Positions 1 through 52,874 of a DNA stretch of 52,874 nt are shown piece after piece; positions within the stretch are counted from its first letter, which is position 1; every line of letters begins with the position of its first letter. The translations under genes and the position numbers were made by a program. The DNA is from Nitrospiraceae bacterium. GTDB lineage: Bacteria; Nitrospirota; Thermodesulfovibrionia; Thermodesulfovibrionales; UBA1546. The notes beneath the pieces were generated by a model that was not told the DNA's origin, made no database searches, and saw only the letters and a list, made by a program, of their open reading frames with translations. Location of the stretch: assembly GCA_003599795.1 (NCBI GenBank), contig QZJQ01000049.1, positions 1-52,874 of the forward strand, in the 5' to 3' direction.

Positions 1-1288
1 CAGCAAGTTCTCTTTCATCAAGATTATCCTGAAGCCATATTGAAAAGTCATTGACCCCTCTATGCAGCCTTAACCTTGATTCAAAGATATGAAAATAAAG
101 AGAATTAATGCTTACCTTGCGAAGCGCTTCCACAAACTCTCTTAAATCATGGGCCATATAGGGAGTAGCCAAAACCACACTTACCGATTTAATAAAATGG
201 AATTCCCTTCCTTCAAACGCTGTCCGTTCATCCCCTCTTTTTGACAGCACGTCATTGATAACGGCTATTATTCTTTCTCTGAGTTCTCCGATTGCAGAGA
301 ATTCAAAGGTATCTATATTGGACAGCCTCTCGGCAAGAATCTCATCACCGATAACGTCGCTGACCCACAATGCAAACTCATTAGCCGGTTGAGGGATAAG
401 ATACTGATATTCTTCTATGAAATTGTGGGTGTGGTAGTAAACCACCGAATCAGGAACCGCTTTCAATATATTAACAAGCTCTGTCAGGTTTTTTGCCTTA
501 AGTCCTGTCAGTTCTTTAATATGCAGCCGGGTATGAAAATGAAACGGTTGAGTTGCCTTTTTAAGAGGCTTTCTGTAAGCGGTAACAGTGGTTTTTGTAA
601 ATTTACTATTCGGCACAAGGATGAGCCTGCCGTCAGGGGCCTTAATCTGAATATTCCTCCATGTTACATCAGAAACATAGCCTTCCTCGCCTGACTCAAG
701 TTTGATATAATCGCCTGTCTTGATTAAGCTGCCATAAGCCAATTGAAGTCCGGAAAAAATATTAAGTATCTCATTACGGGACGCCAGAACTGCTGCTAAT
801 AATCCTATGGTCAGCGCAAGAATTAACGGAGTAGTCGGCGCTTTCCAAATATCAAGCAACATCAGCACGCCTATGACAATAAAGGCAATTCTGACTGCAT
901 TGCTTATCAGAGCCGTTGGAAAGGGGAAAGGCGCTTTTATCTTTTGCAGATAGAGCTGAAGTAATTTTACGGCAAGACTGAGAAAGGTCCACGTTAAGGA
1001 GATAATAAAAATACTTCCAATAATTCTTCCGGCTAAGGCTTTACTTTGAGGGGATAACGTTGAAATTAGAATAGCTGCATACGCCCCCATTAAAAGGCAC
1101 CACTGAAAAAATGGGGCTTTCGTTGGCTGAAGAAGCATCCCGCTTCCTTCCCACTTAACCTTAACAAACAATCTGTCAAGATAATTGTAGAAGATTCTTC
1201 TTGCCCATACAGCAACCACAAAGAAGGCAAGAAAAACAATAGTTGGCACCGTTATTGAAAGCCAATTATTTGTAAGCCATTCAGTCAT
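1..1288 (-). CDS. MscS-family mechanosensitive ion channel, partial (3' end off the left edge)
   Basis: Reverse-strand reading from ATG at 1288 gives MTEWLTNNWLSITVPTIVFLAFFVVAVWARRIFYNYLDRLFVK..., multi-TM N-terminus followed by an MscS-like core; open to the window edge, so absent from the ORF track. Confidence 0.7.
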   Translation of the reverse strand, partial: MTEWLTNNWLSITVPTIVFLAFFVVAVWARRIFYNYLDRLFVKVKWEGSGMLLQPTKAPFFQWCLLMGAYAAILISTLSPQSKALAGRIIGSIFIISLTWTFLSLAVKLLQLYLQKIKAPFPFPTALISNAVRIAFIVIGVLMLLDIWKAPTTPLILALTIGLLAAVLASRNEILNIFSGLQLAYGSLIKTGDYIKLESGEEGYVSDVTWRNIQIKAPDGRLILVPNSKFTKTTVTAYRKPLKKATQPFHFHTRLHIKELTGLKAKNLTELVNILKAVPDSVVYYHTHNFIEEYQYLIPQPANEFALWVSDVIGDEILAERLSNIDTFEFSAIGELRERIIAVINDVLSKRGDERTAFEGREFHFIKSVSVVLATPYMAHDLREFVEALRKVSINSLYFHIFESRLRLHRGVNDFSIWLQDNLDERELA

Positions 1289-1360
1289 TTTTGAACCTTG
1301 GGTTAGAATTATCAACTGTAATTTGCATAGCAATCAACCGTATTTTGGTTAAACAAAACA

Positions 1361-2404
1361 TTATTGCCGCCAATCCTTTTCCTCCCTCAAATATACAGTC
1401 CTGTGCGGGAAAGGGATTTCTACACCCTCTTCTTTAAACCTCTTGAATATCCTCTTTCTTAATTCATGCTGGGCAAGATACTGGTCTACAAACTCCCGCA
1501 CCTGACATATGAGTGTGAAATCAAGCGAACTCTCGCCAAACCCCGGGATGAACCTCACAAAGGGTTCCGGCTCGCCGAGGAGCCCCGGGATTTCACCGGC
1601 AGCTTTTTGGGCTTCTTCTACAAGTATCCTTTCGACCTTTTCGGGGTCGGAGGAATAACTCACTCCTATAGGGATAAGAAGGGACATCCTTTTTTCGGGC
1701 AGATAATAATTCGTAACAATGCTCTGCGAAAGCTTGCTGTTCGGTATTATGACCATATTGTTCGGAAGCATCCTTATCCTCGTCGTCCTCCATGTGATGT
1801 CTTCTACATATCCTTCCTGTCCTGTTTCAAGTTTTATAAAATCCCCCACCCGTATTGCTTTTTCAACGAGAATATGGATGCCTGCAAAAAGATTTGCAAG
1901 CGTGTCCTTCAAGGCAAGCGCAACAGCAAGTCCTCCGACGCCGAGGGCTGTTATAAGAGGAGTTATTGAGATTCCGAGGACAGAAAGGATTATTAAAAAG
2001 CCTATTATTAGTATCGTGCCCTTTAATATCCCGTATGCCAGTCCGGTTGTGGGTATGGGAAGCGAGGACTTTTGAATATAATTTCTAAAGAGTTTCCCTG
2101 CAAGGTTTGCCGATGCTATGGTAATAGAGAATATCACAATAACATGGATAATCTTGGTCAGATAAAGGACATATTTCTCTGAGATATCCGAGGTAGCAAT
2201 ACCGATATAAAGCCCGATGGCAACGCACCAGTAAACAGAGGGCGTTTTAAATACCTTTGTTATTATATCGTCCAATTTTGTCTCTGTCTTTTCAGCCCAC
2301 CTGTGAAGAAGCTTAAACGATATGCTCCTGACGATGAACAGCGCAGAGACAGATATTAATGCCCATGCTAAAGGAATAAGCGCTTTTTTTATGCTAATGT
2401 CCAT
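1361..2404 (-). CDS. MscS-family mechanosensitive ion channel
   Basis: 347 aa; LGVGGLAVALALKDTLANLFAGIHILVEKAIRVGDFIKL and EGYVEDITWRTTRIRMLPNNMVIIPNSKL are MscS signatures. Confidence 0.9.
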   Translation of the reverse strand: MDISIKKALIPLAWALISVSALFIVRSISFKLLHRWAEKTETKLDDIITKVFKTPSVYWCVAIGLYIGIATSDISEKYVLYLTKIIHVIVIFSITIASANLAGKLFRNYIQKSSLPIPTTGLAYGILKGTILIIGFLIILSVLGISITPLITALGVGGLAVALALKDTLANLFAGIHILVEKAIRVGDFIKLETGQEGYVEDITWRTTRIRMLPNNMVIIPNSKLSQSIVTNYYLPEKRMSLLIPIGVSYSSDPEKVERILVEEAQKAAGEIPGLLGEPEPFVRFIPGFGESSLDFTLICQVREFVDQYLAQHELRKRIFKRFKEEGVEIPFPHRTVYLREEKDWRQ

Positions 2405-2434
2405 CTACCCCCCATGATAAAGATTCAGGCTTAA

Positions 2435-3667
2435 CTATAAGTTACCATATTTCCCCTTTCCGTCAAAGGCAAAGGTTGAAGGCATTGTTGACGCAAGACG
2501 TGAGTCCATTTGATTCTTGAATTGTTTGAATTCAGCCATTGATGTTTCAGGAATAGATTCACCTTTCGGTAATTTTACAACAAGCGGATTAACGGCTTTA
2601 TTGCCAATCCGTATTTCATAATGAAGATGGGGGCCTGTTGCAAGCCCTGTTGCGCCGACATATCCAATCACCTGCCCCTGTTCAACCTTTAGCCCTTTTT
2701 TAACTCCTCTGTTAATCCGCGATAGATGTCCATAATATGTCTTCCAGCCGTTAGCATGCCTTATAACTACAAGCTTGCCGTATTGCCCCTTATACCCTGA
2801 GAAATTGACGGTTCCATCGCCGACAGTTGAAACAGGCGTTCCAGCCGGCGCTGCATAATCAAGTCCATGATGAGGCCTGTATATCTTTAATACAGGATGA
2901 AATCTACCATTAGAAAAACGTGAGCTTATACGCCTGAAACTAAGCGGCGCCTTTAAAAAAGCCTTTCTAAGCGATTTCCCGTCTTCGCCGTAATAATGAG
3001 CTTTCCCGTCATATCCAAATCTGTATGCGCTGTATGTCACCCCGTTATTTGTAAATTCAGCAGCGAATATATCGCCGTATTTTTTAAATTCCCCGTTTAA
3101 ATACAGTCCCTCCACAACAATCTTAAACATGTCGCCATTTCTAAGGTCTGTCGTGAAATCTATATCCCATGCAAAAATGTCGGACAGATTAAGAGCCAGC
3201 ATCAGGTTTTCCCTGCCTTCTCCAATTGAAGATATGAGATTATCCTTTATAAGTCCCCCTATCTGCTGGATTCTTTTTTCATATTCAACAGCTATCCTTT
3301 CAGCGCTGAATCCTGATTCGTTTCTTGTAATATTTAAAACTGAATTGTCATTTATCCAATAGTCAAATGAATTTATCCGGTTCATATCGCCAAGCGCTAT
3401 TTTGTATCTGTGGCCGGGATGCACCTCACCCAACTTATAAACATCCTCACATGCCTCTTTCATCTCAAAAAGAATCCCTGTGTCAAGATTGTGCTTTTTA
3501 AAAATATCAAAAAGAGTCTCTCCCTTTCGCACCGCATCGTCTATAGTTCTATAATTTTGCCGGGTATCGGTATCAACATGGGTATCTTTAAGATAAAGGT
3601 TATTAACAATCTCTAAAAATAGAATAACAATGATGCAGAAAATAATTAGTAAAAAATTTTTCTTCAT
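2435..3667 (-). CDS. M23-family peptidase (murein endopeptidase), N-terminal membrane anchor
   Basis: HHGLDYAAPAGTPVSTVGDGTV...YYGHLSRI...GLATGPHLHYEI is the M23/LytM motif set. Confidence 0.92.
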   Translation of the reverse strand: MKKNFLLIIFCIIVILFLEIVNNLYLKDTHVDTDTRQNYRTIDDAVRKGETLFDIFKKHNLDTGILFEMKEACEDVYKLGEVHPGHRYKIALGDMNRINSFDYWINDNSVLNITRNESGFSAERIAVEYEKRIQQIGGLIKDNLISSIGEGRENLMLALNLSDIFAWDIDFTTDLRNGDMFKIVVEGLYLNGEFKKYGDIFAAEFTNNGVTYSAYRFGYDGKAHYYGEDGKSLRKAFLKAPLSFRRISSRFSNGRFHPVLKIYRPHHGLDYAAPAGTPVSTVGDGTVNFSGYKGQYGKLVVIRHANGWKTYYGHLSRINRGVKKGLKVEQGQVIGYVGATGLATGPHLHYEIRIGNKAVNPLVVKLPKGESIPETSMAEFKQFKNQMDSRLASTMPSTFAFDGKGKYGNL

Positions 3668-3738
3668 TGCATGCCTCCGAAATAGAAATCATTAATCACT
3701 TGGAAGTGCCGGTACCGGATAGTACCGGCACTCCGATG

Positions 3739-4320
3739 TTACTTTTTAAATTCACCGACTACAAAATGCACTCTCCTGTTTTTCTGCCAGCAGTCTTCTG
3801 TTTTTTCCATGCACACTGGCTTTTCCTTGCCATAGCTTATAACTTCCATTCGCGGCGAAACAACACCGAGAGAGAGAATATATTTCTTTACTGATTGCGA
3901 CCTTCTCTCGCCGAGGGCAAGATTGTACTCATTTGTGCCCCTTTCGTCGCAATGTCCTTCAATCAGTATTTTGTATTCGGTATTTTTTATGAGGTGACCG
4001 GCAACCGATTTTAGTATGGGCTTTGCATCCTCTTTGATGTCGTATCTATCAAATTCAAAATAGATATCCGTGAGTATTTCCGGCATTCTCTTGCTTCTTA
4101 AAAGGAGATCTCTTGATTCAATCTCCGGCTTGCTTAATGCGTCTTTTTGTTCTGTTTTTGTGGAGCCTTCGCCTGCTTTTTGGGTTTCGTATGATTTTGG
4201 CTGCGCCTGTGATATGCTATCCTGCTTACCTGCCGCTTCCGGAGCGAGCGCGACCTTTTTAGAGCTGCATCCAAAACCGATTAATCCTAACATTAATATT
4301 ATGATTGAGATCCTTTTCAT
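3739..4320 (-). CDS. pal: Peptidoglycan-associated lipoprotein (Pal, OmpA C-terminal domain)
   Basis: Lipobox LIGFGCSS after MKRISIIILML; ILIEGHCDERGTNEYNLALGERRSQSVKKYI. Track ORF (4485) is over-extended; lipoprotein start ATG at 4320. Confidence 0.9.
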   Translation of the reverse strand: MKRISIIILMLGLIGFGCSSKKVALAPEAAGKQDSISQAQPKSYETQKAGEGSTKTEQKDALSKPEIESRDLLLRSKRMPEILTDIYFEFDRYDIKEDAKPILKSVAGHLIKNTEYKILIEGHCDERGTNEYNLALGERRSQSVKKYILSLGVVSPRMEVISYGKEKPVCMEKTEDCWQKNRRVHFVVGEFKK

Positions 4321-4411
4321 ATCAAATTCTCCTTTTTTGCTGATAAAAAATGCAAAGCATGCGAATCTATAAATAACTCGCGATTTACGAAATAGGAATG
4401 TTTGTTTTGGG

Positions 4412-4840
4412 TTATATCCGGGGAGGAGAAAGACCGGGATATAAAGGCTGCGCCCCGCTAAAAGATTTTGATGCATTATGCTCAATAAAAAACCTTATCG
4501 GTGAGCGGGAGGAGAAGAAGAGATAATTTTCGGGCAGAGAAAAATTCTTAAGATGAGGCGATTGCGGCGTTACATTTTTAGGGATGACAGCCCGTTTCTT
4601 TTTAAGAAGAAGTCTTGCCGTTGTGTCCGTATCTTCGTCATTATCCGTAGAAGCCAGTTGAGTGTAAATCAGTTCCCACAGGTAAATAGAAAACTTTTCT
4701 GAAAGCGAATATGTTTCATCAGAATTGTGAATGTTTTTTTCTGTATTCTCTGATGCGTAGACATAAGAAAGAGGCGAGATGGTATAAAAAGAAAATAATA
4801 TTAAAAAAAGCAGCCTTAGAATAAAGCGCTTCGCTACCAT
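4412..4840 (-). CDS. Hypothetical secreted protein, 142 aa
   Basis: N-terminal hydrophobic signal MVAKRFILRLLFLILFSFYTISPLSYVYA; no recognised domain. Confidence 0.45.
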   Translation of the reverse strand: MVAKRFILRLLFLILFSFYTISPLSYVYASENTEKNIHNSDETYSLSEKFSIYLWELIYTQLASTDNDEDTDTTARLLLKKKRAVIPKNVTPQSPHLKNFSLPENYLFFSSRSPIRFFIEHNASKSFSGAQPLYPGLSPPRI

Positions 4841-4958
4841 GATAGATATAATATATCACATGCTATTTATTAATGACAAGGCGTCTTTTATTTTAAGTGG
4901 TGATATTCTGAAGCTGTTGTCTATAATGTACAGACTATAAATCCAAGCCAGAGGAACA

Positions 4959-6944
4959 TTACATCTCTCCCTTGAAATAATCCAATGCCTTCACCATATT
5001 TTTTCTTTCACCTGTAAATAATATTATATCTCCTCCCCTGAATCTAAAATCCGGCTCAGGATTTGTAAAAACCTCATGGCTTCTTCTTACAGCTATAATT
5101 GTTACCCCTGTCTTCTTCCTTACCTGAAGCTCCGCTATGCTCTTGCCCACAAGATGCAGATTTTCTGAGATTCTAAATCCCTCTATCTCTATATCCGGAA
5201 GCCACTCACATTTTTCAAAGAGATGTCTTTTGGGTAATTCCATGCCTCTCAGGGCCGTATAACTGCCGCTTCTGATTTTATCTATCATGTCCATAATTAC
5301 ATTCCTCGGGAAATTATACCTGTGCAATACACGCGAGAATATCTCTATGGATGTTTCAAATTCTTCAGGTATCACCTCATCAGCCCCAAGTTCCCTGAGT
5401 TCATCCATTTCCACAAGGTATCTTGTCCTTACAATGATATAAATGTCAGGATTTTCATGCCTTGCGATGGAGACTATTCTTCTTGTGGAGACAGGATCCG
5501 ATATTGCAACGACAAGAAGCCTTGCCTTATCCATGCCAATCTTATGGAGTATCTCCTTGCTCGTGCCGTCCCCGTAGTATATCGGCTCTCCCTTTTTCTT
5601 CATCTCACGCACTGTATCGCTGTTCATCTCAAGCACAACATAAGGTATGTCTGCCTCTTTCAGAACTTTTGCGAGATTTTTCCCATTAAGGCCAAATCCG
5701 ACAATGATCACGTGATCATGCCTTCTTCTCGGAAATCCTTCTCCTTCAGAAACCCTCGTAAGACCGCTTATCTTTTTTAAAAGACGCCTTGAGGTTATCC
5801 ATGCTGACACGGACGGCGCAGACTTTAGGATAAAAGGCGTCATTATCATTGTTACAACAGATGAGGAGAGAAACACCTGATAAAAATCCTCTGTTATAAG
5901 CCCTGCGGCTTTCCCCGCAACAGCAAGCACAAAAGAAAATTCTCCTATCTGGGCCAGTCCAAGCCCTGCTGTAAGAGAGGTTCTCAAAGGACTTCCTATT
6001 GCAAAGGCAGAGATTATGCCTGTGAATACCTTAAGCCCGAATATCGCCATAACAGCAAGCGCTATCTTGAGGCAGTTATCTGACATATGGCCTATATTCA
6101 TTAACATCCCGATGGAAACAAAGAACAAGCCTATAAAGCTGTCCTTGAACGGCAATATATCCGAGGTTGCCTGGTGCGCATATTCTGATTCTGAAATTAT
6201 GAGGCCCGCAAGAAATGCGCCGAGCGCAAGAGAAAGCCCGAATTTTGAAGTTATAAAAGCAATGCCGAAACACAGAAGTATAATTGTTGTCATGAACAAT
6301 TCACGGCTTCTTGTGCGTACAACCTGATGCAATAATACCGGCACCAACCATCTTGAGCTTAACAGCACAACTGCAATAATCAGACCTGCCTTCCCCATCT
6401 TTATTGATATGTCTGCTATGTTTATTCCCCCTCCTGACAGTGAAGGGATGAGAAGCATAAGAGGCACAACACAGAGGTCCTGAAAAATCAATATGCCCAC
6501 CATTATGCGTCCGTGAGGCGAGTCTGTCTCTCCCCTGTCAGCAAGCATCTTCAAAACAATTGCAGTGCTGCTGAGCGCGATGAGAAACCCGAAAAAAACA
6601 GATTGGTTTGTATTCCCTGTTGCAAGATAGGAAGCAGCGGCGGCCAATGTTATAGTAAGCAGAACCTGAAGGCCCCCGCCGCCTATTACAGCCTTCTTTA
6701 TTTTAGAAAGCCTTGCTATGGAAAATTCAATGCCGATGGTAAAGAGCAGCAGCACAACGCCTATCTCCGCAAGCGCTTCTACCGAGTGCGTATCTCTGAC
6801 TAATCCGATGCCGTAAGGCCCGATAATTGTCCCTGCAATAAGAAACCCCACAATAGAGGGTATCCTCAGCCTGTGAAGAAGAAACACCACCAATGCTGAT
6901 ACGCCCAAAACTATAACAAGAGCTTTTAAAAATTCAGATTCCAT
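4959..6944 (-). CDS. CPA2-family monovalent cation/proton antiporter with TrkA-N and TrkA-C domains (KefB/YbaL-like)
   Basis: Na+/H+ exchanger-like membrane domain, then HVIIVGFGLNGKNLAKVLKEADIPYVVLE (Rossmann) and a TrkA-C tail. Confidence 0.92.
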   Translation of the reverse strand: MESEFLKALVIVLGVSALVVFLLHRLRIPSIVGFLIAGTIIGPYGIGLVRDTHSVEALAEIGVVLLLFTIGIEFSIARLSKIKKAVIGGGGLQVLLTITLAAAASYLATGNTNQSVFFGFLIALSSTAIVLKMLADRGETDSPHGRIMVGILIFQDLCVVPLMLLIPSLSGGGINIADISIKMGKAGLIIAVVLLSSRWLVPVLLHQVVRTRSRELFMTTIILLCFGIAFITSKFGLSLALGAFLAGLIISESEYAHQATSDILPFKDSFIGLFFVSIGMLMNIGHMSDNCLKIALAVMAIFGLKVFTGIISAFAIGSPLRTSLTAGLGLAQIGEFSFVLAVAGKAAGLITEDFYQVFLSSSVVTMIMTPFILKSAPSVSAWITSRRLLKKISGLTRVSEGEGFPRRRHDHVIIVGFGLNGKNLAKVLKEADIPYVVLEMNSDTVREMKKKGEPIYYGDGTSKEILHKIGMDKARLLVVAISDPVSTRRIVSIARHENPDIYIIVRTRYLVEMDELRELGADEVIPEEFETSIEIFSRVLHRYNFPRNVIMDMIDKIRSGSYTALRGMELPKRHLFEKCEWLPDIEIEGFRISENLHLVGKSIAELQVRKKTGVTIIAVRRSHEVFTNPEPDFRFRGGDIILFTGERKNMVKALDYFKGEM

Positions 6945-6966
6945 AGGTTTTATGGTAGCATAAAAA

Positions 6967-7113
6967 ATGTATAATTTTATTGCAGTTTGGTCAACAATCC
7001 TGAGTTTTTACACCAAATGTCCACGGTGCGGAAAATCCCAGCATTTCAAAGGTAAAAAGAAAGGAGATGCTGTTGCCTGCAAGAAGTGCGGATATGAATT
7101 TGTGTTGAAATAA
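6967..7113 (+). CDS. 48-aa putative zinc-ribbon microprotein (below ORF-track cutoff)
   Basis: ATG...TAA reads MYNFIAVWSTILSFYTKCPRCGKSQHFKGKKKGDAVACKKCGYEFVLK; CPRC/CKKC zinc-ribbon pattern. Confidence 0.5.
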   Translation: MYNFIAVWSTILSFYTKCPRCGKSQHFKGKKKGDAVACKKCGYEFVLK

Positions 7114-7169
7114 AAAGAGCGGGTGCAACCACCAGCTCTTAACCCCTTAAGCTATGGAAGTATTTTTAT

Positions 7170-8537
7170 TTACATCTTTAACACATAATACCTGAGCCAG
7201 ACATATATCGTAGCAATAACAACAGTCATTATCATCATCGGCATTCCGTAGAGCATGAATTTCATGAACGATATTTTTTTGCCTGCTTTTTCAGACATGC
7301 CAACAACAATAACATTTGCAGAAGCCCCTATCGCAGTGCCGTTTCCGCCAAGACATGCGCCTAATGCCAGAGACCACCAGAGCGGCATAAGATCAGGATG
7401 TTGGAGAAGCTGAATTCCTGAAACATTGGGCCATAACTGTTTTGCCATATCAATTATCAGGGGGTTCATCGTCGCAACATAAGGGATGTTGTCTATGAAT
7501 GCCGATGCAAATGCAGAGAACCACATGACAACCATGCTTGTTGCAAATAAATCGCCCTGTGTTATCTCAAGGACTTTGGTTGACATCCACTTGATAAGGC
7601 CAACCTTTACAACGCCTCCGATAATAATGAAAAGCCCGATAAAGAAAAATATTGTAGGCCATTCAACTTCCGCAAGAATATGGTGCGGTTCGTCTGTCTT
7701 TGAAAGCAGCAGCAGAAGTCCTGCTCCGAATAAAGCGATTGTTGCAGGCTGAAAATGGAGCGTCCCGTGAAGCACAAAACCTGTTAGGACTATTCCCAGA
7801 ACTACGAGCGATTTTGTAAGCATTACTGGGTCTTTTATCGCCTCATTCTCATTCATTGACATTATTCTCTGTTTGAGTTCTTCCCTTGTCTTGAGCTTTT
7901 TCCCCCATATGAGTTTTATTGCGAAAATGTAGAAAATCATCATCACAACAACTATAGGAGCAAGATTATATATGAAATCCATGAAGTCAAGCTGCGCCTT
8001 TGAGGCAATCATAATGTTCGGCGGGTCGCCGATAAGCGTTGCAGTGCCTCCGATATTGGATGCTAAGGCGCATGAGATTAGATAGGGCAAGGAGTCAACT
8101 TCAAGAGCCTCTGCAATGAGGATTGTAACAGGAACGATCAATAATACAGTTGTCACATTGTCAAGCAAGGCGCTTAATACTGCGGTAACTATTGCGAATA
8201 TCACCAAAATCCTGAAGGGATCGCCCTTTCCAAATTTGGCGCTTTTTATTGCGATATATTCAAAAACCCCTGTAGGCCTCATAAGATTGATTATCACCAT
8301 CATTGAAATGAGAAGGAATATGACATTCCAGTCCACACCTAATTCTTCTAAATGGAAGGCCTCATGCTGCTCAAGTATCTTTAGAACAAGCATCAATCCG
8401 GCGCCGAATAAAGCAATTATTGTCTTGTGTATCTTCTCGGATACAATTACCGCATAGGCAAGCAAAAATATTATCGTTGCTGTCCAGAAGGCTGTGTCCA
8501 TGACAAACGGCTGTACCGCTGTTGCTTCCTGCGTCAC
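7170..8537 (-). CDS. Ion transporter superfamily membrane protein (ArsB/NhaD/SLC13-like)
   Basis: 455 aa polytopic; LLDNVTTVLLIVPVTILIAE, GGTATLIGDPPNIMIAS, FIDNIPYVATM, LGACLGGNGTAIGASANVIVVG duplicated signature. Confidence 0.88.
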   Translation of the reverse strand: MTQEATAVQPFVMDTAFWTATIIFLLAYAVIVSEKIHKTIIALFGAGLMLVLKILEQHEAFHLEELGVDWNVIFLLISMMVIINLMRPTGVFEYIAIKSAKFGKGDPFRILVIFAIVTAVLSALLDNVTTVLLIVPVTILIAEALEVDSLPYLISCALASNIGGTATLIGDPPNIMIASKAQLDFMDFIYNLAPIVVVMMIFYIFAIKLIWGKKLKTREELKQRIMSMNENEAIKDPVMLTKSLVVLGIVLTGFVLHGTLHFQPATIALFGAGLLLLLSKTDEPHHILAEVEWPTIFFFIGLFIIIGGVVKVGLIKWMSTKVLEITQGDLFATSMVVMWFSAFASAFIDNIPYVATMNPLIIDMAKQLWPNVSGIQLLQHPDLMPLWWSLALGACLGGNGTAIGASANVIVVGMSEKAGKKISFMKFMLYGMPMMIMTVVIATIYVWLRYYVLKM

Positions 8538-9022
8538 TTTCCACCTCCGGCATTTTCATCAAGCATTGCCCTTGTGATTGCAAAGAATACGTCTCTCTCA
8601 TACAGAATGCCTGTTATTTTGCCATCCTTGCTTATAACAGGAAGCCTCTTGACGTTATTTTTAATCATGTGGTCAACGCACTCCATTAAGGGCGCATCTT
8701 CAGGCACGCTTATAACCTTTTTTGTCATCATCTCCGAGACTTTTTTATTTCCCGCCTTTTTAGCCATATCCTCAACCATGCCGTCCCACGTGAAATCACC
8801 GAGATTCATGAGAGACATGTAAGACGGAAATACTGCCTTGAGGATGTCGCCTATAGAGAGAAAACCGACCATTGTGCCTTTTTCGTCAATAACCGGAAGC
8901 CCTTTAACTCCAAATCTTTCTTCATCTCTTTTAGCAGTCCTGAGAATATTTGCTGCTTCTTTCAGTGACGTGTCAGGCTTTAGATATTCCTGAAGCGGTA
9001 TCATTAAATCTTTTGCTTTCAT
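8534..9022 (-). CDS. Tandem CBS-domain protein
   Basis: GLPVIDEKGTMVGFLSIGDIL and RLPVISKDGKITGILYERDV; GGGAGGTAAAATG supports start at 9022 rather than 9037. Confidence 0.88.
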   Translation of the reverse strand: MKAKDLMIPLQEYLKPDTSLKEAANILRTAKRDEERFGVKGLPVIDEKGTMVGFLSIGDILKAVFPSYMSLMNLGDFTWDGMVEDMAKKAGNKKVSEMMTKKVISVPEDAPLMECVDHMIKNNVKRLPVISKDGKITGILYERDVFFAITRAMLDENAGGGK

Positions 9023-9089
9023 TTTACCTCCCGGCAAGCTATCTGATATTTTGCTATTTAGTATAAACTATTCATATTAAATTACAAAT

Positions 9090-9122
9090 AAAAAAGCCCC
9101 TCAGAGCTTCAAGAGAGTGAGG
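9090..9122 (-). terminator. Possible intrinsic terminator downstream of the UspA gene
   Basis: Minus strand CCTCACTCTCTTGAAGCTCTGAGGGGCTTTTTT: imperfect stem followed by T6. Confidence 0.4.
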
Positions 9123-9284
9123 AAAAAGCGCCGGCGTTAAATGCAAAAAAGCGGGCATGAATTTGCCGTAAGAAGCGTAACAGGTGTTATGAACAAGTGT
9201 GAAGATCTCTAAGATTCATTAAAGACCTATACAGAGGGGATACTGCATTTTGAATATCACTAATAGACAAAAAGCCGAAATTTA

Positions 9285-10139
9285 TTACGCTTTAACAACA
9301 AGCACAGGGCATGGAGAGTAGCCGATGACCTTTTCGGTGACGCTTCCCATGAGAAGCCTTTTCAGCCCTGTCCTTCCGTGAGAACCCATGATGATAACAT
9401 CTGATTTTCCTTTTTTGGCGAGGCCTGTTATCACCTCATAAGATTCGCCTTCGCCTATGAAAGTTGATGCCTTGATATTAAATGCCTCTGCTTTTTTCTT
9501 AACGTCCGCAACAAATTCTTTTGCCTTTTGGGCCATATCGTCAACAACCTGCGGAGCCTCTGCATAGAACTCTGAAGGCACATCCACTACAGAAACAGCA
9601 AGGAGTTCGCCTCCGTATGATTTTGCAAAGTCTATCGCCTTTTCAGAAGCAGCCTTGCTGTATTTTGAGCCGTCAGTGGCAACCAATATCTTTTGCCATC
9701 CCACTTCCGTGCTTTTCGGAACAACAAGGACGTCTTTGTGGCCATAGCCGATGACCCTTGCGGTAACGCTTCCGACAAGCGCCCTTTCAAGCCGCCGCAG
9801 TCCCCTTCTTCCCATAATTATGAGGTCGCAGTTTTCCGCATCCGCAAGGTCCAGTATCCTTTCATGTATCTCGCCCTCCTCGCATACGGTTTTTATCAGT
9901 GCGCCTTCTGCCTTTGCTATCTTTTCGGTATTTGAAAGAGCGTCTTCGCATGGCTTTCTTACCGAAGCGAGCACATTGCCTACCGCAACCAGATCCAGAT
10001 CTCCCGTGTAAGGCGGAACTACTGATACAACAGTTATCCAGCTTCCTTCGTTTACCGCAAGTTTAAATGATTCCCTTAATGCGTGTATGCTTGATTCCGA
10101 ACCATCAATCGGGACAAGAAGTTTTTTGTATCTTCCCAT
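9285..10139 (-). CDS. Tandem universal stress protein (UspA x2)
   Basis: Two GS(V)T(A/E)+VIGY...VLVV units; GRRGLRRLERALVGSVTARVIGYGHKDVLVVP and GSHGRTGLKRLLMGSVTEKVIGYSPCPVLVV. Confidence 0.95.
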   Translation of the reverse strand: MGRYKKLLVPIDGSESSIHALRESFKLAVNEGSWITVVSVVPPYTGDLDLVAVGNVLASVRKPCEDALSNTEKIAKAEGALIKTVCEEGEIHERILDLADAENCDLIIMGRRGLRRLERALVGSVTARVIGYGHKDVLVVPKSTEVGWQKILVATDGSKYSKAASEKAIDFAKSYGGELLAVSVVDVPSEFYAEAPQVVDDMAQKAKEFVADVKKKAEAFNIKASTFIGEGESYEVITGLAKKGKSDVIIMGSHGRTGLKRLLMGSVTEKVIGYSPCPVLVVKA

Positions 10140-10140
10140 G

Positions 10141-11232
10141 TTATACCTTCCCGTGTTCTAACACGTCTTGCGAATGCTGCATTTTTTCCGCTTTGCGTCC
10201 CTGCCACATGGCCCTCAGCACAATAAATGCGCCTAATAGCAGCGCTGCTATCATTATAGCAAAGCTTGTGGTTTTCAATATCTTCACTGTTTCTTCGCTT
10301 AGAGTCTGTATTAATCCCAATTGCGACAGGTAAACCGGAACCATTAAGCCGCGGCTAAAAAGCACAATAACCATTATAACGCCCATAACCACCTTGATCA
10401 TAAAGGGCTTTACATATGTTGTTCCTATTGCTCCAAGCTGTATTCCGAAAAGCGAGCCTGCAAGTATTATCATTGCAAGACGGATGTCAACAAGTCCGCT
10501 CATGGCATATTTGAAAGAGCCTCCAAGTCCCATTACAAATGCTATGACAAGCTCTGTTGCAGACGCCATAAGGCTCGGCGCTCCAAGCACGTATATCATA
10601 GAAGGAACTCCGATAAATCCGCCTACCGCGATTGTTGCAGCAAGCATGCCTGTTGCAAAACCCAATGGAATAGTGAAGAGCACTGAGATTCTTGCATTAA
10701 GGGCCTTGAAATAGACCATCGTGCCCGGAATGTTTATGGACTGCACCCATTTTGCGAGCTTTGTAGCTTTTTCTTCCTCATGTGTATTGCCGGACCTGTA
10801 AGTCTTCCACGCGTCGCGAAGAACAAAGCCTCCGACCACTGCAAGGATTACAACAAATGCAACGCTTACATAAAGGTTTGAGCCTGCGTCTCCGAAGGCC
10901 TTTTTTATGTTTTCCTGAATATGCGCTCCGTATAAAACACCGGCTTCAGCGGAGATTCCGAGCACTACTCCGAGCTTTACATCAACCTGCCCGTATTTTG
11001 CGCGTTTGACAGCTCCTATAAGCGCCTTTGGAAACTTGTGGCACATATTGCTTGCAACAGCGACAAGCCCCGGAACTCCAAGGCTCATCATGGCCGGAGT
11101 AAGCACAAAAGCCCCTCCCGAACCGATGAAGCCGCTAACAAGGCCCCCTACAAACCCCACAACAAACAGATAACCAATAGTGACAGCATCAAGGCTGATA
11201 AAATTAGACACTACCTGAACAACATCCTGCAT
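10141..11232 (-). CDS. TauE/SafE-family membrane permease
   Basis: 363 aa; GFVGGLVSGFIGSGGAFVLTPAMMSLGVPGLVAVASNM repeat characteristic of TauE/SafE. Confidence 0.9.
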   Translation of the reverse strand: MQDVVQVVSNFISLDAVTIGYLFVVGFVGGLVSGFIGSGGAFVLTPAMMSLGVPGLVAVASNMCHKFPKALIGAVKRAKYGQVDVKLGVVLGISAEAGVLYGAHIQENIKKAFGDAGSNLYVSVAFVVILAVVGGFVLRDAWKTYRSGNTHEEEKATKLAKWVQSINIPGTMVYFKALNARISVLFTIPLGFATGMLAATIAVGGFIGVPSMIYVLGAPSLMASATELVIAFVMGLGGSFKYAMSGLVDIRLAMIILAGSLFGIQLGAIGTTYVKPFMIKVVMGVIMVIVLFSRGLMVPVYLSQLGLIQTLSEETVKILKTTSFAIMIAALLLGAFIVLRAMWQGRKAEKMQHSQDVLEHGKV

Positions 11233-11233
11233 G

Positions 11234-11494
11234 TTATTTTACCTCCCTTTTCTTCTTTGCCGCCTCAACGCCGAGCACAGTCCAGAAACTGCCTGTAAAC
11301 GCGCCGTGAAAGTACGAAAAAACAAACGCCGTTATAATCGGAAGGAAGGCATATACTCCGCCCTTCCCGAAAATGTTGTTGATAACATCCTGATTAAGCA
11401 GCAGCGCTGCATAAAGCGCTATTGAGAGAATCCCCATGATTATCATATTTCCATAGGGCTTCTTTTTCCTGACATTTTTACCGTATCCTGACAT
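11234..11494 (-). CDS. Small membrane protein
   Basis: MSGYGKNVRKKKPYGNMIIMGILSIALYAALLL..., two predicted TMs; start ATG at about 11494 is preferred over 11536. Confidence 0.6.
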   Translation of the reverse strand: MSGYGKNVRKKKPYGNMIIMGILSIALYAALLLNQDVINNIFGKGGVYAFLPIITAFVFSYFHGAFTGSFWTVLGVEAAKKKREVK

Positions 11495-11516
11495 CTCTCC
11501 TCCGTTAATATTGAAA

Positions 11517-11714
11517 TTATTTGCTGCCTGCGGCATTTACAGCGAGGTCAGACGTATAGTCTCTGCCTGATTTCTTGGCCGTCTTTGCCTCGGGCTTCAC
11601 ATCTTCTTCTAGAATCTCCCTTGCTGTGTCAGCCTCTCCTGCCTCCGCAAATGTAACAGCAGTCATTAGCGTCTCAAATCTTTTTGAGAGTTTCTTTAAT
11701 CCCTTCATTTTCAT
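11517..11714 (-). CDS. 65-aa hypothetical protein with FAEAGE-x3-TAREIL helical motif
   Basis: ATG with upstream GGAGGG; motif shared with the adjacent USP-like protein. Confidence 0.6.
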   Translation of the reverse strand: MKMKGLKKLSKRFETLMTAVTFAEAGEADTAREILEEDVKPEAKTAKKSGRDYTSDLAVNAAGSK

Positions 11715-11728
11715 CCCTCCTTTTTCTG

Positions 11729-12211
11729 TTACGTACGAGCCTTCGCAGCCATTATCGTAACGATTGGTTTTGTTATGCTTTTGAGCATCTTTCTGATGTC
11801 CAGTAATTTCCTGTCTCCTGAAATATTGGGGCTCAGGAGAACCATATTGATGTTTGGCCTGCTCTTGAGAAAATCTTTTATCGCATTTATGGGCTCTTCA
11901 GAAGCCGTCTGATAACCAAGCTCAATTGAAGTTTCCCTGCATTTCTCAGCCAGTTCTTTTATCTTTTTTTCCGCGGCATCTTTAAGCGTTGCCTGCTGCG
12001 AGTTCATCAGCTCTTTTACGGTCTCGTGGTCCCCAGCCTCGGCAAATGCAACAGCAGCCATTATGTCTTCGTATTTGTCCATCACTCCTTTGCCGTAAAT
12101 CAGCAGCAGCTCAATCCCTGCATTCAATGACTTTGCAAGCTCCAGCACATACGAAAAGCCCTCATCGCAGTTTTCACTGCCTTTTGTCACGAATAATAGC
12201 TTTTCTTTCAT
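11729..12211 (-). CDS. Usp-like/nucleotide-binding-fold protein
   Basis: MKEKLLFVTKGSENCDEGFSYVLELAKSLNAGIELLLIYG; track start 12229, alternative ATG 12211. Confidence 0.65.
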   Translation of the reverse strand: MKEKLLFVTKGSENCDEGFSYVLELAKSLNAGIELLLIYGKGVMDKYEDIMAAVAFAEAGDHETVKELMNSQQATLKDAAEKKIKELAEKCRETSIELGYQTASEEPINAIKDFLKSRPNINMVLLSPNISGDRKLLDIRKMLKSITKPIVTIMAAKART

Positions 12212-12270
12212 TTTTCCTTTGTCCCCCATTCACCTATTCACCGATTAACCGATTCACCTATTAGCTATCT

Positions 12271-12287
12271 ACCAAGAGTCGTGCCAG
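12271..12287 (-). promoter_or_regulatory. Candidate sigma54 (-24/-12) promoter upstream of the Usp-like gene
   Basis: Minus strand CTGGCACGACTCTTGGT versus consensus YTGGCACGrNNNTTGCW; -12 GC is GG. Confidence 0.45.
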
Positions 12288-12462
12288 GAGTAAATGTGTT
12301 GAAATAAAAGGATTATTTATCTGGGATGGGACAACTTACTGTTTCAGATTTAAACGTGAGTGAACGCCTTAAGGCAGATGGTTTAATTGATTGTTTATGC
12401 TGCAACTGTGATACGAGGGATTATGGAAAAATCAAAGGGCTAAAGGTAAAGCAGTTCTGAGT

Positions 12463-13794
12463 CTACCTCTTCAATATCCTCCACAGGCTTGTTCTTGAAA
12501 TGCCGAGGATATCCGCTGCCTTTGATTTGTTGCCCTCTGCTAAATCAAGAACCTTCTCCGCATATTCCCTGTTAAGCTCGTCAATGGTCTTTACCCTGTT
12601 GGGGTCTATAGCCTCTACCTGAAACATCTTTATGCTCTGGGGAAGGTTTTCTGCCTTTATGCGCGAAGTATCTTCAAGAATAACCGCTCTCTCTATTATA
12701 TTTTCAAGCTCTCTTACATTTCCGGGGAATCCGTATGAAAGGAGCATATTCATTGCTTCTTTTGTAAAGCCCTCAATCTTCTTATTTGCCTTCTTTGAAT
12801 ATTTCTCAAGAAAAAGTTTTGCGAGCGGGGTGATATCTTCTTTGCGCTCCCTTAGCGGAGATATATGGATGTCCATCACATTCAGCCTGTAATAGAGGTC
12901 TTCCCTGAACCTGCCGTCAGAGATAAGCTGTTTTATGTTCTGGTTTGTTGCTGCAATAAACCTCACGTCAACTTTTATTGTTTTTATCCCTCCGACCCTG
13001 ATAAACTCCTTATCTTCTATGACCTTCAGCAGCTTTGCCTGAAGATTCGGCGACATCTCCGCAATCTCGTCAAGGAAGAGCGTGCCGTTATTTGCAACTT
13101 CAACCAAACCCTGCTTTGAGGCCACTGCTCCTGTGAAGGCCCCTCTTTCATGCCCGAAGAGCTCGCTTGCGAGAAGCTCCTCAGTGAATGTAGCGCAGTT
13201 CAATAAAAGAAACGGCTTATCCTTTCTTAACCCCGTATTATGGATGAGCTTTGCAACAAGGCCTTTTCCGACACCGCTTTCTCCGGTAAGAAGCACGTTG
13301 CAGTCAGAGTTCCTTATTCCTGATATGATGTCAACTATCCGCTTCATGGCCTTGCTATTTGCTATGAGAGGGGTGTCTTTATCAAGGCCGAGTGATATCT
13401 TAAGGGCTGTATTCTCTTCCTCTAATCTTTTTTTTTCCAGAATCTTTTTAATCTTCAGGTTGAGTTCATCAAGATTGAAAGGCTTTGTTATGTAATCAGC
13501 CGCTCCCCTTTTCATCGCTTCAACCGCAGAATCTATGCTTCCAAATCCTGTGACAATAATGACTTCGGTTTCCGGATGCTTTTCTTTCATCTCTGAAAGC
13601 AGCGTGAGGCCGTCCATCCCCGGCATCTTTATGTCGGCAATTATAATGTCAAATTCCTGTTCCCCTGTCTCTTTAAGTGCCTCCAGCCCGTTCTTTACGC
13701 CGGCAACTTTATAACCCTCTGCCTCAAGCGCGTACGTGAGGTGCTTTAATGTTATTTCTTCGTCTTCCGCAATTAAGATGTTAAGAGCCATCAT
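12463..13794 (-). CDS. Sigma54-dependent NtrC-family response regulator (REC-AAA+-Fis HTH)
   Basis: LIADIKMPGMDGL, GESGVGKGLVAK, GAFTGA, C-terminal NKSKAADILGISRTSLWRILKR. Confidence 0.97.
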   Translation of the reverse strand: MMALNILIAEDEEITLKHLTYALEAEGYKVAGVKNGLEALKETGEQEFDIIIADIKMPGMDGLTLLSEMKEKHPETEVIIVTGFGSIDSAVEAMKRGAADYITKPFNLDELNLKIKKILEKKRLEEENTALKISLGLDKDTPLIANSKAMKRIVDIISGIRNSDCNVLLTGESGVGKGLVAKLIHNTGLRKDKPFLLLNCATFTEELLASELFGHERGAFTGAVASKQGLVEVANNGTLFLDEIAEMSPNLQAKLLKVIEDKEFIRVGGIKTIKVDVRFIAATNQNIKQLISDGRFREDLYYRLNVMDIHISPLRERKEDITPLAKLFLEKYSKKANKKIEGFTKEAMNMLLSYGFPGNVRELENIIERAVILEDTSRIKAENLPQSIKMFQVEAIDPNRVKTIDELNREYAEKVLDLAEGNKSKAADILGISRTSLWRILKR

Positions 13795-13817
13795 TTCCCC
13801 TATTTATCCCGTATTTT

Positions 13818-15371
13818 CTAACGTGGTAATATTATCTTAAAGGTCGTGCCTTTACCCCGTTCGCTCGTCACTTCAATCTTTCCTCTGTGCTTTTCTATTA
13901 TACTGTAAACAATCGCAAGCCCCAAGCCTGTGCCGTTGTCTTTTGTGGTAAAGAATGGGTCAAATATCCTCTGCATGTCTTCCTGAGCAATGCCTTTGCC
14001 GGTGTCGGAAATCATAATCTGCACCTGCCCGTCCAGAGTTTTAATCTCCACCACAAGCGTGCCGTTCCCGCCCATGGCATCAACCGCATTGCTGAAAAGA
14101 TTTATAAGAACCTGTTCAATAAGATGCCTGTCTGCGTTGACCTCTACATCTTCGGGCAGTTTCAGGTCAAAGCGTATGTTTAATATCTCGCTTAAAACCT
14201 CCAGCTGTGCGAGCGCATCATTAATTACGCCGGACAATTTAATTTTTTTGAATTCCGGAGGCTTCTCTCTGGCAAACTCAAGAAGGTCGCTTACAATGCG
14301 CTTGACCCTGATGGTTTGTGAAAAGATATCTTTGACAGAACCCTTGATAACAGGGGGGCAGTCTCTTAGCTTTTCTATCTCCCTTAACAATATCTGTGCC
14401 GCAAGATAGACGTTATTAAGGGGATTATTTAATTCATGGGCCACGCCTGACGCAAGCGTGCCTATTGACGCAAGTTTCCTGCTCTGGAGAAGTTCTTCAT
14501 TCTTCCTGCTAAGCTCCTTATCCCTTTCAATAAGGTCTGCCTCCATCTTGTTGAACGTCGCTATGAGAACTCCCACCTCATCCTGTTTTTCAGGCATCGG
14601 CAATGACGAGAAATCTCCCTTGCCTGTCTTTTCAATCGCGGCCGTGAGTATCTTTAAGCGCTTTACAACGCTGTGTATGATTGCAAAAAGCGCAGCAATG
14701 CCGAAAATTAAAAACAATGGAAACAGGACCAGCGCCGCTGTCTGTGAAAGGCTAATCGCCCTTTCCGCCTTCTCTCTTGCTGACCTGTCAAGGTTTTTTG
14801 ACAGGGTAAGTATCTCTTCTCCGTTTTTCCTCAGACCGGTAATCTCATTATCAAGTTCCCTCAGCATCGCTATTACAGGACTGTTAATTTTTAAGGGAAA
14901 TGTCTTTTCAATAAGTTCGGCATTCACAAGCGGCCTCTCAAGAAATGTGGACTCTATCAGGGGAAAGAATGAAGAGTATTCCTTCTTAAGAGGTTTAAGC
15001 CCTGTAAATTCCTTCAGAAAATCCCGGTAAATAACCTCTATCCTGTTAAACCTCCGGCTGTATTCATCAATCTTGTTTTCAAGTCCGAGGAACTTTTCCG
15101 TGTTATAGCTCTTCCTGCCCTGGCCGAGAATTGTCTTTAAGTCTCTGAGATATGCATGAACCTCGTCAATCTCCTTTGAATCCCCGTAAAGGAAGAAGTT
15201 CTTTTCATGCCTTCTTAACTGGAGGGATTTGCTGCGTACCGTGTCTGCAAGCTCAAGATACCGTATCTCTTTCCTGACTTCCAGAAAATTTATATACGAT
15301 GAAGCTGCAAAAACAGCAATAATCGTAGCGCTGATTATAAAGCTGAGAATTATCTTACGTTCAAGGGACAT
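13818..15371 (-). CDS. Membrane sensor histidine kinase (HAMP, HisKA, HATPase_c)
   Basis: GVAHELNNPLNNVYLA H-box; N, G1 and G2 boxes (NLFSNAVDAM, DTGKGI, GTGLGLAIVYSII). Confidence 0.97.
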   Translation of the reverse strand: MSLERKIILSFIISATIIAVFAASSYINFLEVRKEIRYLELADTVRSKSLQLRRHEKNFFLYGDSKEIDEVHAYLRDLKTILGQGRKSYNTEKFLGLENKIDEYSRRFNRIEVIYRDFLKEFTGLKPLKKEYSSFFPLIESTFLERPLVNAELIEKTFPLKINSPVIAMLRELDNEITGLRKNGEEILTLSKNLDRSAREKAERAISLSQTAALVLFPLFLIFGIAALFAIIHSVVKRLKILTAAIEKTGKGDFSSLPMPEKQDEVGVLIATFNKMEADLIERDKELSRKNEELLQSRKLASIGTLASGVAHELNNPLNNVYLAAQILLREIEKLRDCPPVIKGSVKDIFSQTIRVKRIVSDLLEFAREKPPEFKKIKLSGVINDALAQLEVLSEILNIRFDLKLPEDVEVNADRHLIEQVLINLFSNAVDAMGGNGTLVVEIKTLDGQVQIMISDTGKGIAQEDMQRIFDPFFTTKDNGTGLGLAIVYSIIEKHRGKIEVTSERGKGTTFKIILPR

Positions 15372-15470
15372 CTTGCCCTATATTATCACCAACGGTCAAA
15401 AAAATAAAAATATCCTACTGCGGGACAAGACAGCGGATTGAGATTGCTCTACTTATAAGATATAGTAGCG

Positions 15471-16361
15471 TTACGCCTTAACCACAAGAACAGCGCATTC
15501 GGCAGTGCCGATAACCCTCTCTGTCACACTTCCCATTAGAAGCCTTGCGAGCGCTGTCCTGCCGTGGCTGCCAACAACAATCAAATCCGCTTTTTTCTCT
15601 TTTGCAGCCTCTATAATCGCTTCGTAAGGCCTTCCGGAATAAACCAGTCCTATTGTCTTTATCCCTTCTTTTTCCGCGGGGTCTTTCACTTTTCTGATAT
15701 TATCCTCCGCAGCCTTAAGCTCCTCATCAGCTATAAGGCCTTTCTGCATCTCTGAATGGACAATATCAAAAGGCGATGAGGACTCGGATGGAACTACGGA
15801 AATAACTATAAGCCCTGAACCGCAGCGTTTTGCGATGCCTAAAGCCTCCGCAGCCGCCGCATTACTGTATCTGGAACCGTCGGTAGCAACAAGAATATTT
15901 TTAAACTCAAGCTTCGCCGCTCTTGGGACAACCAGCACATTGCACGGAGCATGGCCAATGGTCCGCGCTGTCTCGCTTCCCATCATGAGACGTTTCAGCC
16001 CTCTCCTGCCGCGGCGTCCCATGATTATCATGTCTGCTTTATTTTTTTCAGCCTCTTCAACTATATATCTGTAAGGTTCTTCTCCCTGATGCGCGATTAT
16101 CTCGCATTGAACTCCTTCCTTCTCTGCCCGCGCCTTTATTGATTCAAGGTTGTTCCTCGCCTCTTTCTCTGCCTTTTCAACAAGCTGTGGAGCTATTGTT
16201 TCATACTCAGGATTTGTCTCTATTACGGATACTGCGAACAATTTACTTGAGCAGGTCTTCGCAAGGCTTATCGCCTCTCTTACAGCGCCTTCGCTGAATT
16301 CAGAGCCGTCTGTAGGCAAGATCAATCTTTCAAGTTTTGCTGTGGGACATATCTGTGCCAT
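15471..16361 (-). CDS. Tandem universal stress protein (UspA x2)
   Basis: GRRGRRGLKRLMMGSETARTIGHAPCNVLVVP and GSHGRTALARLLMGSVTERVIGTAECAVLVV. Confidence 0.95.
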   Translation of the reverse strand: MAQICPTAKLERLILPTDGSEFSEGAVREAISLAKTCSSKLFAVSVIETNPEYETIAPQLVEKAEKEARNNLESIKARAEKEGVQCEIIAHQGEEPYRYIVEEAEKNKADMIIMGRRGRRGLKRLMMGSETARTIGHAPCNVLVVPRAAKLEFKNILVATDGSRYSNAAAAEALGIAKRCGSGLIVISVVPSESSSPFDIVHSEMQKGLIADEELKAAEDNIRKVKDPAEKEGIKTIGLVYSGRPYEAIIEAAKEKKADLIVVGSHGRTALARLLMGSVTERVIGTAECAVLVVKA

Positions 16362-16362
16362 A

Positions 16363-16809
16363 TTAATGCCCTCCTGCTTTTAAGATGCCGCTTGCCGCAA
16401 GGAGCAAGACAGCCACTTCAAGCACCGCGATTACGACATAAGAAGTGTCTTTTTTCCTCATAAGAATAGGAAGTATAACGAGATAACATATAATGCTCAG
16501 GCCTCCAAGCATCGCTATTCCGACAAAGTTGAGATAATCGCCTTTGCCGACGAGAGATACCCATCCCCAGCCTGTCGGGATATTGAAAGCCTGATTTAAT
16601 TCATGGGCTCTCATCCCCCAGTACGGCACATTTGAGCCTTGGGGAATTTCCGAAAGTTTTTCTATCGGCACATAACTCGGCAGCGCTCCTGATATATAGA
16701 CGATAAAAGAAACTATAAGCAGTGCCAGCCCTATCCACATCCCGCTATTTAAAACGCCTGCATATGCAAGCTGTTCTTCCGATGCTTTTTCCCTGTGTTC
16801 TGCTGTCAT
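16363..16809 (-). CDS. DUF1634-like small multi-TM protein (TauE partner)
   Basis: 148 aa, three to four hydrophobic segments; directly downstream of a TauE/SafE gene. Confidence 0.55.
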   Translation of the reverse strand: MTAEHREKASEEQLAYAGVLNSGMWIGLALLIVSFIVYISGALPSYVPIEKLSEIPQGSNVPYWGMRAHELNQAFNIPTGWGWVSLVGKGDYLNFVGIAMLGGLSIICYLVILPILMRKKDTSYVVIAVLEVAVLLLAASGILKAGGH

Positions 16810-16821
16810 AATCTTATCCTC

Positions 16822-17838
16822 CTATTTCCAAATCTCAAGGCCTTTTAGAAGCGCCCTGAGCCCCGCAAAAAGCAAAAGCCCTATCACCATCCATTTGATG
16901 GCCTTTGGTTTGGCCCTTACAAGTATCTTAACGCCTACAATAGAGCCGAGCATTATTCCGACAATGGACGGAACAACAATCATCGGCAATACAGCGCCCT
17001 GATTGAGATAGACCCATGCGGCTGACGTATCCGTTATTGAAAGCAGAAATTTACTCGTTGCAACCGATATTTTAAGAGGCGCTCCCATCAGCAGGTTTAA
17101 AACAGGGACATTGGCCCATCCGGCGCCAAGCCCGAACATGCCTGCCATGATACCGATGATTATAAATAAAGCCAGCCCCTGAGGAGTCCTGTGCACCTGC
17201 CACTCAACATCTTTTCCCAAAGATTCTTCTCTGTATATCCCCATAATATGAAGACTTTGCGAGAGATTGTCAGGTTTCGCAACATTTGGGAAATCGGACT
17301 TCTTGGCTATGACCATAATCGCTACGATGAACAGAATTGTCGCTCCGAGAAGTGTATTGACCACATTGGGCTTAAGGGCAAGGCCTATCATCGCGCCGAC
17401 GATTGCGGCTGACGATGCGATAAGCGCCACCGGCAATGCCAAGCGAAGGCTCGCGAGGTTTCTTCTCAACAAACCCGGCCCAGCCGCAAGAGCTCCTGCA
17501 AGAGCAACGAGCAGCCCTGCGCCCCTTACAAAATCAATATTGAACGGGAAAAAACCGCCGATAATGGGCACAAAAAGAACGCCTCCTCCAACACCTCCGA
17601 GAACAGCAAGGATGCCTAATATAAAGGTAACAACAAATAAAGCCAAGGGCCAAACCCACCACGGAGCGGTTGATGCTGAAGCGGTTTCCTTTGCAACCTC
17701 CTGAACTTCAGACGCAAAGGCAGACATGCTGACAAATACAGCCATTATTGAAAGAACAACAATCAAAATCTTTAAAACTTTCCCTGAACGAATCAATTCA
17801 TTCCCTCCTTGCCTCAAAAATATTGTTTCATTTAGCAA
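16822..17838 (-). CDS. TauE/SafE-family membrane permease
   Basis: LGILAVLGGVGGGVLFVPIIGGFFPFNIDFVRGAGLLVALAGALAAGPGLLRRNLA; second copy of the fold in the window. Confidence 0.9.
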   Translation of the reverse strand: MLNETIFLRQGGNELIRSGKVLKILIVVLSIMAVFVSMSAFASEVQEVAKETASASTAPWWVWPLALFVVTFILGILAVLGGVGGGVLFVPIIGGFFPFNIDFVRGAGLLVALAGALAAGPGLLRRNLASLRLALPVALIASSAAIVGAMIGLALKPNVVNTLLGATILFIVAIMVIAKKSDFPNVAKPDNLSQSLHIMGIYREESLGKDVEWQVHRTPQGLALFIIIGIMAGMFGLGAGWANVPVLNLLMGAPLKISVATSKFLLSITDTSAAWVYLNQGAVLPMIVVPSIVGIMLGSIVGVKILVRAKPKAIKWMVIGLLLFAGLRALLKGLEIWK

Positions 17839-18139
17839 TGACGTGTTTAATTATTGAAACGGTTTATATATTAACTCCATAGCTATAAGAGGGTCAAGGA
17901 AACGGCAATATTATTTTTTAATGAACTCATAAGAATCATTAAATCTTACCGACATCACGACATCGTATCCGCTCACAGCTCATAAAATATTTACAAGCAG
18001 GTTATCAAACCATCATCGCTGTTTCTTCAGCAAGACAGATTTAAAAACACTACAGAAAGATTAAGGGAGCGGTTGCGCTTTATTGCGGGTTTTCGTATGA
18101 TATTTTTAATTGATTCAAGGAAAAAGGGATGAATAGAAA

Positions 18140-18352
18140 ATGGAATACCTCCTTGTAAAATTTCAGGAATCACGAGGGGTTATTATTGACGGCATCAGCG
18201 AAGGCATGACCAATGAGGTGCTGGAGCTTGAAACAGGGACACACTCCGTAACGCTCGAAGCGCCCCCGGACTTCACGCCTGATTTGCATGAGTTTATATT
18301 AAGAAAAACCTCTGTCATCTCTCCGAAGGTAATCACCTTTGAAAAAGCATAG
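18140..18352 (+). CDS. 70-aa hypothetical protein coupled to a patatin gene
   Basis: ORF overlaps the start of the next gene by 14 nt. Confidence 0.55.
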   Translation: MEYLLVKFQESRGVIIDGISEGMTNEVLELETGTHSVTLEAPPDFTPDLHEFILRKTSVISPKVITFEKA

Positions 18353-19742
18353 GCTGAGCAGATATCTTTTTACTGTCCTTATCATCGCGCTTTTTTCCCT
18401 TTGCTCCTGCGCTCATTACCAGAAAAACCTTCCCCTGACAGACATCCATCAGAATGAGCCCTACACCTTTGACGCCTTTAACCAGTCACAAGGCGCTGAC
18501 GAGACCTTTGTGATACTAACTTTTTCAGGAGGCGGCACCCGCGCAGCAGCCTTTTCCTACGGCGTGCTTGCAGAGATGAATAATACCAAACTCCCGGGAT
18601 TGAACAAGACAATCCTTGATGAAGCGGATATTATTTCCACTGTTTCTGGAGGCTCTTTCACCGGAGCATATTATGCGCTCTTCGGCCCAAGGATATTTGC
18701 GGACTTCAAAGAAAAATTCCTCTACCGCAATATACAAAAGGAACTCTCTCTCGCACTCATGAATCCCGCAAACTGGCTGCGCCTTTCATCTCCTTACTTC
18801 AGCCGTATTGACCTTGCCGCTGAACTGTATGACAGGACGATATTTGAAGCAAGCACATTCAAGTTGCTAAGTGACAGGAAAAAGCGGCCGTTTCTCATCA
18901 TGAATGCGACCAACCTTTATCAGGGCAGCCGCTTTGAATTTACAGGCGAACAGTTCAACTATATAGGCTCTGATATTCTCTCCTATCCTATAGCAAGGGC
19001 AGTGACAGCTTCTTCCGCATTTCCATTCCTGTTTTCTCCGATAAGCCTTGTTAATTACCCGTATCCTGATGGATATAAAATGCCTGATGCCGATAAGATG
19101 GCGCTCAAAGACTACTGGAATAATAAAAGCAGATATTACAAGGCCCTCAACAACACCATGTATGCGGATAAAAAGGGGCATCCGTATCTTCATCTCATGG
19201 ACGGCGGGCTTGCGGACAATATAGGGCTGCGGGCTGTCAATGACCTCTATTTAAGGGGCGGCATCAGGAAAAAGATAAACAGCGGGGAGATCAAAAGGCT
19301 CCTCGTGATTGTAGTGAACGCAAAGAACGAGCCGCAGGAAACTCTTGATAAAAATGAAAGCCCTCCCGGACTGGCCACCGTCGCCTTAAAGACGGCGACA
19401 GTCTCTATGGACAATTATTCCTTTGAGACAGTTGAATCCATAAAAAAGATGTTTGCGGACAGGATAGGGGCGCAGATGAACCTTGACGGCTGTCAGCAGA
19501 AACTTGATGAACACTGCAAAGACGGGTATAAGCTTCCCGCGCTTGCAGGCGGGAAGATGAAGTTATATGTCGTGGACATTTCATTTGACAACCTCTCGGA
19601 CAATGATGAGAAAAACTTTCTGAAACATCTGCCCACTACATTTCACCTTGAAAAGAACGCGGTGGAAAGATTGATAAGCGCAGGCAGGCTCCTTTTAAAA
19701 ACCCATCCGGAATTTAAGGCATTCATGGACGAGTTCAAATAA
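18339..19742 (+). CDS. Patatin-like phospholipase, lipoprotein
   Basis: Signal with lipobox LFSLCSCAHY; FSGGGTRAAAFSYGVL oxyanion hole, STVSGGSFTGA (GxSxG-like), DGG catalytic Asp. Confidence 0.9.
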   Translation: MKKHRLSRYLFTVLIIALFSLCSCAHYQKNLPLTDIHQNEPYTFDAFNQSQGADETFVILTFSGGGTRAAAFSYGVLAEMNNTKLPGLNKTILDEADIISTVSGGSFTGAYYALFGPRIFADFKEKFLYRNIQKELSLALMNPANWLRLSSPYFSRIDLAAELYDRTIFEASTFKLLSDRKKRPFLIMNATNLYQGSRFEFTGEQFNYIGSDILSYPIARAVTASSAFPFLFSPISLVNYPYPDGYKMPDADKMALKDYWNNKSRYYKALNNTMYADKKGHPYLHLMDGGLADNIGLRAVNDLYLRGGIRKKINSGEIKRLLVIVVNAKNEPQETLDKNESPPGLATVALKTATVSMDNYSFETVESIKKMFADRIGAQMNLDGCQQKLDEHCKDGYKLPALAGGKMKLYVVDISFDNLSDNDEKNFLKHLPTTFHLEKNAVERLISAGRLLLKTHPEFKAFMDEFK

Positions 19743-19888
19743 AAGCAGGGGGTAAATTAATAGTTTTTAGACAGTCTCCGGTGTCTCTAATTATTTTTTC
19801 GACACTCTAATTTTATGCGATATGTATTGACTTTCGGAAGGGTTTCGTTTTAAATTATGGAAATGATACTTCCAATATTGGACTAAAA

Positions 19889-21022
19889 ATGGAAAAAGTA
19901 AGTCGAATTTTTAAAGCTGAAACCCAGAGTTTTTTTCTGCTTGGACCAAGGGGAACAGGAAAGTCTACTCTCATAAAGGATATTTTCAGCAATGCACTTT
20001 ATATTGATTTGCTGCTGCCTGATATTTTCAGAAACTATGTATCGCGGCCCGAAAGGCTGCGTGAGCTGATTCATGCCAATCAGGATAAAAAAGTCGTTGT
20101 AATAGACGAAATCCAGAAAGCGCCGCAATTGCTCGAAGTTGTGCATAGCCTGATGGAGGAAAAGAGGGGCCTTCAGTTTGTATTGACAGGGTCAAGCGCA
20201 AGAAAATTGAAGAAAACAGGGGCAAACCTTCTTGCAGGACGGGCCTTGATGAAGTATATGCATCCATTTATCGCTTCGGAGCTTAAAGACAAGTTTAATC
20301 TTGATAACACGCTGCGAAACGGTTTGCTGCCCGTGATTTTGGACAGCGCCAAACCCACAGCTTCTTTGCATGCATACATTGACCTCTATCTCAGGGAAGA
20401 AGTGCAGATGGAGGGATTAACCAGAAACATTGGCAACTTTTCAAGGTTTTTGGAGGCAGCGAGTTTTTCACACGGTTCTTCCTTAAATATCAGCAATATT
20501 TCAAGAGAGTGTCAGGTAGAAAGAAAGGTTGTGGAAGGCTATGTCCATATACTGGAAGACCTTCTGCTTGCATTCAGGCTGCCGGTATTTGCCAAAAGGG
20601 CAAAGCGCGTTGTGACGCAGCATCCCAAATTTTATTTTTTCGATACAGGTGTTTATAACGCCCTGCGTCCATCAGGCCCGCTTGACCGCCCGCAGGAAAA
20701 AGACGGAGCCGCGCTGGAAGGACTCGTGGCACAGCATCTGCGGGCATGGATAGATTACAAACATCCTGACTGCCGGTTGTCATTTTGGAGAACCAGTTCC
20801 GGCGCTGAAGTTGATTTCATTGTTTACGGTAAAGAGATATTCCGGGCAATAGAGGTAAAGAACACAGCATCTATTCGTCCGGAAGATATGAAGGCATTAA
20901 AGACATTCGGAGAAGACTATCCTGAAGCAAAAAGAATATTGCTATATCGCGGAAAAGAGAAACTGAAGCGGGACGGCATCCTCATAACACCATGCACCGA
21001 GTTCCTGATGACACTTGCATAA
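19889..21022 (+). CDS. AAA+ ATPase with DUF4143 domain
   Basis: GPRGTGKSTLIKDIF Walker A, KVVVIDEIQKAP Walker B, C-terminal RTSSGAEVDFIV...AIEVK nuclease-like fold. Confidence 0.9.
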   Translation: MEKVSRIFKAETQSFFLLGPRGTGKSTLIKDIFSNALYIDLLLPDIFRNYVSRPERLRELIHANQDKKVVVIDEIQKAPQLLEVVHSLMEEKRGLQFVLTGSSARKLKKTGANLLAGRALMKYMHPFIASELKDKFNLDNTLRNGLLPVILDSAKPTASLHAYIDLYLREEVQMEGLTRNIGNFSRFLEAASFSHGSSLNISNISRECQVERKVVEGYVHILEDLLLAFRLPVFAKRAKRVVTQHPKFYFFDTGVYNALRPSGPLDRPQEKDGAALEGLVAQHLRAWIDYKHPDCRLSFWRTSSGAEVDFIVYGKEIFRAIEVKNTASIRPEDMKALKTFGEDYPEAKRILLYRGKEKLKRDGILITPCTEFLMTLA

Positions 21023-21224
21023 TTCCGTACTGTGATTTTCCGAACTTCCACACCGTTAAACTATTTGCCTTAACCCAGTCACCGATTCACCTGTCCCTCT
21101 CTCCCTTCCACTCTTCTCGCAGCGTAAGCGGAGAGCCTCCTCCGCAGTTCTTACTTAGGCACTTTTGAACTTTTTAATTGTTGCTAATGTGGAAATCGGC
21201 TGGAAAGTTTTGTTGTGCATTCCC

Positions 21225-22007
21225 TCATTTTTTCTTTATAATGCCAATAGCCCTTAGCAACTTTACGAGACGCCCTATTCGTGGGTGAGCCTTGCTCATG
21301 ATTTTTGCAGCGTAATCATCCGCTTCTTTTTCCTGCACAGGATCTTGACCAAAAGTGTGACGACAAATATGGTGTCCGATCTCATGGTAGAAGGTATGTT
21401 CTGTGCTTAACAGAAGCAGCTTGAATACTAATGAATTGGTCTTGAAGGTATTGTTCCATGCGAGGGCAATCTTATAGAGCATAGGAGTATATGTGCCAGA
21501 TGCATCTATGTCTTCAGGCCTGACGACATAGATGCGTACAAGTTCGCTTAAGTCGTGCTCAGGTATGTTCTCAAGCCATTTTTCGATAAGGGGTTTAATA
21601 TCGTATTTTGCAGTAACATCTTTATGTGCGAGAATGACAATATTCCTTATTTCGTATTTGATAAAGTCTGCCTCCGAAAAATGAGACAAGGAGTGCAAAA
21701 GTGCTTTGATATGAGAAGGACAACCGTTGGAGACAACATGTTCAATAATCTTTTTGCCTTCTTCTTCGTTTATATCATGAATTAGGCAAACAATTCCGGT
21801 CAGATAAAATGACAGTTCCTTGTATTTCGTATTTGACCAATCAGTTTTTAATATTGTCTCCTTCAGGCATGGAATTACGGGCTCACCGATTCGATATAAT
21901 GCATTGTAGCCTTGATAAGCAACTGAGTAATTGGTCTGCATTAGCCCGCGAGAAAGGGTTTTGATATGATCATTGATTTCTTGTTCTAAATTAGGATTGC
22001 TGCCCAT
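21225..22007 (-). CDS. Hypothetical protein with HEAT-like N-terminus and HExxH metallopeptidase-like motif
   Basis: TFYHEIGHHICRHTFGQDPVQEKEADDYAAKIM: HEIGH with downstream EKEADDYA. Confidence 0.65.
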   Translation of the reverse strand: MGSNPNLEQEINDHIKTLSRGLMQTNYSVAYQGYNALYRIGEPVIPCLKETILKTDWSNTKYKELSFYLTGIVCLIHDINEEEGKKIIEHVVSNGCPSHIKALLHSLSHFSEADFIKYEIRNIVILAHKDVTAKYDIKPLIEKWLENIPEHDLSELVRIYVVRPEDIDASGTYTPMLYKIALAWNNTFKTNSLVFKLLLLSTEHTFYHEIGHHICRHTFGQDPVQEKEADDYAAKIMSKAHPRIGRLVKLLRAIGIIKKK

Positions 22008-22165
22008 GACTACCCTTTTATTGTTATCTTTTTATTATCATTCGTGCTGCACAACATTCTTTTTTATGCTATAGGGCACAATGTCAATTGTTTTATATTT
22101 ATATGAAAAGTCCTCGAATCTTGTAATTTTGCAGTATAACATTGTTATAGGCGTATACCCCATCC

Positions 22166-22507
22166 TCACCTCTTCCCCCCTCCCTTTAGATAATCTCCAA
22201 GCAGCCCTCTGCTGTGCTCGTCGTCATGGCAATAGGCGCAGAGGTTCTCCCAGTTGGAGCCGTCAGGAGGATTGTTGTAGTGGTTGCCGTCTTTATGATG
22301 CACTGTGAGGAGTTGCCGGTCTTTGAAGTCAAACTCCCTTCCGCATTTGGCGCATATAAGGCCGTGGATTTTCAGGGATTGCTCCCTGTAATCAGAGACA
22401 GGGGCCTTGCCCTCTTTTAATTCCCTGATTATTTCAGCGGCGGTCTTTCCTGCTGCAGGCTTTTGCGGAATGGGTTTTCTGAATTTTATTCGCTGTCTGC
22501 TTCCCAA
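22166..22507 (-). CDS. HNH nuclease-family protein (YajD-like)
   Basis: CAKCGREFDFKDRQLLTVHHKDGNHYNNPPDGSNWENLCAYCHDDEHSR. Confidence 0.88.
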   Translation of the reverse strand: MGSRQRIKFRKPIPQKPAAGKTAAEIIRELKEGKAPVSDYREQSLKIHGLICAKCGREFDFKDRQLLTVHHKDGNHYNNPPDGSNWENLCAYCHDDEHSRGLLGDYLKGGGKR

Positions 22508-22617
22508 AAACTCACCCCCTGCGATGACTTATTCATTATTTATATTATAGCAGGCTGAAGGCATTTCCCCCCTTCCCTCTTGTAAAGATTGCCGGATTTC
22601 TTTAAAATTAAAACACT

Positions 22618-23292
22618 ATGACTATTGAAACAGGTCTTCTTATACTTGAGTCTGTGCTGCTTATTGCCACAATCATACTTTTGCTTTTCAGTTTAAAGGA
22701 AGGCAGGGGCAGAAAGAACCTTCTGCTTGAAGTTGAACGGGCCACAAAGGTGTTGTCAAGGCAGGAATACTTTCTGACAGTCACAGATGCAATGATGGAC
22801 GCCAAGACTGAAGTGATAGGCGCCATAACAGGCAGGCTTCCTGTCGGAGATGATAAAAAAAGGACCAAGAGCGTTACGGAAAATATTGAGAGAATGGCAA
22901 AAAACAATGTGAGCGTAAGATATCTCATGCCGAAATTCCAGGACAGGCTGCATATCGGTTATCTTTACACGAAGGCGGGCGCTGAAATCAGATACAGCGA
23001 TTGCGCCATAGTGCATGACATCCGCTACATGGTTGTGGACGACAGGATTGTTGTAATAGGCCTGCCGGAAAGCATAGGCGAGAAAGAGGCGACAAGAAAG
23101 GGCTACAGGATACCCTCGGAAGGGCTGGCAGCCATACTTAAAGAGCACTTTTATTCCTGCTGGGACAAAAATATCACCTTTGAGAATTATCTTAAAGAGG
23201 TAATAAAGCAGACCGGCGCAACGCCTAAACTCCTTGCGCGCGAACTTCAGATAGATGAAGGGGAATTAGAAAAATTTACCCAGCCCGCCTAA
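22618..23292 (+). CDS. Membrane-anchored protein with TrmB-C/PLD-like domain
   Basis: Single N-terminal TM, then conserved-looking soluble domain; family call tentative. Confidence 0.6.
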
Positions 23293-23601
23293 GCCCGGTA
23301 TCTGCATTCCTCCGGTAAGCTTTGACATCCCTTCATTGACCATTTCCTGCGCCCTGCGCAAGGCCTCATTTGCCGCAGCAAGTATGAGGTCCTGAAGCAT
23401 CTCAACATCGTCAGGATTTACAACATCCTTTTCTATTTTTATGGAGATGATTTCTCCTCCGCCGTTGGCAATGACGGTAACCATGCCTCCGCCTGCTGTT
23501 GCTTCAACCGTCTTCTTCTTTGACTCTTCCTGCATCCTCTGCATCTCCGTCTGGAGCTTTTGAGCCTCACGCATAATATCACCGAGCATTTTCTTAGACA
23601 T
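23266..23601 (-). CDS. ybaB: YbaB/EbfC nucleoid-associated protein
   Basis: [17 protein letters not shown]...[20 protein letters not shown]; next to dnaX as is typical. Confidence 0.95.
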
Positions 23602-23609
23602 CTTTGTTT

Positions 23610-25322
23610 CTACCCCCCTGTGTTTTCCTTTAGTTTAACATCTATTATTCTTCCGTCAAAAAGTTCCATAACCTCTTTTACCGCAGGGTCTGTCAGAACT
23701 TTATCCTTCAAGTCTTTCTTGGGAATTATTTTTTTCGTCATAATCTCAATTTTAAGTTTTACGGGAGACTTAAGAATATCAGAAGCGATTTGCTCTATCA
23801 AATGGGAATTTTTCCTTACAGGCTCTGCAAAAAGCTCTGCCTCATTGCTGTTAAATGTAAGCGAAAGGATATTTTCTTTGAGCAAAGGCATTGCCTTTGA
23901 AAGCTTTGATGTAATCCTCGGGTCCTCAATCTTTTCTCCAATCGCAGCAAGCAAAGAACTGCCGTCAAGCGGAGATGGAGTTTGAGCGGATTTTGGAGAA
24001 GACTCCTGATGCAGTATTATTGATGATTCACGATTTATGATTTCTTTCCTGCTGCCTGTATCTTCGCCTTGACGAGTCGCCTGAGGAGACTGCATCGTGT
24101 ATCTTGCGTCTTTCTCATCCTGCACCTTGTCCTGCCTGCTAATTTCCGACCCTTGACCCTTTGCCTTTGACCCTTCTGTATGCATCCCCTTTATGAGCGC
24201 ATCTATATTGTCTATCGCCTCCTGCACAGGTTTAAGCGTGCTTAAAAAGCTTATCCGTATCAGCGACATCTCAAGACTGAGCCGTGGCGAAAATGAAGAG
24301 CGGACCTCCATTTCAGCCCTGGCCATTTCCGAAAGCATAAGGGTAAGCAGGTCCGGCGAGATTTTCGGAAGTATACTGCCGACTATTTTTATCTCATCAT
24401 CGCTAAGGTCAAGTACCTCTTCCGGCTTCTTTACAAACTTTGCGATAAGCAGGTTTCTGAAAAATTCCACAAGGTCTTTTGCAAAAGACTTAAGGTCTGT
24501 TCCCTTATCAATAAGTTCGGATATAACGCTGATAATCTTTTCCCTGTTGCCGTCAATAACAGCAGCGGATATTTCTGCAAGCACGCCTATATCAGCTATG
24601 CCGAGAAGGTCTTTTACTCCGTCTGCGTCTATCTCCGAAGAAAACGCCGTCACCTGATCAAGGATTGTCAGGGAATCCCTCATGCTTCCGTCAGCAGCCC
24701 GCGCCACCATCTCTATGGCGGAATCAGAAATCTTTATGTCTTCTGATGAAGCTATATGCCTTAATCTTTCCTTTATCTTTTGCGCTGATATGCGCCTGAA
24801 AGGAAGATGCTGGCACCTTGAGAAAATGGTGGCCGGTATTTTCCTTGGCGCTGTTGTCGCCAATACAAAAATTGCATGGGGAGGCGGCTCTTCAAGAGTC
24901 TTTAAAAGGGCATTGAATGCAGAGGTTGAAAGCATGTGCGCTTCATCTATGATATAAATCTTATACCTGCCGCCAAGAGGCGTATATTTAACGCCTTCCC
25001 TTAAATCCCTTATGTCATCAACGCTGTTATTTGATGCGCCGTCTATTTCAAGAACATCAATTGACGTGCCGTCTTTAACCGCAGTGCATGATGGGCACGC
25101 GCCGCATGGCGACGGAGTAGGCCCGTTTTCGCAGTTAAGCGACTTTGCAAGTATCCTTGCGGTGGACGTTTTACCCACGCCTCTCGGACCCGAGAAAATG
25201 TACGCATGCGCAATCTTTTTCTGTGCGATGGAGTTTTGCAGGATCCGGATAATAGGCTCCTGTCCCACAAGGTCGTCAAACCCCTGAGGCCTCCATTTTC
25301 TTGCTAATACCAAATAACTCAT
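23610..25322 (-). CDS. dnaX: DNA polymerase III subunit gamma/tau
   Basis: [47 protein letters not shown] at 25322 preferred. Confidence 0.97.
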
Positions 25323-25324
25323 AA

Positions 25325-25412
25325 AGTTCAAAGTTTAAAGTGAAAAGTTAAAAGTTTGCGGGATTTTTTTAACTCTAAACTCTTAACTCCCAACTCTTAA
25401 CTCTTAACTAAT
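25325..25412. repeat. 7-nt periodic palindromic repeat (AAGTTAA/ACTCTTA type), left of the SRP RNA
   Basis: aagttcaaagtttaaagtgaaaagttaaaagttt...aactctaaactcttaactcccaactcttaactcttaact. Confidence 0.8.
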
Positions 25413-25425
25413 TAAATTTCTCCAG

Positions 25426-25534
25426 GCAGGGGACAACTTGCTGCGGCACCCAGAGTAAATGCTTACCATTGCTTCCTTCCGGACCTGGTGGGATTCACAC
25501 CACTCTGCTGCGCAGGGCTGTCCCCTGCCTGCAA
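25426..25534 (-). ncRNA. ffs: Signal recognition particle RNA (small bacterial 4.5S type)
   Basis: Minus strand GCAGAGTGGTGTGAATCCCACCAGGTCCGGAAGGAAGCAATGGTAAGCATTTACTCTGGGTGCCGCAGC: domain IV with GGAA tetraloop, long outer stem caggcagggga/tcccctgcctg. Confidence 0.95.
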
Positions 25535-25550
25535 AACCCAAACAATGTTT

Positions 25551-25629
25551 GGAGTTAAAAGTTTAAAGTGAAAAATTAAAAGTTTGCCGGGTTTTCAACT
25601 TGTAACTCTTAACTTTCAACTCTCAACTG
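25551..25629. repeat. 7-nt periodic palindromic repeat, right of the SRP RNA
   Basis: gttaaaagtttaaagtgaaaaattaaaagtttgccgggttttcaacttgtaactcttaactttcaactctcaact; close copy of 25325-25412. Confidence 0.8.
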
Positions 25630-25636
25630 TTGTTAA

Positions 25637-25727
25637 TGGCGGAGAGGCAGGGATTTGAACCCTGGGTGCGGGATTAGCGCACACACGATTTCCAGTCGTG
25701 CACCTTCGGCCTCTCGGTCACCTCTCC
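25637..25727 (-). tRNA. tRNA-Ser (anticodon GGA), CCA encoded
   Basis: GGAGAGGTGACCGAGAGGCCGAAGGTGCACGACTGGAAATCGTGTGTGCGC...GGTTCAAATCCCTGCCTCTCCGCCA; class II with long variable arm. Confidence 0.95.
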
Positions 25728-25893
25728 ATAAAAAGCCTTTTACAGAAGAAAATGTATCTGAAATTTTAACTGATAAGGTAGGGTTTAAGCAACTTGAGAA
25801 AAAATTTATGTTTAGCCTTGCATCCAACATACAGAATATATCCACTAATAGAATACATCTTGACTTTACATCAAATTGGTTGTATCATAAACA

Positions 25894-26244
25894 ATGATAT
25901 TTTACGTTAATTATTGGCGTAATCCATCAGGAAAAGCACCTGTTGAAAAATATATTGACGAAATAGACAGAAAAGAAGAAAGGGCAGAACTGCTGTCTGC
26001 ACTGAAGGGGATACAGGAATATGGCACAGATGCTGTCGGAGTTGAATTCAGACAGATAGAAAGCAAGTTATGGGAATTGAAGATAAGGGTGCACGGCAAG
26101 CATCATAGGATATTTTATGTTGTGCTTAAAGGCAATGATATGTTCCTTCTTCATTCCTATCTGAAAAAAACGCCTAAAGCGCCAGCTAAGGAGATTGAGA
26201 CAGCAAAACAAAGAATGAAACAATTACTGGAGGCTAAACAATGA
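25894..26244 (+). CDS. RelE/HigB-family toxin (phage Gp49-like)
   Basis: YWRNPSGKAPVEKYIDEI...LWELKIRVHGKHHRIFYVV...LLHSYLKKTPKAPAKEIETAKQRM. Confidence 0.9.
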   Translation: MIFYVNYWRNPSGKAPVEKYIDEIDRKEERAELLSALKGIQEYGTDAVGVEFRQIESKLWELKIRVHGKHHRIFYVVLKGNDMFLLHSYLKKTPKAPAKEIETAKQRMKQLLEAKQ

Positions 26245-26525
26245 AAAGCGATCTTGATAGACATATTGAGCGGCACCTAAAGAACAAGGAGTTCAAGATT
26301 TATTTTGACAGGGCAGAAGGCAAAAGGAAGATAGCGCAGGAGATAGCGCTTTTGAGAAAGGCGCATCACATTACGCAGGCACAGTTGGCTAAAGAGATTA
26401 AGACAAGCCAGCAGGCTATCTCAAGGCTTGAAAGCCCTAATGACAAACGTATGCCTTCCCTTGAATTTCTCAACAGAGTAGCAAGGGTTTTTAACAGAAG
26501 GCTCGTGATTACTTTGCAAAGATAG
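26241..26525 (+). CDS. HigA-family antitoxin (XRE HTH)
   Basis: IAQEIALLRKAHHITQAQLAKEIKTSQQAISRLE; overlaps toxin stop by 4 nt. Confidence 0.9.
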   Translation: MKSDLDRHIERHLKNKEFKIYFDRAEGKRKIAQEIALLRKAHHITQAQLAKEIKTSQQAISRLESPNDKRMPSLEFLNRVARVFNRRLVITLQR

Positions 26526-26615
26526 AGTTCTATTAAATGATTAACAACCAGCATACTGCTTTCTGGCACGTCTGGGTTGAGCGCAAACAAAATTCAGAGC
26601 CTTATTACGAACAGG

Positions 26616-28040
26616 TCAGATGAGTTTTTTCTTCACAATCTCATTCAGCAACTGCGGGTTGGCCTTGCCTTTCATCGCCTTCATGACCTGTCCGACAAAG
26701 AAACCGAGGAGCTTTTCATCTCCTGCCTTAAACCTCTCAACCTCTTTCGGATTCTTTGCAATAACTTCATCAACAACTCTTTCTATTTCAGATGAGTCGC
26801 TTATCTGAACGAGTCCTTTTTCTTTAATAATTTCTTCAGGCATTTTACCGGTTTTAAAAGCTTCCGGCAGAATAGTACTTTTTGCCATTGTTGTACTAGT
26901 ACTCCCTGCATTAATGACAGTAAGTATATTGACTAAGTGTTTCGGTGTAAAAGGTACTTCATTGATTTCTCTACCTTCCAGGTATCTAAAAATATTTGTT
27001 ATTATCCAATTAGCTACAATTTTGGGGTCGCCGCCTAATTTAACTGCTTCTTCAAAATATTCCGATGTTGATCTTTCTTCAGTAAGCATATCCGCATCGT
27101 ATTCAGGCAACCCGTATTCAGACACAAATCTTTTCCTCTTGGCATCAGGAAGCTCGGGCAAAGACGACTTTATCTCATCAATCAATTTCTGCTCTACTGT
27201 TATCGGCACAAGGTCCGGCTCGGGGAAATAGCGGTAATCATGCGCCTCTTCTTTTCCACGCATGGACTCTGTTATCCCTTTGTTTGAATCCCAGAGCCTC
27301 GTCTCCTGAATGACTTTTCCGCCTTCTTCAATAACCTTAATCTGCCTTTTTATCTCATATTCAAGCGCTTTCTCAACAAACTTGAATGAATTGATATTCT
27401 TGACCTCTGCCCTTGTCCCGTATTCCTTCTGACCGACAGGCCTGATGGAAACATTCGCATCGCATCTTAATGAGCCTTGCTCCATGTTGCCATCGCACAC
27501 TCCGAGGCACATCAGGATTGCCCTGAGTTTTTTCATGTATTCCGCTGCCTCTTTCGGGCTTCTTATATCCGGCTCTGAAACTATCTCCATGAGAGGCACG
27601 CCAGCGCGGTTTAAATCCACAAAACTGTAATTCTCCGAACTTGCGTGAATGTTCTTGCCTGCATCTTCTTCCATGTGAATCCGTGTTATGCCTATTTTTT
27701 TTATCTCAGCGTCAACAACAATCTCAATAAAACCATGCTCGCATATCGGAAGTTCATACTGGCTTATCTGATAGCCTTTGGGTAAATCCGGATAAAAATA
27801 ATTCTTCCTTGCAAACCTGCTGTAAGAAGATATTTTGCAGTTGGTAGCCAAACCTGTCTTTATTGCAAACTCCACTGCTTTTTTATTCAAGACAGGAAGA
27901 ACTCCGGGCATTCCTATGCACACAGGGCAGGTCTGGGTATTCGGCTCAGAGCCGAATTTTGTAGAGCAGCCGCAGAATATCTTTGTATCAGTCAGCATCT
28001 GCGCGTGAACTTCAAGGCCTATGACCGCTTCATACTTCAT
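26616..28040 (-). CDS. gatB: Aspartyl/glutamyl-tRNA(Asn/Gln) amidotransferase subunit B
   Basis: [28 protein letters not shown]; full-length GatB. Confidence 0.97.
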
Positions 28041-29491
28041 AGCTGCGGCTTCCTTTTATGCCAATCCGTTGACTGCTCATAAGCATACGCTGCTTTCAAA
28101 ATTGTTTCCTCGTCAAAGTGCTTCCCGATAATCTGCAACCCAATGGGAAGGTTGTTTGATGTGAATCCGCACGGGATGGAAATTGCAGGTATTCCCGCAA
28201 GATTTACAGAAATTGTGAATATGTCTGATAAATACATCTGCAAGGGATCGTCTGCCTTTTCTCCAATCTTAAATGCTGCTGTCGGAGATGTGGGAGTGAC
28301 AATCGCATCAACGCTGCTAAATGCTTTTTCAAAATCCGCTTTTATCTGAGTCCTTGCCTGCTGTGCCTTTTTGTAGTATGCGTCGTAATAGCCCGATGAC
28401 AATGTATATGTGCCGAGTATTATCCTTCTTTTCACCTCAGAGCCAAAACCCTGAGCCCTTGTGTTCATATACATTTCCATCAGGTCTTTGCCTTCTGCCC
28501 TTAAGCCGTATTTAACGCCGTCATACCTCGCGAGATTGGACGAAGCCTCTGATGTTGCAAGCACATAATATGTTGCAACTGCATATTCTGTGTGCGGCAA
28601 GGAAATCTCAACCGGCACTGCGCCGAGGGATTCAAGTTTTTTTATCGCTGCCTTAACTGATTCGTCAATCTCCCTATCCATTCCCTTAATAAAGTATTCT
28701 TTTGGGATACCGATTTTTAATCCTTTAATTTCATTCCCCAGAACTTTTGTGAAATCAGGAACAGCAATAGGCGCTGATGTGGAATCAAACGGGTCTTTCC
28801 CTGAAATTATATTCAGCAGTATTGCCGAGTCTTTTACGTTTTTTGTGATAGGCCCTATCTGGTCAAGTGATGACGCAAATGCAACCAGCCCGTATCTTGA
28901 AACCCTTCCGTAAGTGGGCTTTAACCCTACCACGCCGCACAATGCCGCCGGCTGTCTTATTGAGCCGCCTGTGTCGGAGCCGAGCGCTGCAATACATTCA
29001 TCTGCAGCAACTGCTGCTGCAGAGCCTCCGCTTGAACCGCCCGGAATTCTTTCAATATCCCATGGATTTCTTGTTGTGAAGAAACCCGAATTCTCAGTTG
29101 ACGAACCCATTGCAAATTCATCAAGGTTTGTTTTGCCGATAAGTATGTATCCGTTATTGCTGAGACGCGATGTGACTGTGCTTTCATAGGGAGGGATAAA
29201 GTTTTCAAGTATCTTTGATGAGCATGTCGTCTTTATGCCCTTTGTGCACATGTTGTCTTTAATTGCAATTGGAATGCCCTGAAGGGTCAAAGGACTGCCT
29301 TCATTTATCTGCGTTTGAGCAGCATCAGCCATCTGATACGCATGCTCTTTTGACAAGGTGACAAATGCCTTTACTTTGTCGTCAACGGACTCAATCCTCT
29401 GATATAAACAATCCAGCAGTTCCTTTGCCGAGATTTCTTTTTTTGAAAGAAGTTCTCCGGCTTTTGAGATGCCAAGTCTAAATAGTTCCAA
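28037..29491 (-). CDS. gatA: Aspartyl/glutamyl-tRNA(Asn/Gln) amidotransferase subunit A
   Basis: Amidase signature [46 protein letters not shown]; overlaps gatB. Confidence 0.97.
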
Positions 29492-29593
29492 AATTTCCCC
29501 CGCAGATTGCTTAGTCTGATAAGTTTAGCATAGAGAACTGCAAGACATCCAGAAACCGCTTGCTTTTTAAATCTGTTTCTGCAACACTATAAA

Positions 29594-29775
29594 TAGTTCG
29601 GGTGCTAAAAAGGCTTAATAGGGAATCCTGTTAAATTCAGGAGCGGTCCCGCCGCTGTAATCCCGATTCCGATTGTTTGATTGGAATTAAAGCCTTTGCC
29701 GGTAATATGCCACTGTTCAATTGGAATGGGAAGGCTGGCAAAGGTCGGGAGAGCCAGAAGACCTGCCTGTGAACG
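29594..29775 (+). promoter_or_regulatory. Cobalamin (AdoCbl) riboswitch aptamer
   Basis: AATAGGGAATCCTG, GAGCGGTCCCGCCGCTGTAA, ATGCCACTG and GAGCCAGAAGACCTGCC (B12 box) in the expected order. Confidence 0.95.
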
Positions 29776-29790
29776 ACAGCAATCAGCTGA

Positions 29791-29848
29791 TAGCTCATAG
29801 CCTTTAGCTCATGATTTTAATAGACCATGAGCCATGAACTATGAGCTA
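29791..29848. repeat. Palindromic 7-nt-type repeat in the riboswitch expression platform
   Basis: Left arm tagctcatagcctttagctcatg (29791-29813), right arm catgagccatgaactatgagcta (29826-29848). Confidence 0.8.
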
Positions 29849-29899
29849 AAAAAGAGCCTTTCCGTAGAGGAAGGTGAGGATGAAGTGAATCAGGGTGCA

Positions 29900-29942
29900 A
29901 TCCTCGGAATCCTATTTTGGGTTCCGGGGATTTTTTATTTTT
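29900..29942 (+). terminator. Intrinsic terminator of the cobalamin riboswitch
   Basis: ATCCTCGGAATCC-TATTTT-GGGTTCCGGGGAT, 13-bp stem (two G-U) then TTTTTATTTTT; GAGGAT at 29876-29881 can pair with ATCCTC as a partial antiterminator. Confidence 0.85.
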
Positions 29943-29952
29943 GGGGGGTGAA

Positions 29953-30456
29953 TTGATAACATTCATCATCGGCGGAGCAAGAAGCGGCAAGAGTTCGTTT
30001 GCTTTACAGAAGGCATCTGCTTTGCCGGGAAGTAAGGCATATATCGCCACTGCGCAGGCGTTGGATAATGAGATGAAAACGAGAATTGAGAAGCACAGGA
30101 AAGAACGGCCTGCTGAATGGGCTACCTTTGAAGAGCCGTTGAATATCTCAGCATTAATAAAGGATGTTCAGGACAAATACGATGTAATACTTCTTGACTG
30201 CCTGACTCTCTGGCTTTCAAACATAATGCTTACAGATAAAAACATAGAAAAAGAAATAGAGGCTTTTTGCAGTTTGCTGTCTACTGTTCACTGTTCACTG
30301 TTCGCTGTTTCAAACGAGGTTGGTATGGGCCTTGTTCCTGACAACGAACTGTCAAGGAGATTCAGGGATATGGCAGGCTATTTAAATCAAAAGGCCGCTG
30401 AGATTTCAGATGATGTATACCTTGTGACTGCCGGAATACCGGTAAAAATAAAATAG
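29953..30456 (+). CDS. cobU: Adenosylcobinamide kinase/adenosylcobinamide-phosphate guanylyltransferase
   Basis: ITFIIGGARSGKSSFALQKA...YIATAQALDNEMKTRIEKHRKERPAEW; track start 29917 lies in the terminator loop, TTG 29953 after GGGGGGTGAA preferred. Confidence 0.93.
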   Translation: MITFIIGGARSGKSSFALQKASALPGSKAYIATAQALDNEMKTRIEKHRKERPAEWATFEEPLNISALIKDVQDKYDVILLDCLTLWLSNIMLTDKNIEKEIEAFCSLLSTVHCSLFAVSNEVGMGLVPDNELSRRFRDMAGYLNQKAAEISDDVYLVTAGIPVKIK

Positions 30457-30465
30457 GGGGAAGAA

Positions 30466-31521
30466 ATGGATTTGCTTAACGCTTCAGTAAAAAATATCAA
30501 GCCAATAAACGGAGAATTCTCTGACGTTGCTCAAAAACATCTTGATAATCTCACAAAACCTCTTGGAAGTCTCGGAAGGCTTGAGGAGTTTGCAAAACGG
30601 CTTGTCGCAATGACAGAGAATAAAAAACCGATACTTGATAAAAAAGTTATCTTCACTTTTGCAGGCGACCATGGCGTAACGGAAGAAGGGGTATCGGCGT
30701 ATCCTAAAGAAGTAACTCAGCAGATGGTGTTTAATTTTCTGAGAGGCGGGGCAGGGATAAATGTGCTTGCAAAGCACGCAGCCGCAGATGTTGTCGTGGT
30801 GGATATAGGCGTTGACCATGACTTCGGAGAGCTTGCAGGTCTTATAAATCTAAAGGTGATAAACGGCACAAAAAACTTCACAAAAGGGCCTGCCATGACA
30901 AGAGATGACGCCGTCAAATGCATAGAGACCGGCATAGAGCTCGCTAATGGATACGCGAAGAAAGGCTATAAGATATTCGGCACAGGCGATATGGGGATCG
31001 GCAATACAACTCCGTCAAGCGCAATTGCCTCTGTGCTTACAGGCAGGCGCGTGTCTGAGGTTACCGGTAAGGGCACAGGAATAACTGATGAATCATTGCA
31101 AAGAAAGATTGCAGTCATTGAAAAAGGCATAAAATTAAATAAACCCAAATCCGAAGATGCGATAGATGTTCTTGCAAAAGTTGGCGGCGCAGAGATTGGC
31201 GGTATTGCAGGGTTGATACTCGGCGCGGCGTCAAACAGAATTCCGGTTGTTATTGACGGATTTATTTCCACCGCAGGCGCGTTAATCGCCTATTGCATGG
31301 AGCCCCGCGTAAGAGACTATATGTTTGCAGCTCATAACTCTGTTGAAATAGGTCATAAGGCAATGCTTGATAAAATGGGGTTAAAGCCTATACTGGACCT
31401 TGATTTGAGGCTCGGTGAAGGCACGGGCGCTGCGCTTGCAATGCTTATGATAGAGGCGGGGTTGAAAATTTACAAAGAAATGGCGACATTCGGCGAAGCC
31501 GGGGTTTCAGAAAAAGCTTAG
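30466..31521 (+). CDS. cobT: Nicotinate-nucleotide-dimethylbenzimidazole phosphoribosyltransferase
   Basis: [42 protein letters not shown]. Confidence 0.97.
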
Positions 31522-31548
31522 AGTCCAGAGTTAGGAGTTGCGGGCAAA

Positions 31549-32358
31549 ATGATAAAACAGATGTTAATTGCATTTCAGTTTCTGACGCTAATTCCGGTCA
31601 AAAAGAATTTGTCCGCAAATGAGGACGATGTTGCCAAAAGCGCCTCCTTTTTTGTGCTTGTTGGTTTGCTTCAGGGCATTCTGCTTGTTCTCACCGAATA
31701 CTTATCAGGCATATTTTTTCATCAGGAGCTTGTTATCGGGCTTGTACTTCTTGTGCTTGTCATGTCAAACGGAGGCTTTCATCTTGACGGCCTTGCAGAC
31801 ACATTTGACGCAATTGCCGTTAAATCATCAGGTGATTCAGTAAGGGATAAAGAAAAAAGGCTGTCTGTGATAAAGGACAGCTTAACCGGACCCGCAGGCG
31901 TCACAGCGATAGTCTTTACGCTGCTTCTGAAATACGCCGCCCTTAAAAACCTGACGCATTTTCTCCCGTTTACTTATTATTCGTCATTGCTTCTTATGCC
32001 GGTATTTTCAAAATGGACGATGGTTGTGACAATGGTTCATGGAAAGGCTGCGCGTGAAAATGGATTAGGGAAAATCTTTACGGATAAAACAGGCGTTAAA
32101 GAAATTGCAATTTCTACTATTCTTCTTGTCCTGATACTAATATTAATACAGGCGCTTGCAAGCAGGTATGTGCTTGATAATCAGCATATCTTTTATGCAA
32201 TCCTCTTTACAGCGCTGTACTTTTTCTGCCGCATATCGGTTTATTTCTTTAATAAAAAATTCGGGGGCATTACAGGCGATACCCTCGGAGCAACAAGCGA
32301 GCTTACTGAGGTATTTTTCTTACTGGCGGTGATAATATGGTCACGACTATCTATTTAA
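31549..32358 (+). CDS. cobS: Adenosylcobinamide-GDP ribazoletransferase
   Basis: NGGFHLDGLADTFDAI; FGGITGDTLGATSELTE. Confidence 0.96.
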   Translation: MIKQMLIAFQFLTLIPVKKNLSANEDDVAKSASFFVLVGLLQGILLVLTEYLSGIFFHQELVIGLVLLVLVMSNGGFHLDGLADTFDAIAVKSSGDSVRDKEKRLSVIKDSLTGPAGVTAIVFTLLLKYAALKNLTHFLPFTYYSSLLLMPVFSKWTMVVTMVHGKAARENGLGKIFTDKTGVKEIAISTILLVLILILIQALASRYVLDNQHIFYAILFTALYFFCRISVYFFNKKFGGITGDTLGATSELTEVFFLLAVIIWSRLSI

Positions 32359-33047
32359 TCAGGCACGGCGAAACAGAAGGAAGCGAGGCAAAGCGCTATA
32401 AAGGAAGCATTGACGTGCCACTTTCTGAAAATGGGCAAAGACAGATAGAGCAAGTTGCAGAATATTTAAATAAGTCTTATAGGACATATAAGACCAATAA
32501 CGACAAACTGAAGGCCGTCTATTGCTCTCCTCTAAGCAGGGCGTTAAAGAGCGCGGAGATAATAGCGGAGCCGCACGGTTTAAAGCCCATTGTAATAGAA
32601 AATCTTAGAGAAAGAAGCTTTGGTATATGGGAGGGTATGACTTTCACAGAAATAAAAGAAAAATACCCTCAGGAGTTTGAGGCATGGGCTAACAATCCGC
32701 TTAAATACAGCCCGATGGGAGGAGAAAGCACTATTGAGGTAAGAGAGAGGGCCATATCTGCTTTGAACAAAATTATGGATAATCACAATTGCAACAGGAT
32801 ACAGGATGCAGGATACAGGATGCAGGATAAAAAAAATCATGAATCTTGCATCATGAATCTTGCATCTTCTTCAAGCATAGCAGTTGTTGCGCATGGCGGC
32901 GTCAACAGGATAATGCTATGTCATATAATGGGTATCCCTCTTGAAAACATATTCAGGATTGAACAGGATTTTGCAGCAGTGAACATAATAGAGTTCTGGG
33001 AAAAGTATCCGGTAGTAAAACTTTTAAATGGAGCTGCCATTGGCTAA
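32337..33047 (+). CDS. cobC: Alpha-ribazole phosphatase-like histidine phosphatase
   Basis: TTIYLIRHGETEGSEAKRYKGSIDVPLSENG; VVAHGGVNRIML; carries an in-frame repeat insertion. Confidence 0.9.
   Translation: MVTTIYLIRHGETEGSEAKRYKGSIDVPLSENGQRQIEQVAEYLNKSYRTYKTNNDKLKAVYCSPLSRALKSAEIIAEPHGLKPIVIENLRERSFGIWEGMTFTEIKEKYPQEFEAWANNPLKYSPMGGESTIEVRERAISALNKIMDNHNCNRIQDAGYRMQDKKNHESCIMNLASSSSIAVVAHGGVNRIMLCHIMGIPLENIFRIEQDFAAVNIIEFWEKYPVVKLLNGAAIG
32795..32866. repeat. In-frame CAGGATA/ATCTTGCATC palindromic repeat in cobC
   Basis: caggatacaggatgcaggatacaggatgcaggata...tcatgaatcttgcatcatgaatcttgcatc. Confidence 0.9.
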
Positions 33048-34587
33048 AGCATTGATGATTCAAGGAACAGGCTCAGGCGCAGGGAAAAGCCTGCTCGTTG
33101 CCGCTCTATGCAGAATTTTTAAAGACAGCGGCGTAAATGCGGCGCCGTTTAAGGCCCAGAATATGGCGTTGAATTCTTATATAACACTTGAAGGCGGAGA
33201 GATAGGAAGGGCGCAGGCGCTTCAGGCAGAGGCAGCAAGGATTGAGCCGACAGTTGATATGAATCCCATACTTCTCAAGGCATCAGGAGAATCCGGCTCG
33301 CAGGTTATTATTCACGGCAAAGTCCATTCAACCATGAAGGCAAAGAAATATTACGCTTTTAAGAAAACGGCTTGGAGCGCTGTTAAGGAATCGTTTGACA
33401 GGCTTTCAAAAAAACATGAACTGATAATAATGGAAGGCGCCGGAAGCCCTGCGGAAATAAACCTCATGGACGTTGACATTGTAAATATGTCTGTTGCAAA
33501 ACACGCAAAGGCCCCTGTAATTTTAGTCGGCGATATAGATAAGGGCGGCGTTTTTGCATCTCTCTATGGAACCGTTAAACTCCTTGGTAAAGACAGCAGG
33601 CATATCAGGGGTTTTATAGTTAATAAATTCCGCGGAGACATGGAGATACTCAGGCCCGGACTTGAAATGATTAGCGAAAAGACCGGAATACCTGTGATAG
33701 GCGTGTTACCTTATATAAAAGATATCGGGCTTCCTGAAGAGGATGGGCTTTCATTATCAGGGGTCAAGGGGTTAAGGAGTCAGGGGGTCAAGGGTAAAAA
33801 AATAAAAATCGTTGTTGTGAAACTGCAATATATTTCCAACTTCACTGACTTTGACCCTTTTGCGTATGAGCCTGATGTGGAACTCGTTTATTCCTCAAAT
33901 CCTGCTGACATAGAAAATGCGGACATTGTAGTCATCCCCGGTTCAAAGAATACGGTAAAAGACCTTATGTTTCTGAAAGAGTGTCATCTCGATGCAAGCA
34001 TTAAAAGAGCTTACAAAAAAGGCATACAGATAATAGGTATGTGCGGAGGATACCAGATGCTCGGCAAAAAGATATATGACCCATTCTTCGTGGAAAGCCG
34101 ATGCAAAGAGATTGACGGCATCGGGCTGCTGAATATAAAGACGACTTTTGACAAGGAAAAAATAACATGCAGGGTGGAGGCAGAATTAATACAGCCGATG
34201 CAAGATACAGGATACACGATACAAGACAAAATAAAACATGAATCATGCATCATGAATCATGCATCCTTACATCTAAAAGGTTATGAAATCCACATGGGCA
34301 CAAGCACCGGCGACATCGGATTATTCAGACTAAAGCGGCTTTCCGATTCACCAATTCTTGACGGCTCTCAGAACAGCAACTGCTGGGGAACATATTTGCA
34401 CGGCATCTTTGAGAACGACAGCTTCAGAAGGGAAATAATCAATCATGCAAGAAAGAAAAAGAATCTTTCCTGCATTGAATCTGAAATAAATTACACTGCA
34501 ATAAAAGACAGGGCTATTGATAATCTTGCAAACGTCGTTAAGAAAAATATTGATATGGACTTTATAAGGAGGGCAATAAAACTGTGA
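33028..34587 (+). CDS. cobQ: Cobyric acid synthase
   Basis: MIQGTGSGAGKSLLVAALCRIF...KAQNMALNSYIT; C-terminal GATase GMCGGYQMLG. Confidence 0.97.
   Translation: MELPLAKALMIQGTGSGAGKSLLVAALCRIFKDSGVNAAPFKAQNMALNSYITLEGGEIGRAQALQAEAARIEPTVDMNPILLKASGESGSQVIIHGKVHSTMKAKKYYAFKKTAWSAVKESFDRLSKKHELIIMEGAGSPAEINLMDVDIVNMSVAKHAKAPVILVGDIDKGGVFASLYGTVKLLGKDSRHIRGFIVNKFRGDMEILRPGLEMISEKTGIPVIGVLPYIKDIGLPEEDGLSLSGVKGLRSQGVKGKKIKIVVVKLQYISNFTDFDPFAYEPDVELVYSSNPADIENADIVVIPGSKNTVKDLMFLKECHLDASIKRAYKKGIQIIGMCGGYQMLGKKIYDPFFVESRCKEIDGIGLLNIKTTFDKEKITCRVEAELIQPMQDTGYTIQDKIKHESCIMNHASLHLKGYEIHMGTSTGDIGLFRLKRLSDSPILDGSQNSNCWGTYLHGIFENDSFRREIINHARKKKNLSCIESEINYTAIKDRAIDNLANVVKKNIDMDFIRRAIKL
34197..34265. repeat. 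In-frame CAGGATA/CATGCATCATGAAT palindromic repeat in cobQ
   Basis: gatgcaagatacaggatacacgatacaagac...catgaatcatgcatcatgaatcatgcatc. Confidence 0.9.
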
Positions 34588-35591
34588 TAGGCCCCATAGA
34601 CCTGCTTTTCGCGTTTATCGTCGACCTTGCCATCGGCGACCCCAAATGGCTGCCTCATCCGGTGCGGATGTTAGGGGCTGCGATAAATAAAACAGAAGGC
34701 TTTCTCCGAAAAGAGATTACAACTCCCTCCGAAGAAAAGACAGCCGGCATACTGCTTGTTTTGATAATCACAATTCCCGCATATGTGATTACATACGTGG
34801 TTGCTAAGGTAATTTTGTGGGGCTCGCACGGAGTGTTTATGCTGATAGGCATGCTTCTCCTTGTTTATATCACATCCACAACACTTGCGCTCAGGGAACT
34901 TGTGAGATCCGCGCGGCTTGTAATTGAATCCGTTAAGGATAACAGCCTTCCCGCAGCCAGAAAAAAACTGGCTATGATCGTGGGACGCGATACAGGAGAG
35001 CTTTCCGAGGAAGGCGTATTGAAGGCAACAGTGGAAACCCTTGCTGAAAATCTGTGTGACGGAGTGATTGCGCCTTTGTTTTATCTTGTCATCGGAGGCC
35101 TGCCTCTCGCAATAGCGTATAAGGCGATAAACACTCTGGACTCTATGGTTGGATACAAGAATGAGCGCTATTTGAATTTCGGCAGGGCTGCCGCGAAACT
35201 CGACGACATCGCCAATTATATTCCGGCAAGGATTACAGGCCTTCTAATCGTTGCAGCGGTCTTCCTGGTATTTCTTTTCAAAAACCCGGATAATGCCGCT
35301 TCTGCTGCTGAAAATTCTTTCCGGATAATGAGACGGGACGGAAGAAAACATTCAAGCCCGAACAGCGGCATACCCGAAGCAGCCGCAGCAGGAGCGCTTG
35401 GACTAAGGCTTGGCGGCCCATCAACATACGGCGGGGTAGTAGTCGAAAAACCATTTATTGGAGATGAGGCATCCAGTCAGCATTATCTGAAAGCATCCGA
35501 AGATACTATCAGAGTCGTGAAAGTTGCCTCTCTTATCGGCCTAACACTGGCTATCACAGCTCTTATACTAAAGACAATAATAAAGGCATGA
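34584..35591 (+). CDS. cbiB: Adenosylcobinamide-phosphate synthase
   Basis: DLAIGDPKWLPHPVRMLG; DGVIAPLFYLVIGGLPLAIAYKAINTLDSMVGYKNERY. Confidence 0.97.
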   Translation: MIGPIDLLFAFIVDLAIGDPKWLPHPVRMLGAAINKTEGFLRKEITTPSEEKTAGILLVLIITIPAYVITYVVAKVILWGSHGVFMLIGMLLLVYITSTTLALRELVRSARLVIESVKDNSLPAARKKLAMIVGRDTGELSEEGVLKATVETLAENLCDGVIAPLFYLVIGGLPLAIAYKAINTLDSMVGYKNERYLNFGRAAAKLDDIANYIPARITGLLIVAAVFLVFLFKNPDNAASAAENSFRIMRRDGRKHSSPNSGIPEAAAAGALGLRLGGPSTYGGVVVEKPFIGDEASSQHYLKASEDTIRVVKVASLIGLTLAITALILKTIIKA

Positions 35592-36706
35592 AAAATAACA
35601 ATTTTAAATTAGGGTTTTTGAATCACATCCACGGAGGCAATATTTACAGCGCCGCGCAGTGCCTGAATATTCCGGAAAAAGAGATTGTAGATTTCAGCGC
35701 GTCAATCAATCCCCTCGGCGTACCGAAGAGCGCGATTTCAGCCATAAGGCATGACGCAAAGTATTTGTATAATTATCCCGACCCTGACGCTAAAAAATTA
35801 AGGCTGCAGATTTCAGGACAATATAAAATAAACCCGGAATCAATTATATGCGGCAACGGGAGCACAGAATTGATTTACCTTGTTGCCCGCGCCTTGAGGC
35901 CTGAGAGGGTGCTTATCCCTGCGCCGACATTCTCTGAGTATGAAAGGGCGTGTAAGAGTTATGAGTTAAAAGTTAGGAGTTATGAGTTAAGAAGAGAAAA
36001 TAATTTTGAGATAAGCCCTGACGAATTAATAACAGCGCTCTCACGCCTCACGTCTCACGCCTCACGTCTCACGCATTGTAATATGGCTTTTCTATGCAAT
36101 CCTAATAATCCTACAGGCAGGACGCTTAAAAAAGCTGATGTGATGAAAATTGCAAATGCAGCAAAAAAACTTAAATGCTATCTCGTTGTTGACGAGGCAT
36201 TTATGGATTTTACGCCAAAGGAAAGCGTAATCAAAGAGACTGAGAAAAATCCATATCTGATAGTCTTGCGGTCGCTTACAAAATTTTATGCGCTCTCAGG
36301 CTTAAGAATTGGATATGGAGTGTTTCCGTTAAATATTACTGAAACAGTAAAAAAGCATAAAGAGCCGTGGACAATAAATACCCTTGCACAAACAACAGGG
36401 ATTGCAGCCTTCAGGGATATTGAATATAAGAGAAGAACTTTCAAGTTAATCAAACAGGAAAAAGATTTTCTGGAAAAGGAATTCAAAAGACTGGAGATTA
36501 GCTACATTCCGTCAGAGGCAAATTATTATTTATTAAAACTAAATAACGCAAGAAAGATAGTATCAGCATTGAGAAATAAGAGAATCCTCGTAAGGGATTG
36601 TTCTAATTTCACGGGGCTTGACGGCTCGTATATCAGGGTTGCGGTCAAATCAAGAAAAAACAATATGCGGTTAATAGGGGAGCTTGGGGAACTATGCGGG
36701 GCTTAG
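35588..36706 (+). CDS. cobD: Threonine-phosphate decarboxylase / HisC-like aminotransferase
   Basis: HGGNIYSAAQCLNIPEKEIVDFSASINPLGVPKSA; SLTKFYALSGLRIGY PLP lysine; in the cobalamin operon. Confidence 0.9.
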   Translation: MKNNNFKLGFLNHIHGGNIYSAAQCLNIPEKEIVDFSASINPLGVPKSAISAIRHDAKYLYNYPDPDAKKLRLQISGQYKINPESIICGNGSTELIYLVARALRPERVLIPAPTFSEYERACKSYELKVRSYELRRENNFEISPDELITALSRLTSHASRLTHCNMAFLCNPNNPTGRTLKKADVMKIANAAKKLKCYLVVDEAFMDFTPKESVIKETEKNPYLIVLRSLTKFYALSGLRIGYGVFPLNITETVKKHKEPWTINTLAQTTGIAAFRDIEYKRRTFKLIKQEKDFLEKEFKRLEISYIPSEANYYLLKLNNARKIVSALRNKRILVRDCSNFTGLDGSYIRVAVKSRKNNMRLIGELGELCGA

Positions 36707-38160
36707 TGATAGCAGGCACTCATAGCGGGTGCGGAAAAACGACAATAACGCTCGGGCTTATGGCTGCCCTGACGAAAAGAGGGCTGAAAGTCCAGCCGTT
36801 CAAGGCCGGCCCTGATTTCATTGACACAGGGCTCCACAGGCTTGTTACAGCCAGACATTCAAGAAACCTTGATATATGGATGTGCGGTGAGAAATATGTC
36901 AAAGAATGTTTTCATAAGTACGCAGCAAATGCTGACATATCAATCATCGAAGGCGTTATGGGAATGTATGACGGTGAATACAGCACTGCAAGGCTGGCAG
37001 GATTTCTTAACCTGCCTGTAATTTTAGTTGTTGACGCCAGCGGCATGGCCGAGAGCGCAGGAGCGGTGGTTGCAGGGTTTAGGGATTGGGGATTTGGGAT
37101 TAGTAAAAAAGCTAACCCCCAGCCCCTAACCCCTAATCCCTTAGCGGGTATTATCTTCAACCGCGTTGCTTCAGAGAGGCACTACGAAAGACTTAAAAAT
37201 AGCGTTTGTGATATTAAGGTTTTAGGCTATCTGCCAAGGGAGTTAGATTTTGAGATTCCTCACAGGCATCTTGGGCTGACTGTCGCGGAAGAAAACCCTG
37301 TTGCTGATGAAAATATAGAAAGGCTTGCGGATGCGGTATTGGAGCATATTGATGTGGACAAGATTTTAAATATAGCGCAACAGAGCAGTAGAGCACCAGA
37401 GCAGCAGAAAAATGCTACTGCGCTACTGCGCTGCTGTTCTACTGCTCCAAAAATTGCTGTTGCATATGACAAGGCCTTCTGCTTTTATTATGAAGACAAT
37501 CTGGATTTATTGAGAGGTGCAGGCGCAGAGATAGTTACGTTCAGTCCGCTTTCGGATAACAAAATTCCTGAGGCTGTTAACGCACTATACATCGGCGGAG
37601 GCTATCCTGAGCTTTATGCAAAGGAACTGTCCCAAAATACATCTATGATGGAATCAATTAATAACTGGGCCCTTTCAGGCAAGCCGATATATGCTGAATG
37701 CGGCGGGCTGATGTATCTGTCAAAAGGGATTTATGATTTTGACGGAAAATTTTTTGAAATGGCTGGGGCCTTTCCTTTTGAGACAGAGATGAAAAAGGGA
37801 AGAGCGCATCTTGGCTATAGAGAGATTCTATTAAATGAAGACTGCATCCTCGGTAAAAAAGGTAAAAAATTAAGGGGGCATGAGTTTCATTATTCTGAGA
37901 TAGTTAAGCGCCAAGCGAAGCCGGAGGGGACTGTCCCAGATTTACGGATGGAGCGAGGCGGAGTCGTAGAATCGGGACTGTCCCCGTCGGCAAGAAGAGT
38001 GACTATAGACAAAGTCTATTCTGTCAGAAACAATCATGGCGAGTTTGTTAACTCATCAGGCTATAAATTTAAAAACACACTCGCAAGTTATATTCACATG
38101 CACTTTGGAAGCAGTCCCGAAATTGTGCGGAATTTCCTAAATCACATAAAGGAGCAGTAA
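36694..38160 (+). CDS. cbiA: Cobyrinate a,c-diamide synthase
   Basis: VIAGTHSGCGKTTITLGLMAAL...VQPFKAGPDFIDTG; ECGGLMYLSKGI. Confidence 0.96.
   Translation: MRGLVIAGTHSGCGKTTITLGLMAALTKRGLKVQPFKAGPDFIDTGLHRLVTARHSRNLDIWMCGEKYVKECFHKYAANADISIIEGVMGMYDGEYSTARLAGFLNLPVILVVDASGMAESAGAVVAGFRDWGFGISKKANPQPLTPNPLAGIIFNRVASERHYERLKNSVCDIKVLGYLPRELDFEIPHRHLGLTVAEENPVADENIERLADAVLEHIDVDKILNIAQQSSRAPEQQKNATALLRCCSTAPKIAVAYDKAFCFYYEDNLDLLRGAGAEIVTFSPLSDNKIPEAVNALYIGGGYPELYAKELSQNTSMMESINNWALSGKPIYAECGGLMYLSKGIYDFDGKFFEMAGAFPFETEMKKGRAHLGYREILLNEDCILGKKGKKLRGHEFHYSEIVKRQAKPEGTVPDLRMERGGVVESGLSPSARRVTIDKVYSVRNNHGEFVNSSGYKFKNTLASYIHMHFGSSPEIVRNFLNHIKEQ
37074..37143. repeat. In-frame GGGATTG/CCCCTAA palindromic repeat in cbiA
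   Basis: agggattggggatttgggattag...ctaacccccagcccctaacccctaatccctt. Confidence 0.9.
37381..37448. repeat. In-frame 8-nt periodic AGAGCAGC/CTACTGCG palindromic repeat in cbiA
   Basis: cagagcagtagagcaccagagcagcag...ctactgcgctactgcgctgctgttctactgctcc. Confidence 0.85.
37926..37985. repeat. REPIN-like palindrome copy 1, in cbiA
   Basis: ggggactgtcccagatttacgg...cgtagaatcgggactgtcccc. Confidence 0.9.
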
Positions 38161-39215
38161 TGGAAAGCATAATACTGATAGGGCACGGCAGCCCAAAAAA
38201 AGATGCGAACAACATAGAGACAATTGGAAGGCTTTTGCACGGCATGATTCATCCGGATTGCAGCAAAGGATGTGTAAGGGTTGCATATCTGCAGTTTGCA
38301 AAGCCTGAGTTGCCGGATATGATTAAAGAGAGTGTTTTAAGCGGAGCTAAAAAAATAATAATTCATCCCTATTTCCTTATCAGCGGAATGCATGTAACAA
38401 AAGACATCCCTGAAATGATAAAGAAAGCTAAAAAAATGTATCCTGATGTTGAATTTATTTACACGGAGCCTCTCGGCATTCACGAAAAACTGGTTCAAGT
38501 AATAGCTGAAAGGATTAAAACAGCCGGTGCTCTGATGCCAGCGGAGATTGAAGAGAAGAGTTTTGAAATCCTCTCCGGTGAAACAGATTTAAGCGATGTT
38601 CCTCAGGAACAAGTGCCAATTATAAAACGTGTGATACATACCACTGCGGACTTTGAATTTAAGAAGACTCTCCTTTTTCATCCAGGCGCTATAACCACAG
38701 GAATCAATGCTATAAAGTCAGGCAAAGACATTCTTACTGACGTTGAAATGGTGAAGGCAGGAATAAATAAAAAACTGCTAAAGAAATGGGGCGGAGAGGT
38801 GATATGCAACATACAGCAATCAGCAGGGGACTGTCCCAGATTTACGGACGAAGCGAAGCGAAGTCGTAGAATCGGGACTGTCCCCGTGGAACAGGACAAC
38901 AAAACAAAAGCAGAGACGGGAATTGAGTCAGTGTTAAAAGAAAAGAATAACATAGGAATTATTGCCATAGGAAACGCACCCACTGCCTTACTGAAAGCAA
39001 TTGAAATCTTTAATCATGAATCACACATCGTGCATCGTGCATCCTTGCCACTCCTTATCGGCGTTCCTGTTGGTTTTGTTAAGGCGCTTGAATCAAAGGC
39101 ATTACTCTCAACACAGCATTTTCCTTTTATTACTAATTTGAGCAGAAAAGGCGGAAGCCCTGTGGCAGCGGCTATAGTTAATGCGCTATTAAAAACAGCG
39201 GAGGAAACCAAATGA
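38160..39215 (+). CDS. Fused sirohydrochlorin cobaltochelatase-like (CbiX) and precorrin-8X methylmutase (CbiC)
   Basis: N-term ILIGHGSPKKDANNIE (CbiX); C-term FEILSGETDLSDVPQEQVPIIKRVIHTTADFEF and IAIGNAPTALLKAIE (CbiC). Confidence 0.93.
   Translation: MESIILIGHGSPKKDANNIETIGRLLHGMIHPDCSKGCVRVAYLQFAKPELPDMIKESVLSGAKKIIIHPYFLISGMHVTKDIPEMIKKAKKMYPDVEFIYTEPLGIHEKLVQVIAERIKTAGALMPAEIEEKSFEILSGETDLSDVPQEQVPIIKRVIHTTADFEFKKTLLFHPGAITTGINAIKSGKDILTDVEMVKAGINKKLLKKWGGEVICNIQQSAGDCPRFTDEAKRSRRIGTVPVEQDNKTKAETGIESVLKEKNNIGIIAIGNAPTALLKAIEIFNHESHIVHRASLPLLIGVPVGFVKALESKALLSTQHFPFITNLSRKGGSPVAAAIVNALLKTAEETK
38826..38885. repeat. REPIN-like palindrome copy 2, in cbiX-cbiC
   Basis: ggggactgtcccagatttacggacgaagcgaagcgaagtcgtagaatcgggactgtcccc. 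Confidence 0.9.
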
Positions 39216-39970
39216 AAATTAAAAATTATGGAATATTTTTACTATTCACTGTTCACTATTCACTATTCACTGCCTCTGACGTTCATGCAATGCATATCTC
39301 TGAGGGCATACTGCCATTTAACTGGGCATTGCTCTGGTCTGCTATCGCAGTTCCGTTTGTAGCATGGGGATTATATAAGCTCAAGAAACTCTCTTCAATT
39401 GACCTTTCATTTAAACCCCTTGTTGGGCTCATGGCTGCCGTTGTATTCATTATTTCGTGCATGCCTGTGCCAGTACCCACAGCAGGCACATGCTCTCATC
39501 CTGCAGGAACGGGAATATCAGGGATACTTGTCGGACCCGCAATAAGCATACTTGTTACAGCAGTTGCTCTGTTGATTCAGGCCCTTTTCCTTGCTCACGG
39601 AGGCTTAAGCACATGGGGCGCTGATATAGTTTCCATGGGAGTTATGGGCTCATTCGCCGGATTCTTAACTTTCAAGGTATTACGTTTGATAAAGGTGAAT
39701 ATTGCAGTTTCAGGATTTATGGCAGGCCTGCTTGCTGACTGGGCAACATACTTCACAACATCTGTTGAACTCGCATCAGGCATAAAAGGAGATTCGGCAT
39801 TCATGCCGCTTTTCTGGAAGATACTTATCGCATTTATTCCGACTCAGCTTCCACTGGGAATCCTTGAAGGCGCAATGACAGCAGGCATGGTTACACTGCT
39901 TTACAAGAAAAGGCCTGACCTTCTGGTAAAGATGCGGGTAATCAAGGCAGCGGAGGTGACAGCAATATGA
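39212..39970 (+). CDS. cbiM: Cobalt ECF transporter S component
   Basis: Signal peptide then MHISEGILPFNWAL; PVPVPTAGTCSHPAGTGISGILVGP. Confidence 0.96.
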   Translation: MKIKNYGIFLLFTVHYSLFTASDVHAMHISEGILPFNWALLWSAIAVPFVAWGLYKLKKLSSIDLSFKPLVGLMAAVVFIISCMPVPVPTAGTCSHPAGTGISGILVGPAISILVTAVALLIQALFLAHGGLSTWGADIVSMGVMGSFAGFLTFKVLRLIKVNIAVSGFMAGLLADWATYFTTSVELASGIKGDSAFMPLFWKILIAFIPTQLPLGILEGAMTAGMVTLLYKKRPDLLVKMRVIKAAEVTAI

Positions 39971-40296
39971 AAATTCAAAATTCAAAGTTCAAAGTTCAGA
40001 GTTGCGGAATATTTTTTTTGCTGCTCTGCTGCTCTGCTGCTCTGCTGTTCTTTTTCAGCCTTCAGCCTTCAGCTTTCAGCGCTGAAAAGTCTGAAAAATG
40101 GCAGGGCGTTGACGAATCTGTAATTGAAAAGGTTGCAAAAGAGCATGGCAGAGAGGCGAAGGAGCCGTTCATTAATACAGATCAGGGCGACCTGCTTCTT
40201 TTTGTCTTTCTCCTGGCAGGCACAATAGGAGGCTTTGCAGCAGGATATTATTGGAAAGAACTGACTGGAAATAAAGGACAAAAAGTAAAAGAATAA
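39967..40296 (+). CDS. cbiN: CbiN-like small membrane component
   Basis: Signal peptide plus one TM (DLLLFVFLLAGTIGGFAAGYYW) between cbiM and cbiQ; assignment by position. Confidence 0.7.
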   Translation: MKIQNSKFKVQSCGIFFLLLCCSAALLFFFSLQPSAFSAEKSEKWQGVDESVIEKVAKEHGREAKEPFINTDQGDLLLFVFLLAGTIGGFAAGYYWKELTGNKGQKVKE

Positions 40297-40301
40297 AGAG
40301 C

Positions 40302-41054
40302 ATGGAAATCTTTAGCGAATACTTCAAAAAAGATAATTTGCTTTCGCAGGTTGACGCGAGGGTAAAACTTGGCGTCAGCCTTTTTGTTTTGGCAATGGTA
40401 TTGAGCTATAAAGGGCTTGTGTTCCCTCTGCTCATATTAGGCATAAGCCTTTGTATCTGTATTAGGATAAAGGTTCCGCTGAGAGTGTTTCTTCTGAGAT
40501 TTTCAGAGCCTGTGTTTATCGCGTCTGTTGTGATATTGCTTAAATTCCTGTTTTCAGGACAGGAGACTATGTTCTCAATAGAGATGTGGGGCATCACAAT
40601 AACAGGACACAAAGACGGGCTTATGGATGGACTGCAAATCGGCAGCAGGATTTTAGGGGCTGTCTCTATTGTCGCTTTATTAGGTTTTTCTACCCCATTT
40701 ACAGAGATAATGGCAGGGTTGTCATGGCTTAAAATCCCAAAGGGCCTTATAGAAATATCGCTGTTTGCCTACAGATATATCTTTGTGCTTTTTGAAGATG
40801 CGATGGTCATATATAACGCACAGAAAAACCGTCTTGGTTATTCCAATATTAAGCGGGGGTTACGCTCATTCGGAACCTTGACAGGCTCGCTGACACTCAA
40901 GGCGTTTGAGCACAGCCAGAACACAACAACTGCAATGCTTCAGAGGGGCTATGACGGCAACATTCCGATGTTGAAACACAAACCGTTCAAGTTTTCAGAA
41001 GTAGCAGTCTCAATTTTATTAGTATTTGCAATGGGGCTTGTATGGCAGATTTAA
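40302..41054 (+). CDS. cbiQ: Cobalt ECF transporter T component
   Basis: DARVKLGVSLFVLAMVLS; AQKNRLGYSNIKRGLRSFGTLTGSLTLKAFEHSQNTTTAMLQRGYDG. Confidence 0.95.
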   Translation: MEIFSEYFKKDNLLSQVDARVKLGVSLFVLAMVLSYKGLVFPLLILGISLCICIRIKVPLRVFLLRFSEPVFIASVVILLKFLFSGQETMFSIEMWGITITGHKDGLMDGLQIGSRILGAVSIVALLGFSTPFTEIMAGLSWLKIPKGLIEISLFAYRYIFVLFEDAMVIYNAQKNRLGYSNIKRGLRSFGTLTGSLTLKAFEHSQNTTTAMLQRGYDGNIPMLKHKPFKFSEVAVSILLVFAMGLVWQI

Positions 41055-41887
41055 AGATAAGATTGTCTGTTCAAATCAATTCATTTAAATATCCTGACGG
41101 AACACAGGCATTGTCTGATATTGAGGTTAATATCTCGCATGGAGAATTTATCGGCATACTGGGCTCAAACGGCTCGGGGAAAACAACACTGCTTAAAATA
41201 ATGGACGGCTTAATGAAAGATTTTGAAGGCAGCGCGTATCTTGACGGGGCTGATATAAAAAAACTTTCCCCAAAAGAGATTTACAGCAAGGCCGGCCTCG
41301 TCTTTCAAAATCCGGATGACCAGCTTTTCGCTCCTACTGTATTTGAGGATGTGGCATTCGGCCCGATAAACATGGGGTTCAGGGAAGATGAGGTCATTAC
41401 CCGTATAAATAACGCCCTTAAGGATGTTGATATGCAAGAATACGCAAAAAAGTCCATACATAACCTTAGCTTCGGGCAGAAAAAAAGGGTATGCATAGCA
41501 GGGCTTCTGGCAATGGGGCATGAGATACTGCTTCTTGACGAGCCTACAGCCGGATTAGATCCCATGGGAGAATATAAAATGATGAATCTGCTTACAGGGC
41601 TGAATAAAGACAAGGGCGTTACAATCGTCATGGCCACGCACAGCGTTGACCTTGTTCCCCTGTTTCTTGACCGGCTTTATATCTTAAGCAAGGGCTGCAT
41701 AGTCCGGAGCGGCATTCCCGAAGAGGTGTTTACAGCGCCTGATGACATGGCGAATGTGAGACTGCGGCTTCCCCAGATCGCAGAATTAATATACAAACTA
41801 AGGCATGAAGACAATATGCCGTTTGAGAAAATCCCTCTCACCATCGGTGAGGCAAGAAGAGAGATACTGAAAACTCTCAGATCATGA
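41042..41887 (+). CDS. cbiO: Cobalt ECF transporter ATPase
   Basis: GSNGSGKTTLLKIMDGL, LSFGQKKRVCIAGLLAM, ILLLDEPTAGLDP. Confidence 0.97.
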   Translation: MADLKIRLSVQINSFKYPDGTQALSDIEVNISHGEFIGILGSNGSGKTTLLKIMDGLMKDFEGSAYLDGADIKKLSPKEIYSKAGLVFQNPDDQLFAPTVFEDVAFGPINMGFREDEVITRINNALKDVDMQEYAKKSIHNLSFGQKKRVCIAGLLAMGHEILLLDEPTAGLDPMGEYKMMNLLTGLNKDKGVTIVMATHSVDLVPLFLDRLYILSKGCIVRSGIPEEVFTAPDDMANVRLRLPQIAELIYKLRHEDNMPFEKIPLTIGEARREILKTLRS

Positions 41888-41907
41888 GTGAAAGGAGGTG
41901 AAGAAAT

Positions 41908-42048
41908 TTGAACAGTCCAAAAAAAGGGACTAAAAAAAGGGCAAAAGCCAGCGTCATATCGTACCATCTCAAATGCACAAAGACGGCTAATGGTTTGACC
42001 CACTTTGTGATGTACGGGGATGTTCCGAAGAAGAAGCTGCCTTTGTAG
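41908..42048 (+). CDS. 46-aa basic peptide, candidate substrate (CbpA-like precursor) of the downstream radical SAM enzyme
   Basis: AAAGGAGGTGAAGAAATTTG then TTG-start ORF MNSPKKGTKKRAKASVISYHLKCTKTANGLTHFVMYGDVPKKKLPL*; not in ORF track. Confidence 0.7.
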   Translation: MNSPKKGTKKRAKASVISYHLKCTKTANGLTHFVMYGDVPKKKLPL

Positions 42049-42061
42049 GATTTTGTAATGC

Positions 42062-42169
42062 AGGGGCGTATGCAATACGCCCCTGTCATTTCCGAGAAAA
42101 CGGGAGTCCAGATGCTGTCACTATGCAACTCTGGGTTCCTGCTTTCTCGGGAAAGACAATAAATAACAA
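42062..42169. repeat. Two inverted repeats between the peptide ORF and the radical SAM gene
   Basis: aggggcgta-tgcaa-tacgcccct, then ttccgagaaaacgggagtccaga...ctctgggttcctgctttctcgggaa. Confidence 0.7.
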
Positions 42170-42188
42170 TACGAAAGGGAGATCACAA

Positions 42189-43526
42189 ATGAAAAACAAT
42201 AATCGCGGACTTTCATTCTCTGACATTAATGCCGGCTGGAAACTTGCGCTTGACGCCGACAATGTATTCTGGGGTCTTGCGCCCAAAAATGATAATGGCG
42301 GCTTCCTGCTGCCGGAAGACCTGATAAAACTGTACAACGATAAAAAGGCTCACCTTGACAAAGAGCTTCACGATTTCAGATTTAATGCGGATTTAAACTG
42401 CGTATACATAGACCCTACTGACAGATGTAATGCAAACTGCACATACTGTTATATCCCTGCCAAAATAAGAAAACAGGGCACGCAGATGACAGGTAAGGAG
42501 CTCAATACTGCATTGGAAAAGATTGCAGCACATTTCAAAGATTCAAGAAAAAAACCCGTAATCGTCTTTCATGCCGCTGAGCCTCTGTTGGTGAAAGATA
42601 TACTGTTTGACTCCATAAAAAAATTCAGCAACAAGTTTGTTTTCGGCATTCAGACAAATACGCTCCTTCTTGAAAAAAAGGACGTGGAGTTTATGAAAAA
42701 ATACAGGGTAGGCGTAGGCATATCGCTTGATGCGCCTGACGCAAAAACAAATAATCTGTCAAGGGTGGCAGTAAAAGGCGGCGGTAATTTTGACAAGGCT
42801 GTTCAGGCATTGGATTGGTTTAAAGGTTATGAGGGGTTGAATGTGATCTCAACTGTCACAAAATTCAATGTCAACAAGCTTTCTGAGCATGTAAAATTCC
42901 TCCATAAAAAAGGAGTGCCGTGCATACTTTTAAACCCTGTCCGCGTGACGCAAAAACAGGCATTAAAACAGAAACCTGATGAAAAAGAATTTGCAAAGGA
43001 ATTAATAAAGGCCGTTGAGACAGCGATTGATTTGACAAAAAAATCCGGCAGGCAGATCGTTGTGGGCAACTTTGCAAATGTTATTCTCGCAATAATATCG
43101 CCTGCTGCTAGGCGCATGATGTGTGACATCTCCCCTTGCGGCGGAGGCAGGACATTTCTTACAATCACTGCAAACGGCGATATGGTTCCTTGCGGCGAGT
43201 TTATCAGCTTCAAAGAATTTTCAGGAGGAAATATCTTCAAGACATCAATTGAAAAAGCGATGAACTCAAAGCCATTTAAAACAATCAGGGCAAGGACTGT
43301 GGAGAAGATTGATGAATGCAGAGCCTGCGATTTCAGGCATATATGCGGCTCGCCATGCCCTGCTGAGATGTATGCGAGAGGCAATATGTACAGAAAGGCT
43401 GAGTTTTGCGAGTTTTACAAAGAGATGATAAGATATGCTTTTAAATTGATATCTGAAGATAAGGTTCCATATCTTCTCAGAGAAGGCTCTCTGCAGCAGA
43501 TGCAGTATGAGTACAGGTATGCATAA
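42189..43526 (+). CDS. Peptide-modifying-type radical SAM/SPASM enzyme (CbpB-like)
   Basis: DRCNANCTYCYI (CxxxCxxC) and Cys-rich C-terminus CDISPCGGGRTFLTITANGDMVPCGEF...CRACDFRHICGSPCP...CEFY; start ATG 42189 after GGGAG, not 42123. Confidence 0.9.
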   Translation: MKNNNRGLSFSDINAGWKLALDADNVFWGLAPKNDNGGFLLPEDLIKLYNDKKAHLDKELHDFRFNADLNCVYIDPTDRCNANCTYCYIPAKIRKQGTQMTGKELNTALEKIAAHFKDSRKKPVIVFHAAEPLLVKDILFDSIKKFSNKFVFGIQTNTLLLEKKDVEFMKKYRVGVGISLDAPDAKTNNLSRVAVKGGGNFDKAVQALDWFKGYEGLNVISTVTKFNVNKLSEHVKFLHKKGVPCILLNPVRVTQKQALKQKPDEKEFAKELIKAVETAIDLTKKSGRQIVVGNFANVILAIISPAARRMMCDISPCGGGRTFLTITANGDMVPCGEFISFKEFSGGNIFKTSIEKAMNSKPFKTIRARTVEKIDECRACDFRHICGSPCPAEMYARGNMYRKAEFCEFYKEMIRYAFKLISEDKVPYLLREGSLQQMQYEYRYA

Positions 43527-44037
43527 AGGCTATATACAGGTTTACACAGGCAGCGGAAAGGGCAAAACCACAGCATCCCTGGGCCTTGCTTTAAGGGCAG
43601 CAGGCGCGAGGCTTGAGGTTTTTATTGCACAGTTTATCAAACAGCGTAAATGCAGCGAACACAAGGCCCTTGAAAGACTGAAAGATTTAATAACCATAAA
43701 GCAATACGGGAAAGGCTTTATTCTTAAAAGGGCTCCTGATGAAGGTGATGTAAAAGCAGCGCAGGACGGATTTGAAGAAGTAAGCAATATTGTCAGTTCC
43801 GGCAAGTATGACGTGGTAATTCTTGACGAAATAAATGTAGCTGTAAAATACAATCTCGTTTCTATAAAAGACCTGTTGAAGATTATGGACGCAAAGGCAA
43901 AAGGCACAGAGCTTATAATCACAGGCAGATATGCTCACAAAAAAGTTATACAAAAAGCTGACCTTGTCACTGAAATGAAAGAGGTGAAGCATTATAAAAG
44001 TAAAGGAGTCAAGGCAAGACGTGGCATCGAAAAATAA
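43507..44037 (+). CDS. cobO: Cob(I)yrinic acid a,c-diamide adenosyltransferase
   Basis: YIQVYTGSGKGKTTASLGLALRAAG; YDVVILDEINVAVKY. Confidence 0.96.
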   Translation: MSTGMHKGYIQVYTGSGKGKTTASLGLALRAAGARLEVFIAQFIKQRKCSEHKALERLKDLITIKQYGKGFILKRAPDEGDVKAAQDGFEEVSNIVSSGKYDVVILDEINVAVKYNLVSIKDLLKIMDAKAKGTELIITGRYAHKKVIQKADLVTEMKEVKHYKSKGVKARRGIEK

Positions 44038-45271
44038 AAAATTGCGCTCAGGCTATACAACCGGAGCCTGTGCAGCAGCAACAGCAAAGGCAGCGGCAAT
44101 GCTCTTATTAGGGATTAGGGACTGGGGATTGGGGATTGGTATAAATTATACTAACCCCCAACCCCTAACCCCTAACCCCATTGATGTTGAAATTCCCTTT
44201 CCTGATGGAAGCCGGCATAAATTCAGGATACAGAATTCAGGATACAGAACAGAAGATAAAACCGCATGGGCTTCGGTTATAAAAGATGCCGGCGATGACC
44301 CTGATGTCACAAATGGAGCAGAGATAGTTGCAGAGGCCAGGATACAAGATGCAGGATACAGGATGCATGATAAAAAAGAACTCGCATCGTGCATCATGCA
44401 TCATACATCAGTGGAAATAAAGGGCGGTAAGGGAGTCGGCATAGTCACAAAACCGGGGCTGACAATACCTGTTGGTGAAGCGGCTATAAATCCGGTGCCA
44501 AGGAGAATGATAAAAGAAGCTGTGATGGAAGCACTCAGTAATCAACAAGGAGGGGACTGTCCCATATTTACGGGCGCAGCCGTAGAATCGGGACGGTCCC
44601 CGACATCAGCAATTGAGATAATAATTTCAGTCACTGACGGCGAAAAGCTTGCTAAAAAAACGCTGAACTCACGTCTGGGCATAATCGGCGGAATTTCCAT
44701 ACTCGGAACAACCGGCATCGTAAAGCCGATATCCTCAGAGGCATGGACAGCAACCATCACATCATCAATGGATGTCGCTAAAGCAATGGGACGCAGTGAG
44801 ATAGTATTGTCTGCGGGAAGGTCATCAGAAAAAGCTCATATGAATAAATTCAACCTCCCACAGGAATCTTATGTGATGATGGGTGATTATCTTGAATTCG
44901 CACTGCTTGGGGCAAAAGAACATGGATTTAAAAAAATACATCTCTGCGCTCAGTGGGCAAAGATGCTGAAGATTGCTATGGCAACACCACAGACTCATGT
45001 AAGGCACGGGGCAATTAATATAAAAAAGGCAGTGGAGTTTTTGAAGGGATTGGGGGTTAGAGATTTGGGATTAGTTCAAGAATTCAATACTGCGATGGAA
45101 ATTTTTAATTTCATTCAGCACTCAGCACTCAGCACTCAGCACTCAGCACTTTTTTCTAAAGTTTGTGTTGCCGCTAAAAAATATGCAGAAAGCATTTCAT
45201 CAGGAATCCCTGTTATTTCATATCTTGTATCGTATGAAGGAGAGATAATTGCAAACAGTGAACAGAGTTGA
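44021..45271 (+). CDS. cbiD: Cobalt-precorrin-5B C1-methyltransferase
   Basis: LRSGYTTGACAAATAKAAA; GVGIVTKPGLTIPVGEAAINPVPRRMI; several in-frame repeats. Confidence 0.96.
   Translation: MASKNKKLRSGYTTGACAAATAKAAAMLLLGIRDWGLGIGINYTNPQPLTPNPIDVEIPFPDGSRHKFRIQNSGYRTEDKTAWASVIKDAGDDPDVTNGAEIVAEARIQDAGYRMHDKKELASCIMHHTSVEIKGGKGVGIVTKPGLTIPVGEAAINPVPRRMIKEAVMEALSNQQGGDCPIFTGAAVESGRSPTSAIEIIISVTDGEKLAKKTLNSRLGIIGGISILGTTGIVKPISSEAWTATITSSMDVAKAMGRSEIVLSAGRSSEKAHMNKFNLPQESYVMMGDYLEFALLGAKEHGFKKIHLCAQWAKMLKIAMATPQTHVRHGAINIKKAVEFLKGLGVRDLGLVQEFNTAMEIFNFIQHSALSTQHSALFSKVCVAAKKYAESISSGIPVISYLVSYEGEIIANSEQS
44108..44179. repeat. In-frame GGGATTG/CCCCTAA palindromic repeat in cbiD
   Basis: ttagggattagggactggggattggggattgg...actaacccccaacccctaacccctaacccc. 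Confidence 0.9.
44338..44409. repeat. In-frame CAGGATA/GTGCATCATGCATC palindromic repeat in cbiD
   Basis: caggatacaagatgcaggatacaggatgcatgat...cgcatcgtgcatcatgcatcatacatc. Confidence 0.9.
44552..44601. repeat. REPIN-like palindrome copy 3 (shorter loop), in cbiD
   Basis: ggggactgtcccatatttacgggcgcagccgtagaatcgggacggtcccc. Confidence 0.9.
45115..45150. repeat. Tandem 7-nt repeat (cagcact)n in cbiD
   Basis: cattcagcactcagcactcagcactcagcactcagcactttt. Confidence 0.9.
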
Positions 45272-45295
45272 CATTTGTCATACAACTGATTACAA

Positions 45296-45805
45296 TTGAA
45301 TTGCATGATAATCTTTGATGCATCAACATTAATTCTTCTTGCAAAAATAGATTTGCTGGAATTGTTTATATCCAATTTTCAGGAGAAGGTTTTAGTGCCT
45401 GAGAGCGTTGCTTTAGAAGTTGCCCAGGCAGGATACGAGGATTCTCCCCTCATATTGAAGTTGATTAAGAATAAAAAAATAAGCATTTTAAAAACTAAAA
45501 ACAAGCGGCAGTCAGATAAGCTTATGATCGATTTTAATATAGACCAAGGCGAGGCAGACGCGATAAGTCTTGCTATTCAGGAGAATATGCGTTTTATTGC
45601 GACAGATGATAGGAATGCGATAAGGGCATGCAAAATATTAAAAATTGAGTTTATTACTGCCATAGCTATTTTAATAAGGGCATTTGAAAAACAACTCATT
45701 GATAAAAATGAGGCTCTTTTAAAATTACAACGGCTTGAATCTATAGGCAGATATGGCAAGGCAATAATTGCTGATGCGGAAAAACAAATAAAAGGAGGAA
45801 TTTAA
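45296..45805 (+). CDS. PIN-domain (DUF3368-like) putative toxin
   Basis: MIIFDASTLILLAKIDLLELF; DQGEADAISLAI; FIATDDRNAIRACK. Confidence 0.88.
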   Translation: MNCMIIFDASTLILLAKIDLLELFISNFQEKVLVPESVALEVAQAGYEDSPLILKLIKNKKISILKTKNKRQSDKLMIDFNIDQGEADAISLAIQENMRFIATDDRNAIRACKILKIEFITAIAILIRAFEKQLIDKNEALLKLQRLESIGRYGKAIIADAEKQIKGGI

Positions 45806-45806
45806 A

Positions 45807-46106
45807 ATGGCAACAAAAACTCTAAGTATACGTGTGGACGACAATGACTATAAATTCTTATCTCATCTTGCAAAAGAAGAAAAAGAGGATGTTTCAAAAG
45901 CCGTCAGAGAGCTTGTTGACCTTGGCAGGGTAATGCTCGCTATAGAAAAATATAAAAAATCCGAGGCATCTATCGAAAAGGCTGCAAGAATAGCAGGGGT
46001 TTCCATCTCAAAAATGATGGACATATTCCAGGACTACGGGGTTGAGGCAAATCTGGAGCACGAGGACTATCTGGCATCTCTCAAGAGCATGAGAAAGGTG
46101 TGGTAA
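45807..46106 (+). CDS. UPF0175-family putative antitoxin
   Basis: 99 aa helix-rich; SIEKAARIAGVSISKMMDIFQDYGVEANLEHEDYLASL. Confidence 0.85.
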   Translation: MATKTLSIRVDDNDYKFLSHLAKEEKEDVSKAVRELVDLGRVMLAIEKYKKSEASIEKAARIAGVSISKMMDIFQDYGVEANLEHEDYLASLKSMRKVW

Positions 46107-46174
46107 GTTACGCATATTAAGCAAACTGTTGTTTGTGAATAAGCTATTTTCTCTTTTATTAGAAACCAAAAAGT

Positions 46175-47449
46175 GTGAGCAAACTCTACGTCATAGGAAT
46201 CGGTTACAAGCCCCTTGATAAAAGGGCACGAGAGATTATTGCCGGCTCTCAGGTAATCCTGGCTTCCAAAAGGCTCTTTGAGGTTTTTAAGGGATATAAA
46301 GAATATGAGGCGGTTAAAGACAAGATACAAGTAATAAACAATGTGGACGAAACAATAAAATTCATTCACTCGTCCCTCGTTGCTCGTCCTTCGTCATTCA
46401 TTACCCTCTTCGCCTCAGGCGACCCGACGTTTTTCGGAATCGGCAGGAGAGCGATCAGGGAATTCGGAAAAGATATGGTTGAGATATTCCCTGATTTATC
46501 AAGCATTCAGATCGCATTCTCACGAATAAAAGAATCATGGGATGATGCATTTTTAATGAGCCTTCACGGGGGGCCTGACCCTGAAAAGAGAAGAAGGCTG
46601 CCATATGAGATAACCGATATTCCTTCTTTACTTCAAAAATATCCCAAAATCGCAATCCTCACTGACAAAGAAAACAATCCTTCAGCGATCTCAAAAGTTC
46701 TAATCCTATCGCCTATTGCCCATAGCCTATTGCCTGTTATGTATGTCTGCGAAAAACTCGGCTATCCCGATGAAAAAATAACAGAAGGCGCGCCTGAAGA
46801 GATTGCAGGGATGACTTTTGAAACTCCGAATGTAGTGATAATAAAGTCAGCAGTCAGCAGTCAGCAGTCAGCAGTCAGCTTTGGATTGAAGGAAAATGAA
46901 ATCATTCATTCAAGGGGACTTATTACTAAAGATGAAGTTAGGGCCGTAACCATTCACAGGCTGAGGCTTCCTCAAAGAGGCGTGCTATGGGACATAGGCG
47001 CAGGCTCGGGTTCTGTGTCAATTGAAGCTGCAAGGCTGTATCCTGAGCTGAAAGTATTTGCTATTGAAAAAAACGAGGAGCAAATTAAAAACATCAAAGA
47101 GAACAGGATTAAATTTGATGCAACCAATATTGAAACAATAAAAGGACCGGCGCCTGATGTTTTGATAAACCTCCCGGCCCCGGACAGGGTTTTCATAGGA
47201 GGCAGCGGAGGGAAACTTAAAGATATAATTGGGTTAATCGCCAAGATGCAAACTGCAATTATTGTGATAAATGCCGCAACAGTTGAGACTCTCAACATTG
47301 CCGTCGCTGGACTTCAAAGAAACGGGTTTCTTGTTGATGTCTCACAGGTCTCTGTTTCCAGAATGAAAAAGATTGGAGAGGGCAGCAGCTTTTCGGCTCT
47401 GAACCCTGTTTTTGTTATAACCGGAGAAAAACTTTCATCGGGCATTTAA
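46175..47449 (+). CDS. Bifunctional precorrin-6Y methyltransferase/decarboxylase (CbiE-CbiT fusion)
   Basis: N-term LYVIGIGYKPLDKRARE...FASGDPTFFGIG; C-term LPQRGVLWDIGAGSGSVSIEAARL. Confidence 0.94.
   Translation: MSKLYVIGIGYKPLDKRAREIIAGSQVILASKRLFEVFKGYKEYEAVKDKIQVINNVDETIKFIHSSLVARPSSFITLFASGDPTFFGIGRRAIREFGKDMVEIFPDLSSIQIAFSRIKESWDDAFLMSLHGGPDPEKRRRLPYEITDIPSLLQKYPKIAILTDKENNPSAISKVLILSPIAHSLLPVMYVCEKLGYPDEKITEGAPEEIAGMTFETPNVVIIKSAVSSQQSAVSFGLKENEIIHSRGLITKDEVRAVTIHRLRLPQRGVLWDIGAGSGSVSIEAARLYPELKVFAIEKNEEQIKNIKENRIKFDATNIETIKGPAPDVLINLPAPDRVFIGGSGGKLKDIIGLIAKMQTAIIVINAATVETLNIAVAGLQRNGFLVDVSQVSVSRMKKIGEGSSFSALNPVFVITGEKLSSGI
46845..46879. repeat. Tandem 7-nt repeat (cagcagt)n in cbiE-cbiT
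   Basis: agtcagcagtcagcagtcagcagtcagcagtcagc at the CbiE/CbiT junction. Confidence 0.9.
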
Positions 47450-47462
47450 TAGAAAATAAATT

Positions 47463-48401
47463 ATGCTGCTTAGAATCGGGCATCTTTCAACTTTTTATCA
47501 TACGGCAATCATTCTGATGGCAAGGGCCGATACAAACTCAAGGCTTGGCGTAGAGATTGACTGGAGGCTCTTCGGCACAGGCCCTGCAATTGCGGATGCG
47601 TTCGACAAAGGCGAACTTGATATTGCATATATAGGGCTTCCTCCCGCGATTATTGGCATAAACAGAGGTATAAATATAATCTGTGTTGCGGGCGGACATG
47701 TCGAAGGCACGGTAATTTCAGGCAAAAAAGAACTTAAGGGCTTTCCTGATGAAGCAGATATGAATAATATCCTAAGCCAGATTAAAGGCGGAAGGATCGG
47801 GGTTCCGGGAAAAGGCTCTATTCATGACGTAATTCTTCAAGACTGCCTTGAGAAATTTAATCTTAAAAAAGAAGTAGCCGTCATAAACTTTCAGTGGGCT
47901 GATATGATTCCGGAGGCAATGGTTAAGGGAGAAATATCTGTCGCATTTGGAACCCCTGCCCTTGCTGCTGCGATAAAGCGCTATGCCGGCGGAAAGATAC
48001 TCTATCCGCCCTCAATGCTCTGGCCGAATAACCCGAGTTATGGGATTATTGCTGATAAGAAATTTCTGAATAAAGAAAAAGCTGTGGTTGAGCAATTTCT
48101 GATGCTCCACGAAGAGGCAACAGCTTTTATAAGAAATAAACCTGGAGAGGCATCAAGGTTAATTGCTGATTATATCGGCTTTATAGACAAAGAACTTCTC
48201 CTTGATACTCTTAAGATATCTCCCAAATACTGCTCAAAAATCACCGAAGGCTATATATCTTCTACAGTGGCATTTGTGAAAGCGCTTAAGCGGCTCGGCT
48301 ACATAAACAGGGAAATTTCAGAGAATGAGATATTTGACTTATCCCTTATAGAAAAGCTTCATCCTGAAAAAGAGCATTATAGTGATGGAATCTCGGCTTA
48401 A
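47463..48401 (+). CDS. NMT1/SsuA-type substrate-binding-fold protein without obvious signal peptide
   Basis: LRIGHLSTFYHTAIILMARA...IDWRLFGTGPAIADAFDKGELDIAYIGLPPAIIGI. Confidence 0.85.
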   Translation: MLLRIGHLSTFYHTAIILMARADTNSRLGVEIDWRLFGTGPAIADAFDKGELDIAYIGLPPAIIGINRGINIICVAGGHVEGTVISGKKELKGFPDEADMNNILSQIKGGRIGVPGKGSIHDVILQDCLEKFNLKKEVAVINFQWADMIPEAMVKGEISVAFGTPALAAAIKRYAGGKILYPPSMLWPNNPSYGIIADKKFLNKEKAVVEQFLMLHEEATAFIRNKPGEASRLIADYIGFIDKELLLDTLKISPKYCSKITEGYISSTVAFVKALKRLGYINREISENEIFDLSLIEKLHPEKEHYSDGISA

Positions 48402-48437
48402 CAGTTCTGTGTTATAGTTATTAAGAGGTGAAGTGAC

Positions 48438-49028
48438 ATGCCAAAGAAAAAGAAGCATTTACCCATACCGCCTAAAACTCCGTTTGGAAGAAACAGGCTA
48501 TACGATGAATCTCAGAAGGATATTCCCCTTACTGCTGACAGGATGGCTGAGGCAATGGCAAGTGGAAGAATAGAAGATTTTTTCCGGAGCGAACTTCCGC
48601 AAGGCGAACATGCGAAAAAACTTGCTTCCATGATGATGGGAATGACAGGGATGATGCCGCCTGAGGGCTTTATGGAAAAAACTGAAAAGAAAGAGGGAGT
48701 TCCTTCTCTGCAAATACCGCCTGAAGAGGTCACAAACGCGGTCCATGCAGGAGATGTTAAGGCCCTTATAGAACTTCTTAAAAGGGAGCACAAAAAAAGA
48801 ATGCCTGAAACAGATATTGGGCATGATGAGAAAAAAGAAAAACATAAAAAACACAGCGAAAAAAAGAGGAATAAGACAGAAGATGCCCCTGCAGTCTCTG
48901 CACCTGAAAAAGAAGTCCTTGACTCGCTCATGAAAATCGCATCAGAAAATAGTGCCTCAATTGACTGGCTGATGCTTAGGGCTCTTAAACTTTATATAGA
49001 AGAGTATGAGAAAACCGGAAGGCTTTAG
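48438..49028 (+). CDS. Hypothetical charged protein, 196 aa
   Basis: Good upstream AGAGGTG; Lys-rich linker; no recognised domain. Confidence 0.6.
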   Translation: MPKKKKHLPIPPKTPFGRNRLYDESQKDIPLTADRMAEAMASGRIEDFFRSELPQGEHAKKLASMMMGMTGMMPPEGFMEKTEKKEGVPSLQIPPEEVTNAVHAGDVKALIELLKREHKKRMPETDIGHDEKKEKHKKHSEKKRNKTEDAPAVSAPEKEVLDSLMKIASENSASIDWLMLRALKLYIEEYEKTGRL

Positions 49029-50155
49029 GTCTTTATAAACCCCATCACCTGTTTCTTATTCACCAGATGATGTAATGAAATATTTAGCACGTCCCTGTTT
49101 CCGGAGACAGCAAGTGCATGAATGAATCTGATGCCTTTGCCTCTCCTTTTCATTGCATTAATCAGCTCTTTCTTTGTAGCTGCCTTTACCGTATCCTTAA
49201 TCCCGAATCCCTTTGCAGTTATCTCAAGGTCAACGCATGCTCCCGTAAGAGTCGGCTGGTTTCCTGTGGAGCCGTATACTTTGTTGTCTATTGCTAAGAT
49301 TGTGAGATTCCCGGGCGCAAGACAGGCTGCTGTTGCAAGTGTGCCCGGATTCATCAAGAGGCTTCCATCTCCGTCTATGACTACAACTTCTTTTTTTGAT
49401 GAAAGGGCAACACCAAGTCCGATGGGAGTTGTCATGCCCATGCTTCCAAGCATATAGAAATTTGATGGCTGATGTTTTACATGAAAAAGCTCTTTAGCGG
49501 GAAACCCGAGATTGCAGACAACTATTTTTTCTGAAAGATACGGCGCAATAATTTTAAGTATTTCATAACGTGTGTATTTTGGAGAAGTTGCGGGTTGCAG
49601 ACTGCAAGTTAAAAATGGCTTCTTGACCCGCTCCCTAACCCCTAACCCCTGACCCCTGACCCCTGCATTTTCCCATATCTCTGGACTTAAAAGAAATGCA
49701 TGAATCATGTTCTTTGCATAAACATTTCTAAGCTTTTTCCCTATTACTCTAAAATCATCTCTTTTGCTGATAACCGAATAACTTATCCCTGCTCCTTTTA
49801 AAATCATCGGCAGCCTCTGTCCCATCGGAAGCTGAGCGGCAATCTTTTCCTTGTAAATACCCCTTTGGCTCACGAATATCGCAAGAGGAAGCCGATAGAA
49901 GCCTGTGAGAGACAAGAGGGCATTTATCATATTCCCTATGCCAGAACTCTGCACAAACATTGCAGGCTTCTTGCCTGAGAGCGCAGCGCCTGCTGATATT
50001 CCAACCCCTTCCTCTTCTCTTGTAAGCGGAACATGGAAAAAACTGTCCTCAACCATTTCAAGAAGTGTTTTTATCTTCTCGCACGGAAGCGACGAAGTGA
50101 AATCAACTCCGTTATTTTTCAATATTCCTATGAGTTCTTCTTCAGGACCGGGCAT
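49025..50155 (-). CDS. comDE: Sulfopyruvate decarboxylase-like, fused alpha-beta (ComDE-type ThDP enzyme)
   Basis: LTREEEGVGISAGAALSGKKPAMFVQSSGIGNMINALLSL (alpha) and LGSMGMTTPIGLGVAL...VVIDGDGSLLMNPGTLAT (beta, ThDP). Confidence 0.85.
   Translation of the reverse strand: MPGPEEELIGILKNNGVDFTSSLPCEKIKTLLEMVEDSFFHVPLTREEEGVGISAGAALSGKKPAMFVQSSGIGNMINALLSLTGFYRLPLAIFVSQRGIYKEKIAAQLPMGQRLPMILKGAGISYSVISKRDDFRVIGKKLRNVYAKNMIHAFLLSPEIWENAGVRGQGLGVRERVKKPFLTCSLQPATSPKYTRYEILKIIAPYLSEKIVVCNLGFPAKELFHVKHQPSNFYMLGSMGMTTPIGLGVALSSKKEVVVIDGDGSLLMNPGTLATAACLAPGNLTILAIDNKVYGSTGNQPTLTGACVDLEITAKGFGIKDTVKAATKKELINAMKRRGKGIRFIHALAVSGNRDVLNISLHHLVNKKQVMGFIKT
49584..49671. repeat. In-frame CCCCTAA/CCCCTGA repeat at the alpha/beta junction of comDE
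   Basis: ccctaacccctaacccctgacccctgacccctg. Confidence 0.85.
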
Positions 50156-51390
50156 AAAAGCTCCTCTATCTCCTTATCTGTAATCTTCTTTGATATCACC
50201 TGCGGTTGAACATTATAAGTCTTTTTCTCCTGTCCGAGTTTCTTTTCGCCGCCGCCCGTGATATTAAGAAGAATCACTTCGTCCTTTTTAACTATACCAT
50301 CCTTCACGGCATTAATCAGGGCACTTACCGCAACCCCTGATGCAGGAACAATATCAATCCCCTCAATATTTTCAAAAATATCCATTGCCTTATAAACCTC
50401 TGAATTGCTTACTCCATGCATCCTTCCCTTTGTTGCCTTCAAAGCATCATAAACACCGCCTTTTATGGAATATGCCGGATAGCGTGTGGACAAAACCCTG
50501 GTAGTTATTTTCCCTATGAGCTCAGGCCTCAGGTCAACAGGAGAAAGCTCCCTGCTTTCCTTTTCCCACGCATTTTTCATGGGAGTGAAAGGCTCGTTCT
50601 GCGCAAGATGCAAAACAGGGAGTTTTGAACCGAATCTCCCATCCCTTAAAAACCTCTCTGACATCTCCCACACACCAATCGCGCCTGTCCCGCTTCCCAC
50701 AGCCTGAAAATAATGGTCAGGCAGTCCCTTCATCGCTGAAACTGCCTCAAGAAGAACAATGCCGAGCCCGTCTCTTTTTGCAATATTTTTTACCCCTCCC
50801 TCAAAAGGAAACCCGACTGCCTGTGCAATTCTCCTTGCAACATCAATGGAATCCGAATAATCGCCATCGCCGACTGCAAGGGTGGGGATAAGCGATGAGC
50901 TTTCGAGATACCACATCTCGGCAAGGCACATTGTCGGAACGACTATGACAACAGGAAATCCTGAAACTATTGAGAGATGCGCAAAGGCCCTTGCTGTATT
51001 TCCTGCTGAAGCGACAATCAGCCCCTGGACATCATTCTCCCTTGCATTCTGAAGTACAACTGCAGCCTCAAACTCCTTGAATGTGCAGGTCTGAAGTGAA
51101 GCGCCCTTTTCAGGCCAGAAACCATTGAATGCTATATAGAGGTTCTCAAGCCCTAAATGTCTTGAAAGTTTCTCTGATTTATAAACCAAAGTTCCGGACT
51201 GTTCAAAATCCGTTCCATGCACCGGAATCCAGTTAAATCTCCATATTCCCTTCTTTTCATTGTCCTCACTGAATCTTTCATCTTTATACTCAGTTACAAG
51301 CAGCGCATCCTTGCAGTGCTCGCAAAATGCGCAATAAACCTCTCTCAGTTCCTTGCTGCAATGCCTGCATTTGATATTAAAATGGCTCAT
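50128..51390 (-). CDS. Cysteate synthase-like (threonine synthase-family PLP enzyme)
   Basis: NLYIAFNGFWPEKGASLQTCTFKEFEA, VASAGNTARAFAHLS, YFQAVGSGTGAIGVWE, YSIKGGVYDALKAT, LNITGGGEKKL; strongly resembles remembered Methanosarcina cysteate synthase. Confidence 0.85.
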   Translation of the reverse strand: MSHFNIKCRHCSKELREVYCAFCEHCKDALLVTEYKDERFSEDNEKKGIWRFNWIPVHGTDFEQSGTLVYKSEKLSRHLGLENLYIAFNGFWPEKGASLQTCTFKEFEAAVVLQNARENDVQGLIVASAGNTARAFAHLSIVSGFPVVIVVPTMCLAEMWYLESSSLIPTLAVGDGDYSDSIDVARRIAQAVGFPFEGGVKNIAKRDGLGIVLLEAVSAMKGLPDHYFQAVGSGTGAIGVWEMSERFLRDGRFGSKLPVLHLAQNEPFTPMKNAWEKESRELSPVDLRPELIGKITTRVLSTRYPAYSIKGGVYDALKATKGRMHGVSNSEVYKAMDIFENIEGIDIVPASGVAVSALINAVKDGIVKKDEVILLNITGGGEKKLGQEKKTYNVQPQVISKKITDKEIEELLCPVLKKNS

Positions 51391-51404
51391 GTCATTTCAC
51401 CTCT

Positions 51405-52640
51405 CTAAGCGTCATTGACAATCAGTTCTGCGATGAGCTCCATAATGTCTGTAATCCTTATTTGCTTGTCATGCTCTGTCATCGCCTCATTCACTTTTGC
51501 ATAACAGGCAGGGCAGCTCAGTATCAGCCTGTCAGCTTTTTTCATGACAGCCTCATCAATCGTCAATCTTGCCATTGCAATTGCATTTTCATGAAAGACC
51601 TTTCTTGCAGCGCCTCCTGCTCCGCAGCATCTGGAATTAGCCCTGTTTCTATCAAACTCCAGAAGTTTAACGCCTGAAATGCTTTCAAGAACCATCCGGG
51701 GCTCTTCTATTATTCCTACACCCCTGCTCAGATAACACGGATCATGATAGATCAGCCTCTCTCTTAATTCTTTTTTTATTTTAAGTTTTCCATTTTTAAC
51801 AGCATCAGAGACAAACTGCGTAATATGCCGTATCCTGAAAGGAAGCTCCCTGCCGTAGAAAACAGGCCAGTCCCTTGCCATGATATTCACACAGCACGGG
51901 CATGAGCACAAAAGTGTTTTAACCCCTCTGCCTGCGTACGCATCCACAAGCCTTTTAACTAAACCCTCAAGCAAGTCATGCTGTCCTGTTATAAAAAGCG
52001 GAAATCCGCAGCATACTTCTTCTTCAGGGGGAAGCATTGTGAATCCCACTCCTATTGCATTTAAGACAATTACATCTCCTCTTACCATTGGCTGCGCTTC
52101 ATATGCGCCTGTGCAGCCCGCGTAATAAGCAATCTCTGATTTCTCTGAAACGCTGACATTCTCAGGAAACCATGGTTTAAATCTCTCTTCTGACGGCTTC
52201 TTATAAGGATTCCCTGTACTGCTTACTGCCTCAGGCATTTCCGCCTGTGAGCCTATGGGGCCGAGGCCGCGCCTAACCATCTCTTTGCGCAAAAAAGGCC
52301 AGAGCCTCTGCGTAAAAATCCCAACTGTGCAAGCCTGTCCGCATGCGCCGCAAGTGGTGCATTCATAGACTGCCTTAACAAAATCCTGAAGGAGCCTGTC
52401 ATCAATCTCACTTCCGAAAAGCCTTGCCTTTAAGCCTTCTGTAGCCCTTATGAATTCCCTGAACATCCGTATCTTCTCAGGAGGAGAAATAGCCGCGTTG
52501 CCTGTAACTTCCTGAACAGGACAGAATTTCAGGCATTCGCCGCACTGCGTGCAGGCGTCAATCTCAATAAGCTGCATGGGGGCAAGCTCATTTGAAAAGG
52601 GCTTTTTAATCTTCATGGAGCACCTCTTCAATGCCTTCAT
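51405..52640 (-). CDS. HdrD-like iron-sulfur protein (two 4Fe-4S motifs, two CCG domains)
   Basis: CTQCGECLKFCP and CTTCGACGQACT; CCGFPL, CCVNIM, HDPCYLSRG, CCGAGGAARK. Confidence 0.88.
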   Translation of the reverse strand: MKALKRCSMKIKKPFSNELAPMQLIEIDACTQCGECLKFCPVQEVTGNAAISPPEKIRMFREFIRATEGLKARLFGSEIDDRLLQDFVKAVYECTTCGACGQACTVGIFTQRLWPFLRKEMVRRGLGPIGSQAEMPEAVSSTGNPYKKPSEERFKPWFPENVSVSEKSEIAYYAGCTGAYEAQPMVRGDVIVLNAIGVGFTMLPPEEEVCCGFPLFITGQHDLLEGLVKRLVDAYAGRGVKTLLCSCPCCVNIMARDWPVFYGRELPFRIRHITQFVSDAVKNGKLKIKKELRERLIYHDPCYLSRGVGIIEEPRMVLESISGVKLLEFDRNRANSRCCGAGGAARKVFHENAIAMARLTIDEAVMKKADRLILSCPACYAKVNEAMTEHDKQIRITDIMELIAELIVNDA

Positions 52641-52874
52641 CGCGCCTTCTTGCGTCAATTATTGTTAAGGGCGCTGCAAATATATGGGCGGGCAAAAAAA
52701 TCAGGAAGATTAAACTCACTATGAGGTGAAAGAAAAAAAGCATACTCGCAGGCGGTTCAAGAATCTTAAAATAAAATATCCCTGTCATAAAGGCCTTTAT
52801 ATTAACTATATCTGCCGGTATAAAATTTTTCATGAGAAAACCCGATACAGCTATCAAAAAAAGAAGAGTTAAAA
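52606..52874 (-). CDS. HdrE/NarI-like membrane subunit, partial (5' end off the right edge)
   Basis: Frame open to edge (LTLLFLIAVSGFLMKNFI...); FFFHLIVSLIFLIFLPAHIFAAP with TM histidines; overlaps HdrD-like gene. Confidence 0.65.
   Translation of the reverse strand, partial: LTLLFLIAVSGFLMKNFIPADIVNIKAFMTGIFYFKILEPPASMLFFFHLIVSLIFLIFLPAHIFAAPLTIIDARRRDEGIEEVLHED

Follow-up and report, generated by a model that had tools for sequence, protein, structure and literature searches.

A peptide gene and a radical SAM gene in a cobalamin operon

The window, meaning the whole stretch of 52,874 nucleotides analysed here, carries a cobalamin operon on the forward strand, headed by a cobalamin riboswitch at positions 29588-29784 (RF00174, 83.1 bits). 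This is the sole cobalamin riboswitch detected in its own genome (1.4 Mb, 75%-complete), and a terminator-like hairpin follows it at 29899-29932. The ORF map continues with cobU, cobT, cobS, an alpha-ribazole phosphatase gene, cbiP, cbiB, a cobD-like gene, and cbiA (29917-38160). CobU matches PF02283 and the phosphatase has TIGR03162 as its best match, at 162.1 bits for a cut-off of 162.9; the other genes of this stretch were named from their sequence, without a profile match. Profile searches then identify a fusion of a cobaltochelatase-type CbiX/K domain with the precorrin-8X methylmutase CbiC (38160-39215, +) and the cobalt ECF transporter genes cbiM, cbiN, cbiQ, and cbiO (39212-41887, +), the CbiN match being weak (17.7 bits).

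The cbiO stop codon, at 41885-41887, is followed by a near-perfect Shine-Dalgarno sequence, AAAGGAGGTG (41891-41900, +), and by a TTG codon at 41908 that opens a frame encoding the 46-residue peptide MNSPKKGTKKRAKASVISYHLKCTKTANGLTHFVMYGDVPKKKLPL, with its stop codon at 42046-42048. The initial annotation had described this small gene, and direct reading confirms it. We name it cbpA (41908-42048, +), a cbpA-like precursor peptide gene, from the ORF reading and from its homologues. The TTG start and the near-perfect Shine-Dalgarno sequence recur at cbpA in the genus of the window, and AAGGAGGT lies 7-8 nt before the start in most relatives.

Two strong hairpins separate cbpA from the next gene (42061-42154, +; fold of -58.9 kcal/mol, z -7.3). 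They differ between relatives, and may lower the expression of cbpB with respect to cbpA or represent a palindromic element. We rejected a genome-wide repeat, as only one copy was found in its own genome.

The next gene, cbpB (42189-43526, +), for which the ATG at 42189 is the best start, encodes a radical SAM/SPASM peptide maturase of 445 residues. Its 3' end is overlapped by 20 bp by cobO/cobA, the corrinoid adenosyltransferase gene (43507-44037, +; NF004637 and TIGR00708 both above cut-off). The operon goes on with cbiD, a UPF0175-family toxin/antitoxin-like pair, and cbiET (44021-47449, +), with CbiD, UPF0175, and tetrapyrrole methylase matches. The insert between cbiD and cbiET (45296-46106) encodes a UPF0175 protein preceded by a 169-residue ORF, which looks PIN-like by eye and gave no Pfam match; the two are probably a toxin-antitoxin pair within the B12 operon. 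An NMT1/SsuA-like substrate-binding protein is encoded at the end of the operon (47463-48401).

The putative precursor peptide CbpA and its relation to TIGR04164

About 80 locus entries, duplicates among them, have a homologue of the peptide 5' of CbpB, and in essentially all loci with enough sequence it lies on the same strand, directly 5' of CbpB, which places the window peptide far beyond chance. This arrangement is seen in Nitrospirota, Nitrospinota, Omnitrophota, Planctomycetota, and archaea. In the alignment of 29 peptides, the N-terminus is short, variable, and lysine-rich, and conservation begins near residue 17 and continues to the C-terminus, including the core block SYHLKCTKTANGLTHFVMYGDVPKKKLPL (residues 18-46; 41959-42045, +). 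Across phyla, the only invariant residues are Met1, Cys23, Gly29, Leu30, and His32, with His or Arg found three residues N-terminal of Cys23 and Phe or Tyr right after His32. It had been proposed that a core of the type C-x-x-(T/A)-x-x-GLTHFV would be found beside homologous enzyme genes, with Cys, Thr, His, and Tyr named among the residues of the likely core; such cores are indeed present in relatives, and the Cys and His hold as invariant, but the Thr and Tyr positions do not. For the 21-codon core, pN/pS is 0.09 with synonymous sites near saturation, as calculated from 57 distinct coding sequences of the window's type (type 2). From these comparisons, we regard cbpA as a real, strongly constrained gene.

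The peptide and the enzyme are inherited together. Among 396 Nitrospirota genomes, CbpB was found in 38, CbpA in 39, and both in 37, which corresponds to about 10% of the sampled genomes for the pair and accounts for 37 of the 38 CbpB-positive genomes. The peptide is a conserved and co-inherited neighbour of the enzyme, and in this respect the initial annotation is supported. In the two genomes with CbpA alone, the gene sits where a contig ends, and we therefore rejected them as orphans. In the sole CbpB-only genome, the CbpB match begins at profile position 120, about 120 N-terminal residues being missing. One genome (G262) encodes two CbpA and two CbpB. The pair thus shows one hallmark of RiPP systems, a small putative precursor that adjoins its predicted modifying enzyme and is co-inherited with it.

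CbpA and CbpB are already known as family names in NCBIfam, and the names given in the initial annotation are real (TIGR04164 for the peptide and TIGR04163 for the enzyme). Assignment to these models succeeds for the enzyme (504.5 bits, for a curated equivalog cut-off of 375 bits) and fails for the peptide: the full window peptide matches no NCBIfam model, TIGR04164 included (none at E≤10), and its core alone, although correctly aligned in register, gives 12.3 bits (E 0.09), below the curated cut-off of 35 bits. The window peptide is therefore outside TIGR04164 as this model stands. Archetypal CbpAs score 47-63 bits, next to CbpBs that are about 42% identical to that of the window, and archaeal intermediates score 20.8 and 28.7 bits. 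In a profile-profile comparison (hhalign), the window-type peptides align with CbpA type 1 with a probability of 95.4 and an E-value of 1.9e-8. Given the scores of these bridging relatives and the profile-profile comparison, we consider the window peptide to be homologous to CbpA, as a divergent second type.

Both types share the register and the core motif [H/R]-x2-C-x5-G-L-[S/T/A]-H-[F/Y], as well as the cobalt/cobamide gene neighbourhood of the NCBIfam families, and they differ in the C-terminal extension, which is MYGDVPKKK(M/L)PL in the window type and ILMDKK in the archetypal one. The NCBIfam model in its present form does not detect peptides of the divergent type, and the core motif finds them. 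What is new here is this CbpA type that escapes the model, the core motif, the near-perfect co-occurrence, and an association with cobamide metabolism, salvage included, instead of cobalt transport. In the open-licence full-text literature, we found no paper on the CbpA/CbpB system, the matches to these names being unrelated proteins. The two NCBIfam families probably stem from Haft and Basu 2011.

The putative maturase CbpB

The window enzyme is assigned to CbpB on the basis of its TIGR04163 score, and it contains a radical SAM domain (PF04055, 60 bits) and a SPASM domain (PF13186, 41 bits). The CxxxCxxC motif that binds the SAM [4Fe-4S] cluster, CNANCTYC, occupies residues 80-87 (42426-42449, +), and its Cys80, Cys84, and Cys87 are invariant among 52 CbpB sequences. 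The SPASM region (43122-43409, +) contains Cys 312, 317, 335, 377, 380, 386, 390, and 407, invariant or nearly so in the same 52 sequences, and the pattern CX12GX4C...CX2CX5CX3C...C is complete. CbpB is therefore a radical SAM/SPASM protein by both motifs, and the early description of this gene, with its CxxxCxxC, its Cys-rich SPASM tail, and cobO right after it, proved accurate. Cys 80, 84, and 87 fit one SAM cluster, and, by analogy with anSME, Cys 312, 317, 335, and 390 on the one hand and Cys 377, 380, 386, and 407 on the other would bind two auxiliary clusters. Such full ligation of both auxiliary clusters by the eight cysteines argues against the binding of a substrate Cys to an open auxiliary cluster.

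In the CbpB tree, three groups are observed, archetypal, archaeal, and the type 2 of the window, with moderate supports and long branches. The window CbpB lies in a clade separate from the archetypes, which score about 700 bits against TIGR04163. In some Thermodesulfovibrionia (L062, L066), a Met and a Cys-rich stretch, MSKGC[TK]CGCSQGDVE, stand in frame 5' of the CbpB match and possibly form an N-terminal extension of CbpB.

The AF2 model of CbpB (pLDDT 89.3, pTM 0.90) has CteB, anSME, ChlB, TigE, and SuiB as its nearest solved folds, all of which are peptide- or Cys-modifying maturases. The closest solved structure is CteB, the SCIFF maturase (5why/5wgg; Foldseek E 1e-21), and the second-best NCBIfam family is the ranthipeptide maturase PapB (NF047865), where CbpB scores 137.3 bits for a cut-off of 340 and hence falls outside. 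CteB and PapB share with CbpB the SPASM domain and an invariant substrate Cys, but their substrates have several conserved Cys whereas CbpA has only one. anSME, which modifies a Cys or Ser of its substrate, resembles CbpB in its fold and in the layout of the eight SPASM-region Cys; nevertheless, CbpB scores only 119 bits against the anSME family (cut-off 349), and the putative substrate of CbpB is a peptide of 35-55 residues whereas that of anSME is a full-size protein.

The N-terminus of the CbpB model, ahead of the radical SAM core, consists of three strands and one helix, and gave no RRE match in Pfam. In the window, cbpA and cbpB lie in different frames, and we therefore modelled the complex from a relative (L036) with both genes in one frame, as a read-through product with an artificial linker. 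Here, the mean pLDDT of CbpA is 77 for residues 11-20 and 69 for residues 21-30 (57-77 for the peptide part overall), and residues 17-23 (ISYHLKC) form a strand with moderate confidence. The C-terminus of CbpB changes from a coil, when the enzyme is modelled alone, to a strand in the read-through model. The model, with its artificial linker, suggests a strand-type docking of CbpA on CbpB.

Link to cobamide metabolism and possible role of the pair

We analysed the 48 loci flanked on either side by 2.5 kb of sequence or more, a few of which represent the same genome and whose related species are not independent. In 43 of these, at least two co-oriented cobamide genes lie within 6.5 kb, and the same linkage is found in the riboswitch-headed operon of the window. 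The five exceptions are three archaeal loci (L087-L089) and two Nitrospirota loci of the archetypal type (L123, L124), and CbiC is encoded in all five genomes (the three archaeal ones, G174, and G021). In two of the archaeal lineages, winged-helix regulators of one kind (DUF7839) are encoded divergently from cbpA (L087, 4842-5651; L088, 4853-5644; minus strand). The commonest position of cbpAB is after cbiMNQO; elsewhere the pair closes a cbiETLFGH row, is flanked by nucleotide-loop genes, separates cobT from cobS (L018), or, for a type-1 pair of Planctomycetota (L130), lies between cbiC-like and cbiX-like genes 5' of cbiMNQO.

CbiC was not found in six of 21 chosen CbpAB genomes, including G211, G246, G330, G162, and G262. 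For G262, this is probably an assembly gap, since its contigs are cut inside the corrin genes. G211 has a salvage locus, with a periplasmic binding protein, a FecCD permease, an ATPase, CbiZ, CobO, and part of CobU, and G330 and G162 have only CbiX and nucleotide-loop genes, plus one tetrapyrrole methylase in G330, where CbiM was not found either. CbiD is a poor proxy, because CobF takes its place in some relatives; in L036 and some other close relatives, CobF (L036, 7859-8620; TIGR02434, 296 bits) stands where CbiD is expected. Since the pair also occurs in salvage and nucleotide-loop gene sets and is not always beside cbiMNQO, its link is with cobamide metabolism in general rather than with cobalt transport as such.

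The gene pair, its constraint, its co-inheritance, the enzyme class, and the genomic association with cobamide synthesis and salvage are observed. From these, we favour the explanation that cbpA-cbpB is a two-gene RiPP-type system of cobamide metabolism, the product of which may be a cobalt or corrinoid ligand, and we hold this explanation as a whole with moderate confidence. CbpA, with its short variable lysine-rich N-terminus and its near-invariant C-terminal core, would be the precursor, and it is very probably the substrate of CbpB. CbpB would bind it with the ISYHLKC segment lying as a beta-strand on the enzyme, as the docking model suggests, and would use SAM, one radical SAM cluster, and two auxiliary [4Fe-4S] clusters to install one defined change in the core. 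By comparison with CteB, anSME, and ChlB, the likeliest change would be a cross-link from Cys23, or an oxidation of Cys23, near GL[ST]H[FY], although the chances that a thioether or another Cys-based change is made are only about even.

The product would stay in the cell as a ligand or cofactor rather than act as an antibiotic: an intracellular location is probable given a core that is constant across phyla and the lack of an accompanying exporter, immunity, or dedicated protease gene. That it serves cobamide metabolism is likely, and a role as ligand of cobalt or corrinoids is plausible but tentative, His32 and the Cys site being most likely, in that case, to hold or hand over the metal or the corrinoid. 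Mature CbpA might then be a previously unrecognised peptide-derived ligand or cofactor for de novo cobamide synthesis and salvage, for instance a corrinoid or cobalt carrier generated from a small peptide by radical chemistry, which we put forward with the same reserve. The salvage-only cases tilt the ligand role towards corrinoids or late steps.

The PQQ, mycofactocin, and SCIFF systems also combine an invariant C-terminal core, a variable N-terminus, and a radical SAM partner, without export genes. The likeness of CbpAB to these systems is one of logic only; no peptidase or dehydrogenase partner was seen. B12 synthesis is deemed largely solved, yet CbpAB has accompanied the genes of this pathway across several bacterial phyla. 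Should cobalt or corrinoids be handled by the modified peptide, this would add a novel type of component to B12 metabolism and a further function to those of RiPPs.

The first of the more specific explanations, that the product targets the corrinoid itself, as a carrier or as a redox partner of the adenosylation or salvage steps (CobO, CobU/T/S) shared by de novo and salvage organisms, is one branch of our best explanation and has a sizeable, if minority, share of the probability. The common denominator of the locus types is the late cobamide genes (CobU, CobT, CobS, CobD, CbiP, CbiB, and CobO), cbpB overlaps cobO in the genus of the window, and the His could serve as an axial cobalt ligand. 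Nevertheless, cobO adjoins the pair only in close relatives of the window and a few others, and cbiD is the next gene in most Nitrospirota loci.

A role specific to cobalt uptake, in which the modified peptide would bind or sense Co2+ from CbiMNQO or carry it to CbiX/CbiK, is rather unlikely. The pair does lie directly after cbiO in most loci and, where cbiMNQO is not adjacent, sometimes beside cbiX or cbiXC (L096, L120, L126, L117), and Co2+ could plausibly be bound by the invariant Cys and His. However, CbiM is encoded in 207 of the 231 genomes of the class, most of them lacking CbpAB, which indicates that cobalt uptake does not require the pair, even if the comparison discriminates little, with CbiM encoded almost throughout the class. 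Moreover, CbpAB is kept in G211, G246, G330, and G162, where CbiC was not detected, nor CbiM in G330, and in the G211 salvage locus it accompanies an ABC importer of the FecCD/periplasmic-binding-protein type, CbiZ, and CobO. The cobalt-transport-specific role initially considered is thus not supported.

A secreted peptide, bacteriocin or signal, present in the B12 operon by happenstance, is very improbable: such products are common from SPASM maturases, but the CbpA core is nearly invariant across phyla instead of hypervariable, and the neighbours in the loci examined include no recurrent exporter, protease, or immunity gene. Least probable of all is that CbpB, which resembles an enzyme acting on a full-size protein, matures another protein while the short ORF encodes a leader peptide with a regulatory role or is there by chance, given the strong amino-acid constraint on CbpA at saturated synonymous sites, the co-occurrence and the joint duplication in G262, and the same CbpA motif beside CbpBs that are just about 41% identical.

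Beyond the cobalamin operon, the minus strand of the window (49025-52658) encodes a cysteate synthase (TIGR03844, 469 bits for a cut-off of 325), adjoined by a sulfopyruvate decarboxylase-like fusion, whose alpha part is above and beta part just below cut-off, and then by a TfrB/HdrD-like Fe-S protein (51405-52658). These genes possibly indicate that a member of Nitrospirota has a biosynthesis of the coenzyme M type.
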